Shown: positions 1 to 64,000 of the stretch, piece after piece
Layout of the letters: each line of letters begins with the position of its first letter
Position numbering within the stretch: position 1 is the first letter of the stretch
Assembly: GCF_000158195.2 (NCBI RefSeq)
Contig: NZ_GL987994.1
Coordinates: 306,343 to 370,342, forward strand
Direction: 5' to 3'
DNA: 64,000 nucleotides
Origin: Fusobacterium mortiferum ATCC 9817
Lineage (GTDB): Bacteria; Fusobacteriota; Fusobacteriia; Fusobacteriales; Fusobacteriaceae
Program-made: the position numbers and the translations under genes
Notes under the pieces: generated by a model
What the model was told of the DNA's origin: nothing
Seen by the model: the letters and a program-made list of their open reading frames with translations, nothing else
Database searches by the model: none

Positions 1-2
1 AA

Positions 3-1478
3 GAGAAAAAGCAAAGACTTAGTGGAGATAAGATAGCCTATAATACAGATACACAGGATAGCTCTGTAATAGGAAAAGCCTTTATGGAAGATGAAAAATA
101 TTCTCTTTCAAGTGAGAGTATCATCTATACAGGAGCAGATAAAAATGCTAAAATAAATGGTAACTATATAGTAAAAGCTCAAGATAGTGGAATGAAATTT
201 CAAGGAAAAGATGCTACTTATAACCAAGAGAGTGGAGAGTTTTTAAGTGCTGGTAGTGTAAAATTACAAAATGAAAACTATATAGCTAATGGAACTGATC
301 TTACTTATAATACAAAAACTGGATTGGGAAAATTGGGAAGTAGTATAGAGATAGTAAATCCTAAAGACAATATAAGAATAACTGGGGATACTTTCTCTTT
401 CAAAAATGGGGAGTATTTAGAGATAGCTGGAAATCTTCATATGGAAGGGGAAGATGTCATTGTAGATTCTGAGAGAGCTAGATATAGTTTAAAAGATAAA
501 AATATCTATATTCCAGAAAAAATAGATTTTAAGTCAAAAGATGGCAAAACTTATGGTATAATGAGTAAAGGAGTTTATTATACAGAGAGTTCAAAATTTG
601 TTGGAGATAATTTCAATGGTAAGAGTAATACAGCTACTCTTACAAGTAGAAAGATGACATATTTCTCTCAAGGAGAAAAAGCTCTATTCCAAGGTAAAGT
701 GGTCATGAAGGACACTGACTCTACATTTAGAGGAGAGAGTGTGGAATATTATCCTAAAACAGAAACAGTAAAATCTTTAGAGAAGTATACTATTAATTAT
801 AAAGATTTTACATTTAAAGGGGATAATGGAGTTTTCAATAATAAAAGTGGAATATTAGATGGAAATAGATCTGATATTACAACTGCAAATGGAGATAGAT
901 TTATCTCTGATAAAGTTCATGGAAACTTAAATGAGATGATAATGGATTTTACTGGTAATGTAAATGGACATGTAAATGACAATGGAGTTATCACTACATT
1001 TAGTGGAGAATTTTCAAGAGTATACTTCAAAAATAGTGGAAAATATGAGATACTAAGAAGTGAAGTAAGAGAGAATGCTGTCTTTATTCAAGGGGATAAA
1101 AAGCTTAAATCTGACTATATAGAGATAGATTCTAATAGAAGATTAGTTTTCTCTAAAGAGAATACAGAGCTTACATTAGTTGATGCAGTCAATGGAGAGA
1201 CAGTTATAAAATCGGCAGTTGCTGAGGTAGACATAGATAAGGATATGGCTACACTTATAGGAAATGTACAGATTAAAAATAATAACTCTGAATATGGACT
1301 AACTAATGTAACTGCAGATAGAGGAATAATTAGACAAAAAGCTGGAACTGTGGAGTTAATAGGTCATGTGGAGATTGAAAATAATGAGTCAATAGTTCAA
1401 GCAGACAGAGGAATATATGATATGAACAGTAAGAAGATAAAAGCCTCTGGAAATGTCTATGTAGACTACAAAAAATAA
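3..1478 (+). CDS. LptA/OstA-like LPS transport protein, 5' end outside window
   Basis: The frame is open from base 3, so the true start and any signal peptide lie upstream; the first internal Met is at 84. At least 490 residues are seen, built from many short beta-strand repeats (patterns such as ATYNQESGEF, ERARYSLKDKN, ADRGIYDMNSKK) typical of the OstA/LptA beta-jellyroll that binds lipid A in the periplasm and bridges the inner and outer membranes. It ends 11 bp before lptB, the usual neighbour of lptA. Classic LptA is only about 180 residues, so this is a multi-repeat form; an LptD N-terminal-like protein or fused LptC/LptA are alternatives. Role by family and context; exact orthology uncertain. 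Confidence 0.75.
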   Translation, partial: EKKQRLSGDKIAYNTDTQDSSVIGKAFMEDEKYSLSSESIIYTGADKNAKINGNYIVKAQDSGMKFQGKDATYNQESGEFLSAGSVKLQNENYIANGTDLTYNTKTGLGKLGSSIEIVNPKDNIRITGDTFSFKNGEYLEIAGNLHMEGEDVIVDSERARYSLKDKNIYIPEKIDFKSKDGKTYGIMSKGVYYTESSKFVGDNFNGKSNTATLTSRKMTYFSQGEKALFQGKVVMKDTDSTFRGESVEYYPKTETVKSLEKYTINYKDFTFKGDNGVFNNKSGILDGNRSDITTANGDRFISDKVHGNLNEMIMDFTGNVNGHVNDNGVITTFSGEFSRVYFKNSGKYEILRSEVRENAVFIQGDKKLKSDYIEIDSNRRLVFSKENTELTLVDAVNGETVIKSAVAEVDIDKDMATLIGNVQIKNNNSEYGLTNVTADRGIIRQKAGTVELIGHVEIENNESIVQADRGIYDMNSKKIKASGNVYVDYKK

Positions 1479-1489
1479 GGAGATAAAGT

Positions 1490-2215
1490 ATGATAAATTT
1501 ATCAGCTCAAAACCTATGTAAAAGTTATAAGAAGAGAAAAGTTGTAGATAATGTAAGTCTAGAAGTAAAAAAAGGAGAGATAGTGGGACTACTAGGACCA
1601 AATGGTGCTGGAAAGACAACTACTTTCTATATGATTACAGGAATAGTAAAACCTGAAAGTGGAAAAGTATTTTGTGACAATATGGAAGTTACAGACTATC
1701 CAATGTATAAAAGAGCTAATATGGGTATAGGATATCTTGCCCAAGAGCCATCAATTTTTAGAAATTTGACAGTTGAAGAAAATATCGCTGCTGTACTTGA
1801 GATGAAGGGAATAAGTAAAATTGAGCAAAAAGAGACAATAGATAAACTTCTTGAGGAGTTTAAGCTAACTCATGTTCAAAAATCTTTAGGATTCTCTCTT
1901 TCTGGTGGAGAGAGAAGAAGGGTAGAGATAGCTAGAACAATAGCTAATAATCCTAGCTTTATCTTACTAGATGAGCCTTTTGCTGGAGTTGACCCAATAG
2001 CAGTAGAGGATATACAACAGATAATAAGATATTTAAAAAATAGAGGGTTGGGAATACTGATTACTGACCACAGCGTAAGAGAGACACTTAGAATTACTGA
2101 AAAAGCTTATATAATGGCTCAAGGAAAAGTACTTATAAGTGGAACTCCTGAAGAGATAGCAGAGAATGAAACTGCTAGAAAAATCTATCTAGGAGAGAAA
2201 TTTAAATTAGATTAG
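1490..2215 (+). CDS. lptB: LPS export ABC transporter ATPase LptB
   Basis: 241 residues, the normal LptB size. Walker A GPNGAGKT is at residues 36-43, the ABC signature is LSGGERRR, Walker B plus D-loop is FILLDEPFAGVDP, and the switch histidine is in TDHSVRET. LptB powers extraction of LPS from the inner membrane together with LptF and LptG, whose genes lie about 9 kb downstream (10784-12942). The start follows AAGGAG at good spacing, 11 bp after the lptA-like gene, so the two are probably co-transcribed. The EEIAENETARKIYLGEKF C-terminus is typical of LptB rather than amino-acid or livF ATPases. Confidence 0.95.
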   Translation: MINLSAQNLCKSYKKRKVVDNVSLEVKKGEIVGLLGPNGAGKTTTFYMITGIVKPESGKVFCDNMEVTDYPMYKRANMGIGYLAQEPSIFRNLTVEENIAAVLEMKGISKIEQKETIDKLLEEFKLTHVQKSLGFSLSGGERRRVEIARTIANNPSFILLDEPFAGVDPIAVEDIQQIIRYLKNRGLGILITDHSVRETLRITEKAYIMAQGKVLISGTPEEIAENETARKIYLGEKFKLD

Positions 2216-2217
2216 AT

Positions 2218-2382
2218 CATTAAATTTTAAAAATTGTTCCAAGTTCAAGAAAGTTGATTAATTAGGCTTATCTCACTAAAAACACAAAACTCGTTTCACT
2301 CAAACAGTTGTGTTTTTTAGCATTCGATTTCGCTGTATTAATCTAACTTTCTCTCACTACTTCCACAATTTTTGAAAATTAA
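2218..2382. repeat. Nested hairpin repeat, copy 1 (after lptB)
   Basis: A three-tier palindrome fills the lptB-alaS gap. The outer arms 2218-2236 and 2364-2382 pair almost fully. The middle arm AGAAAGTTGATTAAT (about 2248) pairs with ATTAATCTAACTTTCT (about 2337) with a one-base bulge. The inner stem is CTAAAAACACAA against TTGTGTTTTTTAG, closing a loop around 2289-2305. Bases 2272-2326 (55 nt) recur exactly, in reverse complement, at 42977-43031. Copy 2 at 7671-7879 shares the right flank. Position just after a stop codon suggests it is transcribed as an mRNA 3' structure. Confidence 0.85.
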
Positions 2383-2443
2383 TTATATTTAAGATAACAG
2401 AGGAAAAAATTTAATTTGAAAATAGAAACAAACTGGAGGAACT

Positions 2444-5044
2444 ATGTTAACAGGAAATCAAATCAGAAAAGAGTTCATAGAATTCTTTAAAAAGAAAAAT
2501 CACAAACATTTTGAAAGTGCATCTCTAATTCCAGATGACCCAACACTTTTATTAACAGTTGCAGGAATGGTACCTTTTAAACCATATTTCTTAGGGCAAA
2601 AGGAAGCTCCATATCCAAGAGTAACTACTTATCAAAAATCAATTAGAACTAACGATTTAGAAAATGTTGGAAGAACAGCTAGACACCATACTTTCTTTGA
2701 AATGTTAGGAAACTTCTCATTTGGAGATTATTTCAAAGAGGAAGCAATAGTTTGGTCTTGGGAATTCGTAACAGAAGTATTAGGATTAGATAAGGACAAA
2801 TTATGGGTATCTGTATTTACAACAGATGATGAAGCTGAAAAAATTTGGATAGAGAAGTGTAACTTTCCTAAAGAGAGAATAGTAAGACTTGGAGAAGATG
2901 AGAACTGGTGGGCAGCTGGACCAACAGGTTCTTGTGGACCTTGTTCAGAAATCCACGTGGACTTAGGACCAGCTTATGGTGGTGATGAGAACTCTAAGCT
3001 TGGAGATGAGGGAACAGATAACCGTTTCATAGAGATTTGGAACCTAGTATTTACAGAGTGGAATAGAATGGAAGATGGATCATTAGAGCCACTACCTAAG
3101 AAAAATATAGATACTGGAGCTGGACTAGAGAGAGTTACAGCTATGGTACAAGGTAAGTCTAACAACTTTGAAACAGACTTATTATTCCCATTAGTAGAAG
3201 AGGCTGGAAGATTAACTAATACTAAATATGGAGAGGACAAAGAAAAAGACTTTTCTTTAAAAGTTATAACTGACCACTCAAGAGCAGTTACTTTCTTAAT
3301 AAATGATGGAGTAATCCCATCTAATGAAGGAAGAGGATATGTATTAAGAAGAATCTTAAGAAGAGCTGTAAGACACGGAAGATTATTAGGACAATCAGAA
3401 CTATTCCTATATAAGATGGTAGATAAAGTTGTAGAGATGATGAATGAAGCTTATCCAGATTTAAATGACAACTTAGAGCACATCAAAAAAGTAGTTAAGA
3501 TAGAGGAAGAGAAATTCTCTCGTACTCTTGACCAAGGAATACAACTTGTAAACCAAGAGATAGAAAAAGTAAAATCAGAAGGTGGAAAGAAACTTTCTGG
3601 AGATATAACTTTTAGATTATATGACACTTATGGATTCCCATATGAATTAACTGAAGAGATATGTGAAGAGAAAGGTGTAGAGGTTTCAAGAGAAGAGTTT
3701 GAAGCTAAGATGGAAGAGCAAAAAGAGAAAGCAAGAGCAGCTAGAGAAGTTGTAATGGAAAAAGGACAAGATAGCTTTATTGAAGAGTTCTATGATAAAT
3801 ATGGAGCTACTAACTTTGTAGGATATGAAACTTTAAAAGAGACAGCTAAATTATTAAGTATCAGAGAGGGAAAAGATGGAAAAACTCTTATGATATTTGA
3901 TACAACTCCTTTCTATGGAGAGTCTGGAGGACAAACTGCTGATATAGGAGTTATCTCTGGAAATGGATTTGAAGGAAAAGTAGTAGATGTTCAAAAACAA
4001 AAAGGAATATTTACTCATACAGTTGAAATAGTAAAAGGAGAAGCTAAAGAGGGAGAGGAGTATCTATTAGAAGTAGATGAGATGAATAGACTTGCTACTG
4101 CTAAAAACCATACAGCTACTCACTTACTACACAAGGCTTTAAGAGAGGTACTTGGAACTCATGTACAACAAGCTGGTTCATTAGTAAATGGACAAAGATT
4201 AAGATTTGACTTCAACCACTATGAAGCTATGACTTCTGAAGAGATTGAAAAAGTAGAGAATTTAGTAAATGAAAAAATAGCTGAATCTCTATGTGTAACA
4301 GTAAGAAATATGAGTATGGACGAAGCTAAAAAAGAGGGAGCTATGGCTCTATTTGGAGATAAATATGGAGATGTAGTAAGAGTTGTAAAAGTAGACGACT
4401 TCTCTATTGAGCTTTGTGGAGGAACTCATATAGATAATATAGCTAAGATAGGATTATTCAAAATAGAGTCTGAAAGTGGAATAGCTGCTGGAGTAAGAAG
4501 AATAGAGGCAGTTACAGGACTTGGAGCTTATGAATTAGTTAAGAAAATGGAGAGAACTCTTAAAGAGATAGCTAAGACAGTAAAATCTGATGAGGCTAAT
4601 GTAGTTGAAAGAGTTGAGAAGATGACTGAAACTTTAAGAGAGAACTCTAAAGAGATAGAGACATTAAAAGCTAAGATAACTAACTATGAAGCTGGCTCAT
4701 TAAATGCTGCTGCTGAAGAGATAAATGGAGTAAAAGTTGTAATAAAAACTTTCAAAGATAAAACAGCTGAAGAGTTAAGACAAATGGTTGACTCTTTAAA
4801 AGATAAACTAGGAAGTTGTGTAGTTGTACTTGCTTCTGGAGAGGATAAAGCTGTATTTGCTGTAGGAGTAACTAAGGACTTAATAGGAAAGGTTAAAGCT
4901 GGAAACTTAGTAAAAGAAGCTGCTCAAATAGCTGGAGGAAATGGTGGAGGAAGACCTGACTTTGCTCAAGCTGGAGGAAAAGATGCTTCTAAGATAGAGG
5001 AAGCTGTAGCTAAAGTTAGAGAAACTCTAAAAACTTTATTATAA
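2444..5044 (+). CDS. alaS: Alanyl-tRNA synthetase
   Basis: 866 residues, normal length for bacterial AlaRS, which charges tRNA-Ala with alanine. The class II catalytic core is at the N-terminus (GRTARHHTFFEMLGNFSFGD), the editing domain carries the zinc motif HTATHLLHKAL and the later CGGTH, and the C-Ala domain ends with the glycine-rich GGNGGGRPDFAQAGG motif. The start is preceded by GGAGGA. It follows repeat copy 1 and is spaced 9 bp from ruvX, with secD and secF next, an arrangement suggesting one long transcript. No T-box leader could be recognised in the upstream gap. Confidence 0.98.
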   Translation: MLTGNQIRKEFIEFFKKKNHKHFESASLIPDDPTLLLTVAGMVPFKPYFLGQKEAPYPRVTTYQKSIRTNDLENVGRTARHHTFFEMLGNFSFGDYFKEEAIVWSWEFVTEVLGLDKDKLWVSVFTTDDEAEKIWIEKCNFPKERIVRLGEDENWWAAGPTGSCGPCSEIHVDLGPAYGGDENSKLGDEGTDNRFIEIWNLVFTEWNRMEDGSLEPLPKKNIDTGAGLERVTAMVQGKSNNFETDLLFPLVEEAGRLTNTKYGEDKEKDFSLKVITDHSRAVTFLINDGVIPSNEGRGYVLRRILRRAVRHGRLLGQSELFLYKMVDKVVEMMNEAYPDLNDNLEHIKKVVKIEEEKFSRTLDQGIQLVNQEIEKVKSEGGKKLSGDITFRLYDTYGFPYELTEEICEEKGVEVSREEFEAKMEEQKEKARAAREVVMEKGQDSFIEEFYDKYGATNFVGYETLKETAKLLSIREGKDGKTLMIFDTTPFYGESGGQTADIGVISGNGFEGKVVDVQKQKGIFTHTVEIVKGEAKEGEEYLLEVDEMNRLATAKNHTATHLLHKALREVLGTHVQQAGSLVNGQRLRFDFNHYEAMTSEEIEKVENLVNEKIAESLCVTVRNMSMDEAKKEGAMALFGDKYGDVVRVVKVDDFSIELCGGTHIDNIAKIGLFKIESESGIAAGVRRIEAVTGLGAYELVKKMERTLKEIAKTVKSDEANVVERVEKMTETLRENSKEIETLKAKITNYEAGSLNAAAEEINGVKVVIKTFKDKTAEELRQMVDSLKDKLGSCVVVLASGEDKAVFAVGVTKDLIGKVKAGNLVKEAAQIAGGNGGGRPDFAQAGGKDASKIEEAVAKVRETLKTLL

Positions 5045-5053
5045 GGGGTAAAA

Positions 5054-5473
5054 ATGTTTAAAAAATATGTTGCCTTAGATGTTGGTGATGTGAGAATAGG
5101 TGTGGCTAAATCTGATATAATGGGGATATTAGCCACTCCCCTTGAAGTTATTGACAGAAGAAAAGTAAAGGCAGTAAAAAGAATAGAGGAGATACTTATT
5201 CAGGAGAATACAAAATCTCTTGTAATAGGGATACCAAAAAGCTTAGATGGAACAGAAAAAAGACAAGCTGAGAAGGTAAGAGAATTCATAGAAAAGCTCA
5301 ATAAGAGTATTGAGGGATTGGAAATCTTTGAAGTAGATGAAAGACTTACTACTGTTTCTGCTGACAGACTTCTAAATGAAACTAATAAAAAGGGAGCATT
5401 AGAAAAGAGAAAAGTAGTAGATAAAGTAGCAGCTGCTATAATACTTCAAACTTTCTTAGACAGAAAAAAATAG
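5054..5473 (+). CDS. ruvX: RuvX/YqgF family pre-16S rRNA nuclease
   Basis: 139 residues with the RNase H-like fold signatures ALDVGDVRIGVAKSD at the N-terminus and VDERLTTVSAD further in; the acidic residues in these are the expected metal ligands. YqgF/RuvX proteins mature the 16S rRNA 5' end and were first proposed as Holliday-junction resolvases. Its place directly after alaS (9 bp) is a widespread gene order. The start follows AAGGGG. Family assignment is firm; which of the two proposed roles dominates cannot be read from sequence. Confidence 0.93.
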   Translation: MFKKYVALDVGDVRIGVAKSDIMGILATPLEVIDRRKVKAVKRIEEILIQENTKSLVIGIPKSLDGTEKRQAEKVREFIEKLNKSIEGLEIFEVDERLTTVSADRLLNETNKKGALEKRKVVDKVAAAIILQTFLDRKK

Positions 5474-5487
5474 CACTGGAGGAAAAA

Positions 5488-6720
5488 ATGAGTTCAAAAT
5501 TAATGATGAGATTACTCCTTGTGATAATGGTAGTCTGTGGAGCTGTATGGTTGAGTTTTGCAAAACCTACTAAACTTGGGCTAGATTTAAAGGGTGGAGT
5601 ATATGTGGTATTAGAAGCAGTACCAGAAGAGGGAGTTACCATAGATTCTGAAGCTATGGATAGACTTATTGAGGTACTAGATAGAAGAATAAATGGATTG
5701 GGAGTAGCTGAATCAGTAGTACAAAAAGCTGGAGATAACAGAGTAATTATAGAGTTACCAGGGGTAAGTAATACAGAGGACGCTATAAAAATGATAGGGA
5801 AAACAGCACTTTTAGAGTTTAGAATTATGAATGAAGATGGAACTTTAGGAGAGACTCTACTTACAGGAGGAGCTCTTAAAAAAGCAGATGTTTCATATGA
5901 CAACTTAGGTAGACCTCAAATCCAATTTGAGATGAACCAAGAGGGAGCTATAAAGTTTGCTGAAATAACTAGAAATAATATAGGTAGACAATTAGCTATA
6001 ACTCTTGATGGAACTGTGCAAACAGCACCTATGATAAACTCTGAAATTCCAAGTGGAAATGGAGTAATTACAGGAAACTATACAGTAGAAGAAGCGAAAG
6101 CTACTGCCACACTATTAAATGCTGGAGCATTACCAGTGAAAGCTGAAATAGTAGAAACAAGAACAGTAGGAGCTTCTCTAGGAGACGAATCAATAGCACA
6201 AAGTAAAAATGCAGCAATATTTGCTATGGCTTTAATTGGTATTTTTATGATAGTATTCTATAGATTACCAGGAATAGTAGCAGATATAGCATTAGTTATA
6301 TTTGGACTTATTACTTTTGGAGCTTTAAATTTTATAGATGCTACTCTTACTTTACCAGGAATAGCAGGACTTATTCTTTCAGCAGGGATGGCTGTTGACG
6401 CCAATGTAATTATCTTTGAAAGAATAAAAGAGGAGTTAAGATTAGGAAATAGTATCATCAATAGTATAGGGGTAGGATTTAACAAAGGATTTGTGGCAAT
6501 ATTTGACTCAAACATCACTACTCTTATAATTACAACAATCTTATTTACATTTGGAACAGGACCAGTAAAAGGATTTGCTGTAACTTTAACAATAGGTACA
6601 TTAGCTTCTATGTTTACAGCTATTACAATAACAAAGATACTACTACTAGTATTTGTAAAAACATTTAAATTCGAAAGACCAGAGTTATTTGGAGTAAAGG
6701 AGGTAAACATATGCAAATAG
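5488..6720 (+). CDS. secD: Protein translocase subunit SecD
   Basis: 410 residues. The N-terminal membrane segment is followed by the periplasmic P1 region beginning GLDLKGGVYVVLEA, then a C-terminal block of membrane helices containing AGMAVDANVIIFERIKEEL, the conserved SecD TM4-5 motif. SecD works with SecF to complete protein export using the proton-motive force. It is shorter than the E. coli protein (about 615), as in many low-GC lineages with compact SecD. The stop overlaps the secF start by 10 bp, indicating translational coupling. Confidence 0.96.
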   Translation: MSSKLMMRLLLVIMVVCGAVWLSFAKPTKLGLDLKGGVYVVLEAVPEEGVTIDSEAMDRLIEVLDRRINGLGVAESVVQKAGDNRVIIELPGVSNTEDAIKMIGKTALLEFRIMNEDGTLGETLLTGGALKKADVSYDNLGRPQIQFEMNQEGAIKFAEITRNNIGRQLAITLDGTVQTAPMINSEIPSGNGVITGNYTVEEAKATATLLNAGALPVKAEIVETRTVGASLGDESIAQSKNAAIFAMALIGIFMIVFYRLPGIVADIALVIFGLITFGALNFIDATLTLPGIAGLILSAGMAVDANVIIFERIKEELRLGNSIINSIGVGFNKGFVAIFDSNITTLIITTILFTFGTGPVKGFAVTLTIGTLASMFTAITITKILLLVFVKTFKFERPELFGVKEVNICK

Positions 6721-7661
6721 GAATAGTAAAAAATACTAAGAAATTTCTAGGGCTATCTGTTGTATTAGTTGTACTTTCCCTTGCAGTAATTTTAACTAGA
6801 GGATTAAATTATGGAATAGATTTCTCTGGAGGAAGTTTAACACAGATAAAATTTGAAAAAGTTGTTTCGCTAGCAGAGATAAACAGTGTTTTAGATAATG
6901 TAGCAAAAAACATTCCTCAACTTAGTGGAAATAGTAGAAAAGTACAGGTATCAGAAGGAAATACTGTAATTATAAGAACTCAAGAGTTAACAGAGGCCCA
7001 AAAAGATGCACTACTAGAGAGCTTAAATACAGTAGGGAAATATGATATAGATAAAGTAGAAAAAGTTGGAGCAAGTATAGGTAAGGAGTTAAAAACTTCA
7101 GCTGTATATTCTCTATTAATAGGTGCCGTATTAATAGTAGCCTATATAACAGTTAGATTTGAATTTATATTCTCATTGGGAGCTATAATAGCTTTAATAC
7201 ATGACTTAATTATAGCTATTGGAGTAATATCACTTTTAGGTTATGAAGTAGATACTCCATTTATAGCTGCTGTACTAACAATATTGGGATACTCTATCAA
7301 CGATACAATAGTTGTATTCGATAGAATTAGAGAGAATATAAAGCGTAAAACAAAACAAAAACTTACTTTTGAAGAGCTTTTAGATAAGAGTATAAATCAA
7401 GTTATGATAAGATCAATAAATACATCAGTTACTACACTTTTTGCTATAATAGCAATATTAATCTTTGGTGGAGATTCACTTAGAACTTTTATAGTGACAC
7501 TTTTAGTGGGAATATTAGCTGGAACATATAGTTCTGTGTTTATAGCAACTCCAATCGTTTATCTATTAGATAAGAAGAAAAGAGATGGAGGAAACTCTGG
7601 TATAGAGAAAAAGCTTCAAAAGAAAGAAACTCAAGAAACAAAAGAAAAAATACTAGTTTAA
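6711..7661 (+). CDS. secF: Protein translocase subunit SecF
   Basis: 316 residues. It opens with a membrane helix and the GIDFSGGSLTQIKF motif (SecF equivalent of the SecD DLKGG motif), and contains TILGYSINDTIVVFDRIREN, the diagnostic SecF signature. The start overlaps the end of secD and is preceded by AAGGAGG inside secD. The C-terminus is a charged lysine/glutamine-rich cytoplasmic tail. It is the last gene before repeat copy 2, so the repeat is likely the 3' structure of the alaS-ruvX-secD-secF transcript. Confidence 0.96.
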   Translation: MQIGIVKNTKKFLGLSVVLVVLSLAVILTRGLNYGIDFSGGSLTQIKFEKVVSLAEINSVLDNVAKNIPQLSGNSRKVQVSEGNTVIIRTQELTEAQKDALLESLNTVGKYDIDKVEKVGASIGKELKTSAVYSLLIGAVLIVAYITVRFEFIFSLGAIIALIHDLIIAIGVISLLGYEVDTPFIAAVLTILGYSINDTIVVFDRIRENIKRKTKQKLTFEELLDKSINQVMIRSINTSVTTLFAIIAILIFGGDSLRTFIVTLLVGILAGTYSSVFIATPIVYLLDKKKRDGGNSGIEKKLQKKETQETKEKILV

Positions 7662-7670
7662 AGAATATTT

Positions 7671-7879
7671 TTAGCTACTCAGCTATTTTTAAAAGAAAAT
7701 TAAGAATTGTTCCATATTCCAAGAAGTTGATTAACTACGAGTTCATCTCGCTAAAAATGCAAGGGTTAAGTCTTCGATTTATTGCATTTTTTAGCGTTCG
7801 ATTTCGCTGTGTTAATCTAACTTCTCTTCATAAATTACACAATTCTTTGAGTTTTCTTTGAGTTATTAGCTGAGTAGTT
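7671..7879. repeat. Nested hairpin repeat, copy 2 (after secF)
   Basis: This second member of the family fills most of the secF-alr gap. The outer arms begin CTACTCAGCTA near 7675 and close at TAGCTGAGTAG near 7867-7877, pairing over more than 25 positions with small gaps. The middle arm AGAAGTTGATTAAC pairs with GTTAATCTAACTTCT, with the same one-base bulge as copy 1. The inner stem is CTAAAAATGCAA against TTGCATTTTTTAG. Relative to copy 1 the inner stem has two compensatory pair changes (C-G to T-A, A-T to G-C), so base pairing rather than primary sequence is preserved. Confidence 0.85.
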
Positions 7880-7939
7880 ACAATATCTTTCAAATAAATT
7901 TATAGCTAAAGTAAGATTATTGCAGAGAGAGGGAAAAAA

Positions 7940-9037
7940 ATGAGAGCATGGTTAGAAATAGAGATGGACAATTTAATTTTTAACATAAATAAAATAAGAG
8001 AAAAAGTTAATAATAGGGAGATAATGGCAGTAGTCAAAGCTAATAGCTATGGATTTGGAGCAAAAGAAACGGTGAGGTATCTATCAGAGCATGGAGTAAA
8101 ATCTTTTGCTGTAGCTTGTCTTGATGAAGGGTTAGAATTAAGAGAGGCTGGAATAAAAGATGAAATATTAGTGTTGGGAATAGTATTTCCTGAAGAGATG
8201 GATATAGCTGATAAAAACAGTATTCAAATAACAGTTGGAAATTGGGAACAAATAGAGTATATTAAAAAAAATAATTTAAAAGTAGGTATACATATAAAGA
8301 TAGATACAGGTATGGGAAGGTTAGGATTTTTACCAGAAGAGGGAGAGAGAGTAGTAGATTACTGTCTTGAAAATGGTATAAATATTATGGGTATCTATTC
8401 ACATCTTTCTGATGCAGATGGATTTAATAGAGAATCAGATGATTATACAGAAACTCAAATTAAAAAATTTCAAATTTTTGAAAAATATAAAGATAAGGTA
8501 AAATATCTTCATATTTTAAATAGTGGAGGTATTTTGAGATTTAATGAAGAGATTAGTGGAAATATTGTAAGAGCTGGAATATGCATGTATGGTATGATAG
8601 CTAATTATAGAGTAGAAGATTTAAAGAGAGTATTTTGTGTAAAAACAAAGATTTTATCAATAAGAACAGTAGAAGATGATTCTTTTATCTCATATGGAAG
8701 AAAATATGTACTTCATAAAGGGGAAACATTTGCTACTATTGGAATGGGATATGCAGATGGAATAAAGAAAGAGTTTTCAAATAAAAGCTATGTTATTATT
8801 GAAGGGGAAAAATGTCCAATAATTGGAGAGATATGTATGGATATGTGTATGGTAAAAATACCAGAGTCCATAAAGGATAAAATATCTCTTGGTACAGAGG
8901 TAATTGTAGTGAGAGATGATATCATAGAGGAGATAAATATAGAACATAAGTGTTCTTGGGATATACTTACAGGGATAGGTAGAAGAGTATATAGGGTATA
9001 TAAAGAGAATGGAAAACCATATTTAATAGCGAGATAA
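7940..9037 (+). CDS. alr: Alanine racemase
   Basis: 365 residues, standard Alr length. The PLP-binding lysine is K33 in AVVKANSYGFGA, and the second catalytic region is TIGMGYADG with its tyrosine. The enzyme interconverts L- and D-alanine for peptidoglycan. It opens a run of closely spaced + strand genes (rlmI-like, cvpA, lptF, lptG and on) and follows repeat copy 2, so a new transcript probably begins here. The ribosome site is GAGAGAGGG. A broader serine/alanine racemase is the only real alternative. Confidence 0.94.
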   Translation: MRAWLEIEMDNLIFNINKIREKVNNREIMAVVKANSYGFGAKETVRYLSEHGVKSFAVACLDEGLELREAGIKDEILVLGIVFPEEMDIADKNSIQITVGNWEQIEYIKKNNLKVGIHIKIDTGMGRLGFLPEEGERVVDYCLENGINIMGIYSHLSDADGFNRESDDYTETQIKKFQIFEKYKDKVKYLHILNSGGILRFNEEISGNIVRAGICMYGMIANYRVEDLKRVFCVKTKILSIRTVEDDSFISYGRKYVLHKGETFATIGMGYADGIKKEFSNKSYVIIEGEKCPIIGEICMDMCMVKIPESIKDKISLGTEVIVVRDDIIEEINIEHKCSWDILTGIGRRVYRVYKENGKPYLIAR

Positions 9038-9046
9038 GGAGTGAAG

Positions 9047-10228
9047 ATGGCTAAGATAATTTTACAAAAGGGAAAAGAGAAAAAGATTCAAAACTTTTAT
9101 CCCAATGTATTTAAAGATGAAGTAAAAAGTATAATAGGAAAGATAGAAAATGGAGATGTAGTAGATGTTTGCACTGAGGATATGACATTTGTAGGAAGAG
9201 GATATGTAACTGACTCTACATCTGCTTATGTGAGAGTACTTACTACAAAAGATGAAAAGATAGATAAAGATTTTATCTTAAATAAAATAAGAAGTGCTTA
9301 TAAAAAGAGAGAGCACCTATATAATGAAACAAACTGTATAAGAGCATTTTTCTCAGAGGGAGATGGGATTCCAGGACTTATAATAGATAAGTTTGATAAA
9401 TATGTAGCAGTACAATTTAGAAATTCTGGAGTAGAAAGATTTAGACAAGAGATAATAAATGCTATTAAAAAAGTTATGAAACCAAAGGGAATCTATGAAA
9501 GAAGTGACGTAGAAAATAGAACTCATGAGGGAGTAGAGCAAAAGACAGGAATTATCTTTGGAGAGATTCCAGAAAGAGTTATTATGGAGGATAATGGACT
9601 TAAGTATGGAATAGATATTATAGATGGACAAAAGACAGGATTTTTCTTAGATCAAAGAGATTCTAGAAAATTTATTAGAAAGTATTTAAATAAAGACACT
9701 AGATTCTTAGATGTATTTTCTAGTAGTGGTGGATTTTCTATGGCTGCTTTAAAAGAGAATTGTAAAAAGGTCGTAGCCATAGACAAAGAGCCTCATGCTC
9801 TTGAGCTATGTAGAGAAAATTATGAGTTAAATGGGTTTGAAGGAAATTATACAACTATGGAAGGAGATGCTTTTTTACTTCTTAAAACTCTTGTAGGAAG
9901 AGGAGAAAAGTATGATGTAATTACATTAGACCCACCATCTTTAATTAAGAGAAAGGCTGATATTCATAAGGGAAGAGATTTTTTCTTTGACCTATGTGAT
10001 GATAGCTTTAAGCTTTTAGAAGATGGAGGAATATTAGGGGTAATTACTTGTGCTTATCATATATCTCTTCAAGATTTAATAGAGGTAACAAGAATGGCAG
10101 CTTCTAAAAATGGAAAACTTTTACAAGTGATAGGAATAAACTATCAGCCAGAAGACCACCCATGGATATTACATGTTCCAGAAACTTTATACTTAAAGGC
10201 ATTATGGGTGAAAATAATTAATAATTAA
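9047..10228 (+). CDS. Class I SAM-dependent rRNA methyltransferase (RlmI-like)
   Basis: About 393 residues from the ATG at 9047, preferred over the in-frame GTG at 9041 because AAGGAG at 9036-9041 overlaps that codon and sits five bases before the ATG. The N-terminal PUA-like part (PNVFKDEVKSIIGKIENGDVV) is followed by a Rossmann methyltransferase: FLDVFSSSGGFSMAAL for SAM binding and ITLDPPSLIKRK as the catalytic DPP motif. This is the RlmI/RlmK COG1092 family, which makes 5-methylcytosine in 23S rRNA. The target base is inferred from family. It sits 9 bp after alr. Confidence 0.88.
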   Translation: MAKIILQKGKEKKIQNFYPNVFKDEVKSIIGKIENGDVVDVCTEDMTFVGRGYVTDSTSAYVRVLTTKDEKIDKDFILNKIRSAYKKREHLYNETNCIRAFFSEGDGIPGLIIDKFDKYVAVQFRNSGVERFRQEIINAIKKVMKPKGIYERSDVENRTHEGVEQKTGIIFGEIPERVIMEDNGLKYGIDIIDGQKTGFFLDQRDSRKFIRKYLNKDTRFLDVFSSSGGFSMAALKENCKKVVAIDKEPHALELCRENYELNGFEGNYTTMEGDAFLLLKTLVGRGEKYDVITLDPPSLIKRKADIHKGRDFFFDLCDDSFKLLEDGGILGVITCAYHISLQDLIEVTRMAASKNGKLLQVIGINYQPEDHPWILHVPETLYLKALWVKIINN

Positions 10229-10240
10229 AAAGGGGTAACT

Positions 10241-10774
10241 ATGTATTTAGATATTATTATATTAGTGGTATTGATTTTAGCAATTTTAGATGGATTAAAA
10301 AATGGTTTATTTGTAGAGTTTTTATCAGTATTTGGTTTAGTAATCAATTTTATAGCAGCTAGATATTTTACTCCAATACTAATACAATTTTTAAATCTTA
10401 AATCAAATGATACTAATTATTTTATAGTTTATATAGTTATGTTTTGGGCTGTATATATTGTGATAGGATTAATATTACATTTCCTAAAAAATATTATGGA
10501 AGGATTGACAAAGGGGTTTGTATTGAGAATCTTAGGTGGGATAATAGGAGCAGCAAAAGGAGCTGTCCTAGCTCTAGTAGTAATTTTTATATTTAACTTT
10601 ACAAGTGATTTACTTCCAGAGATAAAAAAATATGGAAATAATAGTAGAGCAGCAGAGACAATGTTAAAAGTGGCACCACTTATAGAGGAGTATATTCCAA
10701 AGGTATTTAAAGAGAAATTAGATGCTGTAAAAAATGAAAAATTAATAGATAAGTATATGAATAAGATTTTTTAG
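10241..10774 (+). CDS. CvpA family membrane protein
   Basis: 177 residues with four predicted membrane segments (LDIIILVVLILAILDGLKNG, then near residues 30-45, 65-85 and 100-125) and the FVLRILGGIIGAAKGAVLA segment typical of the CvpA (colicin V production) family. The molecular role of the family is not settled; members affect envelope integrity and biofilm in some bacteria. It is 12 bp after the methyltransferase and 9 bp before lptF, preceded by AAGGGG, so it belongs to the alr-lptFG operon. Family call good, function unknown. Confidence 0.82.
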   Translation: MYLDIIILVVLILAILDGLKNGLFVEFLSVFGLVINFIAARYFTPILIQFLNLKSNDTNYFIVYIVMFWAVYIVIGLILHFLKNIMEGLTKGFVLRILGGIIGAAKGAVLALVVIFIFNFTSDLLPEIKKYGNNSRAAETMLKVAPLIEEYIPKVFKEKLDAVKNEKLIDKYMNKIF

Positions 10775-10783
10775 GAGAGATAT

Positions 10784-11860
10784 ATGAAACTTATAGATAA
10801 ATATATTTTAAATGAGATAAAAATACCTGTTATCTTTGGAGTTTCTCTATTTACTTTTATATTTTTAATAGATATCATAGTAGCTATGATGGAAAATATA
10901 ATAGTAAAGGGAATATCTATCATAGATGTAATGAGAATTTTATCTTTCTATCTACCTCCTATACTTTCACAAACTATACCAATGGGAATGTTTCTAGGGA
11001 TAATGTTAACTTTTTCAAAATTTACTAGAACAAGTGAGGCTACTGCTATGAGTGCTGTTGGTATGTCATTAAGAGATATAGTGAAACCTATATTTGTAGC
11101 AGCTTGCTGTGTTACTCTTTTTATATTTTTCTTACAAGAGAGTATTATTCCAAGATCTGTAGCAAAATTACAATTCTTAACAGCTAAGATAGCCTATGAA
11201 AATCCTGTATTCCAACTTAAAGAGAAAACGTTTATAGATGAGGTTGATGAGTACAATCTATATATAGATAGAATGGAAGGAAAGGAGAAAAAGGCAAAAG
11301 GAATTTTAATATTCCAAAAAGCTGAAGATAAACCATTTCCTACTGTGATAGTTGGAGAGGAAGCATATTGGAAAGACTCAGCTATGGTACTTATAAATTC
11401 AAAGTTTTATAACTTCAATGATAAGGGAAAAGAGGTTTTAAGAGGAGAATTTGATGAAAAAAGAATACCGCTAGCTGCATATTTTAGTGAGATAGAGGTA
11501 AAAGTAAAAGATATAGAGGCTATGGGAATAGGAACTCTTCTAAAAGAGATGAAAGATAAAACTCCTGCAGAGAAGATTCCTTATAAGGTAGAGATAAATA
11601 AAAAATTAGCAGTTCCATTTTCTACTATGATGTTGTCATTGCTAGGAGTATTCTTATCAATAGGGCATCACAGAAGTGGAAAGGGAGCTAATTTTGCTTT
11701 GAGTTTAATAGTAATATTTTCTTATATCACTTGTTTAAATGTTGGAATGGTAATGGCAACAAAAGGTATTATTCCTGCTTTTATAGGAGTATGGATACCA
11801 AATGTGATACTTTTCTTATTGACACTATTTATGTATAAGAAAAAGGCAGAGGTGATATAG
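10784..11860 (+). CDS. lptF: LPS export permease, LptF-like
   Basis: 358 residues of the YjgP/YjgQ family: it opens LIDKYILNEIKIPVIFGV, has about three N-terminal membrane helices, a periplasmic beta-jellyroll region (residues about 120-255) and three C-terminal helices. With the next gene it forms the membrane channel that LptB energises to move LPS onto the LptA bridge. The last base of its TAG stop is the first base of the next gene's GTG, so the pair is translationally coupled. Being first of the pair it is called LptF by analogy; the two paralogues could be swapped. Confidence 0.88.
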   Translation: MKLIDKYILNEIKIPVIFGVSLFTFIFLIDIIVAMMENIIVKGISIIDVMRILSFYLPPILSQTIPMGMFLGIMLTFSKFTRTSEATAMSAVGMSLRDIVKPIFVAACCVTLFIFFLQESIIPRSVAKLQFLTAKIAYENPVFQLKEKTFIDEVDEYNLYIDRMEGKEKKAKGILIFQKAEDKPFPTVIVGEEAYWKDSAMVLINSKFYNFNDKGKEVLRGEFDEKRIPLAAYFSEIEVKVKDIEAMGIGTLLKEMKDKTPAEKIPYKVEINKKLAVPFSTMMLSLLGVFLSIGHHRSGKGANFALSLIVIFSYITCLNVGMVMATKGIIPAFIGVWIPNVILFLLTLFMYKKKAEVI

Positions 11861-12942
11861 TGAAGATTATTGATAAATATATTAGTAAAAATTTTATAAA
11901 ATCCTTTATGTTGAGTTTGATGGCTTTTATGGGAATATTTATAGTAAGTCAGTTATTTAGAGTGGTAAAATATCTAAGTGATGGTAGATTTACTCCAGGA
12001 GATGCTGTTTACTACATAATTACACTTCTTCCTAGAACTTTTATAGATGTAGCACCATTAGCGGTACTATTAGGAAGTATGATGACTATAAGTAGTATGG
12101 CTTCAAATTTAGAGATTATCTCTCTAAAAACTTCTGGAATAAAATTTAGAAGGATAGTATTATTCCCTATTATAATATCAGCTATAATATCTGGAGTAGT
12201 GTTTTTTGTAAATGATACTCTCTACCCAATCTCTTTGAAAATAAATAGAGATTTGAGAAGTGGTGAGGTACAAAAAAGAGTAGCTCCATTAGAAAAAAGA
12301 AATGCCTTTTTAAGAGGAGAGGATTCTAACTATATATATCTTATGCAAAAGGTAAATAGAGAGACAGGATTTGCTGAAAATATAGAGATAGTAGATTTAA
12401 ATAAAAGTTTTGATAAAATAGAGAGAATAATAACAGCCCCAGAGGGAAGATATAATTTTGGCAAAAAAGTATGGATGTTAAAAGATGTAAATATCTACTA
12501 TGGAGATGATAATAAAAAGCCAGAAACAAAGGAATTTTTCTCAGATAGCAAATATGGAGATAATCCAGAGCATTTTATAACTCTTACTGTTGAGCCAAGA
12601 ACTCTTACTATAAAAGATTTAAAAAAGACTATTAGAGAGATGAAGAGTATTGGTGGAGATACTAGAGAGCTTTTAGTGGAGTTAGGAAATAGATACTCTT
12701 TCCCATTTGCAAGTTTTGTAATATCATTTTTAGGGCTTGCACTAGGAGGAAGATATGTAAGAGGAACTTCAGCAGTGAGTTTAGGAATATGTGTACTGCT
12801 AGGATACGGATATTATGTTGTACAAGCTTCTTTTGAAGCTCTTAGTGCCAATGGATTTTTAAATCCATTTGTAGGAGGATGGATTCCTAATATAATGTTT
12901 TTGGTAGTAGGAATATATCTGTTAAATAAAGCAGAGTATTAA
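11860..12942 (+). CDS. lptG: LPS export permease, LptG-like
   Basis: 360 residues with the same YjgP/YjgQ architecture as the preceding gene: IIDKYISKNFIKSFMLSL at the N-terminus, three helices, a periplasmic domain and a C-terminal helix block ending IPNIMFLVVGIYLLNK. It starts at GTG overlapping the lptF stop, with AGGTG upstream. It forms the heterodimeric LPS extractor with LptF and LptB. No separate lptC is visible in the window. Confidence 0.88.
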   Translation: MKIIDKYISKNFIKSFMLSLMAFMGIFIVSQLFRVVKYLSDGRFTPGDAVYYIITLLPRTFIDVAPLAVLLGSMMTISSMASNLEIISLKTSGIKFRRIVLFPIIISAIISGVVFFVNDTLYPISLKINRDLRSGEVQKRVAPLEKRNAFLRGEDSNYIYLMQKVNRETGFAENIEIVDLNKSFDKIERIITAPEGRYNFGKKVWMLKDVNIYYGDDNKKPETKEFFSDSKYGDNPEHFITLTVEPRTLTIKDLKKTIREMKSIGGDTRELLVELGNRYSFPFASFVISFLGLALGGRYVRGTSAVSLGICVLLGYGYYVVQASFEALSANGFLNPFVGGWIPNIMFLVVGIYLLNKAEY

Positions 12943-12965
12943 ATAATATAGAATGGAGTGAATTG

Positions 12966-14189
12966 ATGAGTATAGAGGTAAGAAAACTTAGTAATGGAAT
13001 ACCTGTACTTATGGATAATATAGATAGTATAAATACTATAAGTCTAGGAATATTTGTAAAGACAGGTTCAAGAGATGAATATCCAGAGGAGAGTGGAGTA
13101 TCTCACTATATAGAGCATATGATGTTTAAAGGAACAACTAACAGAACTGCTAAAGATATTTCTGAAGAGGTAGATAATGAGGGGGGAATGATAAATGCCT
13201 ACACAAGTAGAGATACAACTTGTTATTATATTCAAATGTTATCTAACAAGATAGAAAAGGGAGTAGAGATACTTTCAGATATGTTTGCCAACTCTACTTT
13301 TACAGAGGAAAATCTTGAAAAAGAGAGAAATGTAATAATAGAAGAGATAAGAATGTATGAGGATATTCCAGAGGAAATTATCCACGATGAGAATATAAAA
13401 TTTGCTGTAACAGGAACTCAATCAAATAGTGTATTAGGAACAATAGAGAGTTTAAATGGAATAGATAGAGATAGATTTGTAAAATATTTTAAAGATCAAT
13501 ATAGAGCTTCTAATTTAGTTATCTCAGTAGCTGGGAAGATGGATTGTGATAAGTTATTTGAGATGCTAGAAAAAGGATTTGGAAAGTTAGAAGATTATCC
13601 TGTAGAGAGAAATATAGATAATAATTACACTATTAACAGTGGAGAAAATAAAATAGTTAGAGATACTAACCAAGTTCATCTATGTTTTAATACTAAAGGT
13701 GTAAGCCTTGTAGATGAGATGAAATATCCAGCAGCTATTATCTCTAGTGTATTAGGTGGAAATATGAGTTCAAGACTTTTCCAAAAGATTAGAGAGGAGA
13801 GAGGGCTAGCTTACTCTGTTTATACATATTCAAGTGCTTTCTTAGAGGGTGGAGTTTTTACTGTGTATGCAGGAACTACTCATGAAAGTTATCGTGATGT
13901 AATAGATATAATAAGAGATGAGTTTGAAGATATAAGAGAGAATGGAATAACAGCTTACGAGCTTCAAAAATCTAAAAATCAATTCTTAAGTATGCTTACA
14001 TTTAGCTTAGAGGGAAGTAAAGGAAGAATGAATAGAATGGCAAACTCTTATCTATTATATGGAGAGGTAATAGATATAGATAAGATAATCAATTCCATAG
14101 AGAAAATAACTTTAGATGATATTAAAGAAACAGCTAAGGTTATTTTTGATGAAAAATATTATTCATGGACAATTTTAGGGAATGTATAA
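12966..14189 (+). CDS. M16 family zinc metalloprotease (insulinase-like)
   Basis: 407 residues from ATG 12966; the in-frame TTG at 12963 is less likely because GGAG at 12955-12958 is ideally placed for the ATG. The inverted zinc motif HYIEHMMFKGT (HxxEH) is near residue 50 with the downstream glutamate in EERNVIIEEIRMYED, and the RxxxY region RGLAYSVYTY occurs in the second half. Such M16B enzymes are cytoplasmic or periplasmic peptidases resembling mitochondrial processing peptidase. Only one M16 gene is present here, so it likely works as a homodimer. It is placed between lptG and dut. Confidence 0.92.
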   Translation: MSIEVRKLSNGIPVLMDNIDSINTISLGIFVKTGSRDEYPEESGVSHYIEHMMFKGTTNRTAKDISEEVDNEGGMINAYTSRDTTCYYIQMLSNKIEKGVEILSDMFANSTFTEENLEKERNVIIEEIRMYEDIPEEIIHDENIKFAVTGTQSNSVLGTIESLNGIDRDRFVKYFKDQYRASNLVISVAGKMDCDKLFEMLEKGFGKLEDYPVERNIDNNYTINSGENKIVRDTNQVHLCFNTKGVSLVDEMKYPAAIISSVLGGNMSSRLFQKIREERGLAYSVYTYSSAFLEGGVFTVYAGTTHESYRDVIDIIRDEFEDIRENGITAYELQKSKNQFLSMLTFSLEGSKGRMNRMANSYLLYGEVIDIDKIINSIEKITLDDIKETAKVIFDEKYYSWTILGNV

Positions 14190-14201
14190 GGAGAAATAGA
14201 G

Positions 14202-14642
14202 ATGGAAAAAGTTAAAGTACAAGTTTTAATATCTGAGGGAGTTACTCTTCCAAAATATGAAACATCTGGTTCAGCTGGAATGGATGTTAGAGCAAATATT
14301 TCTGAGCCAATAGTTTTAGGATCATTAGAGAGAGTATTAGTTCCAACAGGGATAAAAATGGCAATACCAGAGGGATATGAAGTACAAGTAAGACCAAGAA
14401 GTGGACTTGCATTAAAGCACGGTATCAGTATGGCTAATACACCTGGAACAATAGATAGTGATTATAGAGGAGAGATTGGAGTTATTCTTATTAATCTTAG
14501 TAAAGAGGAATATATAATTCAACCTCAAGAGAGAATAGGACAGCTTGTATTAAATAAAGTGGCACAGATGGATTTTGAAGTTGTAGAAAGCTTAGATGAA
14601 ACTGAAAGAGGTGCTGGAGGATTTGGGCACACTGGAAAATAA
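14202..14642 (+). CDS. dut: dUTP diphosphatase
   Basis: 146 residues, the size of a trimeric dUTPase, which hydrolyses dUTP to dUMP and pyrophosphate to keep uracil out of DNA and feed dTMP synthesis. All five motifs are visible: SGSAGMDVRA, RPRSGLALKHG, GTIDSDYRGEIGV, RIGQLVLNK and the C-terminal RGAGGFGHTG that closes over the active site. It is 12 bp after the M16 protease with AAGGAG upstream. Confidence 0.97.
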   Translation: MEKVKVQVLISEGVTLPKYETSGSAGMDVRANISEPIVLGSLERVLVPTGIKMAIPEGYEVQVRPRSGLALKHGISMANTPGTIDSDYRGEIGVILINLSKEEYIIQPQERIGQLVLNKVAQMDFEVVESLDETERGAGGFGHTGK

Positions 14643-14652
14643 GAGGTAGCAG

Positions 14653-15759
14653 ATGAAAAATAGTAGAGATATAAAACTTCTTTTTAAAAGATTGAAAAAG
14701 ATGAATAACTTTCTTGTTTTAAATGCACTTTTGATAGTTTGTATAAGTATCTCTACAATATATAGTGCAACTATTTCAAGAACATCATCATTTTATATAA
14801 AAGAGAGCATTTGGACAGTAATAGGTCTAATAGCATATTTAGTAGTAACAATGATAGATTATAAAAAATATTTAAAATACTATAAAGTGTTATATTTATT
14901 AAATATTTTAATGTTACTTTCAGTTTTTGCCCTGGGGGTAAGTAGGCTAGGAGCTCAAAGATGGATAGATTTAGGACCAGTGAGTATACAGCCCTCAGAG
15001 GTTGGAAAAGTTTTAGTAGTTATAACTCTATCTGCTTTCCTATCTATACATTTTAAAGATAGATTAGTAGGAATAAAAAGTGTAATAATAGCAGTAGCAC
15101 ATATAGCACCAGTTTTATTACTTATTTTAAAACAGCCAGATTTAGGAACAACCCTTATAATACTTATGACTTTTAGTGTTATAATTTTTATGTATGAATT
15201 GGATTGGAAAACTATTATAATATTAGGGCTTAGTGGAGTGGCTTTTGTTCCTTTTGCTTATTTTTTTCTTTTAAAAGATTATCAGAGACAGAGAGTACTT
15301 ACCTTTTTAAATCCAGAGGCAGATTTGCTAGGAAGTGGTTGGAATGTAACTCAATCTATGATAGCTATTGGTTCTGGAGAGCTTTATGGAAAAGGATTTT
15401 TGAATAGTAGTCAGAGTAAGTTGAGATTTCTTCCAGAAGCTCATACTGACTTTATAGTTTCAGTATTCTTAGAAGAGAGAGGTTTTTTAGGAGGGGTTTT
15501 GCTTTTTGGACTTTATTTTCTTCTAATTATGCAGATAGTGTATATAGCAGAAACTACTAGTGATAGATTTGGAAGGCTTGTTTGTTATGGAATAGCAGGG
15601 ATTTTCTTTTTTCACTTTGTAATCAATGTGGGAATGACGATGGGAATAATGCCAGTAACAGGAAAACCGTTATTGCTTATGAGTTATGGGGGGACTTCAT
15701 TACTTATTAGTTTTATAATGCTTGGAATAGTTCAGAGTGTGAGGATATATAGAGATTAA
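14653..15759 (+). CDS. rodA: RodA/FtsW-type peptidoglycan polymerase (RodA-like)
   Basis: 368 residues of the SEDS family with about ten membrane helices. Diagnostic segments are RWIDLGPVSIQPSEVGK, the long loop after KDYQRQRVLTFLNPEADLLGSG, and MPVTGKPLLLMSYGGTSLL near the C-terminus. SEDS proteins polymerise glycan strands with a class B PBP. Rod-shape RodA is preferred over FtsW because there is no divisome cluster around it and because of the compact N-terminus, but this is not proven. It sits between dut and the pseudouridine synthase with about 10 bp gaps. Confidence 0.88.
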   Translation: MKNSRDIKLLFKRLKKMNNFLVLNALLIVCISISTIYSATISRTSSFYIKESIWTVIGLIAYLVVTMIDYKKYLKYYKVLYLLNILMLLSVFALGVSRLGAQRWIDLGPVSIQPSEVGKVLVVITLSAFLSIHFKDRLVGIKSVIIAVAHIAPVLLLILKQPDLGTTLIILMTFSVIIFMYELDWKTIIILGLSGVAFVPFAYFFLLKDYQRQRVLTFLNPEADLLGSGWNVTQSMIAIGSGELYGKGFLNSSQSKLRFLPEAHTDFIVSVFLEERGFLGGVLLFGLYFLLIMQIVYIAETTSDRFGRLVCYGIAGIFFFHFVINVGMTMGIMPVTGKPLLLMSYGGTSLLISFIMLGIVQSVRIYRD

Positions 15760-15770
15760 ATAGGAGAGAT

Positions 15771-16649
15771 ATGGAATATCTAATAGATAAAGAGTATGAA
15801 GATGTAAGGTTAGACAAATTTTTAAGAAAAAAGTTACCAGATATGGCATTAACTGAGATTTTTAAATGTATTAGAGTAGGAAAAATAAAAGTTAATGGAA
15901 AAAAATCTAAAGAAAACTATAGACTTCAGTTAAATGATGTGGTAAAATTATTCTTTGTGGTAGAAAGTAAGGAATGTGACAAAAATAACAATATAAATAA
16001 AATAAATAGTGAAAAGTTTGAAAAAATAAAAAAATATATTGTTTATGAAGATGATAGAGTTTTGATACTAAATAAAAAAGCTAATATGGTTATGCATAAA
16101 GGGAGCGGACATGAATATGGAGTTTCTGAAATATTAAAAGAGTATCTAAATAATCCTAACTTTAACTTTGTAAATAGAATTGATAAAGCTACTTCAGGTC
16201 TTGTTGTAGGAGCTAAAAGTTTAGTTGTAACAAGAGAATTATCAGAGGAGATTAGAGAGAGAAAAGTAGATAAAAAATACTATATCTTAGTTGAAGGAAA
16301 AGTTAAGAGAAGAGAGTTTCAAATAAAGAGTTATTTGAAAAAACTAGAAGATAAAGTTGTAGAGTTAGAACAATACGAAGAGGGAGCTAAAGAGAGTTTA
16401 AGCTTTTTTAAAGTTGTAGAGTATGGAAAAAATTGTACATTACTAGAAGGGACATTAGGAAGTGGAAGAACTCATCAGCTAAGAGTTCAATTAGCTTCTA
16501 TGGGAAATCCTATAATAGGGGATAGTAAATATGGAAAAGGTAAAGAAAAGATGATGTATCTATTCTCTCATTATTTAAAAATAGAGAAATATGGTATAGA
16601 GATAGATTTACCTATTCCTAAAGAGTATATTCAAAGGTTATCTAAATAA
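15771..16649 (+). CDS. RluC/RluD-type 23S rRNA pseudouridine synthase
   Basis: 292 residues. An S4 RNA-binding domain (residues about 1-70, RLDKFLRKKLPDMALTEIFK) precedes the catalytic domain with NRIDKATSGLVVGAKS, where the aspartate is the nucleophile. The usual His of HRLD is Asn here. The later GRTHQLRVQLASMGNPIIGD motif confirms the family. These enzymes isomerise specific uridines of 23S rRNA; the exact site (RluC versus RluD positions) cannot be read from sequence. The gene is 11 bp after rodA and preceded by AGGAGA. Confidence 0.9.
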   Translation: MEYLIDKEYEDVRLDKFLRKKLPDMALTEIFKCIRVGKIKVNGKKSKENYRLQLNDVVKLFFVVESKECDKNNNINKINSEKFEKIKKYIVYEDDRVLILNKKANMVMHKGSGHEYGVSEILKEYLNNPNFNFVNRIDKATSGLVVGAKSLVVTRELSEEIRERKVDKKYYILVEGKVKRREFQIKSYLKKLEDKVVELEQYEEGAKESLSFFKVVEYGKNCTLLEGTLGSGRTHQLRVQLASMGNPIIGDSKYGKGKEKMMYLFSHYLKIEKYGIEIDLPIPKEYIQRLSK

Positions 16650-16669
16650 AATTTATATAGGAGGAAAAA

Positions 16670-17971
16670 ATGGAAAACACAGGAATGTTAGAAAGGCTGT
16701 ATAAGATTTCTGAAAGAGGAAGTACAGTAAAACAAGAGGTAATAGGAGGACTTACTACGTTTTTAGCTATGTCTTACATCATCTTTGTTAACCCTTCAAT
16801 TTTAGGAATGACAGGAATGGACAAGGGAGCTTTAATTACAGTTACTTGTTTAACATCAGCACTAGCAACTATTATTTCTGGAGTTTGGGCAAATGCACCA
16901 TTTGCTTTAGCACCAGGTATGGGACTAAATGCTTTCTTTACATTTACACTTGTATTAGGAAGAGGTCTATCTTGGGAAACTTCATTAGGTATTGTATTTA
17001 TGTCAGGAGTATTTTTCTTTATACTATCTTTAGGTGGAATTAGAGAGAAGATAGCTTATGCTATTCCTATGCCATTGAAGATAGCAGTAGGTGGAGGAAT
17101 AGGACTGTTTATTACATTTATAGGATTAATTAATATGGGATTAGTTGCAGCTAATCCAGCTACAATAGTAGGACTTGGAGAGATGAAAATTACTACAATT
17201 TTAGGAATAATAGGTCTTGTTGTAGCAATTGTTTTAGAGATAAAGCAAGTTAAAGGTGGTATGTTAATAGGAATAGTTATCACTACAATATTAGGATTTA
17301 TAACAGGAAATATAGCACTTCCAGAAAAAGTGGTATCTCTTCCACCAAGTATAGCACCAATAGCAGGAAAATTAGATATAGTTGGTGCTTTTAAACTATC
17401 ACTAATAGGACCTATATTTTCGTTCATGTTTGTTGATCTATTTGATACATTAGGAACATTAATCTCTTGTTCAAGACAGGCAGGAATTATTGATAAGGAT
17501 GGAAAAATTCAAGGCTTTGGAAGAATGCTTTACACAGATGTTTTCTCTACAATTATTGGTTCAGTTTTAGGTACAAGTACAGTAACAACTTATGTTGAAT
17601 CTGCGGCAGGAGTAGCAGTAGGGGCTAAGACAGGATTAGCTTCAGTTGTAACAGGGTTACTATTTTTATTTGCACTATTATTTTCTCCATTAGTAGCTGT
17701 AGTACCAGGATATGCTACTGCATCTGCTCTTGTAATAGTAGGAGTGTATATGTTTAAGCAAGTAAAAGACTTAGATTTTGGAGATTTAAAAACTCTATTC
17801 CCTTGTTTTATAATAATTGTAATGATGCCACTTACTTACAGTATTAGTACAGGATTAAGCTTAGGATTTTTAAGTTATATTCTAATACACTTAATTACAG
17901 GAGATTTTAAAAAATTAAATATTACTTTAATTTTTATAGGAGCACTTTGCTTAGTAAATCTTTTAGTATAA
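16670..17971 (+). CDS. NCS2/AzgA-type purine (adenine/guanine/hypoxanthine) permease
   Basis: 433 residues, multi-pass membrane protein. Signatures include GLTTFLAMSYIIFVNPSIL near the N-terminus, NAPFALAPGMGLNAFFTFT, and FMFVDLFDTLGTLI, all typical of the AzgA-like nucleobase:cation symporter-2 branch that takes up purine bases with protons. It is the last gene of the + strand run and is followed by a clear terminator. Substrate among adenine, guanine and hypoxanthine is inferred from family only. Confidence 0.9.
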   Translation: MENTGMLERLYKISERGSTVKQEVIGGLTTFLAMSYIIFVNPSILGMTGMDKGALITVTCLTSALATIISGVWANAPFALAPGMGLNAFFTFTLVLGRGLSWETSLGIVFMSGVFFFILSLGGIREKIAYAIPMPLKIAVGGGIGLFITFIGLINMGLVAANPATIVGLGEMKITTILGIIGLVVAIVLEIKQVKGGMLIGIVITTILGFITGNIALPEKVVSLPPSIAPIAGKLDIVGAFKLSLIGPIFSFMFVDLFDTLGTLISCSRQAGIIDKDGKIQGFGRMLYTDVFSTIIGSVLGTSTVTTYVESAAGVAVGAKTGLASVVTGLLFLFALLFSPLVAVVPGYATASALVIVGVYMFKQVKDLDFGDLKTLFPCFIIIVMMPLTYSISTGLSLGFLSYILIHLITGDFKKLNITLIFIGALCLVNLLV

Positions 17972-17984
17972 TATAATTATGATA

Positions 17985-18020
17985 ATTGAGTTCAAAAACT
18001 TTTTGAACTCAATTTTTTTA
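17985..18020 (+). terminator. Rho-independent terminator after the purine permease
   Basis: ATTGAGTTCAAAAA pairs with TTTTTGAACTCAAT across a two-base loop and is followed by a T run. It ends the long alr-to-permease + strand series. Confidence 0.92.
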
Positions 18021-18337
18021 TAAAAAAATAATCTTAAAAAAATAGTATAATATTATAGAAACATCAACTAAAATAAGTATTTATTCATTGTATTAATTTT
18101 TTTTATACAAACAATAAATATCATTAATTTGACAAATTGTGGATATTGTAGTAAATTTTTATGTATGAGAGAGAAATATTTCATATTTTGAAAGAAATAG
18201 TACAGAATAATGAAAAGAGTATTATAAAAGTACAAATCTTTGTTAATACTCTAAAAAAATATGTATATTGAAAAAATTTTTTCAAAAAAATGGAATTTAA
18301 AAAGGTAGAGAAAGTAGAAAGTAGGAGGAAGTTTAGT
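18021..18337 (+). other. Long AT-rich leader region upstream of the peptide ABC operon
   Basis: This stretch holds no gene. It contains the promoter at 18129-18157 and, beyond it, a predicted leader of about 170 nt. In the leader AGAGTATTA (18216-18224) can pair with TAATACTCT (18244-18252), followed by a short AT-rich dyad GAAAAAATTTTTTC around 18270. No known riboswitch class was recognised. The dyad TTTCA-N5-TGAAA occurs at 18179-18193. Confidence 0.5.
18129..18157 (+). promoter_or_regulatory. Probable sigma-70 promoter of the peptide ABC operon
   Basis: TTGACA at 18129-18134, a 17-bp spacer, then TAAATT at 18152-18157. The -35 is perfect and the -10 close to consensus. It lies about 180 bp upstream of the binding-protein start, giving a long leader. 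Confidence 0.65.
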
Positions 18338-19873
18338 ATGAGAAGGAAATTTTATTTACTTGTAGCAGCACTGCTGTCAATTTTCTTATTTGTTTCTTGT
18401 GGTGGAAGTAAGGAAGAAACAGCTAAAAAAGGTGGAGTAAAAGATACATTAGTAGTAGCAAATGGAGCTGATGCGAAATCATTAGACCCACATGCAACTA
18501 ATGACGCACCAAGTTCAAGAGTAACAGTACAAATCTATGATAGACTTGTAGAGCAGGATGATAATATGAATATAGTACCAAGCCTTGCTGAGTCTTGGGA
18601 GCAACCAGATGGAATGACTACTATATTTCATTTAAAAAAGGGAATTAAATTTCATAATGGAGATGAGTTAAAAGCTTCAGATGTAAAATTTTCTTTAGAT
18701 AGAATGAAGGCATCACCTCAAGTATCTCATATCATAGGAACTGTGGATAAAATAGAAGTAATAGATGATTATACAGTAAAAATAATAACAAGTGAGCCTT
18801 TTGGAGCTCTATTAAACCACTTAACTCACCCAACAGCAGCTATAATGAGTGAGAAAGCTGTAAAAGCAGCAGGAGATTCTTATGGACAACATCCAGTAGG
18901 AACAGGACCTTATAAGTTTGTATCTTGGCAATCAGGAGATAAAATTACTCTAGAAGCTAATCCTGATTACTTCTTAGGAGTAACTCCTATAAAAAATGTA
19001 GTATTCAGACCAGTTACCGAAGCATCTAATAGAACTATTGGAATAGAAACTGGAGAATTAGATTTAGCTTATGATATAGAAGGGTTAGATAGAGAAAAAT
19101 TAAGAAATGATGATTCAATCGTATTCTTAGAAGAACCATCTTTTGGAATTGACTACATTGGATTCAATACAAGAAAAGCACCATTTGATAATGTAAAAGT
19201 AAGACAAGCAATAGCTACTGCTATCAATGCGGATGATTTTATAACAGCTGTATACAAAGGTTCAGGAGAGAAAGCAAACTCACTAATTGGACCAAAAGTA
19301 TTTGGGTATACTACTGAGGCTAAGGCTTGGGAGTATAATGTAGAAAAGGCTAAACAACTATTAGCAGAAGCTGGATATCCAAATGGATTTAAAGCAAAAA
19401 TCTGGATAAATGAAAATGTTGAAAGAAGAGATATAGCTATAATACTTCAAGCTCAATTAAAAGAGATTGGAATAGACCTAGCTGTTGAAACTCTTGAGTG
19501 GGGAGCATATTTAGACGGTACAGCTAGAGGAGACCATGAGTTATTTATGTTAGGTTGGGTAACTGTAACTGGAGATGCTGACTATGGATTATATCCATTA
19601 CTTCACTCATCAAGCTTTGGTGGAGCTGGAAATAGAGCATTTTATCACAATCCAAAAGTGGATGAACTATTATCAAAAGCTAGAGTATCTATAAACCAAG
19701 AGGAAAGAAAAGAGTTATATAAAGAGGTTCAAATTATAGCTCAAGAAGAGGTTCCATACTATGTAACTGCATATAAATCACAAAACGCAGCACTGCAAAA
19801 AAATATAGAAAACTTCAAACTTAAACCAGCGGGACATCACAGACTTTATGGAGTAAAATTTAAAACAAATTAA
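18338..19873 (+). CDS. Peptide ABC transporter substrate-binding lipoprotein (DppA/OppA-type)
   Basis: About 511 residues from ATG 18338; the upstream in-frame ATG at 18290 is rejected because AGGAGG at 18323-18328 is ideal for 18338 and the protein then starts with a proper lipoprotein signal, MRRKFYLLVAALLSIFLFVSC, with lipobox Cys. It is a family 5 solute-binding protein (ANGADAKSLDPHATND, LAESWEQPDG, HPVGTGPYKFVSW) that delivers di- or oligopeptides to the permeases encoded next. A hairpin terminator follows at 19891, so it is probably made in excess over the membrane parts. Peptide specificity is inferred; nickel or glutathione are family alternatives. Confidence 0.9.
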   Translation: MRRKFYLLVAALLSIFLFVSCGGSKEETAKKGGVKDTLVVANGADAKSLDPHATNDAPSSRVTVQIYDRLVEQDDNMNIVPSLAESWEQPDGMTTIFHLKKGIKFHNGDELKASDVKFSLDRMKASPQVSHIIGTVDKIEVIDDYTVKIITSEPFGALLNHLTHPTAAIMSEKAVKAAGDSYGQHPVGTGPYKFVSWQSGDKITLEANPDYFLGVTPIKNVVFRPVTEASNRTIGIETGELDLAYDIEGLDREKLRNDDSIVFLEEPSFGIDYIGFNTRKAPFDNVKVRQAIATAINADDFITAVYKGSGEKANSLIGPKVFGYTTEAKAWEYNVEKAKQLLAEAGYPNGFKAKIWINENVERRDIAIILQAQLKEIGIDLAVETLEWGAYLDGTARGDHELFMLGWVTVTGDADYGLYPLLHSSSFGGAGNRAFYHNPKVDELLSKARVSINQEERKELYKEVQIIAQEEVPYYVTAYKSQNAALQKNIENFKLKPAGHHRLYGVKFKTN

Positions 19874-19890
19874 TCTAAAAAGTTATTAAT

Positions 19891-19920
19891 AGGCTGTGTC
19901 TTAATTGATACAGCCTTTTT
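19891..19920 (+). terminator. Intercistronic terminator after the binding-protein gene
   Basis: AGGCTGTGTC and GATACAGCCT form a strong stem with one G-T pair and a six-base loop, followed by T5. Its place between binding protein and permease suggests partial termination that sets higher expression of the binding protein. Confidence 0.85.
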
Positions 19921-19976
19921 ATGTAAATTAAAATTTAAAAGGAAAGGAGAGGACACCTAAAATGTAGAGTGTCAAA

Positions 19977-20909
19977 ATGAATATGCACAAGTATGTATTA
20001 AAAAGAATTTTACTACTTATTCCTGTATTATTAGGAGTATCATTATTAGTTTTCGCTATAATGTCGTTAACACCTGGAGATCCAGCACAGTTAATATTAG
20101 GGGAAAATGCACCAAAAGAAGCTGTATTAAAATTAAGAGAAGAGATGGGATTAAATGATCCATTCTTTATGCAGTATTTTAGATTTGTTAAAAATGCAAT
20201 TATGGGAGATTTTGGAAGATCATATACTACTGGAAGAGAAGTATTTGGAGAGATATTTGTTAGATTCCCAAATACTCTTATATTAGCAGTAATTGGTATC
20301 ATAATATCTGTATGTATTGGTATACCAATAGGTATAATTTCAGCTACTAGACAATACTCTTTCTTAGATAGCTTTAGTATGGTAATAGCTCTTTTAGGAG
20401 TTTCTATGCCAGTATTCTGGTTAGGACTTATGTTAATCTTAACTTTCTCTGTAAAATTAGGATGGCTACCATCTGGAGGATTTGATGGCTTGAAGAGTAT
20501 TATTCTACCAGCAGTAACCTTAGGAGTTGGTTCAGCAGCTATTATTACAAGAATGACTCGTTCATCTATGCTAGAGGTAATAAGACAAGACTATATCAGA
20601 ACAGCTAGAGCTAAAGGGGTAGCAGAAAAAGTTGTTATCAATAAACATGCTCTTAAAAATGCTCTTATTCCTATCATTACAGTTGTAGGATTACAATTTG
20701 GACATCTATTAGGAGGAGCTGTACTTACTGAGTCAGTATACTCTTGGCCAGGTGTAGGAAGATTGATGGTAGATGCAATTAGACAAAAAGATACACCTAC
20801 TGTATTAGCAGCTGTTGTTTTCTTAGCTGCAGCATTCAGTGTTGTAAACTTATTGGTAGATATATTATATGCTTATGTTGACCCTAGAATTAAATCTCAA
20901 TATAAGTAA
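19977..20909 (+). CDS. Peptide ABC transporter permease (DppB-type)
   Basis: 310 residues, six membrane helices. The N-terminus KYVLKRILLLIPVLLGVSLL and GFGRSYTTGREV-like early loop are typical of DppB/OppB, and the EAA loop that contacts the ATPase is DYIRTARAKGVAEKVVINKHALKNA. It forms the peptide channel with the next gene product. The start lacks a close Shine-Dalgarno: AAGGAGA lies about 27 bases upstream and instead precedes an ATG-TAG pair at 19962-19967. The second ATG at 19983 is another possible start. Confidence 0.92.
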   Translation: MNMHKYVLKRILLLIPVLLGVSLLVFAIMSLTPGDPAQLILGENAPKEAVLKLREEMGLNDPFFMQYFRFVKNAIMGDFGRSYTTGREVFGEIFVRFPNTLILAVIGIIISVCIGIPIGIISATRQYSFLDSFSMVIALLGVSMPVFWLGLMLILTFSVKLGWLPSGGFDGLKSIILPAVTLGVGSAAIITRMTRSSMLEVIRQDYIRTARAKGVAEKVVINKHALKNALIPIITVVGLQFGHLLGGAVLTESVYSWPGVGRLMVDAIRQKDTPTVLAAVVFLAAAFSVVNLLVDILYAYVDPRIKSQYK

Positions 20910-20924
20910 TAAGGGGGAAAAATA

Positions 20925-21800
20925 ATGTCGAATACAAATACTTCAAATAAAAAGAGAAGTCAGTGGGTAGAGGTATGGAGAAGATTAAAAAGAAATAAGA
21001 TGGCTGTTTTAGGACTAATTATTTTAATTATTCTTGTCTTACTTGCTGTATTTGCTGATGTTATAGCCAATTATGATAATGTAGTTATAAAACAAAATCT
21101 AGCTCATAGATTACAAGGACCAAGTGCAGCACACTGGCTTGGAACAGATGAGTTTGGTAGAGATATATTTGCAAGACTTGTACATGGAACAAGAGTATCA
21201 TTACAAGTAGGTATTGTGGCTGTTGGAATATCAATAGTTATTGGAGGAATTTTAGGAGCAGTAGCTGGATATTATGGTGGAAAATTAGATAATACTATAA
21301 TGAGAATTATGGATATTTTCCTAGCAGTACCAAGTATCTTACTTGCAATAGCAATAGTTTCAGCTTTAGGACCAAGTATTATCAACCTTATGTTAGCTAT
21401 TAGTATTTCAAGTGTACCTAGTTATGCTAGAATAGTTAGAGCTTCAGTACTTTCTATTAGAGACCAAGAGTTTATAGAAGCAGCTAAAGCTATTGGAGCA
21501 AGTAATACAAGAATAATTTTTAGACATATAATTCCTAACTCTTTAGCTCCTGTTATTGTACAAGCTACATTAGGAGTAGCAAGTGCAATCTTATCAACAG
21601 CGGGACTAAGCTTTATCGGACTAGGAATTCAACCACCAGCACCTGAGTGGGGTTCTATGCTATCTGGAGGTAGACAATACCTAAGATATGCTTGGTGGGT
21701 AACAACATTCCCAGGAGTAGCTATAATGATAACAATTCTTTCTCTTAACCTATTAGGAGATGGATTGAGAGATGCCTTAGACCCAAGATTGAAACAGTAG
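20925..21800 (+). CDS. Peptide ABC transporter permease (DppC-type)
   Basis: 291 residues with the DppC/OppC N-terminal motif VWRRLKRNKMAVLGLIILI, the HWLGTDEFGRDIFARLVHG segment, and the EAA loop EFIEAAKAIGASNTRIIFRHI. It pairs with the DppB-type protein to form the membrane channel. It starts 15 bp after that gene with an AGGGGG ribosome site and is followed closely by the two ATPases. Confidence 0.93.
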   Translation: MSNTNTSNKKRSQWVEVWRRLKRNKMAVLGLIILIILVLLAVFADVIANYDNVVIKQNLAHRLQGPSAAHWLGTDEFGRDIFARLVHGTRVSLQVGIVAVGISIVIGGILGAVAGYYGGKLDNTIMRIMDIFLAVPSILLAIAIVSALGPSIINLMLAISISSVPSYARIVRASVLSIRDQEFIEAAKAIGASNTRIIFRHIIPNSLAPVIVQATLGVASAILSTAGLSFIGLGIQPPAPEWGSMLSGGRQYLRYAWWVTTFPGVAIMITILSLNLLGDGLRDALDPRLKQ

Positions 21801-21821
21801 TTAATTTAGGAGGAAGTGTCA

Positions 21822-22811
21822 ATGAGTAATTTATTAGAGATAAAAGATTTAACTATACAGTATGTTACTGAAGATGAAGTAGTATCTGCTGTAAATGGAT
21901 TAGAAATAGAGTTAGCAGAAGGAGAAACAATAGGACTAGTTGGAGAGACTGGAGCAGGAAAAACTACAACTGCTCTAGGGATAATGGGGTTAGTTCCTAA
22001 CCCACCTGGAAAAATATTAAGTGGGAAAATAACTTTTGAAGGTAAAGATTTACTTTCATTACATGAAGAAGAGATGAGAAAAATCAGAGGAAATAAAATC
22101 TCTATGATTTTCCAAGACCCTATGACATCGTTAAACCCAGTTATGACAGTAGGAGAGCAAATTGCTGAGGTTATAGAGATACATGAGCAATTAGGAAAAG
22201 AAAAATCTTTTGAAAAAGCAAAAGAGATGTTAGAGTTAGTTGGAATACCTGGTGCAAGAGCTAATGACTTTCCACATCAATTCTCTGGAGGAATGAAACA
22301 AAGGGTTGTTATAGCTATTGCCTTGGCTTGTAACCCAAAACTTTTAATAGCTGACGAGCCGACAACTGCTCTAGATGTTACTATTCAAGCTCAAGTACTA
22401 GATCTTATGAATGATTTAAAAGAGAAATTTAAAACTGCTATGATACTTATAACACATGACCTTGGAGTAGTTGCTCAAGTATGTGATAAGGTAGCTATTA
22501 TGTATGCTGGAGAGATTGTAGAAGCAGGTAGCTTAGTAGATGTATTTGAAAATCCTAAACACCCATATACTCATGGATTATTTGGTTCTATTCCTAGCCT
22601 TGATGAAGAGTGCGATAGATTAAAACCAATACAAGGACTTATGCCAGACCCTACTAACTTACCATCAGGATGTAAATTCCACCCTAGATGTCCACATGCT
22701 ACAGAACTTTGCTCAAAAGAGCAACCAAAAGTTACTGAAATAGAGAAAGGACATAAAGTAAGATGCCTTATTTGTGAAGGAAAAGTAAAAGAGATAGGGG
22801 AGGAAAAATAA
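21822..22811 (+). CDS. Peptide ABC transporter ATPase (DppD-type)
   Basis: 329 residues from ATG 21822; the in-frame GTG at 21816 is only two bases after AGGAGG and so unlikely. Walker A is GETGAGKTT, the signature is FSGGMKQRV, and Walker B is [12 protein letters not shown]. The C-terminal oligopeptide-transporter extension contains the Cys cluster [14 protein letters not shown] and a later CLIC, like the Fe-S-type Cys motif seen in DppD/OppD. It forms a heterodimer with the next gene product. Confidence 0.93.
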
Positions 22812-22813
22812 TA

Positions 22814-23788
22814 ATGGAAAACAAAGTATTATTAGAAGTAAAAAATCTAAAGAAATATTTTAATACTCCTAAAGGACTTTTACATGCAGTAGATGATATC
22901 AACTTTACTATTTGTGAAGGAAAAACTCTAGGAGTAGTTGGAGAGTCTGGTTGTGGAAAATCTACAACAGGAAGAGTTATCTTAAGACTTCTTGAGGCAA
23001 CAGATGGAGAGATACTATTTGAAGGAGAAAACATCAGAAACTACTCAAAAGAGCAAATGAGAGAGATGAGAAAAAAGATGCAAATTATTTTCCAAGACCC
23101 ATTTGCTTCTCTTAACCCAAGAATGACAGTAAGTGAGATAATTGCTGAGCCATTAATTATACATAAAATGTGTAAATCAAAAGAAGAATTAGAAGCTAGA
23201 GTAAAAGAGCTTATGGATACAGTTGGGCTTAGTGAAAGACTTATGAATACTTATCCGCATGAGCTAGATGGAGGAAGAAGACAAAGAATAGGTATAGCTA
23301 GAGCATTAGCATTAAAACCTAAATTTATAGTTTGTGATGAGCCAGTATCAGCTCTTGACGTATCAATTCAAGCTCAAGTTCTAAACCTAATGAAAGATCT
23401 ACAAGAAGAGTTTGGACTTACATATATGTTCATAACACATGACTTATCAGTTGTAAAACACTTCTCTGATGATATAGCTGTAATGTATCTTGGACAATTA
23501 GTTGAAAAAGCACCATCTAAGATGCTTTTCAAAAACCCAATTCACCCATATACAAAAGCACTTTTATCGGCTATACCAGTACCAAGTGTAAAGAAAAAAA
23601 TGGAGAGAATAAAACTTCAAGGGGAGATTACTTCTCCAATTAATCCAGATAAAGGATGTAGATTTGCAAAAAGATGTGTTTATGCAAAAGATATTTGTAG
23701 ACAGCAAGAGCCTGCTTTAAGAGAGGTAGGAGAAGGTCACTTCTATGCTTGCCATCTAGCTGAAGAGTTAGGATTTGTAGAGAAATAA
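22814..23788 (+). CDS. Peptide ABC transporter ATPase (DppF-type)
   Basis: 324 residues. Walker A GESGCGKST, Walker B FIVCDEPVSALDVS, and the C-terminal Cys cluster CRFAKRCVYAKDIC are present. The ABC signature reads LDGGRRQRI in place of LSGGQRQRI; I believe this variant recurs in one clostridial/fusobacterial OppF subgroup, so it is not counted as a defect. The gene starts two bases after the dppD-type stop and is the last of the operon, followed by a bidirectional terminator. Confidence 0.92.
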   Translation: MENKVLLEVKNLKKYFNTPKGLLHAVDDINFTICEGKTLGVVGESGCGKSTTGRVILRLLEATDGEILFEGENIRNYSKEQMREMRKKMQIIFQDPFASLNPRMTVSEIIAEPLIIHKMCKSKEELEARVKELMDTVGLSERLMNTYPHELDGGRRQRIGIARALALKPKFIVCDEPVSALDVSIQAQVLNLMKDLQEEFGLTYMFITHDLSVVKHFSDDIAVMYLGQLVEKAPSKMLFKNPIHPYTKALLSAIPVPSVKKKMERIKLQGEITSPINPDKGCRFAKRCVYAKDICRQQEPALREVGEGHFYACHLAEELGFVEK

Positions 23789-23832
23789 AATCTTATAAGG
23801 GGTTTAAATTTAAGATATAAAATAGTGTAATT

Positions 23833-23883
23833 AAAAAACCTCAAGAATAACAGAGATTAATAAGTTATTCTTGAGGTTTTTTA
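23833..23883. terminator. Bidirectional terminator between the peptide ABC operon and the symporter gene
   Basis: AAAAAACCTCAAGAATAAC pairs with GTTATTCTTGAGGTTTTTT around a loop of about 12 bases, giving T-runs on both strands. It serves the convergent operons on either side. Confidence 0.93.
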
Positions 23884-23899
23884 TATTATAATAAAATTA

Positions 23900-25324
23900 T
23901 TATTCCATCTCAGAAGATGTAGATTCATTTCCTGCTAAAGGATTTGAATAAGTATTTAAATCTATTTGTCCTAAGCTCTTATCAACTATTAAAGCATTAG
24001 TAACAGAACCGATAACATTTAACATAGTTCTAGGCATATCTATAATAGGGTCGATAGCTAGTATAGGATTAATCATAGGGAATAGAGCAGCAAGTCCTGT
24101 TCCAGATAATCCAACTGAAGCAGCCATTGTAGCAGTACCAGGAATTCCTGCAATACCTAGAGAACTAATAGCTACAACAATTACAGCCATTGCAAATAGA
24201 GTCATATCAACACTGTTTCCACTCATATGAGTAACGAAAACTATAGTTAAAGCTGGGAAAACACCAGCACAACCTTGCATTCCAGCAGTTGTACCAAAAC
24301 TTCCTACAAAACTTGCAGTTGATTCAGTAACTCCAAGTTTATTAGTTAATGTAGATATAGTAACAGGTAGACAACCAACACTTGATCTTGATGTAAAAGC
24401 AAGAATTAATAATGAAGTTGATTTTTTTACATAAGTAAATGGATTTAATCCAAATAGAGAAACAGCTATCATTTGGATAATAAACATAATAGCTACAGCT
24501 AAGTATAATACAACTATGAATTTTCCAACTTCAGCTATTGCATGAACTCCTTTTTGAGCTATTGTATTAGCAAGTAGAGGAACAACTGCAGCTGGCATCC
24601 ATTTGATGATACTCATAGCCATAGATACGATGATTTTTTGTAAAGCATTTATTAAATCGAAGAAAGGCTTTACTATATCCATATATTTTTTAGACATTCT
24701 CTTAGCAGCTACTCCAACTATTGAAGAGAAAATTACTAATCCAACGATATTTAAGTTAACCATTGCTTCTACTGGGTTAGAAGGAATTAGAGCCTTTAAT
24801 GTATCTACGATATTTTTTACCTCTCTAATTTGTTTTCCACCTTGAGCTACTACAGTATTTACAGTATCAACTTTTCCAACTTTGAAGATAATTCCAAGAG
24901 CTAGTCCAACAGCAACAGCAACAGCAACCATAACTAAAGAGACAACAAGAGTTCTCTTAACTAAAGAACCAAGATTTGCATCTTCTTTCATATTGATGAT
25001 AACGTGGATAATAGATACCATAACTAATGGAATAACAAGCATTCTAACTAAAGATATAAATCCACTACCTAATAAACTATACCAAAGAGTTGTTTCTCTT
25101 ACAAATGTAAGTTCCATAGGATCATTAGGGAATCCAGCAACAAATTGTATAACTAGTCCTAAAATTAAACCTATAACAGTAGCAGTCATTACTTTAGCAG
25201 AAAAGTTAAATTTTTGTTTAGGTAATCTATTGATAACCATAATAATAGCAATTAAAGCTATTAAGAAAATAATAGTTTTTACATCACTAATCATTAAAAA
25301 TTGTTGAAAAAATACATTGTTCAT
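23900..25324 (-). CDS. Dicarboxylate/amino acid:cation symporter, TcyP-like (probable L-cystine)
   Basis: 474 residues of the DAACS (GltP/SdcS) family. Signatures are LVRMLVIPLVMVSIIHVI, LLILAFTSRSSVGCLPVTI, and FGTTAGMQGCAGVFPAL; the SRSS motif and the GCAG variant resemble E. coli YdjN/TcyP, an L-cystine carrier, more than glutamate or C4-dicarboxylate carriers. It is 36 bp downstream of an FAD-dependent disulfide reductase gene on the same strand, supporting a disulfide substrate. Family is firm; the cystine call rests on recalled similarity and context. Confidence 0.8.
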   Translation of the reverse strand: MNNVFFQQFLMISDVKTIIFLIALIAIIMVINRLPKQKFNFSAKVMTATVIGLILGLVIQFVAGFPNDPMELTFVRETTLWYSLLGSGFISLVRMLVIPLVMVSIIHVIINMKEDANLGSLVKRTLVVSLVMVAVAVAVGLALGIIFKVGKVDTVNTVVAQGGKQIREVKNIVDTLKALIPSNPVEAMVNLNIVGLVIFSSIVGVAAKRMSKKYMDIVKPFFDLINALQKIIVSMAMSIIKWMPAAVVPLLANTIAQKGVHAIAEVGKFIVVLYLAVAIMFIIQMIAVSLFGLNPFTYVKKSTSLLILAFTSRSSVGCLPVTISTLTNKLGVTESTASFVGSFGTTAGMQGCAGVFPALTIVFVTHMSGNSVDMTLFAMAVIVVAISSLGIAGIPGTATMAASVGLSGTGLAALFPMINPILAIDPIIDMPRTMLNVIGSVTNALIVDKSLGQIDLNTYSNPLAGNESTSSEME

Positions 25325-25360
25325 GTTAAAGATATCTCTCCTTTATTTTATATATTAAAT

Positions 25361-26704
25361 TTATTTAGCAACATTTCCAGCAACGTTCATAACGTCCCAA
25401 GTTCTAGCAAATGGTGGAGCATAACAGAAATCCATCATTCCAATTTCATCAACGGTAAGCTCTGAATAGATAGCAGTAGCTAAAGAGTCAACTCTTAAAA
25501 CTGCTCCTTTTTTACCAGCTATTTGCGCTCCTAATAAAACTCTTGTATCAGCATTATATATTAATTTAACAAAAATATCCTCTCTTCCTGGATAGTAATT
25601 TGTTTGGTTTTTATCTTTTACAAATACAGTTTTGTAATTGATTCCCATTTTGATAGCTTCATTTTCAGTAATTCCTGTTCTACCAGCTTCTACATCTAAA
25701 ACTTTTATAGCAGCAGAACCAAGAGTTCCAGCAAATGGAGTATTTTTACCAGCAAGGTTTTCTCCTACAATTCTACCGATTTTATTAGCAGTAGTAGCAA
25801 GAGGAATATATACATTTTCCTTTCTTACTCTATGGTAAACAGTTGCACAATCTCCAGCTGAATAGATAGAGTCTATACTTGTTTTTCCAAATTCATCTAT
25901 AACAAGAGCACCATTTGGTAACATCTCAATGCCAGTTTCTTTTAAGAAAGCTGTATTAGGTCTAACTCCAGTAGAGATAACAACTAAATCAGCTTTGTAT
26001 TCTCCTTTGTTAGTTTTGATACCAACAACTTTTCCATCTTTTTCTATTATCTCTTGAACTGCCTCTTCAAGATGTAACTCTACACCTTCATGAGCTCTGA
26101 TTTCTTCTTCCATAACATCAGTAATCTCTTTATCAAAACTTTCAAGAAGAACTCTTTCTCCTAATTGTATAAGTCTAACGCTTCTTTTTCCTAAGTGTTT
26201 AGCTGCTTCTACAACTTCAATACCAATATACCCAGCTCCAACAACTATAATATCTTGGATTTCCTCTTTCATCATCTCTTCTTTTAAAATTATACCATCA
26301 GTATAATCCTTTAGAGTATAAACTCCCTTTGCAGAAAGATTTTTTATTGGAGGCATAATAGCATGAGCTCCTGTTGCCACCATAAGTTTGTCATAGTTAT
26401 CTTTAAAAATTTCCCCAGTTACTAAGTTTTTAATAGTAATCTCTTTTTTCTCAATATCAATACCAATAACTTCATGCTTGATTTTGATATTCATTCCTGC
26501 TTCAATAAATTTTTCAACAGGTCTAGCAATCATGTTGTTTGGATCTTCATAGAAGTTTCCAACATAATAAGGAAGTCCACAAGCTCCCCATGAAACGATT
26601 TCAGTTTTTTCATAGATAACAATTTCAGCATTCTTATCTATTCTACTAGCTTTAGCTGCAGCTGACATTCCAGCAGCAACACCACCAATAATAATGATTT
26701 TCAT
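25361..26704 (-). CDS. FAD-dependent pyridine nucleotide-disulfide oxidoreductase (CoA-disulfide reductase / NADH oxidase type)
   Basis: 447 residues. The FAD-binding GGVAAGMSAAAKASR is at the N-terminus with the single redox Cys42 in GACGLPYYVG, as in CoA-disulfide reductases and water-forming NADH oxidases. The NAD-binding VVGAGYIGIEVVEAAK lies near residue 155 and the second FAD motif is SIYSAGDCA. The C-terminal dimerisation domain is present, with no rhodanese extension. It reduces either a low-molecular disulfide or oxygen using NAD(P)H. The downstream cystine-type carrier favours a thiol-disulfide role. The ribosome site is AGGAGGG. Confidence 0.85.
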   Translation of the reverse strand: MKIIIIGGVAAGMSAAAKASRIDKNAEIVIYEKTEIVSWGACGLPYYVGNFYEDPNNMIARPVEKFIEAGMNIKIKHEVIGIDIEKKEITIKNLVTGEIFKDNYDKLMVATGAHAIMPPIKNLSAKGVYTLKDYTDGIILKEEMMKEEIQDIIVVGAGYIGIEVVEAAKHLGKRSVRLIQLGERVLLESFDKEITDVMEEEIRAHEGVELHLEEAVQEIIEKDGKVVGIKTNKGEYKADLVVISTGVRPNTAFLKETGIEMLPNGALVIDEFGKTSIDSIYSAGDCATVYHRVRKENVYIPLATTANKIGRIVGENLAGKNTPFAGTLGSAAIKVLDVEAGRTGITENEAIKMGINYKTVFVKDKNQTNYYPGREDIFVKLIYNADTRVLLGAQIAGKKGAVLRVDSLATAIYSELTVDEIGMMDFCYAPPFARTWDVMNVAGNVAK

Positions 26705-26753
26705 AATACCCTCCTATATTTCATATAGTCTTCAAAAAGACATTACGATAGAT

Positions 26754-26782
26754 AGTATAGCATAAAATCTAAAATAAGACTA
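26754..26782 (-). promoter_or_regulatory. Possible extended -10 promoter for the reductase-symporter operon
   Basis: On the minus strand TGCTATACT (extended -10, TATACT at 26759-26754) lies about 50 bases upstream of the reductase start. The -35 region is poor (TAGTCT-like), so this is tentative. Confidence 0.4.
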
Positions 26783-26881
26783 GTGGTGTCTATTAATTTT
26801 TTTTGAAATGTAGTATAATATTGATAGAATAATTAGGATTAAAAATAAAAATTAGACTAAAAGTAGATTGAGGTGGAAAAG

Positions 26882-28345
26882 ATGGTAAAGATTAAAACAA
26901 AAAAATATTCAACAACATTAAAATTAATACTTTTAAAAGCAGTAAATGATCTATTTCCAAATAGAAAGGTAATCATAGATAACTCCTTAAATAATGGTGT
27001 ATATGGTTATATAGAAAAGTTTTCTCTAACTGAAGAAGATGTAGAAAAAATTTCTAATAAGATGAAAGAGATAATAGAAAAAAATTATCCAATAGAATTA
27101 ATTAGTAATAATAATGAAGAATTAAAAGCTAGAAGCAGCGAGATAGAAAGAGAAGATGTAAGAAAACTTTTGGATAATAGTGGTTGGACAAGTATAATGG
27201 AATATGCAATAGATGGATATCATGACTATGTTTATGAAAGACCATATAAATTTACTGGAGATGTAGATTTATTTGAACTAACAAAATATAATAATGGATT
27301 TATTTTAAAATATCCACTTACAGAGGAAAAAGTATTACCACCTAAAATAGATACTCCTAAGTTAGCAAAAGTATTTGATGATGCAGGAAGATGGAATCAA
27401 ATACTGGGAGTAGATACTTTAGGAAGTCTAAATGAAAAAGTTTTACATAAGGAGATAGGGGAATTAATAAGAGTAAACGAAGCTCTACATCATAAAGAAA
27501 TAGCTAAAATAGCAGAGCAAATATCTAAAAATGATAAGATAAAATTGGTTACGATAGCAGGACCATCGTCATCTGGTAAAACAACATTCAGTAAAAGGCT
27601 ATATATTCATTTAAGGGCTAATGGGATAAATCCAATAGTAATATCACTGGATAACTATTATATAGGAAGAGCTAACGTTCCTTTAGATGAAAATGGACAA
27701 AAGGATTTTGAAACAATAGAAGCTCTTGATTTAAAACTTTTAAACCAAAATTTAAAAGAGTTGATAGATGGAAAAGAGGTAGAGATACCTGAATATAACT
27801 TTATTACAGGTGAAAGAGAAAAAGTAGGAAATATGATGAAAGTTCCAGAGAAAAATGGAATAATTATAATAGAGGGAATACATGGGTTAAATGAAAGGCT
27901 TACTTCTGAAATTCCTAGAGAAAACAAATTTAAAATATACATTAGTTGTCTAACTCAATTGAATATAGATAAGCATAATAGAATATCTACAAGTGATGTG
28001 AGAGAGATAAGAAGATTAGTTAGAGATAGCCTTTCAAGAGAGGAGAAAGGAGAGGGAACTCTAGCAATGTGGGCTTCTGTAAGAAGAGGAGAAGAAAAAC
28101 ATATTTTCCCTTATCAAGAGGAAGCAGATGCACTGTTTAATAGTAATCTTGTATATGAATTGGGAATATTAAAAAGTTATGCTTTGAGAGAGCTTATTAA
28201 AATAAGTCCAAATAGTCCATATTATGATGAAGCAAAGAGAATAATGAGATTTTTATATTGTTTTGTAGATATAAAAGCTGATTTAGTTCCAGATGACTCT
28301 ATCTTGAAAGAGTTTATAGGTGGAAGTATTTTTTATAAATACTAA
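26882..28345 (+). CDS. Nucleoside (uridine) kinase family protein with N-terminal TGS/ThrRS-like region
   Basis: 487 residues from ATG 26882; the in-frame GTG at 26873 overlaps the GAGGTG ribosome site and is rejected. Residues about 1-200 resemble the N-terminal region of threonyl-tRNA synthetase, and the C-terminal half is a P-loop uridine-kinase-type domain with Walker A AGPSSSGKTTFSKR near residue 225 and DNYYIGR shortly after. This two-domain form is found in Clostridia, Thermotogae and Fusobacteria and is annotated as nucleoside kinase; substrate not certain. It is monocistronic between two terminators. A TATAAT at 26814-26819 may be its -10, but no good -35 is seen. Confidence 0.82.
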   Translation: MVKIKTKKYSTTLKLILLKAVNDLFPNRKVIIDNSLNNGVYGYIEKFSLTEEDVEKISNKMKEIIEKNYPIELISNNNEELKARSSEIEREDVRKLLDNSGWTSIMEYAIDGYHDYVYERPYKFTGDVDLFELTKYNNGFILKYPLTEEKVLPPKIDTPKLAKVFDDAGRWNQILGVDTLGSLNEKVLHKEIGELIRVNEALHHKEIAKIAEQISKNDKIKLVTIAGPSSSGKTTFSKRLYIHLRANGINPIVISLDNYYIGRANVPLDENGQKDFETIEALDLKLLNQNLKELIDGKEVEIPEYNFITGEREKVGNMMKVPEKNGIIIIEGIHGLNERLTSEIPRENKFKIYISCLTQLNIDKHNRISTSDVREIRRLVRDSLSREEKGEGTLAMWASVRRGEEKHIFPYQEEADALFNSNLVYELGILKSYALRELIKISPNSPYYDEAKRIMRFLYCFVDIKADLVPDDSILKEFIGGSIFYKY

Positions 28346-28372
28346 TAAATTTTTTGATAATAAATAAAAAAT

Positions 28373-28417
28373 AAAGAGCAAGTTTAATTTAATTCACTAA
28401 CTTGCTCTTTTTATTTT
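28373..28417. terminator. Bidirectional terminator between the kinase and the TAXI gene
   Basis: AAAGAGCAAGTT pairs with AACTTGCTCTTT around a 14-base loop, with T-rich tails on both strands, serving both convergent transcripts. Confidence 0.9.
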
Positions 28418-28445
28418 CTTAGTATTTTCTCTGGATTTTTATATA

Positions 28446-29381
28446 TTATTTAATACCTTTTTCTGAGAAATATTTTTCAGCACCTGGGTGTAATTTAATA
28501 CTCATACCTTCTAATCCTGTATCATCTTTTATAAATTCTCCTACTTTATGAGCAGCTTTTATTCTATCACTATTAGCATACATAGATTTTAACATATTAT
28601 AAACCATATCTTCAGATAATTTAGAGCTTACTACAAGCATAGATTGAACTGTTAGTGTTTGTGCATCTTCTTTTTGAGTACTATAAGTTCCACCTTTGAT
28701 TTTATAATCAGTGTAGTAAGAGTATTTTTCTTTTAATTTATTTGCTAAGTCTTCATCTATATTAACAACTTTAACATCTCTTTGAGTAGCTAAGTCAACA
28801 ATTGCTGATGTAGGAACTCCTGCAACTAAGAAAGCAGCATCAATTTGCTTATCTCTTAAGCCAGTAGCAGCTTCAGCAAAAGATAGGTATTGAGGTTTAT
28901 AATCTTTCTCTCCTATTCCAGCTGCCTCTAATATTTGTACAGCATTACAATAAACTCCACTTCCAATAGCTCCAATAGCAACTTTTTTACCTCTTAAATC
29001 TTCTATTGAATTGATACTATCATCAGTTGTGATACATTGGATAGGCTCACTATATAAAGTAGCCATTCCTCTTATATTTTCTATTTTCTTTTCAAATAAT
29101 TCTACTCCATTTTCAGCATAAGATGCAACGTCATTTTGAATAATAGCAACATCTATATCTCCCTTTTCCAACATATTTACGTTGGCAACAGAAGCTCCAG
29201 TAGATTCAGCAGTAGCATTTACTCCTTTTATATTAGAGTTCCAAATTTCAGCAAAAGCTCCTCCTAAAGGATAATAAGTTCCAGCTGTTCCCCCAGTACC
29301 TATGTTGATATAAGTAGTTTGTTCTCCACCACAAGCTCCTAATCCTACAACCATTGCTAATAAAGCTAATACTTTTTTCAT
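28446..29381 (-). CDS. TAXI-family TRAP transporter solute-binding lipoprotein
   Basis: 311 residues. It starts MKKVLALLAMVVGLGAC with a lipobox Cys, then the TAXI hallmark INIGTGGTAGTYYPLGGAFAE. The protein captures a small organic acid (glutamate or 2-oxoglutarate are the ligands known for some relatives) outside the inner membrane for the fused permease encoded just upstream. The gene is the last of a three-gene operon (DUF1850, permease, TAXI), 12 bp after the permease, preceded by GGAGGG. The true ligand is unknown. Confidence 0.92.
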   Translation of the reverse strand: MKKVLALLAMVVGLGACGGEQTTYINIGTGGTAGTYYPLGGAFAEIWNSNIKGVNATAESTGASVANVNMLEKGDIDVAIIQNDVASYAENGVELFEKKIENIRGMATLYSEPIQCITTDDSINSIEDLRGKKVAIGAIGSGVYCNAVQILEAAGIGEKDYKPQYLSFAEAATGLRDKQIDAAFLVAGVPTSAIVDLATQRDVKVVNIDEDLANKLKEKYSYYTDYKIKGGTYSTQKEDAQTLTVQSMLVVSSKLSEDMVYNMLKSMYANSDRIKAAHKVGEFIKDDTGLEGMSIKLHPGAEKYFSEKGIK

Positions 29382-29393
29382 AACAAATCCCTC

Positions 29394-31343
29394 CTAATTT
29401 AATTTTGATTTTTTACTTTGATAAATATAAACTACTACAATAATTACAATTCCTATGATGTCAGTTAAGAAACCTGGCTCTAATGTTAAAACTCCAGCAA
29501 TTATTAGGAAAATTCTTTCAAGCATATTCATATTAGTTTTAAAATATCCTGTCAATCCTACAGATACACAAGTTATACCAATAATAGCTGTAATAATTTT
29601 TGGAATAACAGTTATTCCTGGATTAATCATAATTAACTCTGGACTTAAAACAAACATATATGGTATTAAGAAAGCTCCAATAGCTAATCTAGTTGCTTGT
29701 AATCCTGTCTTCATAGGTTCTGACTTAGCAACTCCAGCAGCAGCAACAGCAGCAAGACATACAGGTGGAGTGACATCAGCTATGATACCAAAATAGAAAA
29801 CAAATAGATGAGCAGCTAACACTGGAACTATTGGTATCCCAGTAGCATCATGAATAAGTAATATAGCTGGGGCAGCAATAGTAGAAGTTATGACATAGTT
29901 AGCTGTAGTAGGAACTCCTATACCTAAAATTAATGAAGTAATCATAGTAAATAATAGAGTCAACATCAAATTTCCATTAGCTACTCCAACTAAGATAGAA
30001 CCAACTTTTAATCCTAACCCTGTTTTAGTAACAACACCTGTAATAATTCCAGCACAAGCACAAGCAGCAATAACAGTTAGAGCACTTTTAGCTCCTTGTA
30101 CCATTCCCTCTAATATATCTCTAAATGATAATCTAGTCTCTTTTTTAATAGCTGCACAAAGTATAGTAGAAGCAACAGCTCCAAGAGCAGCATAGATAGG
30201 AGACCAACCACTACTTAATAATCCGATTACTGCAAAGATTGGTATGATTAATTGACCTCTGGCTTTCATAACTTTAGAAAATTTTGGAATATCTTCTTTA
30301 GGTAATCCTTTTAATCCTAATTTTTTAGCTTCAAAATGAACTCCAATAAATACTCCTAAATAGTATAAAACAGCTGGAATAGCAGCAGCTAATATAACTT
30401 TAGAATAAGGTGTTCCTGTAATTTCAGCAAGTAGGAAAGCAGCGGCTCCCATTATAGGTGGCATAAGTTGTCCACCAGTAGATGCAGTAGCTTCAACAGC
30501 TCCAGCAAACTCTCCTTCATAACCTAATCTTTTCATCATAGGAATTGTAAAGCTTCCTGTTCCAACAACATTGGCAACAGAACTTCCAGAAAGAGTACCC
30601 ATACAAGCACTTGAGATAACTGCTACCTTAGCTGGTCCACCTGGAGAACTTCCAGATATAGAGTTAGCTAAATCTATAAAAAATTCTCCCATTCCAGTTT
30701 TTTCAAGATAAGCTCCAAACAGTAAAAACATAAATATAAATGTAGAAGAAACTTGAATAGGTAATCCCATTATTCCCTCTGTAGTATAGAAAAGGTGTTG
30801 AACTAGCCCAGAAAGATTTACACCTCTATGTCCTAAAGCCCCAGGAATACTTCTTCCAACTAAAGCGTATATGATGAAAGCAATAGATATAATAACCATA
30901 GGTAAACCTATAACTCTTCTAGCAGCTTCTAAAACTAAAAGAATTGCAATTCCACCGACTACCATATCAACTCCATTTATAAGACCTTGTCTCATTACAA
31001 TATCTTTAAAGAAAATGACCACATATAAGCAACAAGCTCCAGCTAGTAATCCAAGTATACAATCTAATGGATGAAGACTATATTTATCCATCTTTGAGCT
31101 AGTAGGATAGAGAAAAAATACTGCTGTCAATCCAAAAGCTAAGTGAATAGAACGAGCAATTTGAGCATCAATCCCCCCTCTTATAGAGTAATATAGTTGG
31201 AATACAGTAAAGCAAAATAGTAATATCCAGATTACTTTTCCTTGAAATCCAGACAGCACTCTAAATCTAGAACCTTTGTCATATTTTGCTAGTAATTCAT
31301 CAACATTGTTGATGTTGTCCTTTGTAGTATCAGTTTTGTTCAT
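29394..31343 (-). CDS. TRAP transporter fused permease (DctQM)
   Basis: 649 residues, a fusion of the small 4-helix DctQ and large 12-helix DctM subunits as is normal for TAXI-TRAP systems. Motifs include GGQLMPPIMGAAAFLLAE, TTANYVITSTIAAPAIL and FVFYFGIIADVTPPVCLAA. It couples uptake of an organic acid to a sodium or proton gradient with the TAXI binding protein encoded next. It starts 28 bp after the DUF1850 gene with GGGGGAG upstream. The C-terminus adds a few extra helices, as often seen in this subfamily. Confidence 0.93.
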   Translation of the reverse strand: MNKTDTTKDNINNVDELLAKYDKGSRFRVLSGFQGKVIWILLFCFTVFQLYYSIRGGIDAQIARSIHLAFGLTAVFFLYPTSSKMDKYSLHPLDCILGLLAGACCLYVVIFFKDIVMRQGLINGVDMVVGGIAILLVLEAARRVIGLPMVIISIAFIIYALVGRSIPGALGHRGVNLSGLVQHLFYTTEGIMGLPIQVSSTFIFMFLLFGAYLEKTGMGEFFIDLANSISGSSPGGPAKVAVISSACMGTLSGSSVANVVGTGSFTIPMMKRLGYEGEFAGAVEATASTGGQLMPPIMGAAAFLLAEITGTPYSKVILAAAIPAVLYYLGVFIGVHFEAKKLGLKGLPKEDIPKFSKVMKARGQLIIPIFAVIGLLSSGWSPIYAALGAVASTILCAAIKKETRLSFRDILEGMVQGAKSALTVIAACACAGIITGVVTKTGLGLKVGSILVGVANGNLMLTLLFTMITSLILGIGVPTTANYVITSTIAAPAILLIHDATGIPIVPVLAAHLFVFYFGIIADVTPPVCLAAVAAAGVAKSEPMKTGLQATRLAIGAFLIPYMFVLSPELIMINPGITVIPKIITAIIGITCVSVGLTGYFKTNMNMLERIFLIIAGVLTLEPGFLTDIIGIVIIVVVYIYQSKKSKLN

Positions 31344-31371
31344 AACTCTCCCCCTTTTGAATTTTATATAT

Positions 31372-31839
31372 TTATTTAATAGTTATTGATATTTTTGTAG
31401 GTTTATTTCCAAGTATATCATCAGATAAACTATATTTTTTACCATTTACTCTTAAGTAATGTTTTGCAATAGGAGATATAACCATATTGATATTTTTAAA
31501 ACTTCTATCTGTTTTTAATATCATCTTTCCATCTTTTATCTCTAAGCTTCCCTCTTCAGGAAGAAAAGGTAATCCAACTCCATAAGAGCTGTACTCTGTT
31601 TTTATTAATCTCATCTTATCATCATCTACCACAAAAAATTCTTCAGCCTCTGTTTTCATTACAGAATGAGTATAACCTAAGGAAAAAGTGTTGTCTTCTA
31701 ACTTATAGGTATATACTTTTTTATTAGTTAAATCATTTATTTCAAGGAGATATGCAGTTTTAAGATGAGAGAGTAGAAATAGTATGATAATTAGAAAGAA
31801 AAAAGAGATAAAAATAAGTTTTTTTCTTTTTATTAACAA
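31372..31839 (-). CDS. DUF1850 domain protein of the TAXI-TRAP operon
   Basis: 155 residues. One N-terminal membrane anchor (LIFISFFFLIIILFLLSHL) is followed by a small extracytoplasmic domain with FSLGYTHSVMKTEAEEFF and YSSYGVGLPF, the DUF1850 signatures. DUF1850 genes recur beside TAXI-TRAP permeases; the biochemical role is not known, perhaps assembly or accessory. The start is TTG at 31839, about 10 bases after GGAG, since no ATG is available near the membrane segment. It is first in the operon downstream of a strong promoter. Confidence 0.85.
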   Translation of the reverse strand: MLIKRKKLIFISFFFLIIILFLLSHLKTAYLLEINDLTNKKVYTYKLEDNTFSLGYTHSVMKTEAEEFFVVDDDKMRLIKTEYSSYGVGLPFLPEEGSLEIKDGKMILKTDRSFKNINMVISPIAKHYLRVNGKKYSLSDDILGNKPTKISITIK

Positions 31840-31894
31840 AATAAATCACTCCATTAAATTTAATATATTTTGTATATCTTCTTTCGATGTTTGA

Positions 31895-31923
31895 ATAATA
31901 CCACTTTTATACTAACATGTCAA
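31895..31923 (-). promoter_or_regulatory. Strong sigma-70 promoter of the TAXI-TRAP operon
   Basis: On the minus strand TTGACA (31923-31918), a 17-bp spacer and TATTAT (31900-31895). It lies about 55 bases upstream of the DUF1850 start. Confidence 0.8.
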
Positions 31924-32034
31924 TAGATTTTTAAAAAAAATTTTTATAAATTTTTAAAATGTATTTTTTTATCAAAATAGTAAGTTTAGAATTTTTATAT
32001 CAGTTTTATAACAAATTATTTCGAAAGTGAGAAT

Positions 32035-32063
32035 TTGAAAAGAGGTTAAAAATGTGATAGAAT
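32035..32063 (+). promoter_or_regulatory. Orphan sigma-70-like promoter
   Basis: TTGAAA at 32035-32040, a 17-bp spacer and TAGAAT at 32058-32063 on the + strand. No + strand gene follows before the terminator at 32157, so it may drive a small RNA. Confidence 0.55.
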
Positions 32064-32069
32064 ATCTAA

Positions 32070-32193
32070 AAAATAAAGAGATAATTATTTAATTAATAGT
32101 TTGATATATTAATAAAAGATAAAAAATAGCTATAGCTGAATAGGAGATAAATAAAGAAAGAGTAGATGAGGATAACCTTATCTACTCTTTTAT
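32070..32193 (+). ncRNA. Candidate small RNA between the TAXI-TRAP operon and recJ
   Basis: The promoter at 32035-32063 would start a transcript near 32070 that ends at the hairpin near 32190, giving about 124 nt with no credible reading frame. An ATAGCTATAGCT self-complementary segment lies near 32126. The gap 31840-32194 otherwise holds only the TRAP promoter and this unit. The alternative is that the hairpin is only the recJ terminator and the promoter match is chance in AT-rich DNA. Confidence 0.4.
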
Positions 32194-32195
32194 TT
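32157..32195. terminator. Bidirectional terminator downstream of recJ
   Basis: AGAGTAGAT pairs with ATCTACTCT, extended by AGG/CCT to a tetraloop ATAA with one bulge, with A/T-rich tails on both sides. It can end recJ on the minus strand and the candidate small RNA on the plus strand. Confidence 0.88.
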
Positions 32196-34756
32196 TACAA
32201 ATATAATAATATATCTCTACTACAATAAAGTACAGAGTATTTATTCAAAGAAGTGAGAATATTTTTTCTAGTAGTTATAGGAAGTATATTAGAGAAAATA
32301 TTTTTCTTAGAAATTAACTCTTCTTCCATAAAAATAATATTCTCAGGAATAGTATAACTATCTACTACCTTGTTAAATCCCTCTAGTTCAATATTTTCAG
32401 AGGAGAAAATAAGAGATTTTTTATTTTTTAATATTGAAAAGTCAATTTTTTTATCAACTATATAGAAAGAGTATCCCTCTTGAAAATCATCAGCTATATC
32501 CACACAGCTTAAAGTTTTTTTATAAGGAACTTCATCAGTTATAAGGAGAATCTTTTCTCCTAAACTCTTATAATACAAACCAATAGTTTGTATAACTGTA
32601 TTGACTCCTCTACCTTTTTCTACAACAGCTAGAGTATTTTTTTTCTCTTTGAATACAGAGGCAAGAATATTTTTTTGTATAGAGTTATAGTTAAAATCTC
32701 CAAGCAGGAAATTTTTTATATCTCTAAAGAGTTCTCCCTGTTTTAGAGAGTAGGATACAAATTCATAATCTCTATCTATTATAAGATGTACATTGTAATT
32801 TTCCTCTTTAAGAATGATATCTTTAATACTAACTTTAAAATTATATCCATAGTTTTTTCTCATCTCCAGTAGAAGATAAGCAGTTTGATTATCGAGTGTA
32901 GTCAGATAGTTTCTATTGAGAGTAACATCTACTTCATAGTCATGATAGACTAATTTTAAATCAGAGTTTTCTAATTTTTTTCTAGTATATATTACTGTTT
33001 CAATAGGAAAAACTGTATTGTATAGAGAGTTATATCTTTCATAGATATTTTCCTCTTTTCTAGGAAGTTGCATATCTTCCACATACATTTTATACATATA
33101 TTTATCTTTGAAGGTTTCTAGTTTTAATTTAAAAGCTATATCAGCATGGGAGATTGAAGCCATCTCATTAAAAACATCATCACTACTAAACCAAACACAA
33201 TTTCTTATCTCAAGATTATCCTTTCTCACATTAAACATAGTATGGTTTTTCTCTTTACCAATAGGACGGACTCCAGATATTTCACAATTATTTAGAGCAA
33301 AAAGTGGAGAGGGGTTACCAAATCCAAAAGGTTCTAAAAGAGAAATTTTATCTATAAAGTCATAGGAGATTTTATAGGCTGGTATAGTTATATCTAATTT
33401 TACAGGTTTTATTAAGGATGACTCTGGAATATTTTCTTTAGCATACTCATTTATTCTTTTAGAAAATTCATTTATATTTTCTATTTTGATTGAAAATCCA
33501 GCTGCTCCAGCATGTCCACCATATTTCACAAAAAGTTCTTTCATAGTATTGAGAGCTTCTATCATATTAAATCCCTCTATACTTCTACATGAGGCAGTGG
33601 CTATTCTCTCATCTGGTTTTATTTCCATAATGATAGTAGGCTTATAGTATCTATCTAAAATTTTAGAGGCAACTATTCCAATTACTCCATGGTGAAATCC
33701 TTCCTCTGCTACTACTAAAACACTATCTTCAAAAAGTTTTTCATTTTCGATTTTAAAAAGAGCTCTTTCTAAAATCATCTCCTGTATCTCTTTTCTTTCA
33801 GTATTATTATTTAGAAGCTCATTGATTATCTCACTACATACTCTATGGTCTTTTTCTATAAATAGTTCTACAGCTCTTTTAGCATCTTCTAATCTTCCAG
33901 CAGCATTAAATATTGGAGCTATAATAAACCCAATATCATAGGTATTAAATTTTTTTGTCTTATAATCTTCAAATATTTTTTTTATAAGCATGCTTATTCC
34001 AAGCCAATGACTTTTATTAAGTTGCTCCATTCCAAATTTTGTAAATATTCTATTCTCTTCTAAAAGAGGTACTATATCAGCTACTGTACCTATTGCAACA
34101 ATATCTAAATATTTATATAGCTCCTCTTTTTTTTCTAGTTTATCAAAGAGAGCATAGATAAGCATAAAAGCTGTTCCTACTCCAGCCATATATTTAAAAG
34201 GAAACTGATTGTCCTCTCTTTTGGGATTGATTACAGCATAAGCTGGGGGATTACCATTATTAATCTCGTGGTGATCAGTAACTATGATCTCCAGTCCTAA
34301 AGAGTTGGCATACTCTATCTCAGGATGAGCAGAGATACCACAGTCTACAGTGATAATTACCTTTCCCCCTTGAGATTTTATATAGTCCATAGCTTCTTTA
34401 TTGAGTCCATACCCTTCATCTCTTAGAGGAATATAGTATCTAGGGGTAATTCCTATCTCTGATAGAGCAAGATAACACAAAGAGGTAGAGGTAATTCCAT
34501 CTACGTCGTAATCTCCATATATCCATACCTCTTCTTTATTTTCTTTAGCTTGTAATATCCTTTCTACTGCTCTATCCACATCTTTTAATAGAAGTGGGGA
34601 GTGTATATTATCTAAAGAGGTATTTATAAATTTATATATTTTCTCTTCATCTCTAATATCTCTATTGTATAGCAGATTTAAAATATCTCTATCAATGTTG
34701 AGATTAGTATTTTGAGAGAAACTATTTTCTTTATATATCCATCTAGTATTTCTCAT
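32195..34756 (-). CDS. recJ: Single-stranded-DNA-specific exonuclease RecJ
   Basis: 853 residues. DHH phosphoesterase motifs are clear: WIYGDYDVDGITSTSL, VITVDCGISAHPEI and IIVTDHHEINNG in the first 170 residues, and the DHHA1 motif YGGHAGAAGFSI near residue 410. RecJ degrades 5' single strands in recombination and repair. The core ends near residue 560; about 280 further residues of no recognised motif follow, making it longer than E. coli RecJ (577) and nearer Gram-positive forms. It is 11 bp downstream of the Slt-like gene and probably co-transcribed with it. Confidence 0.95.
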   Translation of the reverse strand: MRNTRWIYKENSFSQNTNLNIDRDILNLLYNRDIRDEEKIYKFINTSLDNIHSPLLLKDVDRAVERILQAKENKEEVWIYGDYDVDGITSTSLCYLALSEIGITPRYYIPLRDEGYGLNKEAMDYIKSQGGKVIITVDCGISAHPEIEYANSLGLEIIVTDHHEINNGNPPAYAVINPKREDNQFPFKYMAGVGTAFMLIYALFDKLEKKEELYKYLDIVAIGTVADIVPLLEENRIFTKFGMEQLNKSHWLGISMLIKKIFEDYKTKKFNTYDIGFIIAPIFNAAGRLEDAKRAVELFIEKDHRVCSEIINELLNNNTERKEIQEMILERALFKIENEKLFEDSVLVVAEEGFHHGVIGIVASKILDRYYKPTIIMEIKPDERIATASCRSIEGFNMIEALNTMKELFVKYGGHAGAAGFSIKIENINEFSKRINEYAKENIPESSLIKPVKLDITIPAYKISYDFIDKISLLEPFGFGNPSPLFALNNCEISGVRPIGKEKNHTMFNVRKDNLEIRNCVWFSSDDVFNEMASISHADIAFKLKLETFKDKYMYKMYVEDMQLPRKEENIYERYNSLYNTVFPIETVIYTRKKLENSDLKLVYHDYEVDVTLNRNYLTTLDNQTAYLLLEMRKNYGYNFKVSIKDIILKEENYNVHLIIDRDYEFVSYSLKQGELFRDIKNFLLGDFNYNSIQKNILASVFKEKKNTLAVVEKGRGVNTVIQTIGLYYKSLGEKILLITDEVPYKKTLSCVDIADDFQEGYSFYIVDKKIDFSILKNKKSLIFSSENIELEGFNKVVDSYTIPENIIFMEEELISKKNIFSNILPITTRKNILTSLNKYSVLYCSRDILLYL

Positions 34757-34767
34757 TGTTTCTCCTT

Positions 34768-36615
34768 TTAAAAATCATAAAGTCTTGAATAAAAGATATA
34801 TGTCATAAACATATTTTGTAAGAAAAATCTCTCTTCAGGAATAGTAATTGAAGTAAAATTAATATCATTAGTATGACCAAAATATATTAAATCTAAGTAC
34901 TCTTCTCCATAAACATATGCTAAAAGAGTTTTTATCTTATTTCCTTTGTATTTATCTAAAAGAGTTTTTAAAATCTTAGTTCCCTCTTCAATATTTGTAT
35001 TTACATCAAAAAGCTCAAAGAAACGAAGAGAGCTATCATCTTTATATGGAATATTCATAATACCAAATTTTGAATCATCAGATATATAGTAGGGATTGAA
35101 TCCTGTAATAGTATGAATAATTGTATAGATTAACTCTTGAGGTACATCATATTTTTTAGAATACTCACTTATGATATCTCCATAATATAGAGGAAATTCA
35201 TATTTAAAAAGCTCCTTATAGTCAGCAAAATCTCTTAGTGCAAGGAGAGAGTTCTTAAAAGCTAAATCATAGAACTTTCCACTCTCTAGAATCAAAGTAG
35301 TTCCTAATACAGCCTCTACACTTTTTTTCTTATTAAAACTACTCTTTTGGAAAGCTATTTTTAAAATCTCTCTATTTTCCAATTCAGCTATCTGCGAAAG
35401 TTGATCTATCTCAAGAATATCAGCCTTTGGAATAAAATCTTGAGAAAGAGAGATTTGAGAACTAAGTATTAAATTAGAAAAAACTATTAAATCCTCTAAA
35501 GAATCCATCAAAGTAACTGAAAGGTTTTTATCCTTTAGAAGCTGTTTAAAATACAATCCAGCATAAGTATTTGGATATTTTTCTGATAGACTTTGTACAG
35601 CCTTTAAAGAGTTTACCTCATCTTTTAAATAAAGATATGAAAAAGCAGCCATAGAGTCAGTTATGATATTTTTTTCCTCAACATTTTTTAGATTTTCTAT
35701 TGCATTACTATACTCTCCAAGAGTAAAATAGATACCTGCTGAGTAATAGTTAGCTTTTGAGAAAAACTCTCCCTCTTTAATGGAGTTGAAAAGATAAAGA
35801 GCTCTTGAGAAATCTCTTTTCTTATAGAAAGCAATTCCTCTATAATATTTAAATAAATTATTGAGGTCTTTATCAATTTTTTTAGTTAAATCTAAAATTT
35901 TATTATAATCTTTTTTTGCTAAAAGTGCTTCAAAGTAATCTCTATATATATCTTCTTTTTCCTCTATAAACAAATTATCCTTTTTTAAAAGAAGAGTATA
36001 AAGTTCAGTAGCATGTTGAAAATCTTTTTTAGATGTATAAAATTTTCCAATCTCCAATAGATCAGAGGTATAGAAATCATCAATTACATCAAAATTATAT
36101 TCAAATTTTAACTGTAATTTTTTCTCATATTGTGGAGAAAAATCTTTTAAAATCTCTAGAGCTTTTTTTTCATAGTAAGCTACAAATGGATAAAAAGTAT
36201 TAGACTCTACTCTATTAAGATAGGTAATAGCTTTTTCTTTTTGTCCAATTTTTAACAGAGAAACTCCAAGAGCAAAATCTCTTTCAGCAAAGAGATGTAA
36301 TTTTTCTGTTTGAGCATTATCGTTTAAAAATTTATTAGAAACATATACAGCCTTTTCAAGATAGTAAGCAGCATTTTCATAATCTTCTAAATAGTAATAG
36401 TTCATTCCAATAAAGAAATAAGCATAATTATTGGAAATGATAGTTGAAGATGGAAAGGTCTTCAAGAGTGTTTCAAAATTTAATTTAGCCAATGAATAAT
36501 TTCTATTGTAATAAGCTTTTTTTCCATCTAAAAATAGATTATAATCTTTGTTTGTATATGTAAAACTATTATTAAAATAGATTAGAAATAAAAATATAGA
36601 AAGTATTTTTTTCAT
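34768..36615 (-). CDS. Secreted TPR protein with degenerate Slt-like lysozyme domain
   Basis: 615 residues with a signal peptide (KKILSIFLFLIYFNNSFTYT). Residues about 20-420 are tetratricopeptide-like helical repeats. The C-terminal part, YSKKYDVPQELIYTIIHTIT followed by GFNPYYISDDSKFGIMNIP, aligns by eye with the soluble lytic transglycosylase pattern in which ES precedes GFNP. Here the catalytic Glu is Ile503, and AYNAG is AYVYG. The layout matches Slt70 (helical superstructure plus lysozyme-like domain), but the cutting residue is lost. It may be a periplasmic peptidoglycan-binding scaffold. Family resemblance is by eye; function inferred. A promoter at 36650-36678 precedes it. Confidence 0.7.
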   Translation of the reverse strand: MKKILSIFLFLIYFNNSFTYTNKDYNLFLDGKKAYYNRNYSLAKLNFETLLKTFPSSTIISNNYAYFFIGMNYYYLEDYENAAYYLEKAVYVSNKFLNDNAQTEKLHLFAERDFALGVSLLKIGQKEKAITYLNRVESNTFYPFVAYYEKKALEILKDFSPQYEKKLQLKFEYNFDVIDDFYTSDLLEIGKFYTSKKDFQHATELYTLLLKKDNLFIEEKEDIYRDYFEALLAKKDYNKILDLTKKIDKDLNNLFKYYRGIAFYKKRDFSRALYLFNSIKEGEFFSKANYYSAGIYFTLGEYSNAIENLKNVEEKNIITDSMAAFSYLYLKDEVNSLKAVQSLSEKYPNTYAGLYFKQLLKDKNLSVTLMDSLEDLIVFSNLILSSQISLSQDFIPKADILEIDQLSQIAELENREILKIAFQKSSFNKKKSVEAVLGTTLILESGKFYDLAFKNSLLALRDFADYKELFKYEFPLYYGDIISEYSKKYDVPQELIYTIIHTITGFNPYYISDDSKFGIMNIPYKDDSSLRFFELFDVNTNIEEGTKILKTLLDKYKGNKIKTLLAYVYGEEYLDLIYFGHTNDINFTSITIPEERFFLQNMFMTYIFYSRLYDF

Positions 36616-36649
36616 TTTTTAGCACCTCATATCATAGTATCTATATATA

Positions 36650-36678
36650 ATTATCTCAAAATAATAAGAAAATGGCAA
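36650..36678 (-). promoter_or_regulatory. Probable promoter of the Slt-like/recJ operon
   Basis: On the minus strand TTGCCA (36678-36673), a 17-bp spacer and GATAAT (36655-36650), about 35 bases upstream of the start codon. Confidence 0.6.
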
Positions 36679-36698
36679 TGAATTTTCTAAAAAATATC

Positions 36699-36727
36699 TT
36701 GAAATTATTTGTAAATTATTAGATAAT
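36699..36727 (+). promoter_or_regulatory. Probable promoter of mutL
   Basis: TTGAAA (36699-36704), a 17-bp spacer and GATAAT (36722-36727) on the + strand, about 40 bases before the mutL start. It is divergent from the Slt-like promoter. Confidence 0.55.
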
Positions 36728-36766
36728 GAAGGGGAACAATAGAGTTTTTTTATGGGAGGTGAGAGT

Positions 36767-38677
36767 TTGGGAAAAATTAAGATATTAGATGAATCTGTAT
36801 CAAATATAATTGCTGCAGGGGAAGTAGTAGAAAATCCAGCTAGTATGATAAAAGAACTTTTAGAGAATTCCTTAGATGCTGAAAGTAAAAGTATAAGAAT
36901 AGAGGTAAAAAATGGTGGAAGAGATGTAGCTATAATAGATGATGGTGTAGGTATGTCTCAAGATGATTTATTGCTCTCTATTGAAAGGCATGCTACCAGT
37001 AAAATTTCTAAAAAAGATGATTTATATAATCTGTATACTTATGGATTTAGAGGAGAGGCTCTTTCATCTATAAGTGCTGTTTCAAAAATGAGTATCTCTT
37101 CAAGAGTAGAGGAGAGTGAGGTAGGTTCTCAAATTACAGTTTTAGGAGGAAAAGTTACAAGCCTAAAAGATGTACAGAGAAATAGAGGAACTACCATAGA
37201 GATAAAGGAGTTATTTTTTAACACTCCAGCTAGATTAAAATTTTTAAGAAAACCAAGTACTGAATATATTAATATAAAGGACATCATAATACAGGAGGCA
37301 CTGTCTAATCCAGATGTAGCTATAATGCTTATATTAGATGGAAAAGTAAGTATAAAAACTAGTGGAAATGGATTAGATAATGCAATAGTAGAGATATTTG
37401 GAAAAAATGTTTTAAAGAATATGAAAAAATTTAAGTTAGGATATCTAGGAAATGGAGCAATATATAGAAGCACTAAGGACTCTATCTTTACCTTTGTAAA
37501 TAATAGAATGGTAAAATCTAAAATAGTAGAGAGTGCTGTAATAGATGGATATTACACTAAGCTTATGAAAGGAAAATATCCATTTGCTATAATATTTCTA
37601 GATATAAATCCAAAAGATGTAGATGTAAATGTACATCCTTCTAAAAAAATTGTAAAATTTGCTGATGAAGAAGAGGTTTATAACTATGTTTTAAAAGAGA
37701 TAGAGAAAACTTTTGCTAGAGATGATGACTTTGTATCTCCTACACTTCAAGAGAAGATAGAAAAAGAGGAGAGTAAGTTTTTAGATTTTTCAGAGTTTGA
37801 AAAATTTACTCCAATGAAATCAGAGCCTCAACAGTTTCAAGAATTATTAGAAGAAGAGAAAGATATAGAAGAGGAAATTTTTGGGGAGAAAAGAGAAAAA
37901 TTACAAGAAAAAGATATACTAAGAGAAGAATTTGAAGAGAAAAAAGAATATGAAGTTATAGAAGATAAAAGAATAGAAAAAGAGATTGTAAGAGAAGAAA
38001 ATATTGAGTTTAATACAGAATCTTCTTCAAAAAATAAAATTCCTTTAGATATATATGAAGAGAAAGTAAAAACTTCAGAAATAACTGTGAAAAAAGTAGA
38101 AGAAAAAAGTAAGAAGATAGAGTTTAGAGTTATAGGACAAGTTTTTGGAACTTTTATCTTAGTAGAGAGAGATGGAGTATTTGAAATCTATGATCAACAT
38201 ATAGTACACGAGAGAATACTTTATGAAAAATTAAAAGCTCAATATTATGGAACAAAGGTAAGTATGCAACAGCTTCTTGTACCTATTAGAATATTAGTTG
38301 ACCCAAGAGAGAGGGAACTAATATTTGAAGAGGAAGAGAATTTTACTAAAGCTGGTTTTGAAATAGATAGATTTTCAGACAATGAGATACTTATAAGAGC
38401 TGTTCCAATGTTAGATTTGAGAGATAGTATAGAGAATATTTTTAGAGAGATATTGAAAAATATAAAAGAGAATAGAAATATAGATATAAGAGAGAGTATA
38501 TTGATATCTATGTCTTGTAAGGGAGCTATTAAAGCGAATGAGAAATTAAATCATGAGGAGATGGAAAGAATAGTAAGAGAATTGCATGAGATAGGAGAGT
38601 ATACTTGTCCACATGGAAGACCTATTATTACTAAAATTACAAGAGATGATTTAGAAAAACTTTTTAAGAGAAAATAA
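36767..38677 (+). CDS. mutL: DNA mismatch repair protein MutL
   Basis: 636 residues starting at TTG 36767. An in-frame ATG at 36752 exists, but GGAGGT at 36755-36760 lies inside that longer reading and is correctly spaced for the TTG, which also gives the family-standard start MGKIKILDESVSNIIAAGEV. GHKL ATPase motifs are ELLENSLDAE, DDGVGM and TYGFRGEALSSI. A Glu/Lys-rich linker spans about residues 330-450. The C-terminal dimerisation domain contains YDQHIVHERILYEKL and ends with SCKGAIKANEKL and CPHGRPI, zinc-site motifs of the endonuclease-active MutL type. It lies 10 bp before rlmH. Confidence 0.95.
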   Translation: MGKIKILDESVSNIIAAGEVVENPASMIKELLENSLDAESKSIRIEVKNGGRDVAIIDDGVGMSQDDLLLSIERHATSKISKKDDLYNLYTYGFRGEALSSISAVSKMSISSRVEESEVGSQITVLGGKVTSLKDVQRNRGTTIEIKELFFNTPARLKFLRKPSTEYINIKDIIIQEALSNPDVAIMLILDGKVSIKTSGNGLDNAIVEIFGKNVLKNMKKFKLGYLGNGAIYRSTKDSIFTFVNNRMVKSKIVESAVIDGYYTKLMKGKYPFAIIFLDINPKDVDVNVHPSKKIVKFADEEEVYNYVLKEIEKTFARDDDFVSPTLQEKIEKEESKFLDFSEFEKFTPMKSEPQQFQELLEEEKDIEEEIFGEKREKLQEKDILREEFEEKKEYEVIEDKRIEKEIVREENIEFNTESSSKNKIPLDIYEEKVKTSEITVKKVEEKSKKIEFRVIGQVFGTFILVERDGVFEIYDQHIVHERILYEKLKAQYYGTKVSMQQLLVPIRILVDPRERELIFEEEENFTKAGFEIDRFSDNEILIRAVPMLDLRDSIENIFREILKNIKENRNIDIRESILISMSCKGAIKANEKLNHEEMERIVRELHEIGEYTCPHGRPIITKITRDDLEKLFKRK

Positions 38678-38687
38678 GGAGAGAGTT

Positions 38688-39155
38688 TTGAATATAAATA
38701 TTGTATGTATAGGAAAGGTAAAAGATAAATATATTATTGAAGGGATAAATGAGTTCTTGAAAAGAATGCAATCTTTTGCTAAAATGAAAGTAGTAGAACT
38801 GAAGGAAGATGGGAATGATAGTAATAGAAATCTTTCTATTGAAAAGGAATCTGAAGATATAGTAAAAACTCTTGAGAAATTGGGAGGTTATAATATTCTT
38901 TTGGATATACAGGGAAAAAATTACTCCTCTGAAGAGATGGCTAGTGAGATAGAAAAAATTGCTGTAAAGGGAGCTAGTACAATAAATTTTATAATAGGTG
39001 GCTCTTATGGTGTTTCTCAAAAGGTAAGAGATGTTAGTCAAATGAGATTAAGTTTTTCTAAGATGACATTTCCACATCAATTGATGAGATTAATTTTAAC
39101 AGAACAAATTTATAGATGGTTTAGTATAATAAATAATGGTAAGTATCATAAGTAA
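38688..39155 (+). CDS. rlmH: 23S rRNA (pseudouridine1915-N3)-methyltransferase RlmH
   Basis: 155 residues, the conserved RlmH (YbeA) length. SPOUT-fold motifs are FIIGGSYGVSQKVRD and MTFPHQLMRLILTEQIYRW with the C-terminal KYHK. It methylates the pseudouridine at 23S position 1915 in helix 69. The start is TTG at 38688, about six bases after AAGGAGAG. It follows mutL closely, probably in one transcript. Confidence 0.96.
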   Translation: MNINIVCIGKVKDKYIIEGINEFLKRMQSFAKMKVVELKEDGNDSNRNLSIEKESEDIVKTLEKLGGYNILLDIQGKNYSSEEMASEIEKIAVKGASTINFIIGGSYGVSQKVRDVSQMRLSFSKMTFPHQLMRLILTEQIYRWFSIINNGKYHK

Positions 39156-39188
39156 TTAAAATAAAGATAATATAAGGAGGAAATTTAT

Positions 39189-39530
39189 ATGTATTCACAA
39201 GGAGAAACTTTTTATTATGATATAGATGATGAGGAGTTTGAACTAAGTGTAGTAGAAAATATTACAATGAAGGATAAGGAGTATATTATAGCTGAGGATT
39301 ATGATGGAGAGCTACATGTTTTTGTCTATGATGAAGATGAAGAGGAGATATACTTATTAGAGGATTCTGATGCTATGGAGATAATAGAGTACTGGCAAGA
39401 TGAGTATATGGGTGGAGAAGATATAGGAGACTATGAAGATGATGAATACTATGATAGAGAAGATGAAGAGTATTCAGATAAATATGATAATGAAGATTAT
39501 TATGAAGATGATGAAGAGGAATATTATTAA
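39189..39530 (+). CDS. DUF1292 acidic protein
   Basis: 113 residues. The first about 70 residues match the DUF1292 pattern (FELSVVENITMKDKEYIIAE, followed by HVFVYDEDEEEIYLLED). The last 40 are almost all Asp, Glu and Tyr, a highly acidic low-complexity tail. DUF1292 proteins (YrzB-like) are small, cytoplasmic and of unknown function. The TAA stop overlaps the next ATG by one base, so the two are translationally coupled. AAGGAGG precedes the start. Confidence 0.78.
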   Translation: MYSQGETFYYDIDDEEFELSVVENITMKDKEYIIAEDYDGELHVFVYDEDEEEIYLLEDSDAMEIIEYWQDEYMGGEDIGDYEDDEYYDREDEEYSDKYDNEDYYEDDEEEYY

Positions 39531-39901
39531 TGAAAAAATTTATAATTAAAAATACAGATAGTTATGGTGAAAAAAGTTTTGAAATAGTTAGAGGGAGTGT
39601 AAGAGAAGAGGCTGAGCAAACTATTTATGAATATGATAGTAAGCTTGGAAAGTGTCAACTAACTATTTCAGATAGAAGAGTTATTATCTCTAGAGAGGGA
39701 GAGATATCTGCAATAATAGATGTAGATTTAGATAAAAAAACAGAGTTTGTCTATGTAACAAAGGAGATGAGGAAACTTTTCCATATAAAAGGAGAGAGTA
39801 TCAATAGAGATACTGCAAAAGGAATAATAGAGTTTTCTTATAAAATTTATGAAGGGTTAGATGAATTAAATAGAATAACTATAGCTATAAAAGATTACTA
39901 A
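39530..39901 (+). CDS. DUF1934 (YwiB-like) beta-barrel protein
   Basis: 123 residues with alternating beta-strand pattern and no signal peptide; segments such as YEYDSKLGKCQLTISDRRVIISREGE and IEFSYKIYEGLDELNRITIAIK suggest the calycin-like DUF1934 family, whose function is unknown. It overlaps the DUF1292 stop by one base and lies 10 bp before the TPR lipoprotein. Family call is by eye. Confidence 0.6.
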   Translation: MKKFIIKNTDSYGEKSFEIVRGSVREEAEQTIYEYDSKLGKCQLTISDRRVIISREGEISAIIDVDLDKKTEFVYVTKEMRKLFHIKGESINRDTAKGIIEFSYKIYEGLDELNRITIAIKDY

Positions 39902-39911
39902 TGGAGGAGAT

Positions 39912-41390
39912 ATGAAAAAATTTACATACTTGTGTTTAGTTTTATTATTGAGTAGTTGTGCAAGTTTAAATACTCTAAGAGATAATACTAACGAAAAAAA
40001 AGAGAGTAATATTGGAGTTAGTTGGAATAATTCGACTGGAGATTTGAAAACACAACAGATTATTTTAAATAGCTCAGCTCCAGAGGGGATACTTTCAGAT
40101 ATTTCCAATAGTTTAAAAAGAGGATATGTAAGAGAGTATAATACTACATATAGAGATAATTATGAGGTATATGTAGGGGATTATGTTTCTATTCCATTAG
40201 GAATAGGAGAGGATAGTTACAATGTATTATTTTCTCCTTTAGGTGCATCTTATGAATTGGAATTAAGAGAGGGAAAATTATTTTTTAGAGGAATATATCA
40301 AGGTAGTTATGAGATAATGCTTTATTCTGCTGGTTCATTTAGTAGAAAAATAACTATTCAAAATAAATTAAAATATGAATTTACAGAACAAAATAACTAT
40401 GAGGTAATATCTCAAAGTTATAAAGCAGGTAATATGAAAGTATTATCTGATAGTGTAGCTGTACATAGAATAGCTTTTCCAAATAGCTTTAGAGATAAAG
40501 AGATATCTTTTATGCTTATAGATTTGGCTGGAAGAGATGGAAACTCTAAAGTTATAAAAGAGGAGATAGATTTTTTACAAAAATATACAAAGTTAGATGA
40601 ATATGATAAATTAAATATAATCAATTCTTTAAAGCTAATTCAAGATAAAAATTTTGAATTAAATTCAGCACTTCTTGAGTTTGATAGCTCATCTCAAAAT
40701 TTAAATCAAGAGATAGTAAAACTAATAACTGCTAAAGAAAATCCAACTCAAGATGAGATAATCTTTTTAGAGAAGGTATATACAAGTAGTTCAACTCCCG
40801 ATGTAGCATTAGGAACATTTATAGGAAATTGGTATATAAAAAATGGAAATCCTGTAAAAGGAGCTTCTTATTTAAATGGAAATGGGAATTTAGGAAATAT
40901 AGGAGAGTTATTACCAACTATTCCAACAACTCCAGTAGAAACAACAGAGAGTAGTAATACAGTGGTTACTCCAGAAAATTTAGAGGCACAAAATTATACT
41001 CAGTATTTAACTTTCTTTGAAGAGGGAAAGAAAAATTTTGAAAAAGAAAACTATGTAGAAGCAGCATTATATTTTGAAAAAGCTTTAGAGATAGATAAAA
41101 ATTATATAGAGAAGAAAGATATCTATTTTTATTTAGGACAGAGTTATTTTAGAACAGAAAATTATTCAGAAGCTGTAAATGACTATAAAAATTCTTTAAA
41201 TTTAGAAAAAAATGATGAAAAAAAAGCAGAAATATATTATAATATAGGAATGGCATATAATAAACTTGGAGATAATGAGCAAGCTGTAAATTATCTGACT
41301 TATGTAAGACAAAATTATAAAAATTCACCTTGGAGTGTAAAGAGCAGTTTATATTTATTACAGCAAATGCAACAATATCCACAAAATTAA
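39912..41390 (+). CDS. TPR-containing lipoprotein
   Basis: 492 residues. MKKFTYLCLVLLLSSC gives a lipoprotein signal with lipobox Cys16. A central region of unknown fold (residues about 60-340) has a YVSIPLGIGEDSYNVLF beta-type segment. Three or more TPR units follow (FEEGKKNFEKENYVEAALYF, DIYFYLGQSYFRTENYSEAV, EIYYNIGMAYNKLGDNEQAV). This resembles BamD/YbgF-like periplasmic scaffolds, but no exact family is recognised. It is co-directional with DUF1934 upstream and lysS downstream. AGGAGA is the ribosome site. Confidence 0.72.
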   Translation: MKKFTYLCLVLLLSSCASLNTLRDNTNEKKESNIGVSWNNSTGDLKTQQIILNSSAPEGILSDISNSLKRGYVREYNTTYRDNYEVYVGDYVSIPLGIGEDSYNVLFSPLGASYELELREGKLFFRGIYQGSYEIMLYSAGSFSRKITIQNKLKYEFTEQNNYEVISQSYKAGNMKVLSDSVAVHRIAFPNSFRDKEISFMLIDLAGRDGNSKVIKEEIDFLQKYTKLDEYDKLNIINSLKLIQDKNFELNSALLEFDSSSQNLNQEIVKLITAKENPTQDEIIFLEKVYTSSSTPDVALGTFIGNWYIKNGNPVKGASYLNGNGNLGNIGELLPTIPTTPVETTESSNTVVTPENLEAQNYTQYLTFFEEGKKNFEKENYVEAALYFEKALEIDKNYIEKKDIYFYLGQSYFRTENYSEAVNDYKNSLNLEKNDEKKAEIYYNIGMAYNKLGDNEQAVNYLTYVRQNYKNSPWSVKSSLYLLQQMQQYPQN

Positions 41391-41410
41391 CATTTAAACA
41401 AAAAATTTAA

Positions 41411-42910
<1,500 letters not shown>

Positions 42911-42928
42911 TTAACTAACTATAAAAAT

Positions 42929-43076
42929 CAAGAATGGTGAAGATTGAAAAGAATAAATAGAGCAAATCAGCAAAAACGAATGCTAAAAAACACAACTGTT
43001 TGAGTGAAACGAGTTTTGTGTTTTTAGTGAGTTGAGCCATACTTGCTCTTTATTCTTCGAACGAGAACCATTCTTG
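42929..43076. repeat. Nested hairpin repeat, copy 3 (after lysS)
   Basis: The outer arms CAAGAATGGT (42929-42938) and ACCATTCTTG (43067-43076) are perfectly complementary; the middle arms AGAATAAATAGAGCAA (about 42950) and TTGCTCTTTATTCT (about 43043) pair with a small bulge. Bases 42977-43031 are the exact reverse complement of 2272-2326 in copy 1 (55 of 55). The outer arms share no sequence with copies 1 or 2, yet still self-pair. The element separates lysS from lrgA. Confidence 0.87.
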
Positions 43077-43098
43077 AATTGTTATTCAAGGAGCAAAA

Positions 43099-43446
43099 AT
43101 GATTAGAGAATTCTTACTAATATTTGTTATAAACTATATAGGGGTAGTATTAACAGAGGTTTTTCACTTACCAATTCCTGGAACAATCAGTGGAATGTTA
43201 TTACTATTTGCTTTATTATATTTTAAAATTTTAAAACTTTCTCATATAGAAAATGCAGGGAATTTTTTACTTTTGAATATGACAATATTCTTTCTTCCTC
43301 CTTCAGTAAGCTTGCTAGAGAGTATGTATCTATTGAAAACAGGTTTATTTAAAATACTGTTCTTAGTAATTTTTTCGACATTGATAACAATGGTAATTAC
43401 AGCTTTAACTGTGCAATATTTAATTGAAAGAGGAGAGAGAAAATAA
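43099..43446 (+). CDS. lrgA: CidA/LrgA family holin-like membrane protein
   Basis: 115 residues with four membrane helices and the family motif FHLPIPGTISGMLLLFALL near the N-terminus. CidA/LrgA proteins form a membrane complex with their LrgB partner; roles proposed include control of murein hydrolases and, in Bacillus and Streptococcus relatives, pyruvate transport. The ATG of the partner gene overlaps the TAA stop by one base. A Crp/Fnr-type regulator is encoded convergently just downstream. CidA versus LrgA cannot be decided. Confidence 0.85.
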   Translation: MIREFLLIFVINYIGVVLTEVFHLPIPGTISGMLLLFALLYFKILKLSHIENAGNFLLLNMTIFFLPPSVSLLESMYLLKTGLFKILFLVIFSTLITMVITALTVQYLIERGERK

Positions 43447-44135
43447 TGGAAGGAATAACAAATAATCCACTTTTTGGTGTAATAATAAGTTTAATAGCTT
43501 TTGAAATAGGGAAATTTATTTTTAATAAGACAAAATTAGCAATATTTAATCCATTACTTATTGCTACAATAATTGTTATGGGATTTTTAAACATTTTTCA
43601 TATTACTGTAGTAGATTATATGTTGGGAGGAAATTTGATAGTTTTCTTTTTAGCACCAGCTACTGTGGTTTTAGCTATTCCACTATTTCAGCAGATAGAC
43701 TTATTAAAGAAACATTTCATTCCTATTATAGGAGGAGGAATTGTAGGAGCAGTAGTGGCTATACTCTCTGTGATAATATTGGGGAAGTTATTGGGAATAG
43801 ACCATCAACTATTAGTATCTTTTATGCCTAAATCTATAACCACTCCAATAGGAATAGAGCTTTCAAAAATGTTAGGAGGAATTCCTTCAATAACTGTTTT
43901 TGCAATAATTATAACAGGGATTACAGGAAATGTAACAGCTCCTTTTATATATTCTATTTTTAGAATAAAAAACCCTATTGCAAAAGGATTAGGACTTGGA
44001 ATATCAAGTCACGCAGTAGGAACAAGTAGAGCTATTGAGATGGGAAAAGTAGAGGGAGCTATGAGTGCACTATCAATAGTAATAGCAGGGATACTTACAA
44101 TTATCTTAGCTCCAATTTTAAATATGTTTTTATAA
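43446..44135 (+). CDS. lrgB: CidB/LrgB family membrane protein
   Basis: 229 residues, about seven membrane helices. Family motifs are FLAPATVVLAIPLFQQIDLL, PKSITTPIGIELSKMLGG and GLGISSHAVGTSRAIEMG. It is the obligate partner of the preceding LrgA-type protein, with overlapping stop/start showing translational coupling. The GISSHAVGTSRA segment is the most conserved part of the family. Confidence 0.9.
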   Translation: MEGITNNPLFGVIISLIAFEIGKFIFNKTKLAIFNPLLIATIIVMGFLNIFHITVVDYMLGGNLIVFFLAPATVVLAIPLFQQIDLLKKHFIPIIGGGIVGAVVAILSVIILGKLLGIDHQLLVSFMPKSITTPIGIELSKMLGGIPSITVFAIIITGITGNVTAPFIYSIFRIKNPIAKGLGLGISSHAVGTSRAIEMGKVEGAMSALSIVIAGILTIILAPILNMFL

Positions 44136-44178
44136 AAAATAGAGGATTATTTCAATTAAAATAATCCTCTATTTTATT
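44134..44178. terminator. Bidirectional terminator between lrgB and the Crp/Fnr regulator
   Basis: AAATAGAGGATTAT pairs with ATAATCCTCTATTT over a 10-base loop. A-rich and T-rich flanks allow termination in both directions. Confidence 0.92.
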
Positions 44179-44866
44179 AATTTTGATAAGTTCCATGAAA
44201 ATAATCTAAAAGAGTATTTTGATTAGGTATAGTAAACCTTTTTCTTACGACTTTAATAAGTCCTAATTCAGAAAGAACTTTTACCTGTCTAGAAACAGTT
44301 TCTCTTTTAGCACCTAAAATTTCACTTAAATATGTAATAGATAAATCAAAGTTTATTTCAGTACCTAAATCAGTTTCTATTCCAAAATCGCGAGCTAATT
44401 TATATAACTTAAGAGCAATTTGTCTATCAACAGTTATAGAGTTAGAAGTATTTTTTATTTGATGTGACATAACTCTATTTTTATAAATCAATGACTCAAT
44501 AACTCCCTTTGCAAGAAGATAACTTTTTTCTAATACCTTCACAAAATCTTCTCTATCTATTTCTAGAAGTTTTGTAGGAGCAAGGAATTCACAACTAAGT
44601 AGAGTTGTATTTTCATATATAATAACTTCATTTAATACATCTCCAGCTCCAAATAAAAATACTACTTTTTTTGTATTATCGGGATTAGGTTTATAAAGAG
44701 AAGCTACCCCTTCAATTACAAAATATATAGTATGAATTTTTTCTCTATCAGAATATAATAAATCTCCTTTTTTATATTCTTTTATTTTAGCTATATTAGC
44801 TAACTCATTTAAAGCCTCTTTATCAAGATTTTGAAATAACTTTATTTTAGCAAGTTCTTTTTTCAA
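44177..44866 (-). CDS. Crp/Fnr family transcriptional regulator
   Basis: About 229 residues from TTG 44866, chosen because GGAGGTG (44879-44873) is six bases before it; the in-frame GTG at 44881 overlaps that site. An N-terminal cyclic-nucleotide-like beta-barrel (KGDLLYSDREKIHTIYFVIEGVASLYK) is followed by a winged helix with recognition helix ILGAKRETVSRQVKVLSELG. There is no N-terminal Cys cluster, so it is not an Fe-S FNR. The effector is unknown. Nearby FNR-geometry dyads (46798 and 46882) are candidate targets. The recognition helix mixes CRP-type (RETV) and FNR-type (SR) residues. Confidence 0.9.
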   Translation of the reverse strand: MKKELAKIKLFQNLDKEALNELANIAKIKEYKKGDLLYSDREKIHTIYFVIEGVASLYKPNPDNTKKVVFLFGAGDVLNEVIIYENTTLLSCEFLAPTKLLEIDREDFVKVLEKSYLLAKGVIESLIYKNRVMSHQIKNTSNSITVDRQIALKLYKLARDFGIETDLGTEINFDLSITYLSEILGAKRETVSRQVKVLSELGLIKVVRKRFTIPNQNTLLDYFHGTYQN

Positions 44867-44896
44867 AAAATTCACCTCCACAAATACGTTATTTAT

Positions 44897-44925
44897 ATTA
44901 TATAAGAAATAATTGTATTTTACAA
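44897..44925 (-). promoter_or_regulatory. Promoter of the Crp/Fnr gene with overlapping dyad
   Basis: On the minus strand TTGTAA (44925-44920), a 17-bp spacer and TATAAT (44902-44897). The perfect dyad TTGTA-N3-TACAA at 44913-44925 covers the -35 box, a layout expected for autorepression. Confidence 0.65.
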
Positions 44926-44952
44926 CTAAAAAAATATATTTTGTTCTATAAT

Positions 44953-44984
44953 AAAAAAACTGCCATCGTAAAATGATGGCGGTT
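44953..44984 (-). terminator. Terminator of the eda-kdgK operon
   Basis: On the minus strand AACCGCCATC pairs with GATGGCAGTT (one mismatch) around a 7-base loop and is followed by a run of seven T. Confidence 0.9.
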
Positions 44985-45019
44985 CTTTTGTCATATATGA
45001 TAATTTAAGTTTAGGTGGC

Positions 45020-46057
45020 TTATCTATTCATCTCAGATGTACTTCCGTTATCATGGTCAGCCATAATACTCTCTACTAGAGAGGCGTCAGCACAAGAGAT
45101 ATCTCCAACAATAGTATTTTTTAATACAGAGTTTGCATTACCATATTTCATAGCTTTTTCAGCTTCATTGAAGTGTAGTAATCCATAAAGTACCCCTGCT
45201 ACATAAGCATCTCCACTTCCTATTCTATCTACAATCTCTATATTTTCATAAGCTCTTTCAGAATAGAAAGTATCAGCTTTTCTATCGTATACTAATGATG
45301 AGAAGTTATGAGATTTTGGAGAATTTACAACTCTTTGAGTAGAAGCTATGAAAGCCAAATCGTATTCTTTCGCAAAAGCTCTGATTATATCCTTTAAATC
45401 TCCAGTTTTTTCAAACATTTTTCTAAATGTTTCTTCAGAAGCAAATAAAATATCTACATCTGGAAGAATTTTTTCTATTTCAACTTTAGCTTCTGGCTCA
45501 GACCATAAATTTCTTCTGAAGTTTACATCAAAAGAAACTAATGCTCCTCCTTTTTTAAAGTTAGCTATTAAATCCTTTGTAAGTTGCATTGAAGTTTCAC
45601 AAAGTCCTAAAGATATTCCACTTGTATGGAAAATTTTAGTCTTTCCAAATACTTCTGGATTAACATCATTTATAGTCATTCTTTGGAATGATGAGTTCAA
45701 TCTATCATAAGTTACATTTGGTTTTCTAGGAGATGAACCATACTCATAGAAGTATATAGGCATACGCTTATATTTACTATCATCAAATATTAAGAAATCA
45801 TCTGCTACTCCATTTAAAGTCATAGATTTTCTAGCAAATTTTCCTAATTCATTGTTTGGTAGAGTAGTTAACATAGCTGTTTTTTCTCCAAGAGTTGATA
45901 CAGAACCAGCAACGTTGAACTCTGCTCCTCCCATTTGTTTTGTCAGTAAATTTCCTTGGATAAGCATCTCATTATTAAGTGGAGATAATCTCATTATCAT
46001 CTCTCCACAACAGATTAATCCAAACTCTCTATCTGCATAATCAAATATTTTACTCAT
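45020..46057 (-). CDS. kdgK: 2-dehydro-3-deoxygluconokinase (PfkB family)
   Basis: 345 residues of the ribokinase/PfkB family, starting GLICCGEMIMRLSP and carrying VSFDVNFRRNLWSE and the catalytic anion-hole/base motif DRIGSGDAYVAGVLYG. It phosphorylates 2-keto-3-deoxygluconate to KDPG. That substrate is inferred from the KDPG aldolase gene directly upstream (18 bp) and from the pectin genes nearby. It is about 30-40 residues longer than typical KdgK (about 310), mainly in the C-terminal part, like the sugar kinases often paired with eda in Firmicutes. Confidence 0.88.
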   Translation of the reverse strand: MSKIFDYADREFGLICCGEMIMRLSPLNNEMLIQGNLLTKQMGGAEFNVAGSVSTLGEKTAMLTTLPNNELGKFARKSMTLNGVADDFLIFDDSKYKRMPIYFYEYGSSPRKPNVTYDRLNSSFQRMTINDVNPEVFGKTKIFHTSGISLGLCETSMQLTKDLIANFKKGGALVSFDVNFRRNLWSEPEAKVEIEKILPDVDILFASEETFRKMFEKTGDLKDIIRAFAKEYDLAFIASTQRVVNSPKSHNFSSLVYDRKADTFYSERAYENIEIVDRIGSGDAYVAGVLYGLLHFNEAEKAMKYGNANSVLKNTIVGDISCADASLVESIMADHDNGSTSEMNR

Positions 46058-46074
46058 TGATTCTTCCTCCCAAA

Positions 46075-46710
46075 TTATTTACTTCTGATTTCTAATAATT
46101 TTTTTCTGAAAGCTTGAGCAGTTGCTATTATCTCCTCATCAGTTCCAGAAGCTAATTTTCCTCCAGCACCAACAGCAATTACTCCATTTTTAAACCATTC
46201 TTCCATATTTTCTAAGCTTACTCCACCAGTAGGCATGATATTTGCTTGTGGCAATGGAGCTTTTACAGCTTTTACAAATGATGGTCCAAAAGCACTTCCA
46301 GGGAATAATTTTATGATGTCAGCTCCATATAGCATAGCTGTTGTCATCTCAGTAATAGTCATACATCCAGGCATGTATGGGATTTGGTAAAGATTACATA
46401 ATTTAGCTGTTTCTTTATCAAAAGCAGGTGAAACTATAAATTCTGCTCCAGCTAAAATAGCTATTCTAGCAGTAGCTGCATCTAATACTGTTCCAGCTCC
46501 TATTATCATTTCATTATTTACATCTTGCTCTTTAAGAGCTTTTATTACCTCAGTTGCTCCAGGTACTGTGTAAGTAACTTCTATAGCTGGAATTCCACCT
46601 TTTGCACAAGCTTTAGATATTCTTACTCCTTCAGCAACGCTTTCTCCTCTTACAACTGCAACTATTCCTATATCAGCAAGTCTTTCTAAAATTTTTCCTT
46701 TTCTTAACAT
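46075..46710 (-). CDS. eda: KDPG/KHG aldolase
   Basis: 211 residues, the standard Eda size. The motif VVRGESVAEGVRISKAC near the start, AIEVTYTVPGATEVI with the conserved Glu, and FKLFPG-type IIKLFPGSAFGPSFVKAV carrying the Schiff-base lysine are all present; GGVSLENMEEWF is the phosphate site. It cleaves KDPG to pyruvate and glyceraldehyde-3-phosphate. It is the first gene of the eda-kdgK operon, with AGGAGG upstream and a promoter at 46749-46777. Confidence 0.95.
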   Translation of the reverse strand: MLRKGKILERLADIGIVAVVRGESVAEGVRISKACAKGGIPAIEVTYTVPGATEVIKALKEQDVNNEMIIGAGTVLDAATARIAILAGAEFIVSPAFDKETAKLCNLYQIPYMPGCMTITEMTTAMLYGADIIKLFPGSAFGPSFVKAVKAPLPQANIMPTGGVSLENMEEWFKNGVIAVGAGGKLASGTDEEIIATAQAFRKKLLEIRSK

Positions 46711-46748
46711 GTTATTTCCTCCTAAACTTAACTTGTTTTTACACTATA

Positions 46749-46777
46749 ACTATATAATAAAAATAAGAGAAAATCAA
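46749..46777 (-). promoter_or_regulatory. Probable promoter of eda-kdgK
   Basis: On the minus strand TTGATT (46777-46772), a 17-bp spacer and TATAGT (46754-46749). Operator dyad 1 is centred about 62 bases upstream of the expected start. Confidence 0.6.
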
Positions 46778-46797
46778 CAGAACTATTGTTTATAAAA

Positions 46798-46811
46798 TTT
46801 CAAATATGAAA
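46798..46811. promoter_or_regulatory. Operator-like dyad 1 (eda side)
   Basis: TTTCA-AATA-TGAAA, 14 bp, with extended symmetry AAATTTCA to TGAAATTT (46795-46814). The five-four-five layout is that of FNR-family sites. It lies upstream of the eda -35 box. Confidence 0.55.
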
Positions 46812-46881
46812 TTTTAATAGTTGAGAAAATATAAAAAGTTTATGAAATATAAGGTAATTAGGATTTTAGAAAAAATGAATT

Positions 46882-46895
46882 TTTCATATATGAAA
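46882..46895. promoter_or_regulatory. Operator-like dyad 2 (AEC transporter side)
   Basis: TTTCA-TATA-TGAAA is a perfect 14-bp palindrome, exactly 84 bp centre to centre from dyad 1 and about 62 bases upstream of the expected start for the AEC gene. Confidence 0.55.
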
Positions 46896-46915
46896 TTATA
46901 AAGAGATAGATTGTT

Positions 46916-46944
46916 TTGAAAAGTTAAAAAATTTTTAGTATAAT
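46916..46944 (+). promoter_or_regulatory. Promoter of the AEC transporter gene
   Basis: TTGAAA (46916-46921), a 17-bp spacer and TATAAT (46939-46944), about 35 bases before the start codon. Confidence 0.72.
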
Positions 46945-46980
46945 TTTATCAATAAATAAATTTATTTAAGGGGGAGTAAA

Positions 46981-47874
46981 ATGTTAGAAGTTTTAACTAC
47001 AAAACTTATGCCAATAATTCTATATTTTTTAATAGGGTACGTTTTAAAAGTCTTAAAAATTTTAAAGAAAGAGGAAGCTAGTATACTTATAAAGCTAGTA
47101 TTTTATCTGATGACACCAGCTGTAATAATCTCTTCTATGAGTACAATGAAATTTACTGGGAGTTTAATCTATTACCCAATATCTGCTATATGTATTCATA
47201 TATTTATGTATTTTTTTACTTTGTTTATTGCTAATAGATTAAATATCAATGAAAAAGAGAAGGTAATTTTTAGAGGTTCAACTCTAATTATGAATATGAC
47301 ATTTGTACTTCCCTTTTTTATAGTTTTCTTTGGAGAAAAAAATGTATATCTTCTATCTCTCTTTGATGCTGGAAATCTTTTAATGGTAACTACTGTTGTA
47401 TATTCAATATTTATTACTAATAGCAATGGAGTTTTAGATAAATTAAAATCAGTTTTAAAATCTCCACTTATAATAGCTTTGATTATTGGTGGGATTTTAA
47501 ATCTTAGTGGAAGTAGATTACCGAAAGGGATAGAGATAACAATTCAAAATATTGCTAGTATTACAGGAACTCTTATAATGATTGCTCTTGGAGCTTATTT
47601 TACACCTAAGTTTTCAAAATTAAAATTGAGTATTATTGTTATTCTTGTAAAAATGATAGGAGTTTTATTTATAGGATTTGTAATAGGAAAGATATTACCA
47701 CTTGATGAGATGGAAAAAATGTTGATATTATTGGGAGCTATGTCTCCAGTTGGAAATAATGTCCTTAGTTATGCTATGGTAACAGATGGGGATATGGAGA
47801 TGGCTACTAATGTAATTTCTCTATCTAATGTGGTAAGTTTTATAACTATATCCATTTTATTATTAATTTTGTAA
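46981..47874 (+). CDS. AEC (auxin efflux carrier) family transporter
   Basis: 297 residues, about ten membrane helices. It opens with PIILYFLIGYVLKVLKILKK and ends with a helix after LLGAMSPVGNNVLSYAM, the family's conserved region. AEC carriers move organic acids such as malate or malonate. The gene is divergent from eda-kdgK and the two promoters carry matching dyads, so it could carry a related acid (pyruvate or 2-keto-3-deoxygluconate); that substrate is inference. GGGGGAG precedes the start. Confidence 0.85.
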   Translation: MLEVLTTKLMPIILYFLIGYVLKVLKILKKEEASILIKLVFYLMTPAVIISSMSTMKFTGSLIYYPISAICIHIFMYFFTLFIANRLNINEKEKVIFRGSTLIMNMTFVLPFFIVFFGEKNVYLLSLFDAGNLLMVTTVVYSIFITNSNGVLDKLKSVLKSPLIIALIIGGILNLSGSRLPKGIEITIQNIASITGTLIMIALGAYFTPKFSKLKLSIIVILVKMIGVLFIGFVIGKILPLDEMEKMLILLGAMSPVGNNVLSYAMVTDGDMEMATNVISLSNVVSFITISILLLIL

Positions 47875-47886
47875 GTAGGAAAATAA

Positions 47887-47935
47887 AAAAGCCAACTATT
47901 AAATTAAACTTAGATTAATAGTTGGTTTCTTAATT
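47887..47935 (+). terminator. Terminator of the AEC transporter gene
   Basis: AAGCCAACTATTA pairs with TAATAGTTGGTTT over a loop of about 14 bases, with T-rich sequence following. Confidence 0.82.
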
Positions 47936-48016
47936 TATATTTTAATTTTATTTAGCTATAATAAATATTTAGAATCTCTTTACCATCAAAATAGAAATTA
48001 TAGAAGAAATTTAAAA

Positions 48017-48058
48017 TAAAAAAGGAAATTTTATCTATGGTATAAAATAAAATTTCCC
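48017..48058 (-). terminator. Terminator of the pectin minus-strand operon
   Basis: On the minus strand GGAAATTTTAT pairs with ATAAAATTTCC around a loop of about 12 bases, followed by TTTTTT. It lies about 26 bases after the porin stop. Confidence 0.88.
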
Positions 48059-48083
48059 TAAAATTTGATACTATAATTAAGAA

Positions 48084-49046
48084 TTAAAACGCTTTAGAGA
48101 TAGAAAGTTTATAGAACATTCTATGTTTATATTGGCTTCTAGATTTATTATAATTATCTGAAGTAGCTTGTTGCCAATATATTTCTCCACCTAAAGATAG
48201 AGTTGGATTAATTTTGTATTTAAAAGTAGAACCAATTCTGATTTCATTTCCATCTTTTTCAGCCTTATATGTTTTAGATGTTTCTTTTTCATCTGTTATA
48301 TTATAAGATAAATCGTACCTCATAAAAGGATTAATGGAAAGTTTTTCAGTAGCATTCCAATTATATCCAACTCTTAATTGCCAACGAGTAAATTCATCCT
48401 TATGTTCTCTCTTTTTATATTCATTAAAAAGAGATGTCCAAATAGTATCGTTATTATCTAATTTATACTTAACCCCTAGTACTTCCATTTCTTGATACCA
48501 ATCATCCCAATAAGTAGCAGAAGTACCATCATCTTTCAATCTTGTTCCTTGTTGAACTCTATTTATCATAGGACCAGTATGTCCACTTAGGTATAATTGA
48601 GTATTCTCAGAGATATTATATGTCCAGTTAGGATAAAATCTTAAGTTAAACATTTTTTCATCTTGAGCCTTATTACTTGCTTCATTTATGTCCATAACTT
48701 CATATCTGAATCCAACTTTTGGAGAAAAAGTAAAGTTTCCATTTTTATATTTATATCCACTTACAAAAAATTCATATCTATTTTTACGATTTTTAAATCT
48801 GTTATTATGTCCTTCATTTCTTGTTTTACCATATTGATGAAAATACATATATTTAAATTCTAGTTGGAGAGGAGAATTTTCAATAGGATTAAGATTTAAT
48901 TTTGTATATGGAGCAATCATATCTGAATCATTATAAGTACTATCATATTGCTCATTTTCAAATCCAAATTCAATTGAGTTTGCTCCTATAGCTTGGAAGC
49001 TTAAAAGTCCTGATAATAGGATTAAACTAAGTTTTTTCAATTTCAT
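48084..49046 (-). CDS. OmpG/KdgM-type outer-membrane porin
   Basis: 320 residues from ATG 49046, preferred to the in-frame GTG at 49058, which overlaps AGGTGG. A signal peptide (MKLKKLSLILLSGLLSFQA then IGA) is followed by an alternating beta-strand barrel rich in Tyr and Trp and ending with the outer-membrane C-terminal Phe (KLSISKAF). It resembles the OmpG/KdgM oligosaccharide porins. As the last gene of the pectin arm it likely admits oligogalacturonides to the periplasm. Family assignment is by topology and context; the substrate is inferred. Confidence 0.78.
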   Translation of the reverse strand: MKLKKLSLILLSGLLSFQAIGANSIEFGFENEQYDSTYNDSDMIAPYTKLNLNPIENSPLQLEFKYMYFHQYGKTRNEGHNNRFKNRKNRYEFFVSGYKYKNGNFTFSPKVGFRYEVMDINEASNKAQDEKMFNLRFYPNWTYNISENTQLYLSGHTGPMINRVQQGTRLKDDGTSATYWDDWYQEMEVLGVKYKLDNNDTIWTSLFNEYKKREHKDEFTRWQLRVGYNWNATEKLSINPFMRYDLSYNITDEKETSKTYKAEKDGNEIRIGSTFKYKINPTLSLGGEIYWQQATSDNYNKSRSQYKHRMFYKLSISKAF

Positions 49047-49067
49047 AATTATTACCACCTTTATATT

Positions 49068-50207
49068 TTATTTATTTTTAAATTGTTTGTCTAACCATTC
49101 AAAAGCTTCAACTTGTTGTTCTTTTTCAAAAACATGTCCTTTGTTCCAAAATTTATACTGAAAATTCTCTTTAAAACCACTGGCTTTCCAAACTTTATTC
49201 ATTTGTTCAAATGCTTCCATAACAGAAGGTTTTGGAAATAATGAATCTTGTTCTCCACTAAAAAAAAGCATAGGTTTTGGAGCTGCTAAGCTAGCAATAT
49301 CTGGATAATCCATATATTTAACTAAATATGGATGTAACATTGCATAAGCTGATTGTCCTTTGAGTTGATTATTTCCTTCAGTCATGAGTCCTTTAAGTGT
49401 AGCCATCCAACAAACTGAAATACCAGCTTTTATATTCTCTGAAAGAGCAGCAACTTGCCAAGCTCTAAAAGCTCCCATAGAAAATCCAATAGCAGCGACT
49501 TTATTTTTATCAACTTGAGGTAAAGAAGTTAAAAATTCAGCAGATTTTATATCTTCTTGAGCAATAATACTAGCATAAGAGGTTCCAAGATTAAAAAGGT
49601 TAGAAGCTAAAGCTTGTTGAGCTTCATAACCATTTCCTTGACGTTCTCCCCAACCAAGAGTGTCAATAGCTAAAACTACATAACCCTTTTTAGTTAATTC
49701 ATCTCCTGGAAAAACTCCACTAAAGTATTTTTTACTCCAATTTTGAGCTGAAATTAATTTTTTTTCATCACCCCAAGGCATTATCAACTTTTCTTTACCA
49801 ATGTCAAATTTTGCTCCATGATCATGTAACATAAGAGCTGCTGGGAATGGACCAATTCCTTTTGGAGTTAAAAGAAGAGCAGAGATTTTTAAATTAGGAG
49901 TGATATTAAATAATATTTTTTGTCCAATATAGCTTCCTCTATCAACTTCACTAACAATCTCCATATTAAAATTAAATTTTTTTAGATTAGGAACAATAAA
50001 CTCTTTAGTTTTTTCTAAACCTAATTGTTTCCAAGTATTAAAGTTTGAATTTTCCTTCCAACCGAGAGGGAAAGTAATATCATCTTTTAAATCATGATAA
50101 AAAATTGGTAGATTATCTTTAGTAACAGATAATTGAGTAGTAGAAAAAACATTGTAAGTACAAGATAGAAAACATAAAATAAGAAATAATTTTTTATTAA
50201 GAAACAT
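49068..50207 (-). CDS. Secreted alpha/beta hydrolase, probable pectin (acetyl/methyl) esterase
   Basis: About 379 residues from ATG 50207; an in-frame ATG at 50225 is possible, but AAGGTGGGG lies between the two and the shorter form begins with a clean signal peptide (MFLNKKLFLILCFLSCTYNV). The alpha/beta-hydrolase fold shows the nucleophile elbow GFSMGAFRAW, an upstream FPAALMLHDHGAKF segment and a late Asp/His pair (SGEQDSLFPK, NKGHVF). It resembles acetyl-esterase-like dienelactone hydrolases. Location in the pectin operon suggests removal of acetyl or methyl groups in the periplasm. An internal terminator separates it from the ATPase gene. Confidence 0.75.
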   Translation of the reverse strand: MFLNKKLFLILCFLSCTYNVFSTTQLSVTKDNLPIFYHDLKDDITFPLGWKENSNFNTWKQLGLEKTKEFIVPNLKKFNFNMEIVSEVDRGSYIGQKILFNITPNLKISALLLTPKGIGPFPAALMLHDHGAKFDIGKEKLIMPWGDEKKLISAQNWSKKYFSGVFPGDELTKKGYVVLAIDTLGWGERQGNGYEAQQALASNLFNLGTSYASIIAQEDIKSAEFLTSLPQVDKNKVAAIGFSMGAFRAWQVAALSENIKAGISVCWMATLKGLMTEGNNQLKGQSAYAMLHPYLVKYMDYPDIASLAAPKPMLFFSGEQDSLFPKPSVMEAFEQMNKVWKASGFKENFQYKFWNKGHVFEKEQQVEAFEWLDKQFKNK

Positions 50208-50257
50208 ATACCCCACCTTTTTCATTTTTTCTTCATCTTTTCATCATAAAATTGGTA

Positions 50258-50292
50258 TAAAAAAGGAGTGGAAAGGTAAAGGTGCCACTCCT
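50258..50292 (-). terminator. Internal terminator between the ATPase and esterase genes
   Basis: On the minus strand AGGAGTGG pairs with CCACTCCT around a loop of about 13 bases, followed by six T. It sits mid-operon, so it may lower expression of the esterase and porin relative to the upstream genes, or mark a transcript boundary. Confidence 0.82.
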
Positions 50293-50317
50293 ATAAGATT
50301 GTTAATTTAAAATAACT

Positions 50318-51439
50318 TTATAATGTCAAATTTTCTTCAGTCTCTAAATCAAAAATATGACATTTTTCCATATTGAAATAGAATTGTTCAGTTTGGTTAA
50401 AGTTAGCTTTTGTAGATTTTTCAACAGGAATTCTACAACTATATTGAGTATCTCCTAGAGAGAAATAGATAAACTCTTCATTTCCCATTTGCTCAACTAT
50501 ATTTATTTTACCACTAACTAGATGAGAGTCAGGATTAGTTAATCTATTACCAATATTTTCAGGTCTAATTCCAAACCAAATCTCTTGATTAATTTTATTT
50601 TTTACTTTTTCTGCTTTATCCTTAGGAAGTTCTAATAAATCTCCACTAGATAATCTAACAAATAAAGTATTGTTCTTTTCAATAATAGAAGCTTTAACAA
50701 GATTCATAGCTGGAGAACCTATAAATCCTGCAACAAATTTATTTGCTGGTTTATGATATAAATTTAATGGAGTATCCACTTGCATTATTTTTCCAAAATT
50801 TAATACACAGATTCTATCTCCCATTGTCATTGCTTCTACTTGGTCATGTGTTACATATATCATAGTAGCATTTTGTCCCTCTGCTTTTAATTGCTTATGT
50901 AGTTGAGTTATTTTTACCCTCATTGATACTCTTAATTTTGCATCTAGGTTAGATAGAGGTTCATCAAATAGGAATACATCTGGTTTTCTTACAATAGCTC
51001 TTCCTACTGCTACCCTTTGTCTTTGTCCTCCAGACATCTCCTTTGGTTTTCTATCTAGTAATTGAGTTATCTCTAATTTTTCTGCAGCTTCTCTAACTCT
51101 TTTATCAATCTCATCTTTTGGTACCTTTGCCATCTTAAGTCCAAAAGCCATGTTATCATAAACTGTCATATGTGGGTATAGTGCATAGTTTTGGAAAACC
51201 ATTGCTATTCCTCTGTCTTTAGGAGGTAAGTCATTAACAAGCTTATCACCTATATAAACTTCTCCTCCAGTAATATCTTCTAATCCAGCTATCATTCTAA
51301 GAGTAGTCGACTTTGCACAACCAGATGGCCCTACAAAAACCATAAACTCTCCATCTTTAATATGTAGGTCAATTCCATGAACTGCCTTAAATCCATTTGG
51401 ATATTGTTTTTCTACTTTTTTTAATATAACTTCTGCCAT
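50318..51439 (-). CDS. Sugar ABC transporter ATPase (MsmK/UgpC type)
   Basis: 373 residues of the multiple-sugar-importer ATPase family, including the C-terminal regulatory TOBE region (residues about 240-373). Signature MSGGQRQRVAVGRAIV, Walker B VFLFDEPLSNLDAKLR and H-loop YVTHDQVEAM are normal. Walker A reads GPSGCAKST, with Ala where the consensus has Gly before the lysine. Because the permeases are encoded in the opposite arm at 60269-62081, it must serve them in trans. It may also serve other sugar importers, as MsmK-type ATPases often do. Confidence 0.93.
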   Translation of the reverse strand: MAEVILKKVEKQYPNGFKAVHGIDLHIKDGEFMVFVGPSGCAKSTTLRMIAGLEDITGGEVYIGDKLVNDLPPKDRGIAMVFQNYALYPHMTVYDNMAFGLKMAKVPKDEIDKRVREAAEKLEITQLLDRKPKEMSGGQRQRVAVGRAIVRKPDVFLFDEPLSNLDAKLRVSMRVKITQLHKQLKAEGQNATMIYVTHDQVEAMTMGDRICVLNFGKIMQVDTPLNLYHKPANKFVAGFIGSPAMNLVKASIIEKNNTLFVRLSSGDLLELPKDKAEKVKNKINQEIWFGIRPENIGNRLTNPDSHLVSGKINIVEQMGNEEFIYFSLGDTQYSCRIPVEKSTKANFNQTEQFYFNMEKCHIFDLETEENLTL

Positions 51440-51476
51440 ATTAATGCTTCCTCCTTGTGACTTACTACATTTAAAT

Positions 51477-52316
51477 TTATATATATTTTTTTATAGAATT
51501 GATACACTCTTTTGCTATTTCAACAGTAGAATTTTCCAAAAGAATATCAATATCTATTGTATATTTTTTTAATTCGTTTATAAAAAACTCTAATTCAAAA
51601 TTCCCCTTTCCTATTGGTACAACTTTTATTTCATCATTTTCAATAATGAAGTCCTTTAGGTGTATTCTAACAATTTTATGTCCAAATAATTCAAAGGATT
51701 TTTTAATAATCTCTTTTTGATTAATATAATTGTTAATTGTTAGAAAATTAACAGGGTCAAATATTACTTTTAATCTATCTGAATCTAAAATATCTAAAGC
51801 TTTTTTCATTTTTTCTGGAGTGGCAATTATATGCTTAGCCACTCCTTCAATTGCTAAATCAGTATCATATAGTTCAGCATAAGATATAAGTTTTTTCATA
51901 GAATCTAAGAAAAGATTAAAAGCTTCCTCAGTATCATTTAATGGAGTATATATATACTCTGAATTGTAACATCCAGTTTCTGTTCCCACTAAACTAGTTT
52001 TAAATTTTTTAGAGAATTTCAAATGAGCTTTAAATTTTTCTAAATCTTTCAATCTAGAATTTTCATCAGTATTAGTAAGATTAATATAACAACCAAGAAC
52101 AGAAAGTCTTATATTTTCTTTTTCGAGTACTTGATTAAGTTCTTGGAAAAGTTTATCATCTAATAAAGTTTTACCAAATTGAAAATCAGTAAAAGATTTA
52201 GCAAGAGCTAATTGTAAACATTCTCCATCTAAACTTTTTATAAGTTTAATAAGAGATGAGAAATCAGAAATAGTATATTTTCCCATATCATGTCCTCTAA
52301 TTCCAAATCTTATCAT
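51477..52316 (-). CDS. Sugar phosphate isomerase/epimerase-like TIM-barrel protein
   Basis: 279 residues, AP-endonuclease-2-like TIM barrel, no signal peptide. The expected four metal ligands are visible: E157 (AIEGVAKH), D187 (IFDPVNF), H219 (RIHLKDF) and E261 (LLENS). The reaction is unknown; by context it may isomerise or epimerise a pectin-derived sugar acid in the cytoplasm. The start overlaps the PL2 stop by four bases, so the two are translationally coupled even though PL2 acts in the periplasm. Confidence 0.78.
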   Translation of the reverse strand: MIRFGIRGHDMGKYTISDFSSLIKLIKSLDGECLQLALAKSFTDFQFGKTLLDDKLFQELNQVLEKENIRLSVLGCYINLTNTDENSRLKDLEKFKAHLKFSKKFKTSLVGTETGCYNSEYIYTPLNDTEEAFNLFLDSMKKLISYAELYDTDLAIEGVAKHIIATPEKMKKALDILDSDRLKVIFDPVNFLTINNYINQKEIIKKSFELFGHKIVRIHLKDFIIENDEIKVVPIGKGNFELEFFINELKKYTIDIDILLENSTVEIAKECINSIKKYI

Positions 52317-54040
52317 TTTACATCCTCATTTATAGTTTTATTGTATATAACATTTCTGTCATATACACTATCTCCTTCAATATGTTCTCCATGGATATAA
52401 CCACCATGACTTATATATTGAGGAATATTTTTTTCCTTACCTTTTAATATAGCATCAAGTGAAACTAGAGAAAAAGCTTCAATTGAATCAATTTTAGCAT
52501 TTAATAAGTTTGGTTCAGCAACGAAATAACCATTTTTGAATTTTGTAGTTACTAAATTATTACCAACTATTCTAGCTAATTCTATATATTTATCATTGTT
52601 AGTTGCCTTGTATAAATCTATCATCAAGAAGATAGAGTAAGGAGAAGAGTTAGTTGTATTCATATTTAAAGAAATATCTTTTCCATCAAAGGTACCAATA
52701 TCTCCTAAATTAAAGTTTTTATTTAAAATAGTTCTAGCCGTATCCCATAAATTTTTATCCTTAGTAACAGCATACCATCTAATTAATGGGATAGCATATT
52801 CTTCACTTTTAATAGGCTCACTTTTTAGCACTGTTCCTTTTTTCCCATAGTATCCATCTCTAATTAAAGTATAATTACTTAAATCAGTTCCATCATTCCA
52901 AACAGGTTTTAAGTTACCATTTTCTGTATCAAGGGCAATCTTGTAATAATTTTTAAGATTAGCAATAGCAGAAGTTAGGATATCTTTATCTTTAGTTTTT
53001 GTATAGATATCATGTAAAACAAGAGAGTTATCTACAACAATGGTTCTAGGATTTCCCTTAAAAAGAGCATTAGCTTCCTTTGCAATATCACCAAATTCAG
53101 CTCCAAATTGTCTAAATGCTCTATCACCATATTTTGAGTTGGTATCCTTATCACTTTTAGGTGGCCATTCTCTTTTTTTAGGAGATGTAAATTGGTATAC
53201 AGGAGCACCAGTTTCAGGATTTCTAGCTAGCTGATATTGAGTAAATACAGTTTTTCCCCAATCTTTCATCTCTTTATTTGGAGATAATGAATTTAAAACA
53301 TAAGCTGAATAAATTAAATCTGAACCAGCATTGATGAAAGTAAGTCCTTTGGTTTCAGGTAATGCTGGAAGTTTATTAGGGTCAACAATATCTTTAGGGT
53401 GATGTTCCTTAAAAACATTTGGGTTAAACTTTTTATCATAGTTACCATGTCTTCCCATATCAAGAGTATCCCAATCTTCAACATGTGCATTCCAAAAGGC
53501 TATAACATAATTTTTAGTAACTTCTGGATTAATTTCATATAAAAATTCATAGTAAGGAAAAAGATTTTTTAACTCATGTACTTGATTTTTATTTTGTGGA
53601 CCAACAGTAGTTAAAGTATCTAAATTTAAAAATCTATGTCCTCCCCAATAAAATAATTTATTTTCACTAACAAAGTTATCCATAAAATATTTGGAAGTAT
53701 CAACAGCAGTATTAATATATTTTGTATCTCCAGTAACTTCACTAAGAGAAACAAGAGTTCTAAGAAAATTTTGTTGGTTAGCAAAATTTGAAATTTTAAC
53801 CTTTTCACCATTTGGAAAAATCCATTCAACAGGCTCTTTTGTTAAAATATTGATTCCATCTGCTAAAAGAGGTGTTGGATTACTTTTACTTTTTCCATCT
53901 TTTAGAACATTAGTATAAAACTCTTTAACTGCATTTAATCTTTTTTCATCTTCATTATCGTATTTAGGAATAGCAAAACCTAAATTATATAAAGCTAAAA
54001 AAATTAATATTTTTGATAATTTTTTTAATTTGAAGTTCAT
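52313..54040 (-). CDS. Periplasmic pectate lyase, polysaccharide lyase family 2
   Basis: 575 residues. A signal peptide (KILIFLALYNLGFA, cleavage near residue 23) precedes an alpha/alpha-barrel domain. H135 in GGHRF, E156 in VHELK, R197 and H198 in MGRHG have offsets of 21, 41 and 42, the same as the metal ligands and catalytic Arg recalled for the Yersinia PL2A enzyme (H109, E130, R171, H172). PL2 enzymes release unsaturated digalacturonate from polygalacturonate by beta-elimination with Mn or Ni. It lies between the binding proteins and the TIM-barrel gene. This is the initial depolymerising enzyme of the locus. Confidence 0.9.
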   Translation of the reverse strand: MNFKLKKLSKILIFLALYNLGFAIPKYDNEDEKRLNAVKEFYTNVLKDGKSKSNPTPLLADGINILTKEPVEWIFPNGEKVKISNFANQQNFLRTLVSLSEVTGDTKYINTAVDTSKYFMDNFVSENKLFYWGGHRFLNLDTLTTVGPQNKNQVHELKNLFPYYEFLYEINPEVTKNYVIAFWNAHVEDWDTLDMGRHGNYDKKFNPNVFKEHHPKDIVDPNKLPALPETKGLTFINAGSDLIYSAYVLNSLSPNKEMKDWGKTVFTQYQLARNPETGAPVYQFTSPKKREWPPKSDKDTNSKYGDRAFRQFGAEFGDIAKEANALFKGNPRTIVVDNSLVLHDIYTKTKDKDILTSAIANLKNYYKIALDTENGNLKPVWNDGTDLSNYTLIRDGYYGKKGTVLKSEPIKSEEYAIPLIRWYAVTKDKNLWDTARTILNKNFNLGDIGTFDGKDISLNMNTTNSSPYSIFLMIDLYKATNNDKYIELARIVGNNLVTTKFKNGYFVAEPNLLNAKIDSIEAFSLVSLDAILKGKEKNIPQYISHGGYIHGEHIEGDSVYDRNVIYNKTINEDVK

Positions 54041-54051
54041 ATGTAGTCTCC

Positions 54052-55344
54052 TTATTTGTTAGCTTCTAAAAAATTATTAGTAGTTTCTATAATTTTTTTA
54101 GCAAACTCTTCAGATGAAATTTGGTTATATCCTAAATTGTCAACTAAATCTTTTAATTCAGTATGTAGTTGTTTATGTTCGAATAAAGGATGAATTCCTT
54201 TTCCTGCAAAAGAAATAACTTTATTGTTAGCCTCTAACATAAATGGGTCTAGTAAATTAGCTTTTTCAAGAGTGGCTACAGCTTTTTTATTAGCTGGAAT
54301 TCCTCTAGAAACATCTAATATTTTCACTGCTTCCTCATCTGAAACTAAGAAATTAAGAAGTTGAGCAGTTTCTTTAGGATATTTTGTATTTTTGTTTATA
54401 GCTAGAGCCATAGAAACTTTTGTAAATCCAGAATTATAAGGACCTAAATCAGTTGGATAATCTCCAACTACTAATTCCTCACCATCTTGTAAAGAATCTC
54501 TCCACTTTAATGAAGCACTATCCCACTCATAAGTTCCACCAAATTTTCCAATAATCCAACTAGGATGTTGATCTAGTTGTACATTTCCTGCAGCAGCTCT
54601 ATCAGCTAAAGATGGAATAGTTTTAGTGTTAACCAAATCCAAATAGAAATCAGCTGCATCTTTAATTTGAGCTTCAGTATATGCTACTTTATTGTCAACA
54701 ATAAAAGGTTTTCCAGTTTCTTGCTCTAATTTATAAAGCATAAGTAAAAGGGCACCATAGTAATCAGCTTCAAATGGGAAATAATCAGCTCCTAACTTTT
54801 CTTTCATAACTTTCCCTGCTTCTTTTATCTCCTCGAAGCTTGAAGGAACTTTTAAACCTGCTTTATCATAAGTAGTTTTATTATATAGGAATACTCTACC
54901 AGCAACTCCATAAGGAATAGCATTTAATTTTCCATCAACAATACATTGGTCTAAAAGTATTTGTTCATATTGAGATAAATCAATATCTGATGATAGAGAA
55001 TTTAAATCATAGAGTCCGTTTCCATCCTTTGAAAATATGTTTATCCAGTTCCAGTTAATTTGCATTAGGTCAGCAGCCATTCCTCCTGCCATTTGAGTAG
55101 TAATTTTTTCTTGCCAACCTTGCCATCCACCATACTCAGCTTTAACAGTTATATTTGGATATTTTTGTTCGAATAGTTTTAGAGCCTCAACAGTTTTTTT
55201 ATGTCTATCTTCACCACCCCACCAAGAAACTCTTAAAACTATTTTGTCATCAGAACTAGTAGTAGCTTTTTCCTCTGTTTTTCCACAAGCTCCAAATAAA
55301 GCAATAGTTGAAAGTGATAAAATAAATAATTTTTTTAAATTCAT
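54052..55344 (-). CDS. Sugar ABC transporter substrate-binding lipoprotein (family 1)
   Basis: 430 residues. MNLKKLFILSLSTIALFGAC has a lipobox Cys, so it is membrane anchored. It is a family 1 extracellular solute-binding protein (RVSWWGGEDRHKKTVEALKL, AEYGGWQGWQEKITTQMAGG, LDQHPSWIIGKFGGTYEW). It is a close paralogue of the protein encoded next upstream and should deliver oligogalacturonides, probably unsaturated or saturated di- or trimers, to the permeases at 60269 and 61152. A 34-bp gap separates the two binding-protein genes. Confidence 0.9.
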   Translation of the reverse strand: MNLKKLFILSLSTIALFGACGKTEEKATTSSDDKIVLRVSWWGGEDRHKKTVEALKLFEQKYPNITVKAEYGGWQGWQEKITTQMAGGMAADLMQINWNWINIFSKDGNGLYDLNSLSSDIDLSQYEQILLDQCIVDGKLNAIPYGVAGRVFLYNKTTYDKAGLKVPSSFEEIKEAGKVMKEKLGADYFPFEADYYGALLLMLYKLEQETGKPFIVDNKVAYTEAQIKDAADFYLDLVNTKTIPSLADRAAAGNVQLDQHPSWIIGKFGGTYEWDSASLKWRDSLQDGEELVVGDYPTDLGPYNSGFTKVSMALAINKNTKYPKETAQLLNFLVSDEEAVKILDVSRGIPANKKAVATLEKANLLDPFMLEANNKVISFAGKGIHPLFEHKQLHTELKDLVDNLGYNQISSEEFAKKIIETTNNFLEANK

Positions 55345-55378
55345 ATTAAGTCCCTCCTTATTTTATATATTTTATAGA

Positions 55379-56656
55379 TTAGTTGTATTCTTCTAAGAAG
55401 TTATTTGTAATTTCTATTATATCTTTAGCAGTTTCTTCGACAGATTTTTGTCCATATCCTAAATTTTCAATAACAGTTCTTAAATCTGTATTAAGTTTTT
55501 TATGTTCAAATAGAGGATGAATACCTTTTCCAGAAAAACTGATAACAGCATTATTAGCATCAAAACCTAAACCAGTTAATTGATTATTTTCTTTTAAAAC
55601 ATTTATAGCAGTAGCATTAGAAGGAACTCCTCTTGAAGTACCAAGGATTTTTATTGCTTCAGGGTCTGAAGTTAAGAAATGGACAAGTGTAGCTGCTTCT
55701 TCAGGATGTTTAGTATTCTTTTTGATAGCATATCCCATTGAAACTTTATTAAAAGCAGAAGGATAAGTACCAAAATCTTTTGGATATGGAGCTACTACTA
55801 ACTCTTGTCCAGCTTCTAAAGCATCTTGCCATTTTTGAGCAGAACTATCCCATTCATAAGTTCCAGCATATTTTCCTTGAATCCAACTAGGATGTTGATC
55901 AAGTGGAATAAATCCAGCAGCAGCTCTTACTTTTAAAGAAGGCATAACATTTTCTTTTACTAAATTATCATAAAATCTTACTGCTTCAGTAACTTCTGCT
56001 TCAGTATAGGCAACTTTATTATCAATGATAAAAGGTTTTCCAGTTTCTTGTTCTAATTTATAAATCATTAGCAATAAAGCACCATAGGCATCTGTATCAA
56101 AGGCATAATAATCATTACCTAATTTTTCTCTAATTATTTTGCTAGAAGAAATCATCTCTTCAAAAGAACTAGGAACAGGAAGTCCAGCTTTCTCATATGT
56201 AGTTTTATTGATATAGAAAACTTTACCAGTTACACCAATAGGAACAGCATTTAATTTTCCATTAGCTACACATTGGTTTAACATCTCTTGAGGATAATTC
56301 TTCTCTAGTTCTAAGATATGAGAAACTTTATTTAAATCATAAAATCCACTACCATCTCTAGAGAAAAGGTCAATCCAATTCCAGTTAATTTGCATTACAT
56401 CTGGAGATGTGTTTCCTACTATCTGTGTAGTAACTTTTTCTTGCCAACCTTGCCATCCACCATATTCAGGTTTTACTTTAATGTTAGGATACTTTTCTTC
56501 AAATAACTTTAAAGCTTCTAAAGTTTTTTGGTGTCTATCATCACCACCCCACCAAGACATTTTTAAATTTACAACTTTTTCCTTTGCTTCAGCTATTGAA
56601 GGATAAACCATACTTAAGCAAAGAGTACTCATTAATAAAATCTTTTTGAAATTCAT
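55379..56656 (-). CDS. Sugar ABC transporter periplasmic substrate-binding protein (family 1)
   Basis: 425 residues from ATG 56656; ATG 56668 is rejected because GGAGG lies between them, correctly spaced for the second. The signal peptide (MNFKKILLMSTLCLSMVYPS, then IAEA) has no lipobox Cys, so the mature protein is soluble in the periplasm, unlike its lipoprotein paralogue downstream. Shared blocks (LKMSWWGGDDRHQKTLEAL, PEYGGWQGWQEKVTTQ, SGKGIHPLFEHKKLN) show recent tandem duplication. It is the first gene of the minus pectin arm, behind a strong promoter and an operator dyad. Confidence 0.9.
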   Translation of the reverse strand: MNFKKILLMSTLCLSMVYPSIAEAKEKVVNLKMSWWGGDDRHQKTLEALKLFEEKYPNIKVKPEYGGWQGWQEKVTTQIVGNTSPDVMQINWNWIDLFSRDGSGFYDLNKVSHILELEKNYPQEMLNQCVANGKLNAVPIGVTGKVFYINKTTYEKAGLPVPSSFEEMISSSKIIREKLGNDYYAFDTDAYGALLLMIYKLEQETGKPFIIDNKVAYTEAEVTEAVRFYDNLVKENVMPSLKVRAAAGFIPLDQHPSWIQGKYAGTYEWDSSAQKWQDALEAGQELVVAPYPKDFGTYPSAFNKVSMGYAIKKNTKHPEEAATLVHFLTSDPEAIKILGTSRGVPSNATAINVLKENNQLTGLGFDANNAVISFSGKGIHPLFEHKKLNTDLRTVIENLGYGQKSVEETAKDIIEITNNFLEEYN

Positions 56657-56690
56657 AAAAACCTCCATGATAATTATTTTATATAACTTG

Positions 56691-56704
56691 GTATCCTAGG
56701 ATAC
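56691..56704. promoter_or_regulatory. Operator palindrome of the minus pectin arm
   Basis: GTATCCTAGGATAC is a perfect 14-bp palindrome flanked by CTTG and CAAG-like extensions. It lies at about +12 to +25 of the predicted transcript, a place where a bound repressor would block elongation. The half CTAGGATAC recurs at the plus-arm promoter. Confidence 0.7.
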
Positions 56705-56722
56705 AAGTTGTTTTTCACTAAT

Positions 56723-56751
56723 ATATTACACCAAAAAAATATAGTTGTCAA
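56723..56751 (-). promoter_or_regulatory. Strong promoter of the minus pectin arm
   Basis: On the minus strand TTGACA (56751-56746), a 17-bp spacer and TAATAT (56728-56723), followed by the operator palindrome at 56691-56704. Confidence 0.85.
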
Positions 56752-56831
56752 ATAAAATGTATTAATATTTTACAAAAATGTTTAAAAATATTGAAAAAAT
56801 ATGATTTAAGAAAAATAAAAAATTATTTAAC

Positions 56832-56860
56832 TTGAAAAAATAAGAGTTTTGTGCTAGTAT
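56832..56860 (+). promoter_or_regulatory. Probable promoter of the MATE transporter gene
   Basis: TTGAAA (56832-56837), a 17-bp spacer and TAGTAT (56855-56860), divergent from the minus pectin arm. Confidence 0.65.
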
Positions 56861-56901
56861 CGATAATTGTAAAAATTATTGTAAGTATAGGGGGATATTC
56901 T

Positions 56902-58230
56902 ATGAATGATAAAGTGAAAACAAGTAGAAAAAAGTTATATTTAAGTATGATTAAGTTGGCAATCCCATTAATAATTTCTAACTTCTTACAAAATCTATAT
57001 AATTTAGCAGATACTTATTATATGGGAAAATTAGGTGGGATAGAATTGGCAACTGCGTCATTTACAAGTCCAATAACTCAAATGATAATAGGGGCAGGAA
57101 CAGGATTCTCATTGGGAGGAGGAGTAATACTAAGTCAAACTTTTGGAAGTAAGAATATAAAAAAATTGGTAGAGGTAAACACTCAGTTGATAGTAGTAAA
57201 TATGGTTATTGCCATAATAATAACTGTACTTTCTTTTGGTTTTTGTGAAAAAATATTAGTTTTTTCTGGAGCAACAGGAGTGTTGTTAGAAAAAAGTAGT
57301 TTATATATCAAGTTTATATTTTTAACAATACCAATGACTTTTATTGTAACAGCTTATACTGTAATAAAAAATTCTAAAGGTAAGACAAGTGCTCCTCTGC
57401 ATTTAATAACAGTATCAGTAATTTTAAATATAATTTTAAACTCATTTTTTATTTACAAAATGAATTTAGGTTTAAAAGGGATTGGAATAGCAACTGTTAT
57501 AGCAAATCTATTACTATGTATCTATTGTTTAATTGATTTAAGTATAAAAAGGGAGATAGCTAGGGAATATTTAAAATTTAATAAAGATATTTTTAAAAAA
57601 ATTCTAAGATTAGGTTTTCCAAGTTCATTAACAACAACAACTAACTCTTTAAGTTTTATTTTAATTAATATTTTTGTTGTGAAATATGGAAATGATGTAT
57701 TAGCAGCTTATGGAGTAGGAAATAGAATAAATAATATTATATATGTGTTAGTTAATGGAATAGGAAGTTCAGTAGCTATTCTTGTAGGACATAGTATAGG
57801 AGCTGGAAAAATAAAGGAGATAAGAGAAATATTGCTTGCTGGTATAAAAATAGGTCTTATAGTAGGAATTGTATCAGTGATTTTTCTTTATTGGAATTTA
57901 GATATAGCAGTTGGTATTTTAACAAGTGATGAAATGATAAAATACCATTCAATAAACTATTTGAAAATTATGTTAATAAGTGTAATTCCGTGGGTTATAT
58001 TTCAAGTTTTAGCTGGAGTTTTTCAAGGAACAGGGCATACTACTTTCAATATGTATTGTCATGTAGGAAGAATTTGGATTTTTAGGGTTCCTTTTATATA
58101 TTTTTTAGAGAGAATTTTGGAGTTGAAAGAGTATTCTATTTGGTATTCTATGCTCCTTAGTAATTTATGTGCATTATTATTTTCAATTTTTTTGTATAGA
58201 AAGATAGATTGGAAAAGAAGAGAGGATTAG
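56902..58230 (+). CDS. MATE family efflux transporter
   Basis: 442 residues from ATG 56902, preceded by AGGGGG; an in-frame GTG at 56851 lies inside the promoter and is rejected. About twelve membrane helices, with MATE signatures in the first half (LAIPLIISNFLQNLYNLADT, GGIELATASFTSP) and second half (RLGFPSSLTTTTNSLSFI, NRINNIIYVLVNGIGSSVAI). MATE proteins export drugs or metabolites using sodium or proton gradients. It stands between the two pectin arms in + orientation with its own promoter; a link to pectin use is not evident. Confidence 0.9.
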   Translation: MNDKVKTSRKKLYLSMIKLAIPLIISNFLQNLYNLADTYYMGKLGGIELATASFTSPITQMIIGAGTGFSLGGGVILSQTFGSKNIKKLVEVNTQLIVVNMVIAIIITVLSFGFCEKILVFSGATGVLLEKSSLYIKFIFLTIPMTFIVTAYTVIKNSKGKTSAPLHLITVSVILNIILNSFFIYKMNLGLKGIGIATVIANLLLCIYCLIDLSIKREIAREYLKFNKDIFKKILRLGFPSSLTTTTNSLSFILINIFVVKYGNDVLAAYGVGNRINNIIYVLVNGIGSSVAILVGHSIGAGKIKEIREILLAGIKIGLIVGIVSVIFLYWNLDIAVGILTSDEMIKYHSINYLKIMLISVIPWVIFQVLAGVFQGTGHTTFNMYCHVGRIWIFRVPFIYFLERILELKEYSIWYSMLLSNLCALLFSIFLYRKIDWKRRED

Positions 58231-58236
58231 AAGAGA

Positions 58237-58269
58237 AAGGGGAAAAATTAATTCCCCTTAAATTTTTTA
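58237..58269. terminator. Terminator between the MATE and gntR genes
   Basis: AAGGGGAA pairs with TTCCCCTT over a 7-base loop, followed by T-rich sequence on the + strand. It overlaps the end of the convergent regulator gene. Confidence 0.82.
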
Positions 58270-58956
58270 AATTTTAAAATAATCTGGATGTTTTTCAATT
58301 AGGTAATCAATTTTATTTTTAAAATTTGAAAGATGCAAGTCAATCATTTCATCAACCTTATCAATTTCCTTATTTTTTATGATATCAATAATAGTTTTAT
58401 GTTGTTCTAGTGTAGGGATAAGATTTGTTTTTTCAATAGCATCCAAAAATCTAACTCTATCATAATGAGTACTCAATGGTTGGATAGACTCCCAAACTTT
58501 TTCCTTTTGAACCTCTTTGTATATTATTTTATGAAACTCATTATCTAAGAAAAATAACTCCGAATGATCCTCTTCAATTTGAGAAATTATATTTTGAAAT
58601 TTTAAATTTTTTTCTAATTCTTTTATAGCTGCTTCAGAAAAATTTTTAGTAGCTAGTTTTAAAACTTCCTTTTCTAAAATTTTTCTCATAAAGTATGCTT
58701 CCTCAACAATTTTTAAATCTATCAAAGAAACAAAGGAACCTTTTTGAGGATAAACATCCATAAGACGCTCCTCAGATAATCTAACAATAGATTCACGAAT
58801 AGGAGTTCTACTAACTTTTAAAAATTCACGAATATCAGCTTCACTAATACCAGTTCCAGGTTTTATATTTAAAGTCATGATATTCATTTTAAGAACCCGA
58901 TAGATATAATGTTTTGTATTTTCACCAAATTGACGATTTATTTTTATCAATTCCAT
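58267..58956 (-). CDS. GntR family regulator (FCD/FadR subfamily), likely pectin-locus regulator
   Basis: 229 residues from ATG 58956, preceded by GAGGTG; upstream in-frame codons lack a ribosome site. The N-terminal winged helix shows ISEADIREFLKVSRTPIRES and the RLMDVYPQKGSFVSLIDL wing, and the C-terminal FCD domain has the metal-site spacing (LDNEFHKIIY, LEQHKTIIDIIKNKE, MIDLHLSNFK). FCD regulators such as UxuR, ExuR and LgoR sense sugar acids. Its gene sits next to the GH105 promoter, and shared dyads at 56691 and 59094 are its likely targets. The ligand is probably a pectin catabolite; inferred. Confidence 0.9.
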   Translation of the reverse strand: MELIKINRQFGENTKHYIYRVLKMNIMTLNIKPGTGISEADIREFLKVSRTPIRESIVRLSEERLMDVYPQKGSFVSLIDLKIVEEAYFMRKILEKEVLKLATKNFSEAAIKELEKNLKFQNIISQIEEDHSELFFLDNEFHKIIYKEVQKEKVWESIQPLSTHYDRVRFLDAIEKTNLIPTLEQHKTIIDIIKNKEIDKVDEMIDLHLSNFKNKIDYLIEKHPDYFKI

Positions 58957-58977
58957 TTTAATCACCTCATAAAAATA

Positions 58978-59006
58978 ATTATAGCAAACTTTTTTAAATA
59001 AGTAAA
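58978..59006 (-). promoter_or_regulatory. Probable promoter of the GntR regulator gene
   Basis: On the minus strand TTTACT (59006-59001), a 17-bp spacer and TATAAT (58983-58978). It is divergent from the GH105 promoter. Confidence 0.6.
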
Positions 59007-59072
59007 ATCTAAAAATAAAATACATGAATTCCTATAAAAATACAAAAAAAACTAAAAATAAATAAAAAATAC

Positions 59073-59101
59073 TTGACTTATTCAAAAAAATAGACTAGGA
59101 T
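59073..59101 (+). promoter_or_regulatory. Promoter of the plus pectin arm
   Basis: TTGACT (59073-59078), a 17-bp spacer and TAGGAT (59096-59101). The -10 is embedded in the operator-like ACTAGGATACTAGT. Confidence 0.75.
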
Positions 59102-59107
59102 ACTAGT
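59094..59107. promoter_or_regulatory. Operator-like dyad of the plus pectin arm
   Basis: ACTAG-GATA-CTAGT contains CTAGGATAC, also half of the palindrome at 56691-56704. It overlaps the -10 box, so a bound regulator would exclude RNA polymerase. Confidence 0.65.
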
Positions 59108-59139
59108 GTAATAAGCTGAAAAATATCAGGAGGGTTTTT

Positions 59140-60279
59140 ATGAGTTTTTTAAAAGAAAAATGTGAAAAGTATGTGGCAGAATATTTGAATAACTATGAGC
59201 CATATAAAGGAAAATGGTGCTATGAAGATGGATGTTTACTTCAAGGAGCAATGTTGTTATACAAAGCAACTAATGAGGAAAGATATTTAAAATTTATTCT
59301 AGCTTATTTAAATGAATTTATAGGAGAGAATGGAGAAATAAAAGGTTATTCAAAAGAGGAATATAATATTGATAATATAAATGCTGGAAAGGTTTTGTTT
59401 GATATTTATAAAATTACCAAAGAAGAAAAATATAAAAAAGCAATAGAAATATTGTATAATCAAATCTTAACACATCCAAGAGTAGAGCAAGGAAATTTTT
59501 GGCATAAAAAAAGATATGAAAATCAAGTTTGGCTTGATGGAATGTATATGGTAGAACCATTTTATATGAGATATGAAACAGAATTTAATGGTAAGAAAAA
59601 TTATTATGATATCTACAAGCACTTTACAAATGTGAGAGAAAATATGTTTAATGAGGATAAACAACTTCATTACCATGGATGGGATACAGCTAAAAAACTT
59701 GAATGGGCAGATAAGCAAACAGGACTTTCAAAAAACTTTTGGTTAAGAGCAATAGGTTGGCATTTGATGGCAATGGTAGATACTCTTGAATATATGTCAG
59801 AAGAGATATTTGATGAATATAGAGGATTACAAATTTTATTTAAAGAAGCTATTAATGGAGTTGTAAAATACCAAGATGAGCAAAGTAAAATGTGGTATCA
59901 AGTTGTAGATAAAATGGAAGAGAAAGGAAACTATTTAGAAACTTCAGGAACTTTAATGATAGTTTATGCAATGATGAAAGGTGCAAGATTAGGATATTTA
60001 AATGAAAAATATTCTACAATAGGTTATGAAGCTTTTAAAGGAGTTTGTGAAAAATATTTACATGAAGATGAGGAAGAAGGAAAATTAGCATTAGGTGGAA
60101 TTTGTTTAGTTGCAGGACTAGGAAATTTCAATGGACAGGTTAGAGATGGAAGTTATGAATATTATTTATCAGAACCAGTTGTTAATGATGATGTAAAAGG
60201 TTCTGGAATATTCTTAATGGCTTATAGTGAAGTAAAGTTTTTAGAAAAAGAGAAGGAGGAAAATTGTAATGAAAAATAG
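59140..60279 (+). CDS. GH105 unsaturated galacturonyl/rhamnogalacturonyl hydrolase
   Basis: 379 residues, no signal peptide, hence cytoplasmic. The alpha/alpha-barrel shows the GH105 motif NQVWLDGMYMVEPF with catalytic D133, and later WLRAIGWHLMAMVDTL and GGICLVAGLGNFNGQVRDGS. GH105 enzymes hydrate the 4,5 double bond at the non-reducing end of oligomers made by pectin lyases, releasing the unsaturated uronate. This fits the periplasmic PL2 upstream in the pathway. The 3' end overlaps the permease gene by 11 bp. AGGAGGG precedes the start. Confidence 0.92.
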   Translation: MSFLKEKCEKYVAEYLNNYEPYKGKWCYEDGCLLQGAMLLYKATNEERYLKFILAYLNEFIGENGEIKGYSKEEYNIDNINAGKVLFDIYKITKEEKYKKAIEILYNQILTHPRVEQGNFWHKKRYENQVWLDGMYMVEPFYMRYETEFNGKKNYYDIYKHFTNVRENMFNEDKQLHYHGWDTAKKLEWADKQTGLSKNFWLRAIGWHLMAMVDTLEYMSEEIFDEYRGLQILFKEAINGVVKYQDEQSKMWYQVVDKMEEKGNYLETSGTLMIVYAMMKGARLGYLNEKYSTIGYEAFKGVCEKYLHEDEEEGKLALGGICLVAGLGNFNGQVRDGSYEYYLSEPVVNDDVKGSGIFLMAYSEVKFLEKEKEENCNEK

Positions 60280-61147
60280 AAAAATTACTGGTTATTTATT
60301 TATAGCACCATGGATAATTGGATTTTTAGTATTTACAGCATATCCATTTATATCATCACTATGGTTGAGTTTTACAAATTATAATTTATTAAGTGCACCT
60401 AAGTTTGTAGGAATAGATAACTATATAAAGTTATTTAATGATCCATTGTTTATAAAAACTTTAATGAATACATTGAAGTATGTTTTTATAACAGTGCCAG
60501 TTAAGTTAGCATTTGCTCTATTTATAGCTAATATTTTAAATTATAAGTTAAAAGGAATAAATTTCTTTAGAACAGCTTACTATATTCCTTCTATCTTAGG
60601 GGGAAGTGTTGCAATAGCTGTGTTATGGAGATTTTTATTTTCTGACCAAGGATTGATTAACATTATAATAGGTTATTTAGGAATAGAACCAATATCTTGG
60701 TTAGGAGATCCTAAATATGCTCTATTTACAGTAAGTTTATTAAGAGCGTGGCAATTTGGTTCAGCAATGGTTATATTCTTAGCAGCTTTAAAAAATATTC
60801 CAGAAGATTTATATGAGTCAGCAAGAATTGAAGGTGCATCTAAGACAATGCAATTTTTACATATAACAATTCCAATGATTTCACCAGTAATATTTTTTAA
60901 CTTTATTATGCAGTTAATTCAAGCTTTCCAAGAGTTCAATGGGCCATATATTATCACTGGTGGAGGACCATTAAATTCTACAAAATTATTACCTTTACTT
61001 ATTTATGATAATGCGTTTAACTATTATCAAATGGGGTATGCATCAGCAATTTCATGGGTACTATTTGTAATAATTATGGTATTTACTGTATTTTCTTTTA
61101 GAAGTCAAAAATATTGGGTACACTATTCAGATAACGGAGAGGAGTAA
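60269..61147 (+). CDS. Sugar ABC transporter permease (MalF-like)
   Basis: 292 residues, six helices, opening KITGYLFIAPWIIGFLVFTA as in UgpA/MalF-type permeases. The EAA loop is DLYESARIEGASKTMQFLHI. It starts inside the GH105 gene with AAGGAGGA upstream. With the next permease and the ATPase encoded at 50318 it should import oligogalacturonides captured by the binding proteins of the minus arm. Confidence 0.93.
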   Translation: MKNRKITGYLFIAPWIIGFLVFTAYPFISSLWLSFTNYNLLSAPKFVGIDNYIKLFNDPLFIKTLMNTLKYVFITVPVKLAFALFIANILNYKLKGINFFRTAYYIPSILGGSVAIAVLWRFLFSDQGLINIIIGYLGIEPISWLGDPKYALFTVSLLRAWQFGSAMVIFLAALKNIPEDLYESARIEGASKTMQFLHITIPMISPVIFFNFIMQLIQAFQEFNGPYIITGGGPLNSTKLLPLLIYDNAFNYYQMGYASAISWVLFVIIMVFTVFSFRSQKYWVHYSDNGEE

Positions 61148-61151
61148 AAAG

Positions 61152-62081
61152 ATGGCAAATACAAAAGTTGAATTTTTAGATGAAAAAGCTATTGAAGAGT
61201 TAAAAAGAAAGAATTTAGAGAGAAATAGAAAGAGAAAAATTATAAATGGAATAAAAGCTGGAATAAGATATGGAATCTTAGTTATAGTAGGAGTAGCTAT
61301 GTTATATCCATTAATTTGGTTATTGGGAGCTTCATTTAAAACAAATGCAGATATATTTACAAGTATAGGATTTATTCCAAAAGGATTTAAATTTGATTTT
61401 ACTGGATATGTAAATGGATGGAAAACATCAACTGAATATACTTTTGCAACTTATTTTATGAATACTTTTAAAATAGTAGTTCCTAAGGTTATTTTAACAA
61501 TAATCTCTGCTGTATTAACAGCATATGGATTTTCAAGATTTAAATTTCCTGGGAAAAAAGTTTTGTTTAGTATTTTAATTTCAACATTACTATTACCAAA
61601 TGTAGTGCTTAGAATACCACAATTTTTAATGTATAAAAACTTTGGTTGGTTAGATTCATACCTACCTCTATTTGTACCAGCAGCATTTGCAACAGATACT
61701 TTCTTTGTATTCATGCTAATACAATTTATAAGAGGATTACCAAAAGAAATAGAAGAAGCAGCGTGTGTAGATGGATGTAATTCATTGCAAACATTGATTT
61801 ATATAATGGTTCCAATGTTAAAACCAGCGATAATTTCAGTTGCACTTTTCCAATTTATGTGGACAATGAATGATTTTATGGGACCATTGATTTATCTGTC
61901 AAGTGTTGAAAAATATCCAGTTGCATTAGCATTAAAAATGTCTATGGACGTAAGTAGTAATGTTAACTGGAATCAAATATTAGCAATGTCAATTATTGGA
62001 TTAACACCATCATTAATTATATTCTTTGGAGCACAAAAACACTTTGTGGATGGTATTTCAGCTGGTGGAGTAAAAGGATAG
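61152..62081 (+). CDS. Sugar ABC transporter permease (MalG-like)
   Basis: 309 residues with a charged N-terminal cytoplasmic segment of about 40 residues (LERNRKRKIINGIKAGIRYG), then six helices with LYPLIWLLGASFKTN and the EAA loop EIEEAACVDGCNSLQTLIYI. It is the second channel half of the pectin importer, 4 bp after the first permease. Confidence 0.93.
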   Translation: MANTKVEFLDEKAIEELKRKNLERNRKRKIINGIKAGIRYGILVIVGVAMLYPLIWLLGASFKTNADIFTSIGFIPKGFKFDFTGYVNGWKTSTEYTFATYFMNTFKIVVPKVILTIISAVLTAYGFSRFKFPGKKVLFSILISTLLLPNVVLRIPQFLMYKNFGWLDSYLPLFVPAAFATDTFFVFMLIQFIRGLPKEIEEAACVDGCNSLQTLIYIMVPMLKPAIISVALFQFMWTMNDFMGPLIYLSSVEKYPVALALKMSMDVSSNVNWNQILAMSIIGLTPSLIIFFGAQKHFVDGISAGGVKG

Positions 62082-62105
62082 AAAAAATAATTAAGGAGAA
62101 AAATT

Positions 62106-63644
62106 ATGGAAATTAATATTTTGTTAGTTACTTCAAGAAGTGTATCTTTCCAATTGGAGACTCATGAAAATTTTTTCTTAGATGAAAAAGTTATTTTAAA
62201 ATATAATGCTAAAAAGATTGAATTAACAAAAGTTGTAAATACAATCTATGATTTAGAACCAGACACAGAATATTTTTTGATATTTGAAAAGAATGAGGAA
62301 AAAATATCAGAGATAAAAGTTAAGACTGAAATTGAGAGTTTTACATTGAATGTAAAAAGATTTGGAGCAAAAGGAGATGGAGTATCAAATGATACTCTAG
62401 CTCTTCAGACTGCAATAATGTCTTGTCCAGAAAATGGAAGAGTATATATACCAAAGGGAAAATATTTGATAACTTCACTATTTTTAAAAGATAATCTAAC
62501 AATAGAGTTAGGAGAAGGAGCTGAACTTTTAGGAGATACTAAAAGAGAAAATTTTGGAATTTTACCAGGATTAATAGATAATGATAAAAATGAGGAGTAT
62601 TATTTAGGTAGTTGGGAAGGAAATCCCTTGGATAGTTTTACATCTCTAATAACAGGTATCAATGTAAAAAATGTAAGAATCATAGGTAGAGGGTGTTTAA
62701 ATGGACAAGCTAGTAAAGAGAATTGGTGGAAAAATCCTAAAGTAAAGAATATAGCTTGGAGACCAAGAAGTATATTCTTAAATAGTTGTGAAAATGTAGT
62801 AATAGAGGGAATAAAAATTATGAATTCTCCTTCATGGACTATACATCCATTTTTAACAAATAATTTAAGATTTATTAATCTAAAAATAGAAAATCCAGCA
62901 GATTCTCCTAATACTGATGGAATAGACCCAGAATCATGTGAAAATGTGGAGTATATAGGAATAGACTTCTCAGTTGGAGATGACTGTATAGCTATAAAAT
63001 CTGGTAAATTATACTTAGGAAAAGTGTTAAATAAGCCTTCAAAGAATTTTATAATAAAAAATTGTTCAATGAAGTATGGACATGGAGGAGTAGTTATTGG
63101 AAGTGAAATGTCTGGAGGAGTAGAGAATATAAATATAGAAAAATGTGATTTTTATAAAACGGATAAAGGAATAAGAATAAAGACTAGACGTGGAAGAGGA
63201 GAAAATGGAGTAATAGATGGAATCTATGTAAAAAATATAAGTATGAAAGAAGTTAAAGTTCCATTTGTATTTAATAGTTTTTATTTTTGTGATCCAGATG
63301 GAAAAACTGAGTATGTGTATACCAAAGAAAAACTTCCAGTGGATGAAAGAACTCCAAGTATAAAAAATATAAGTTTTGAAAATATTAAAGCTGAAGACAC
63401 ATTAGTATGTGCTGGATTTTTATATGGATTACCAGAAAAACCTATTGAAAATGTAAAATTTAAAAATGTAGAAGTTGATTTTAAAGATGGTGAAGTAACA
63501 CCAGAATATCCAGCTATGATGTCATTTATAGATGAAGAAGCTAAAACGGGATTTTTTATTGAAAATGTAGAAAATATCAGTTTTGATAATTTAATAGTAA
63601 AGAATAATATTGGTGAAAAAATAAGAATGAAAGGAAGAAAATAA
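62106..63644 (+). CDS. GH28 exo-polygalacturonase-like enzyme, cytoplasmic
   Basis: 512 residues, no signal peptide. Residues about 1-80 look like a fibronectin-III-type domain, then a right-handed beta-helix starts at VKRFGAKGDGVSNDT. GH28 active-site motifs are all present: NTDG (D271), GDD (D292, D293), GHG (H326) and RIK (357-359). It hydrolyses the alpha-1,4 bond of galacturonates; the N-terminal domain and cytoplasmic location suggest an exo-enzyme acting on imported oligomers to give free galacturonate. It lies 24 bp after the permease. Confidence 0.92.
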   Translation: MEINILLVTSRSVSFQLETHENFFLDEKVILKYNAKKIELTKVVNTIYDLEPDTEYFLIFEKNEEKISEIKVKTEIESFTLNVKRFGAKGDGVSNDTLALQTAIMSCPENGRVYIPKGKYLITSLFLKDNLTIELGEGAELLGDTKRENFGILPGLIDNDKNEEYYLGSWEGNPLDSFTSLITGINVKNVRIIGRGCLNGQASKENWWKNPKVKNIAWRPRSIFLNSCENVVIEGIKIMNSPSWTIHPFLTNNLRFINLKIENPADSPNTDGIDPESCENVEYIGIDFSVGDDCIAIKSGKLYLGKVLNKPSKNFIIKNCSMKYGHGGVVIGSEMSGGVENINIEKCDFYKTDKGIRIKTRRGRGENGVIDGIYVKNISMKEVKVPFVFNSFYFCDPDGKTEYVYTKEKLPVDERTPSIKNISFENIKAEDTLVCAGFLYGLPEKPIENVKFKNVEVDFKDGEVTPEYPAMMSFIDEEAKTGFFIENVENISFDNLIVKNNIGEKIRMKGRK

Positions 63645-63645
63645 A

Positions 63646-64000
63646 ATGAGATTAGATGTAAGATATGCAAATCATCCAGAGGATTCAAAACACTATACAA
63701 CAGAAGAGTTAAGAAAGCATTACTTAATAGAAAAGGTATTTATAGAAGATGAGGTAAACTTAGTTTATTCTCATGTAGATAGAGTAATAGCTGGAGGAAT
63801 AACTCCAGTAAAAGAGAGTTTAAAATTAGAAGGGTGCAAAGAACTTGGTTCAGAATATTTCTTAGAGAGAAGAGAGCTAGGAGTAATAAATATTGGTGGA
63901 AATGGTAAGATTACTATTGATGGAAAAGTTTATGAAGTAAAATCAAGAGAGGGATTATATGTAGGAATGGGATCAAAAGAGTTGATCTTTACTTCTGATG
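63646..64000 (+). CDS. kduI: 5-keto-4-deoxyuronate isomerase, 3' end outside window
   Basis: The frame runs from ATG 63646 to the window edge, about 118 residues. RLDVRYANHPEDSKHYTTEE, then VFIEDEVNLVYSHVDRVIAGG and YFLERRELGVINIGGNGKI match KduI by eye. KduI isomerises 5-keto-4-deoxyuronate, the product arising after GH105, to 2,5-diketo-3-deoxygluconate. The metal-binding His/Glu part lies beyond the window. It begins one base after the GH28 stop, so it belongs to the same operon. KduD would be expected downstream. Confidence 0.92.
   Translation, partial: MRLDVRYANHPEDSKHYTTEELRKHYLIEKVFIEDEVNLVYSHVDRVIAGGITPVKESLKLEGCKELGSEYFLERRELGVINIGGNGKITIDGKVYEVKSREGLYVGMGSKELIFTSD

Follow-up and report, generated by a model that had tools for sequence, protein, structure and literature searches.

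Paired operators between eda-kdgK and a divergent AEC-family carrier gene in Fusobacterium mortiferum: conserved geometry and most likely assignment to an IclR-family regulator encoded outside the window

The stretch of DNA analysed here, termed the window, comprises 64,000 nucleotides of Fusobacterium mortiferum ATCC 9817 (contig NZ_GL987994.1, positions 306,343 to 370,342; genome G000) and includes a 270-bp intergenic region (46711-46980) that separates eda-kdgK from a divergent AEC-family carrier gene and contains two 14-bp dyads (Table 1). All NCBIfam matches of the kdgK product fall below cut-off, and the gene is predicted to be a target by membership of the same operon as eda. A gene pair at 43099-44135, presumably LrgA/LrgB-like, is convergent with the Crp/Fnr-family gene. 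In the related genomes G002 and G003, the AEC gene comes first and is followed by uxaC-uxuA (names taken from G000 homologues), directly so in G003, where transporter genes are also present (L142:3999-12086). The window's genome differs in that AEC and uxaC are separated by about 24 kb of pectin-type genes (window 47874-64000 plus L140:1-7600), including a pectate lyase gene (PF06917, 52313-54040), ABC transporter genes, kduD and a gene for a beta-barrel protein, so that uxaC no longer stands beside the paired operators.

Table 1. Genes, predicted promoters and operators around the eda/AEC intergenic region (window coordinates).
Feature	Coordinates	Strand	Remarks
Crp/Fnr-family protein	44177..44881	-	Nearer dyad about 1.9 kb away; judged not to be the regulator of these sites
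kdgK, PfkB-family kinase (345 aa), probably 2-keto-3-deoxygluconate kinase	45020..46057	-	Second-best match KDG/KDGal kinase
eda, KDPG/KHG aldolase (211 aa), predicted target	46075..46710	-	NF005119 and TIGR01182 above cut-off
Predicted eda-kdgK promoter, TTGATT-17-TATAGT	46749..46777	-	Predicted start near 46742
Operator 1	46798..46811	.	TTTCAAATATGAAA, one mismatch to TTYCATATATGRAA; centred at -62.5 relative to the predicted start of eda
Operator 2	46882..46895	.	TTTCATATATGAAA; centred 84 bp from operator 1, at -62.5 relative to the predicted start of AEC
Predicted AEC promoter, TTGAAA-17-TATAAT	46916..46944	+	Predicted start near 46951
AEC-family carrier (297 aa), predicted target	46981..47874	+	PF03547

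Both dyads match TTTCA-N4-TGAAA exactly, as a preliminary description of this DNA had reported, and the coordinates bear out the centre-to-centre spacing that it gave. Two such dyads within 270 bp were obtained in none of 20,000 dinucleotide shuffles, and one dyad in 50 of 20,000. The genome scan that the preliminary description proposed returned a divided answer, as the pattern occurs genome-wide at near control frequency (18 sites in 2.67 Mb versus 11 for the reversed control) and is not special at that scale, yet the intergenic pair exceeds chance. Fifteen of the other 16 sites are located inside open reading frames and the remaining one lies under a 149-codon open frame. The genome-wide frequency would be compatible with chance palindromes of AT-rich DNA; the shuffles speak against this reading, and conservation of position and distance across five genera already refutes it, leaving it a negligible likelihood. 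The pair is not a product of chance.

Comparison within the genus, represented by 12 genomes, reveals that the motif proper is TTYCATATATGRAA. An eda orthologue (at least 81% identity) is present in ten of these genomes, all of which carry two sites upstream of eda that follow this consensus, some with one or two mismatches. When the ten regions are aligned, the proximal site and the TTG and TATA of the promoter remain in gapless register, and the stretch between the two sites is divergent and variable in length. In genomes where an iclR gene is near eda, nearly all exact copies lie upstream of one or other of these two genes (G007, 4/4; G009, 4/4; G008, 3/3; G010, 4/5), the reversed control giving none in each of these four genomes and 0 or 1 per genome over the genus. 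G000, G002 and G003 contain one exact copy each, at eda-AEC, which in G000 is operator 2; G006 and G011 have two exact copies each, one of them at eda, and a genome-wide search detected none in G001 and G005. The single exact match of G004 lies inside a gene, as do the stray matches in G006 (C67) and G010 (960802). A one-mismatch scan of the genus was noisy (12 to 44 matches per genome versus 4 to 35 for the reversed pattern) and was replaced by the exact pattern and by composite patterns of site plus promoter; background persists in the latter at up to three mismatches, and G001 and G004 match at two to three mismatches only. Both control sites are real and conserved. A weak match at 44989 (TGTCATATATGATA, two mismatches) was not counted, since the kdgK-crp gap of G002 and G003 has no counterpart of it.

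Across 61 genomes of the family, eda was found in 38, an IclR-family protein (E up to 1e-40) in 28, and both in 27; the motif was sought in the 330 bp that precede eda. The motif precedes eda in all 27 genomes with IclR at up to two mismatches, each possessing a counterpart of operator 1, and in 25 at up to one mismatch; among the 11 eda-bearing genomes lacking IclR, the corresponding counts are one, at the far edge of the searched stretch, and zero. Outside the window's genus, sites with at most one mismatch occur in 15 of 17 IclR-bearing genomes versus none of 11 without IclR. Fisher tests of the association gave p = 2e-8 to 4e-6, values that ignore relatedness among the genomes. The sites occur in five genera, two of which hold both states concordantly: in g2, G013 has IclR and site and G012 neither, and in g12, G051 differs in the same way from G049 and G050. 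G025 (IclR without eda) was placed in neither group. G009 was counted as IclR-bearing with a broken gene (L148:8282-8824), in which a 180-aa open frame remains and the rest lies in another frame; all four of its exact sites are kept. Genus g3 was included in the family-wide counts of sites, spacings and promoter offsets, and an additional weak match in G031 (-214) was excluded from the table of 43 sites and from the spacings. In these 43 sites, which were chosen by this pattern at up to two mismatches, the arms TTYC and GRAA are near invariant.

In the window's genome, the iclR gene is encoded outside the window, about 34 kb from eda (C8:387284-388042, - strand, equivalent to L140:16942-17700); it is the immediate upstream neighbour of eda in G007 and G009, and no more than about 10 kb separate the two genes in G005, G006, G008, G010 and G011. 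The G007 orthologue scores above cut-off for both family domains (PF09339 HTH_IclR, 27.7 bits versus 22; PF01614 IclR_C, 115 bits versus 24), and the nearest solved structures by profile also belong to the IclR family (best 2ia2, E 8e-21; KdgR 1ysp, 3.5e-13). Because the site tracks IclR, and an orthologue of the Crp/Fnr-family protein accompanies it in only 4 of 27 genomes, the regulator is most likely the IclR protein. It is therefore considered probable that the dyads are operators of this regulator, a likely activator encoded beyond the window. Direct binding of IclR to the dyads would account for this co-occurrence; association is not contact, and a different regulator that invariably accompanies this IclR would also be consistent with the data.

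The encoded neighbours of the sites offer two other candidates. The preliminary description pointed out a Crp/Fnr-family protein encoded 1 to 2 kb from the dyads, which is correct (Table 1), and took it as their regulator, which the distribution does not support. The idea of class I activation by this protein, bound at the dyads, draws on the dyad length, the -62.5 position and the adjacency of its gene to kdgK in G000, G002 and G003. Its orthologues (at least 66% identity) are found in 5 of 61 genomes, namely the four with an eda site and G001, so that 23 genomes have the eda site without it. G001 retains the protein at 82% in the absence of eda, AEC and the exact motif, and the half site TTTCA is unlike the Crp/Fnr consensus halves TTGAT and TGTGA; on these grounds the proposal is judged very improbable. 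Slightly less so, but still quite improbable, is binding of the sites by the GntR/FCD-family regulator encoded beside iclR (L140:16235-16924), which adjoins iclR in G000, G002, G003 and G008 and a homologue of which adjoins AEC in G005. A GntR/FCD-family gene at 58267-59025, in the pectin-type region of the window, encodes a protein 54% identical to it. When this paralogue was used as the query within the genus, the best matches in G007, G009 and G010 reached only 36-37%, though these genomes keep perfect sites, and the other seven site-bearing genomes contain a match of at least 48%; GntR was rejected as the common regulator on the basis of the low matches.

The sites keep a rigid distance from the promoters. 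Class I CRP/FNR sites lie near -61.5, and the present sites share with them a fixed centre (-61.5 or -62.5, on the assumption of a start 7 bases past the -10) that leaves the hexamers free, and differ from them in protein family and half site. In the window, the nearer dyad is centred at -62.5 from each of the two predicted starts. A promoter scan is weak by itself (3 promoter-like sites versus 4.3 expected in shuffles); support for the predicted promoters comes from conservation: the TTG and TATA of the eda promoter are equidistant from the proximal site in all ten eda-bearing genomes of the genus, and in G002 and G003 the AEC promoter is unchanged in its hexamers and in its distance from the site. 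In the family, 27 of 27 eda arms carry a TTG whose offset from the site start is 33 or 34, followed at 17-bp spacing by TA, against an expectation of 0.7% per arm in mononucleotide shuffles, and offset pairs clear of 33-34 occur in never more than two eda arms. The placement near -62 in the preliminary description thus extends to every eda arm, with a class I-like centre near -61.5 relative to predicted starts.

The same distance recurs at non-homologous promoters, in a comparison in which three Cetobacterium contigs were scored separately. These promoters include AEC in G000, G002 and G003, the gene divergent from iclR in four of four genomes (G007-G010; presumably TctC-like, with weak -35 hexamers, TGTACT) and a transporter-like gene in G011, taken to be EamA-type. 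The centres are at -59.5 and -60.5 for AEC in G006 and G011, respectively, and at -61.5 for uxaC in G008. The target-side sites overlap neither -35 nor -10. The G011 transporter-like gene adjoins eda-kdgK and carries a single exact site at -62.5 (L150:15940). Among 18 further one-mismatch sites of G000, only one is accompanied by such a promoter, at nearly the same distance (offset 35), and it is located upstream of a second AEC-family gene, 29% identical to the first (L191:401, equivalent to C2:68600). Relatives of this gene in G002 and G003 show the composite pattern at two mismatches, and the gene probably belongs to the regulon as well.

A second site is present in 16 of the 27 genomes, 83-96 bp upstream of the proximal one, with spacings of 83, 84 (five pairs), 85, 90, 95 (seven pairs) and 96 bp. 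Fifteen of the 16 pairs have 83-85 or 95-96 bp, two clusters that correspond to 8 and 9 helical turns, one turn apart, and both of which occur within g1 and g5; G032, at 90 bp, is off phase. At a period of 10.5 bp, the spacings give a vector length of 0.83, but the chance is 0.10 when each distinct value is counted once, and the 87-bp pairs that precede iclR are off phase. Helical phasing is suggestive only. The remaining 11 genomes, nine of genus g3 together with G030 and G051, have a single site (up to two mismatches). The assignment of one site to each divergent promoter in the preliminary description fits G000 and fails in G007, G009 and G010, where the second site is kept with no facing gene and no promoter at that distance, so the pair there can only serve eda.

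PMC8222616 describes activators, repressors and proteins with both functions in the IclR family, which bind DNA in dimeric or tetrameric form. In the mechanism proposed here, the IclR protein would bind both dyads and would most likely sense 2-keto-3-deoxygluconate or a nearby intermediate, as the nature of the targets suggests. It would most likely activate from its class I-like position, since a fixed distance to hexamers that are not overlapped favours polymerase contact, and hence activation over repression. The second site would probably allow a tetramer (a dimer of dimers) to occupy both sites on the same face of the DNA with a short loop, and the pair in the window would serve both eda-kdgK and AEC. 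The sites, their conservation and spacings, the association with IclR and the fixed distance to promoter-like hexamers are computed results; binding by IclR, activation, looping, the effector and the transcription starts are all predictions from sequence. The full proposal, in which IclR is a class I-like activator of KDG catabolism in Fusobacteriaceae acting at a rigid -61.5 or -62.5, in which a tetramer in part of the family bridges operators 8 or 9 turns apart and thereby turns on both divergent promoters through a single loop, and in which the 10-base core lies outside the published group 1 subgroups, is accordingly offered as tentative.

The main rival to activation, regarded as unlikely, is repression by the same IclR, with a tetramer bridging the two upstream sites or blocking polymerase contacts near -60 and KDG releasing it, as with enterobacterial KdgR. 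The characterised IclR-family KdgR proteins, known from enterobacteria, are indeed mainly repressors, and in G007-G010 the site beside iclR overlaps the likely -35 of iclR (TATAAT at offset 22), which suggests that IclR represses its own gene in those genomes. On the target side, sites never overlap the hexamers, one distance is kept in 27/27 genomes and at non-homologous promoters, and in genus g3 the single site persists at its fixed position, all of which argue against repression there. Site pairs precede iclR in G007-G010, and the eda pair of G013 doubles as an upstream pair of iclR; in total, 5 of 28 iclR genes have an upstream site with at most one mismatch. As no such site was found upstream of iclR in G000, G002, G003 and G005, autoregulation has no support in the window's own genome.

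The targets of KdgR include eda and kdgK. The KdgR of gamma-proteobacteria is likewise an IclR-family protein and controls pectin and uronate catabolism, and its motif, RWWGAAACGNCGTTTCAKKA, has half sites arranged opposite to those of the present motif (PMC8222616, available text). The G000 protein reaches 85.9 bits against a cut-off of 275 for the KdgR model NF011671 and hence is not a KdgR member by that model. Its best NCBIfam score, 117.9 bits for TIGR02431 (PcaR/PcaU/PobR), is also below cut-off (284.75); this branch shares the group 1 half-site arrangement with the sites described here but has aromatic acid targets and a core one base longer, and it includes activators, judging from titles cited in PMC8222616. 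The 43 sites have the inverted half sites of group 1 (TYCR...YGRA), and their arms are identical to those of the subgroup WTTYCRYW3RYGRAAW (WTT-11-AAW; Suvorova and Gelfand 2021, PMC8222616), whose internal length is 11 instead of 10. In the available text of that study, the four published group 1 subgroups have internal lengths of 11 or 12 (core W3-W4); the length of 10 in all 43 sites falls outside this core, with the proviso that the search pattern had a fixed length of 10 and would miss other lengths. The paired sites are also much farther apart (83-96 bp) than the 18-22 bp reported there for tandem sites of the family, for which three and four turns are over-represented as well.

Among the papers listed by a search of the literature on IclR/KdgR uronate regulons, including Fusobacterium, no such regulon was found, and an earlier prediction in RegPrecise or in the supplements of PMC8222616 is possible. 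Homologues of a tripartite transporter have been described in Fusobacteria, with IclR genes in some such loci, in PMC13390454, the available text of which does not present this regulon. The system is a predicted new regulon of a known family, with a slightly unusual core length and a long pair spacing. The geometry first noticed in the window has been confirmed and generalised, and coordinated control of eda-kdgK and AEC by one regulator is supported, with the regulator most likely to be re-assigned from Crp/Fnr to the IclR protein outside the window. The case illustrates how the nearest encoded regulator, together with a dyad length typical of a well-known family, may direct attention to the wrong protein. 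For Fusobacterium-like bacteria, it provides uronate breakdown with a probable regulator and its motif, and predicts a regulon that comprises eda-kdgK and AEC carriers and, in relatives, would extend to a tripartite-type transporter and iclR itself.
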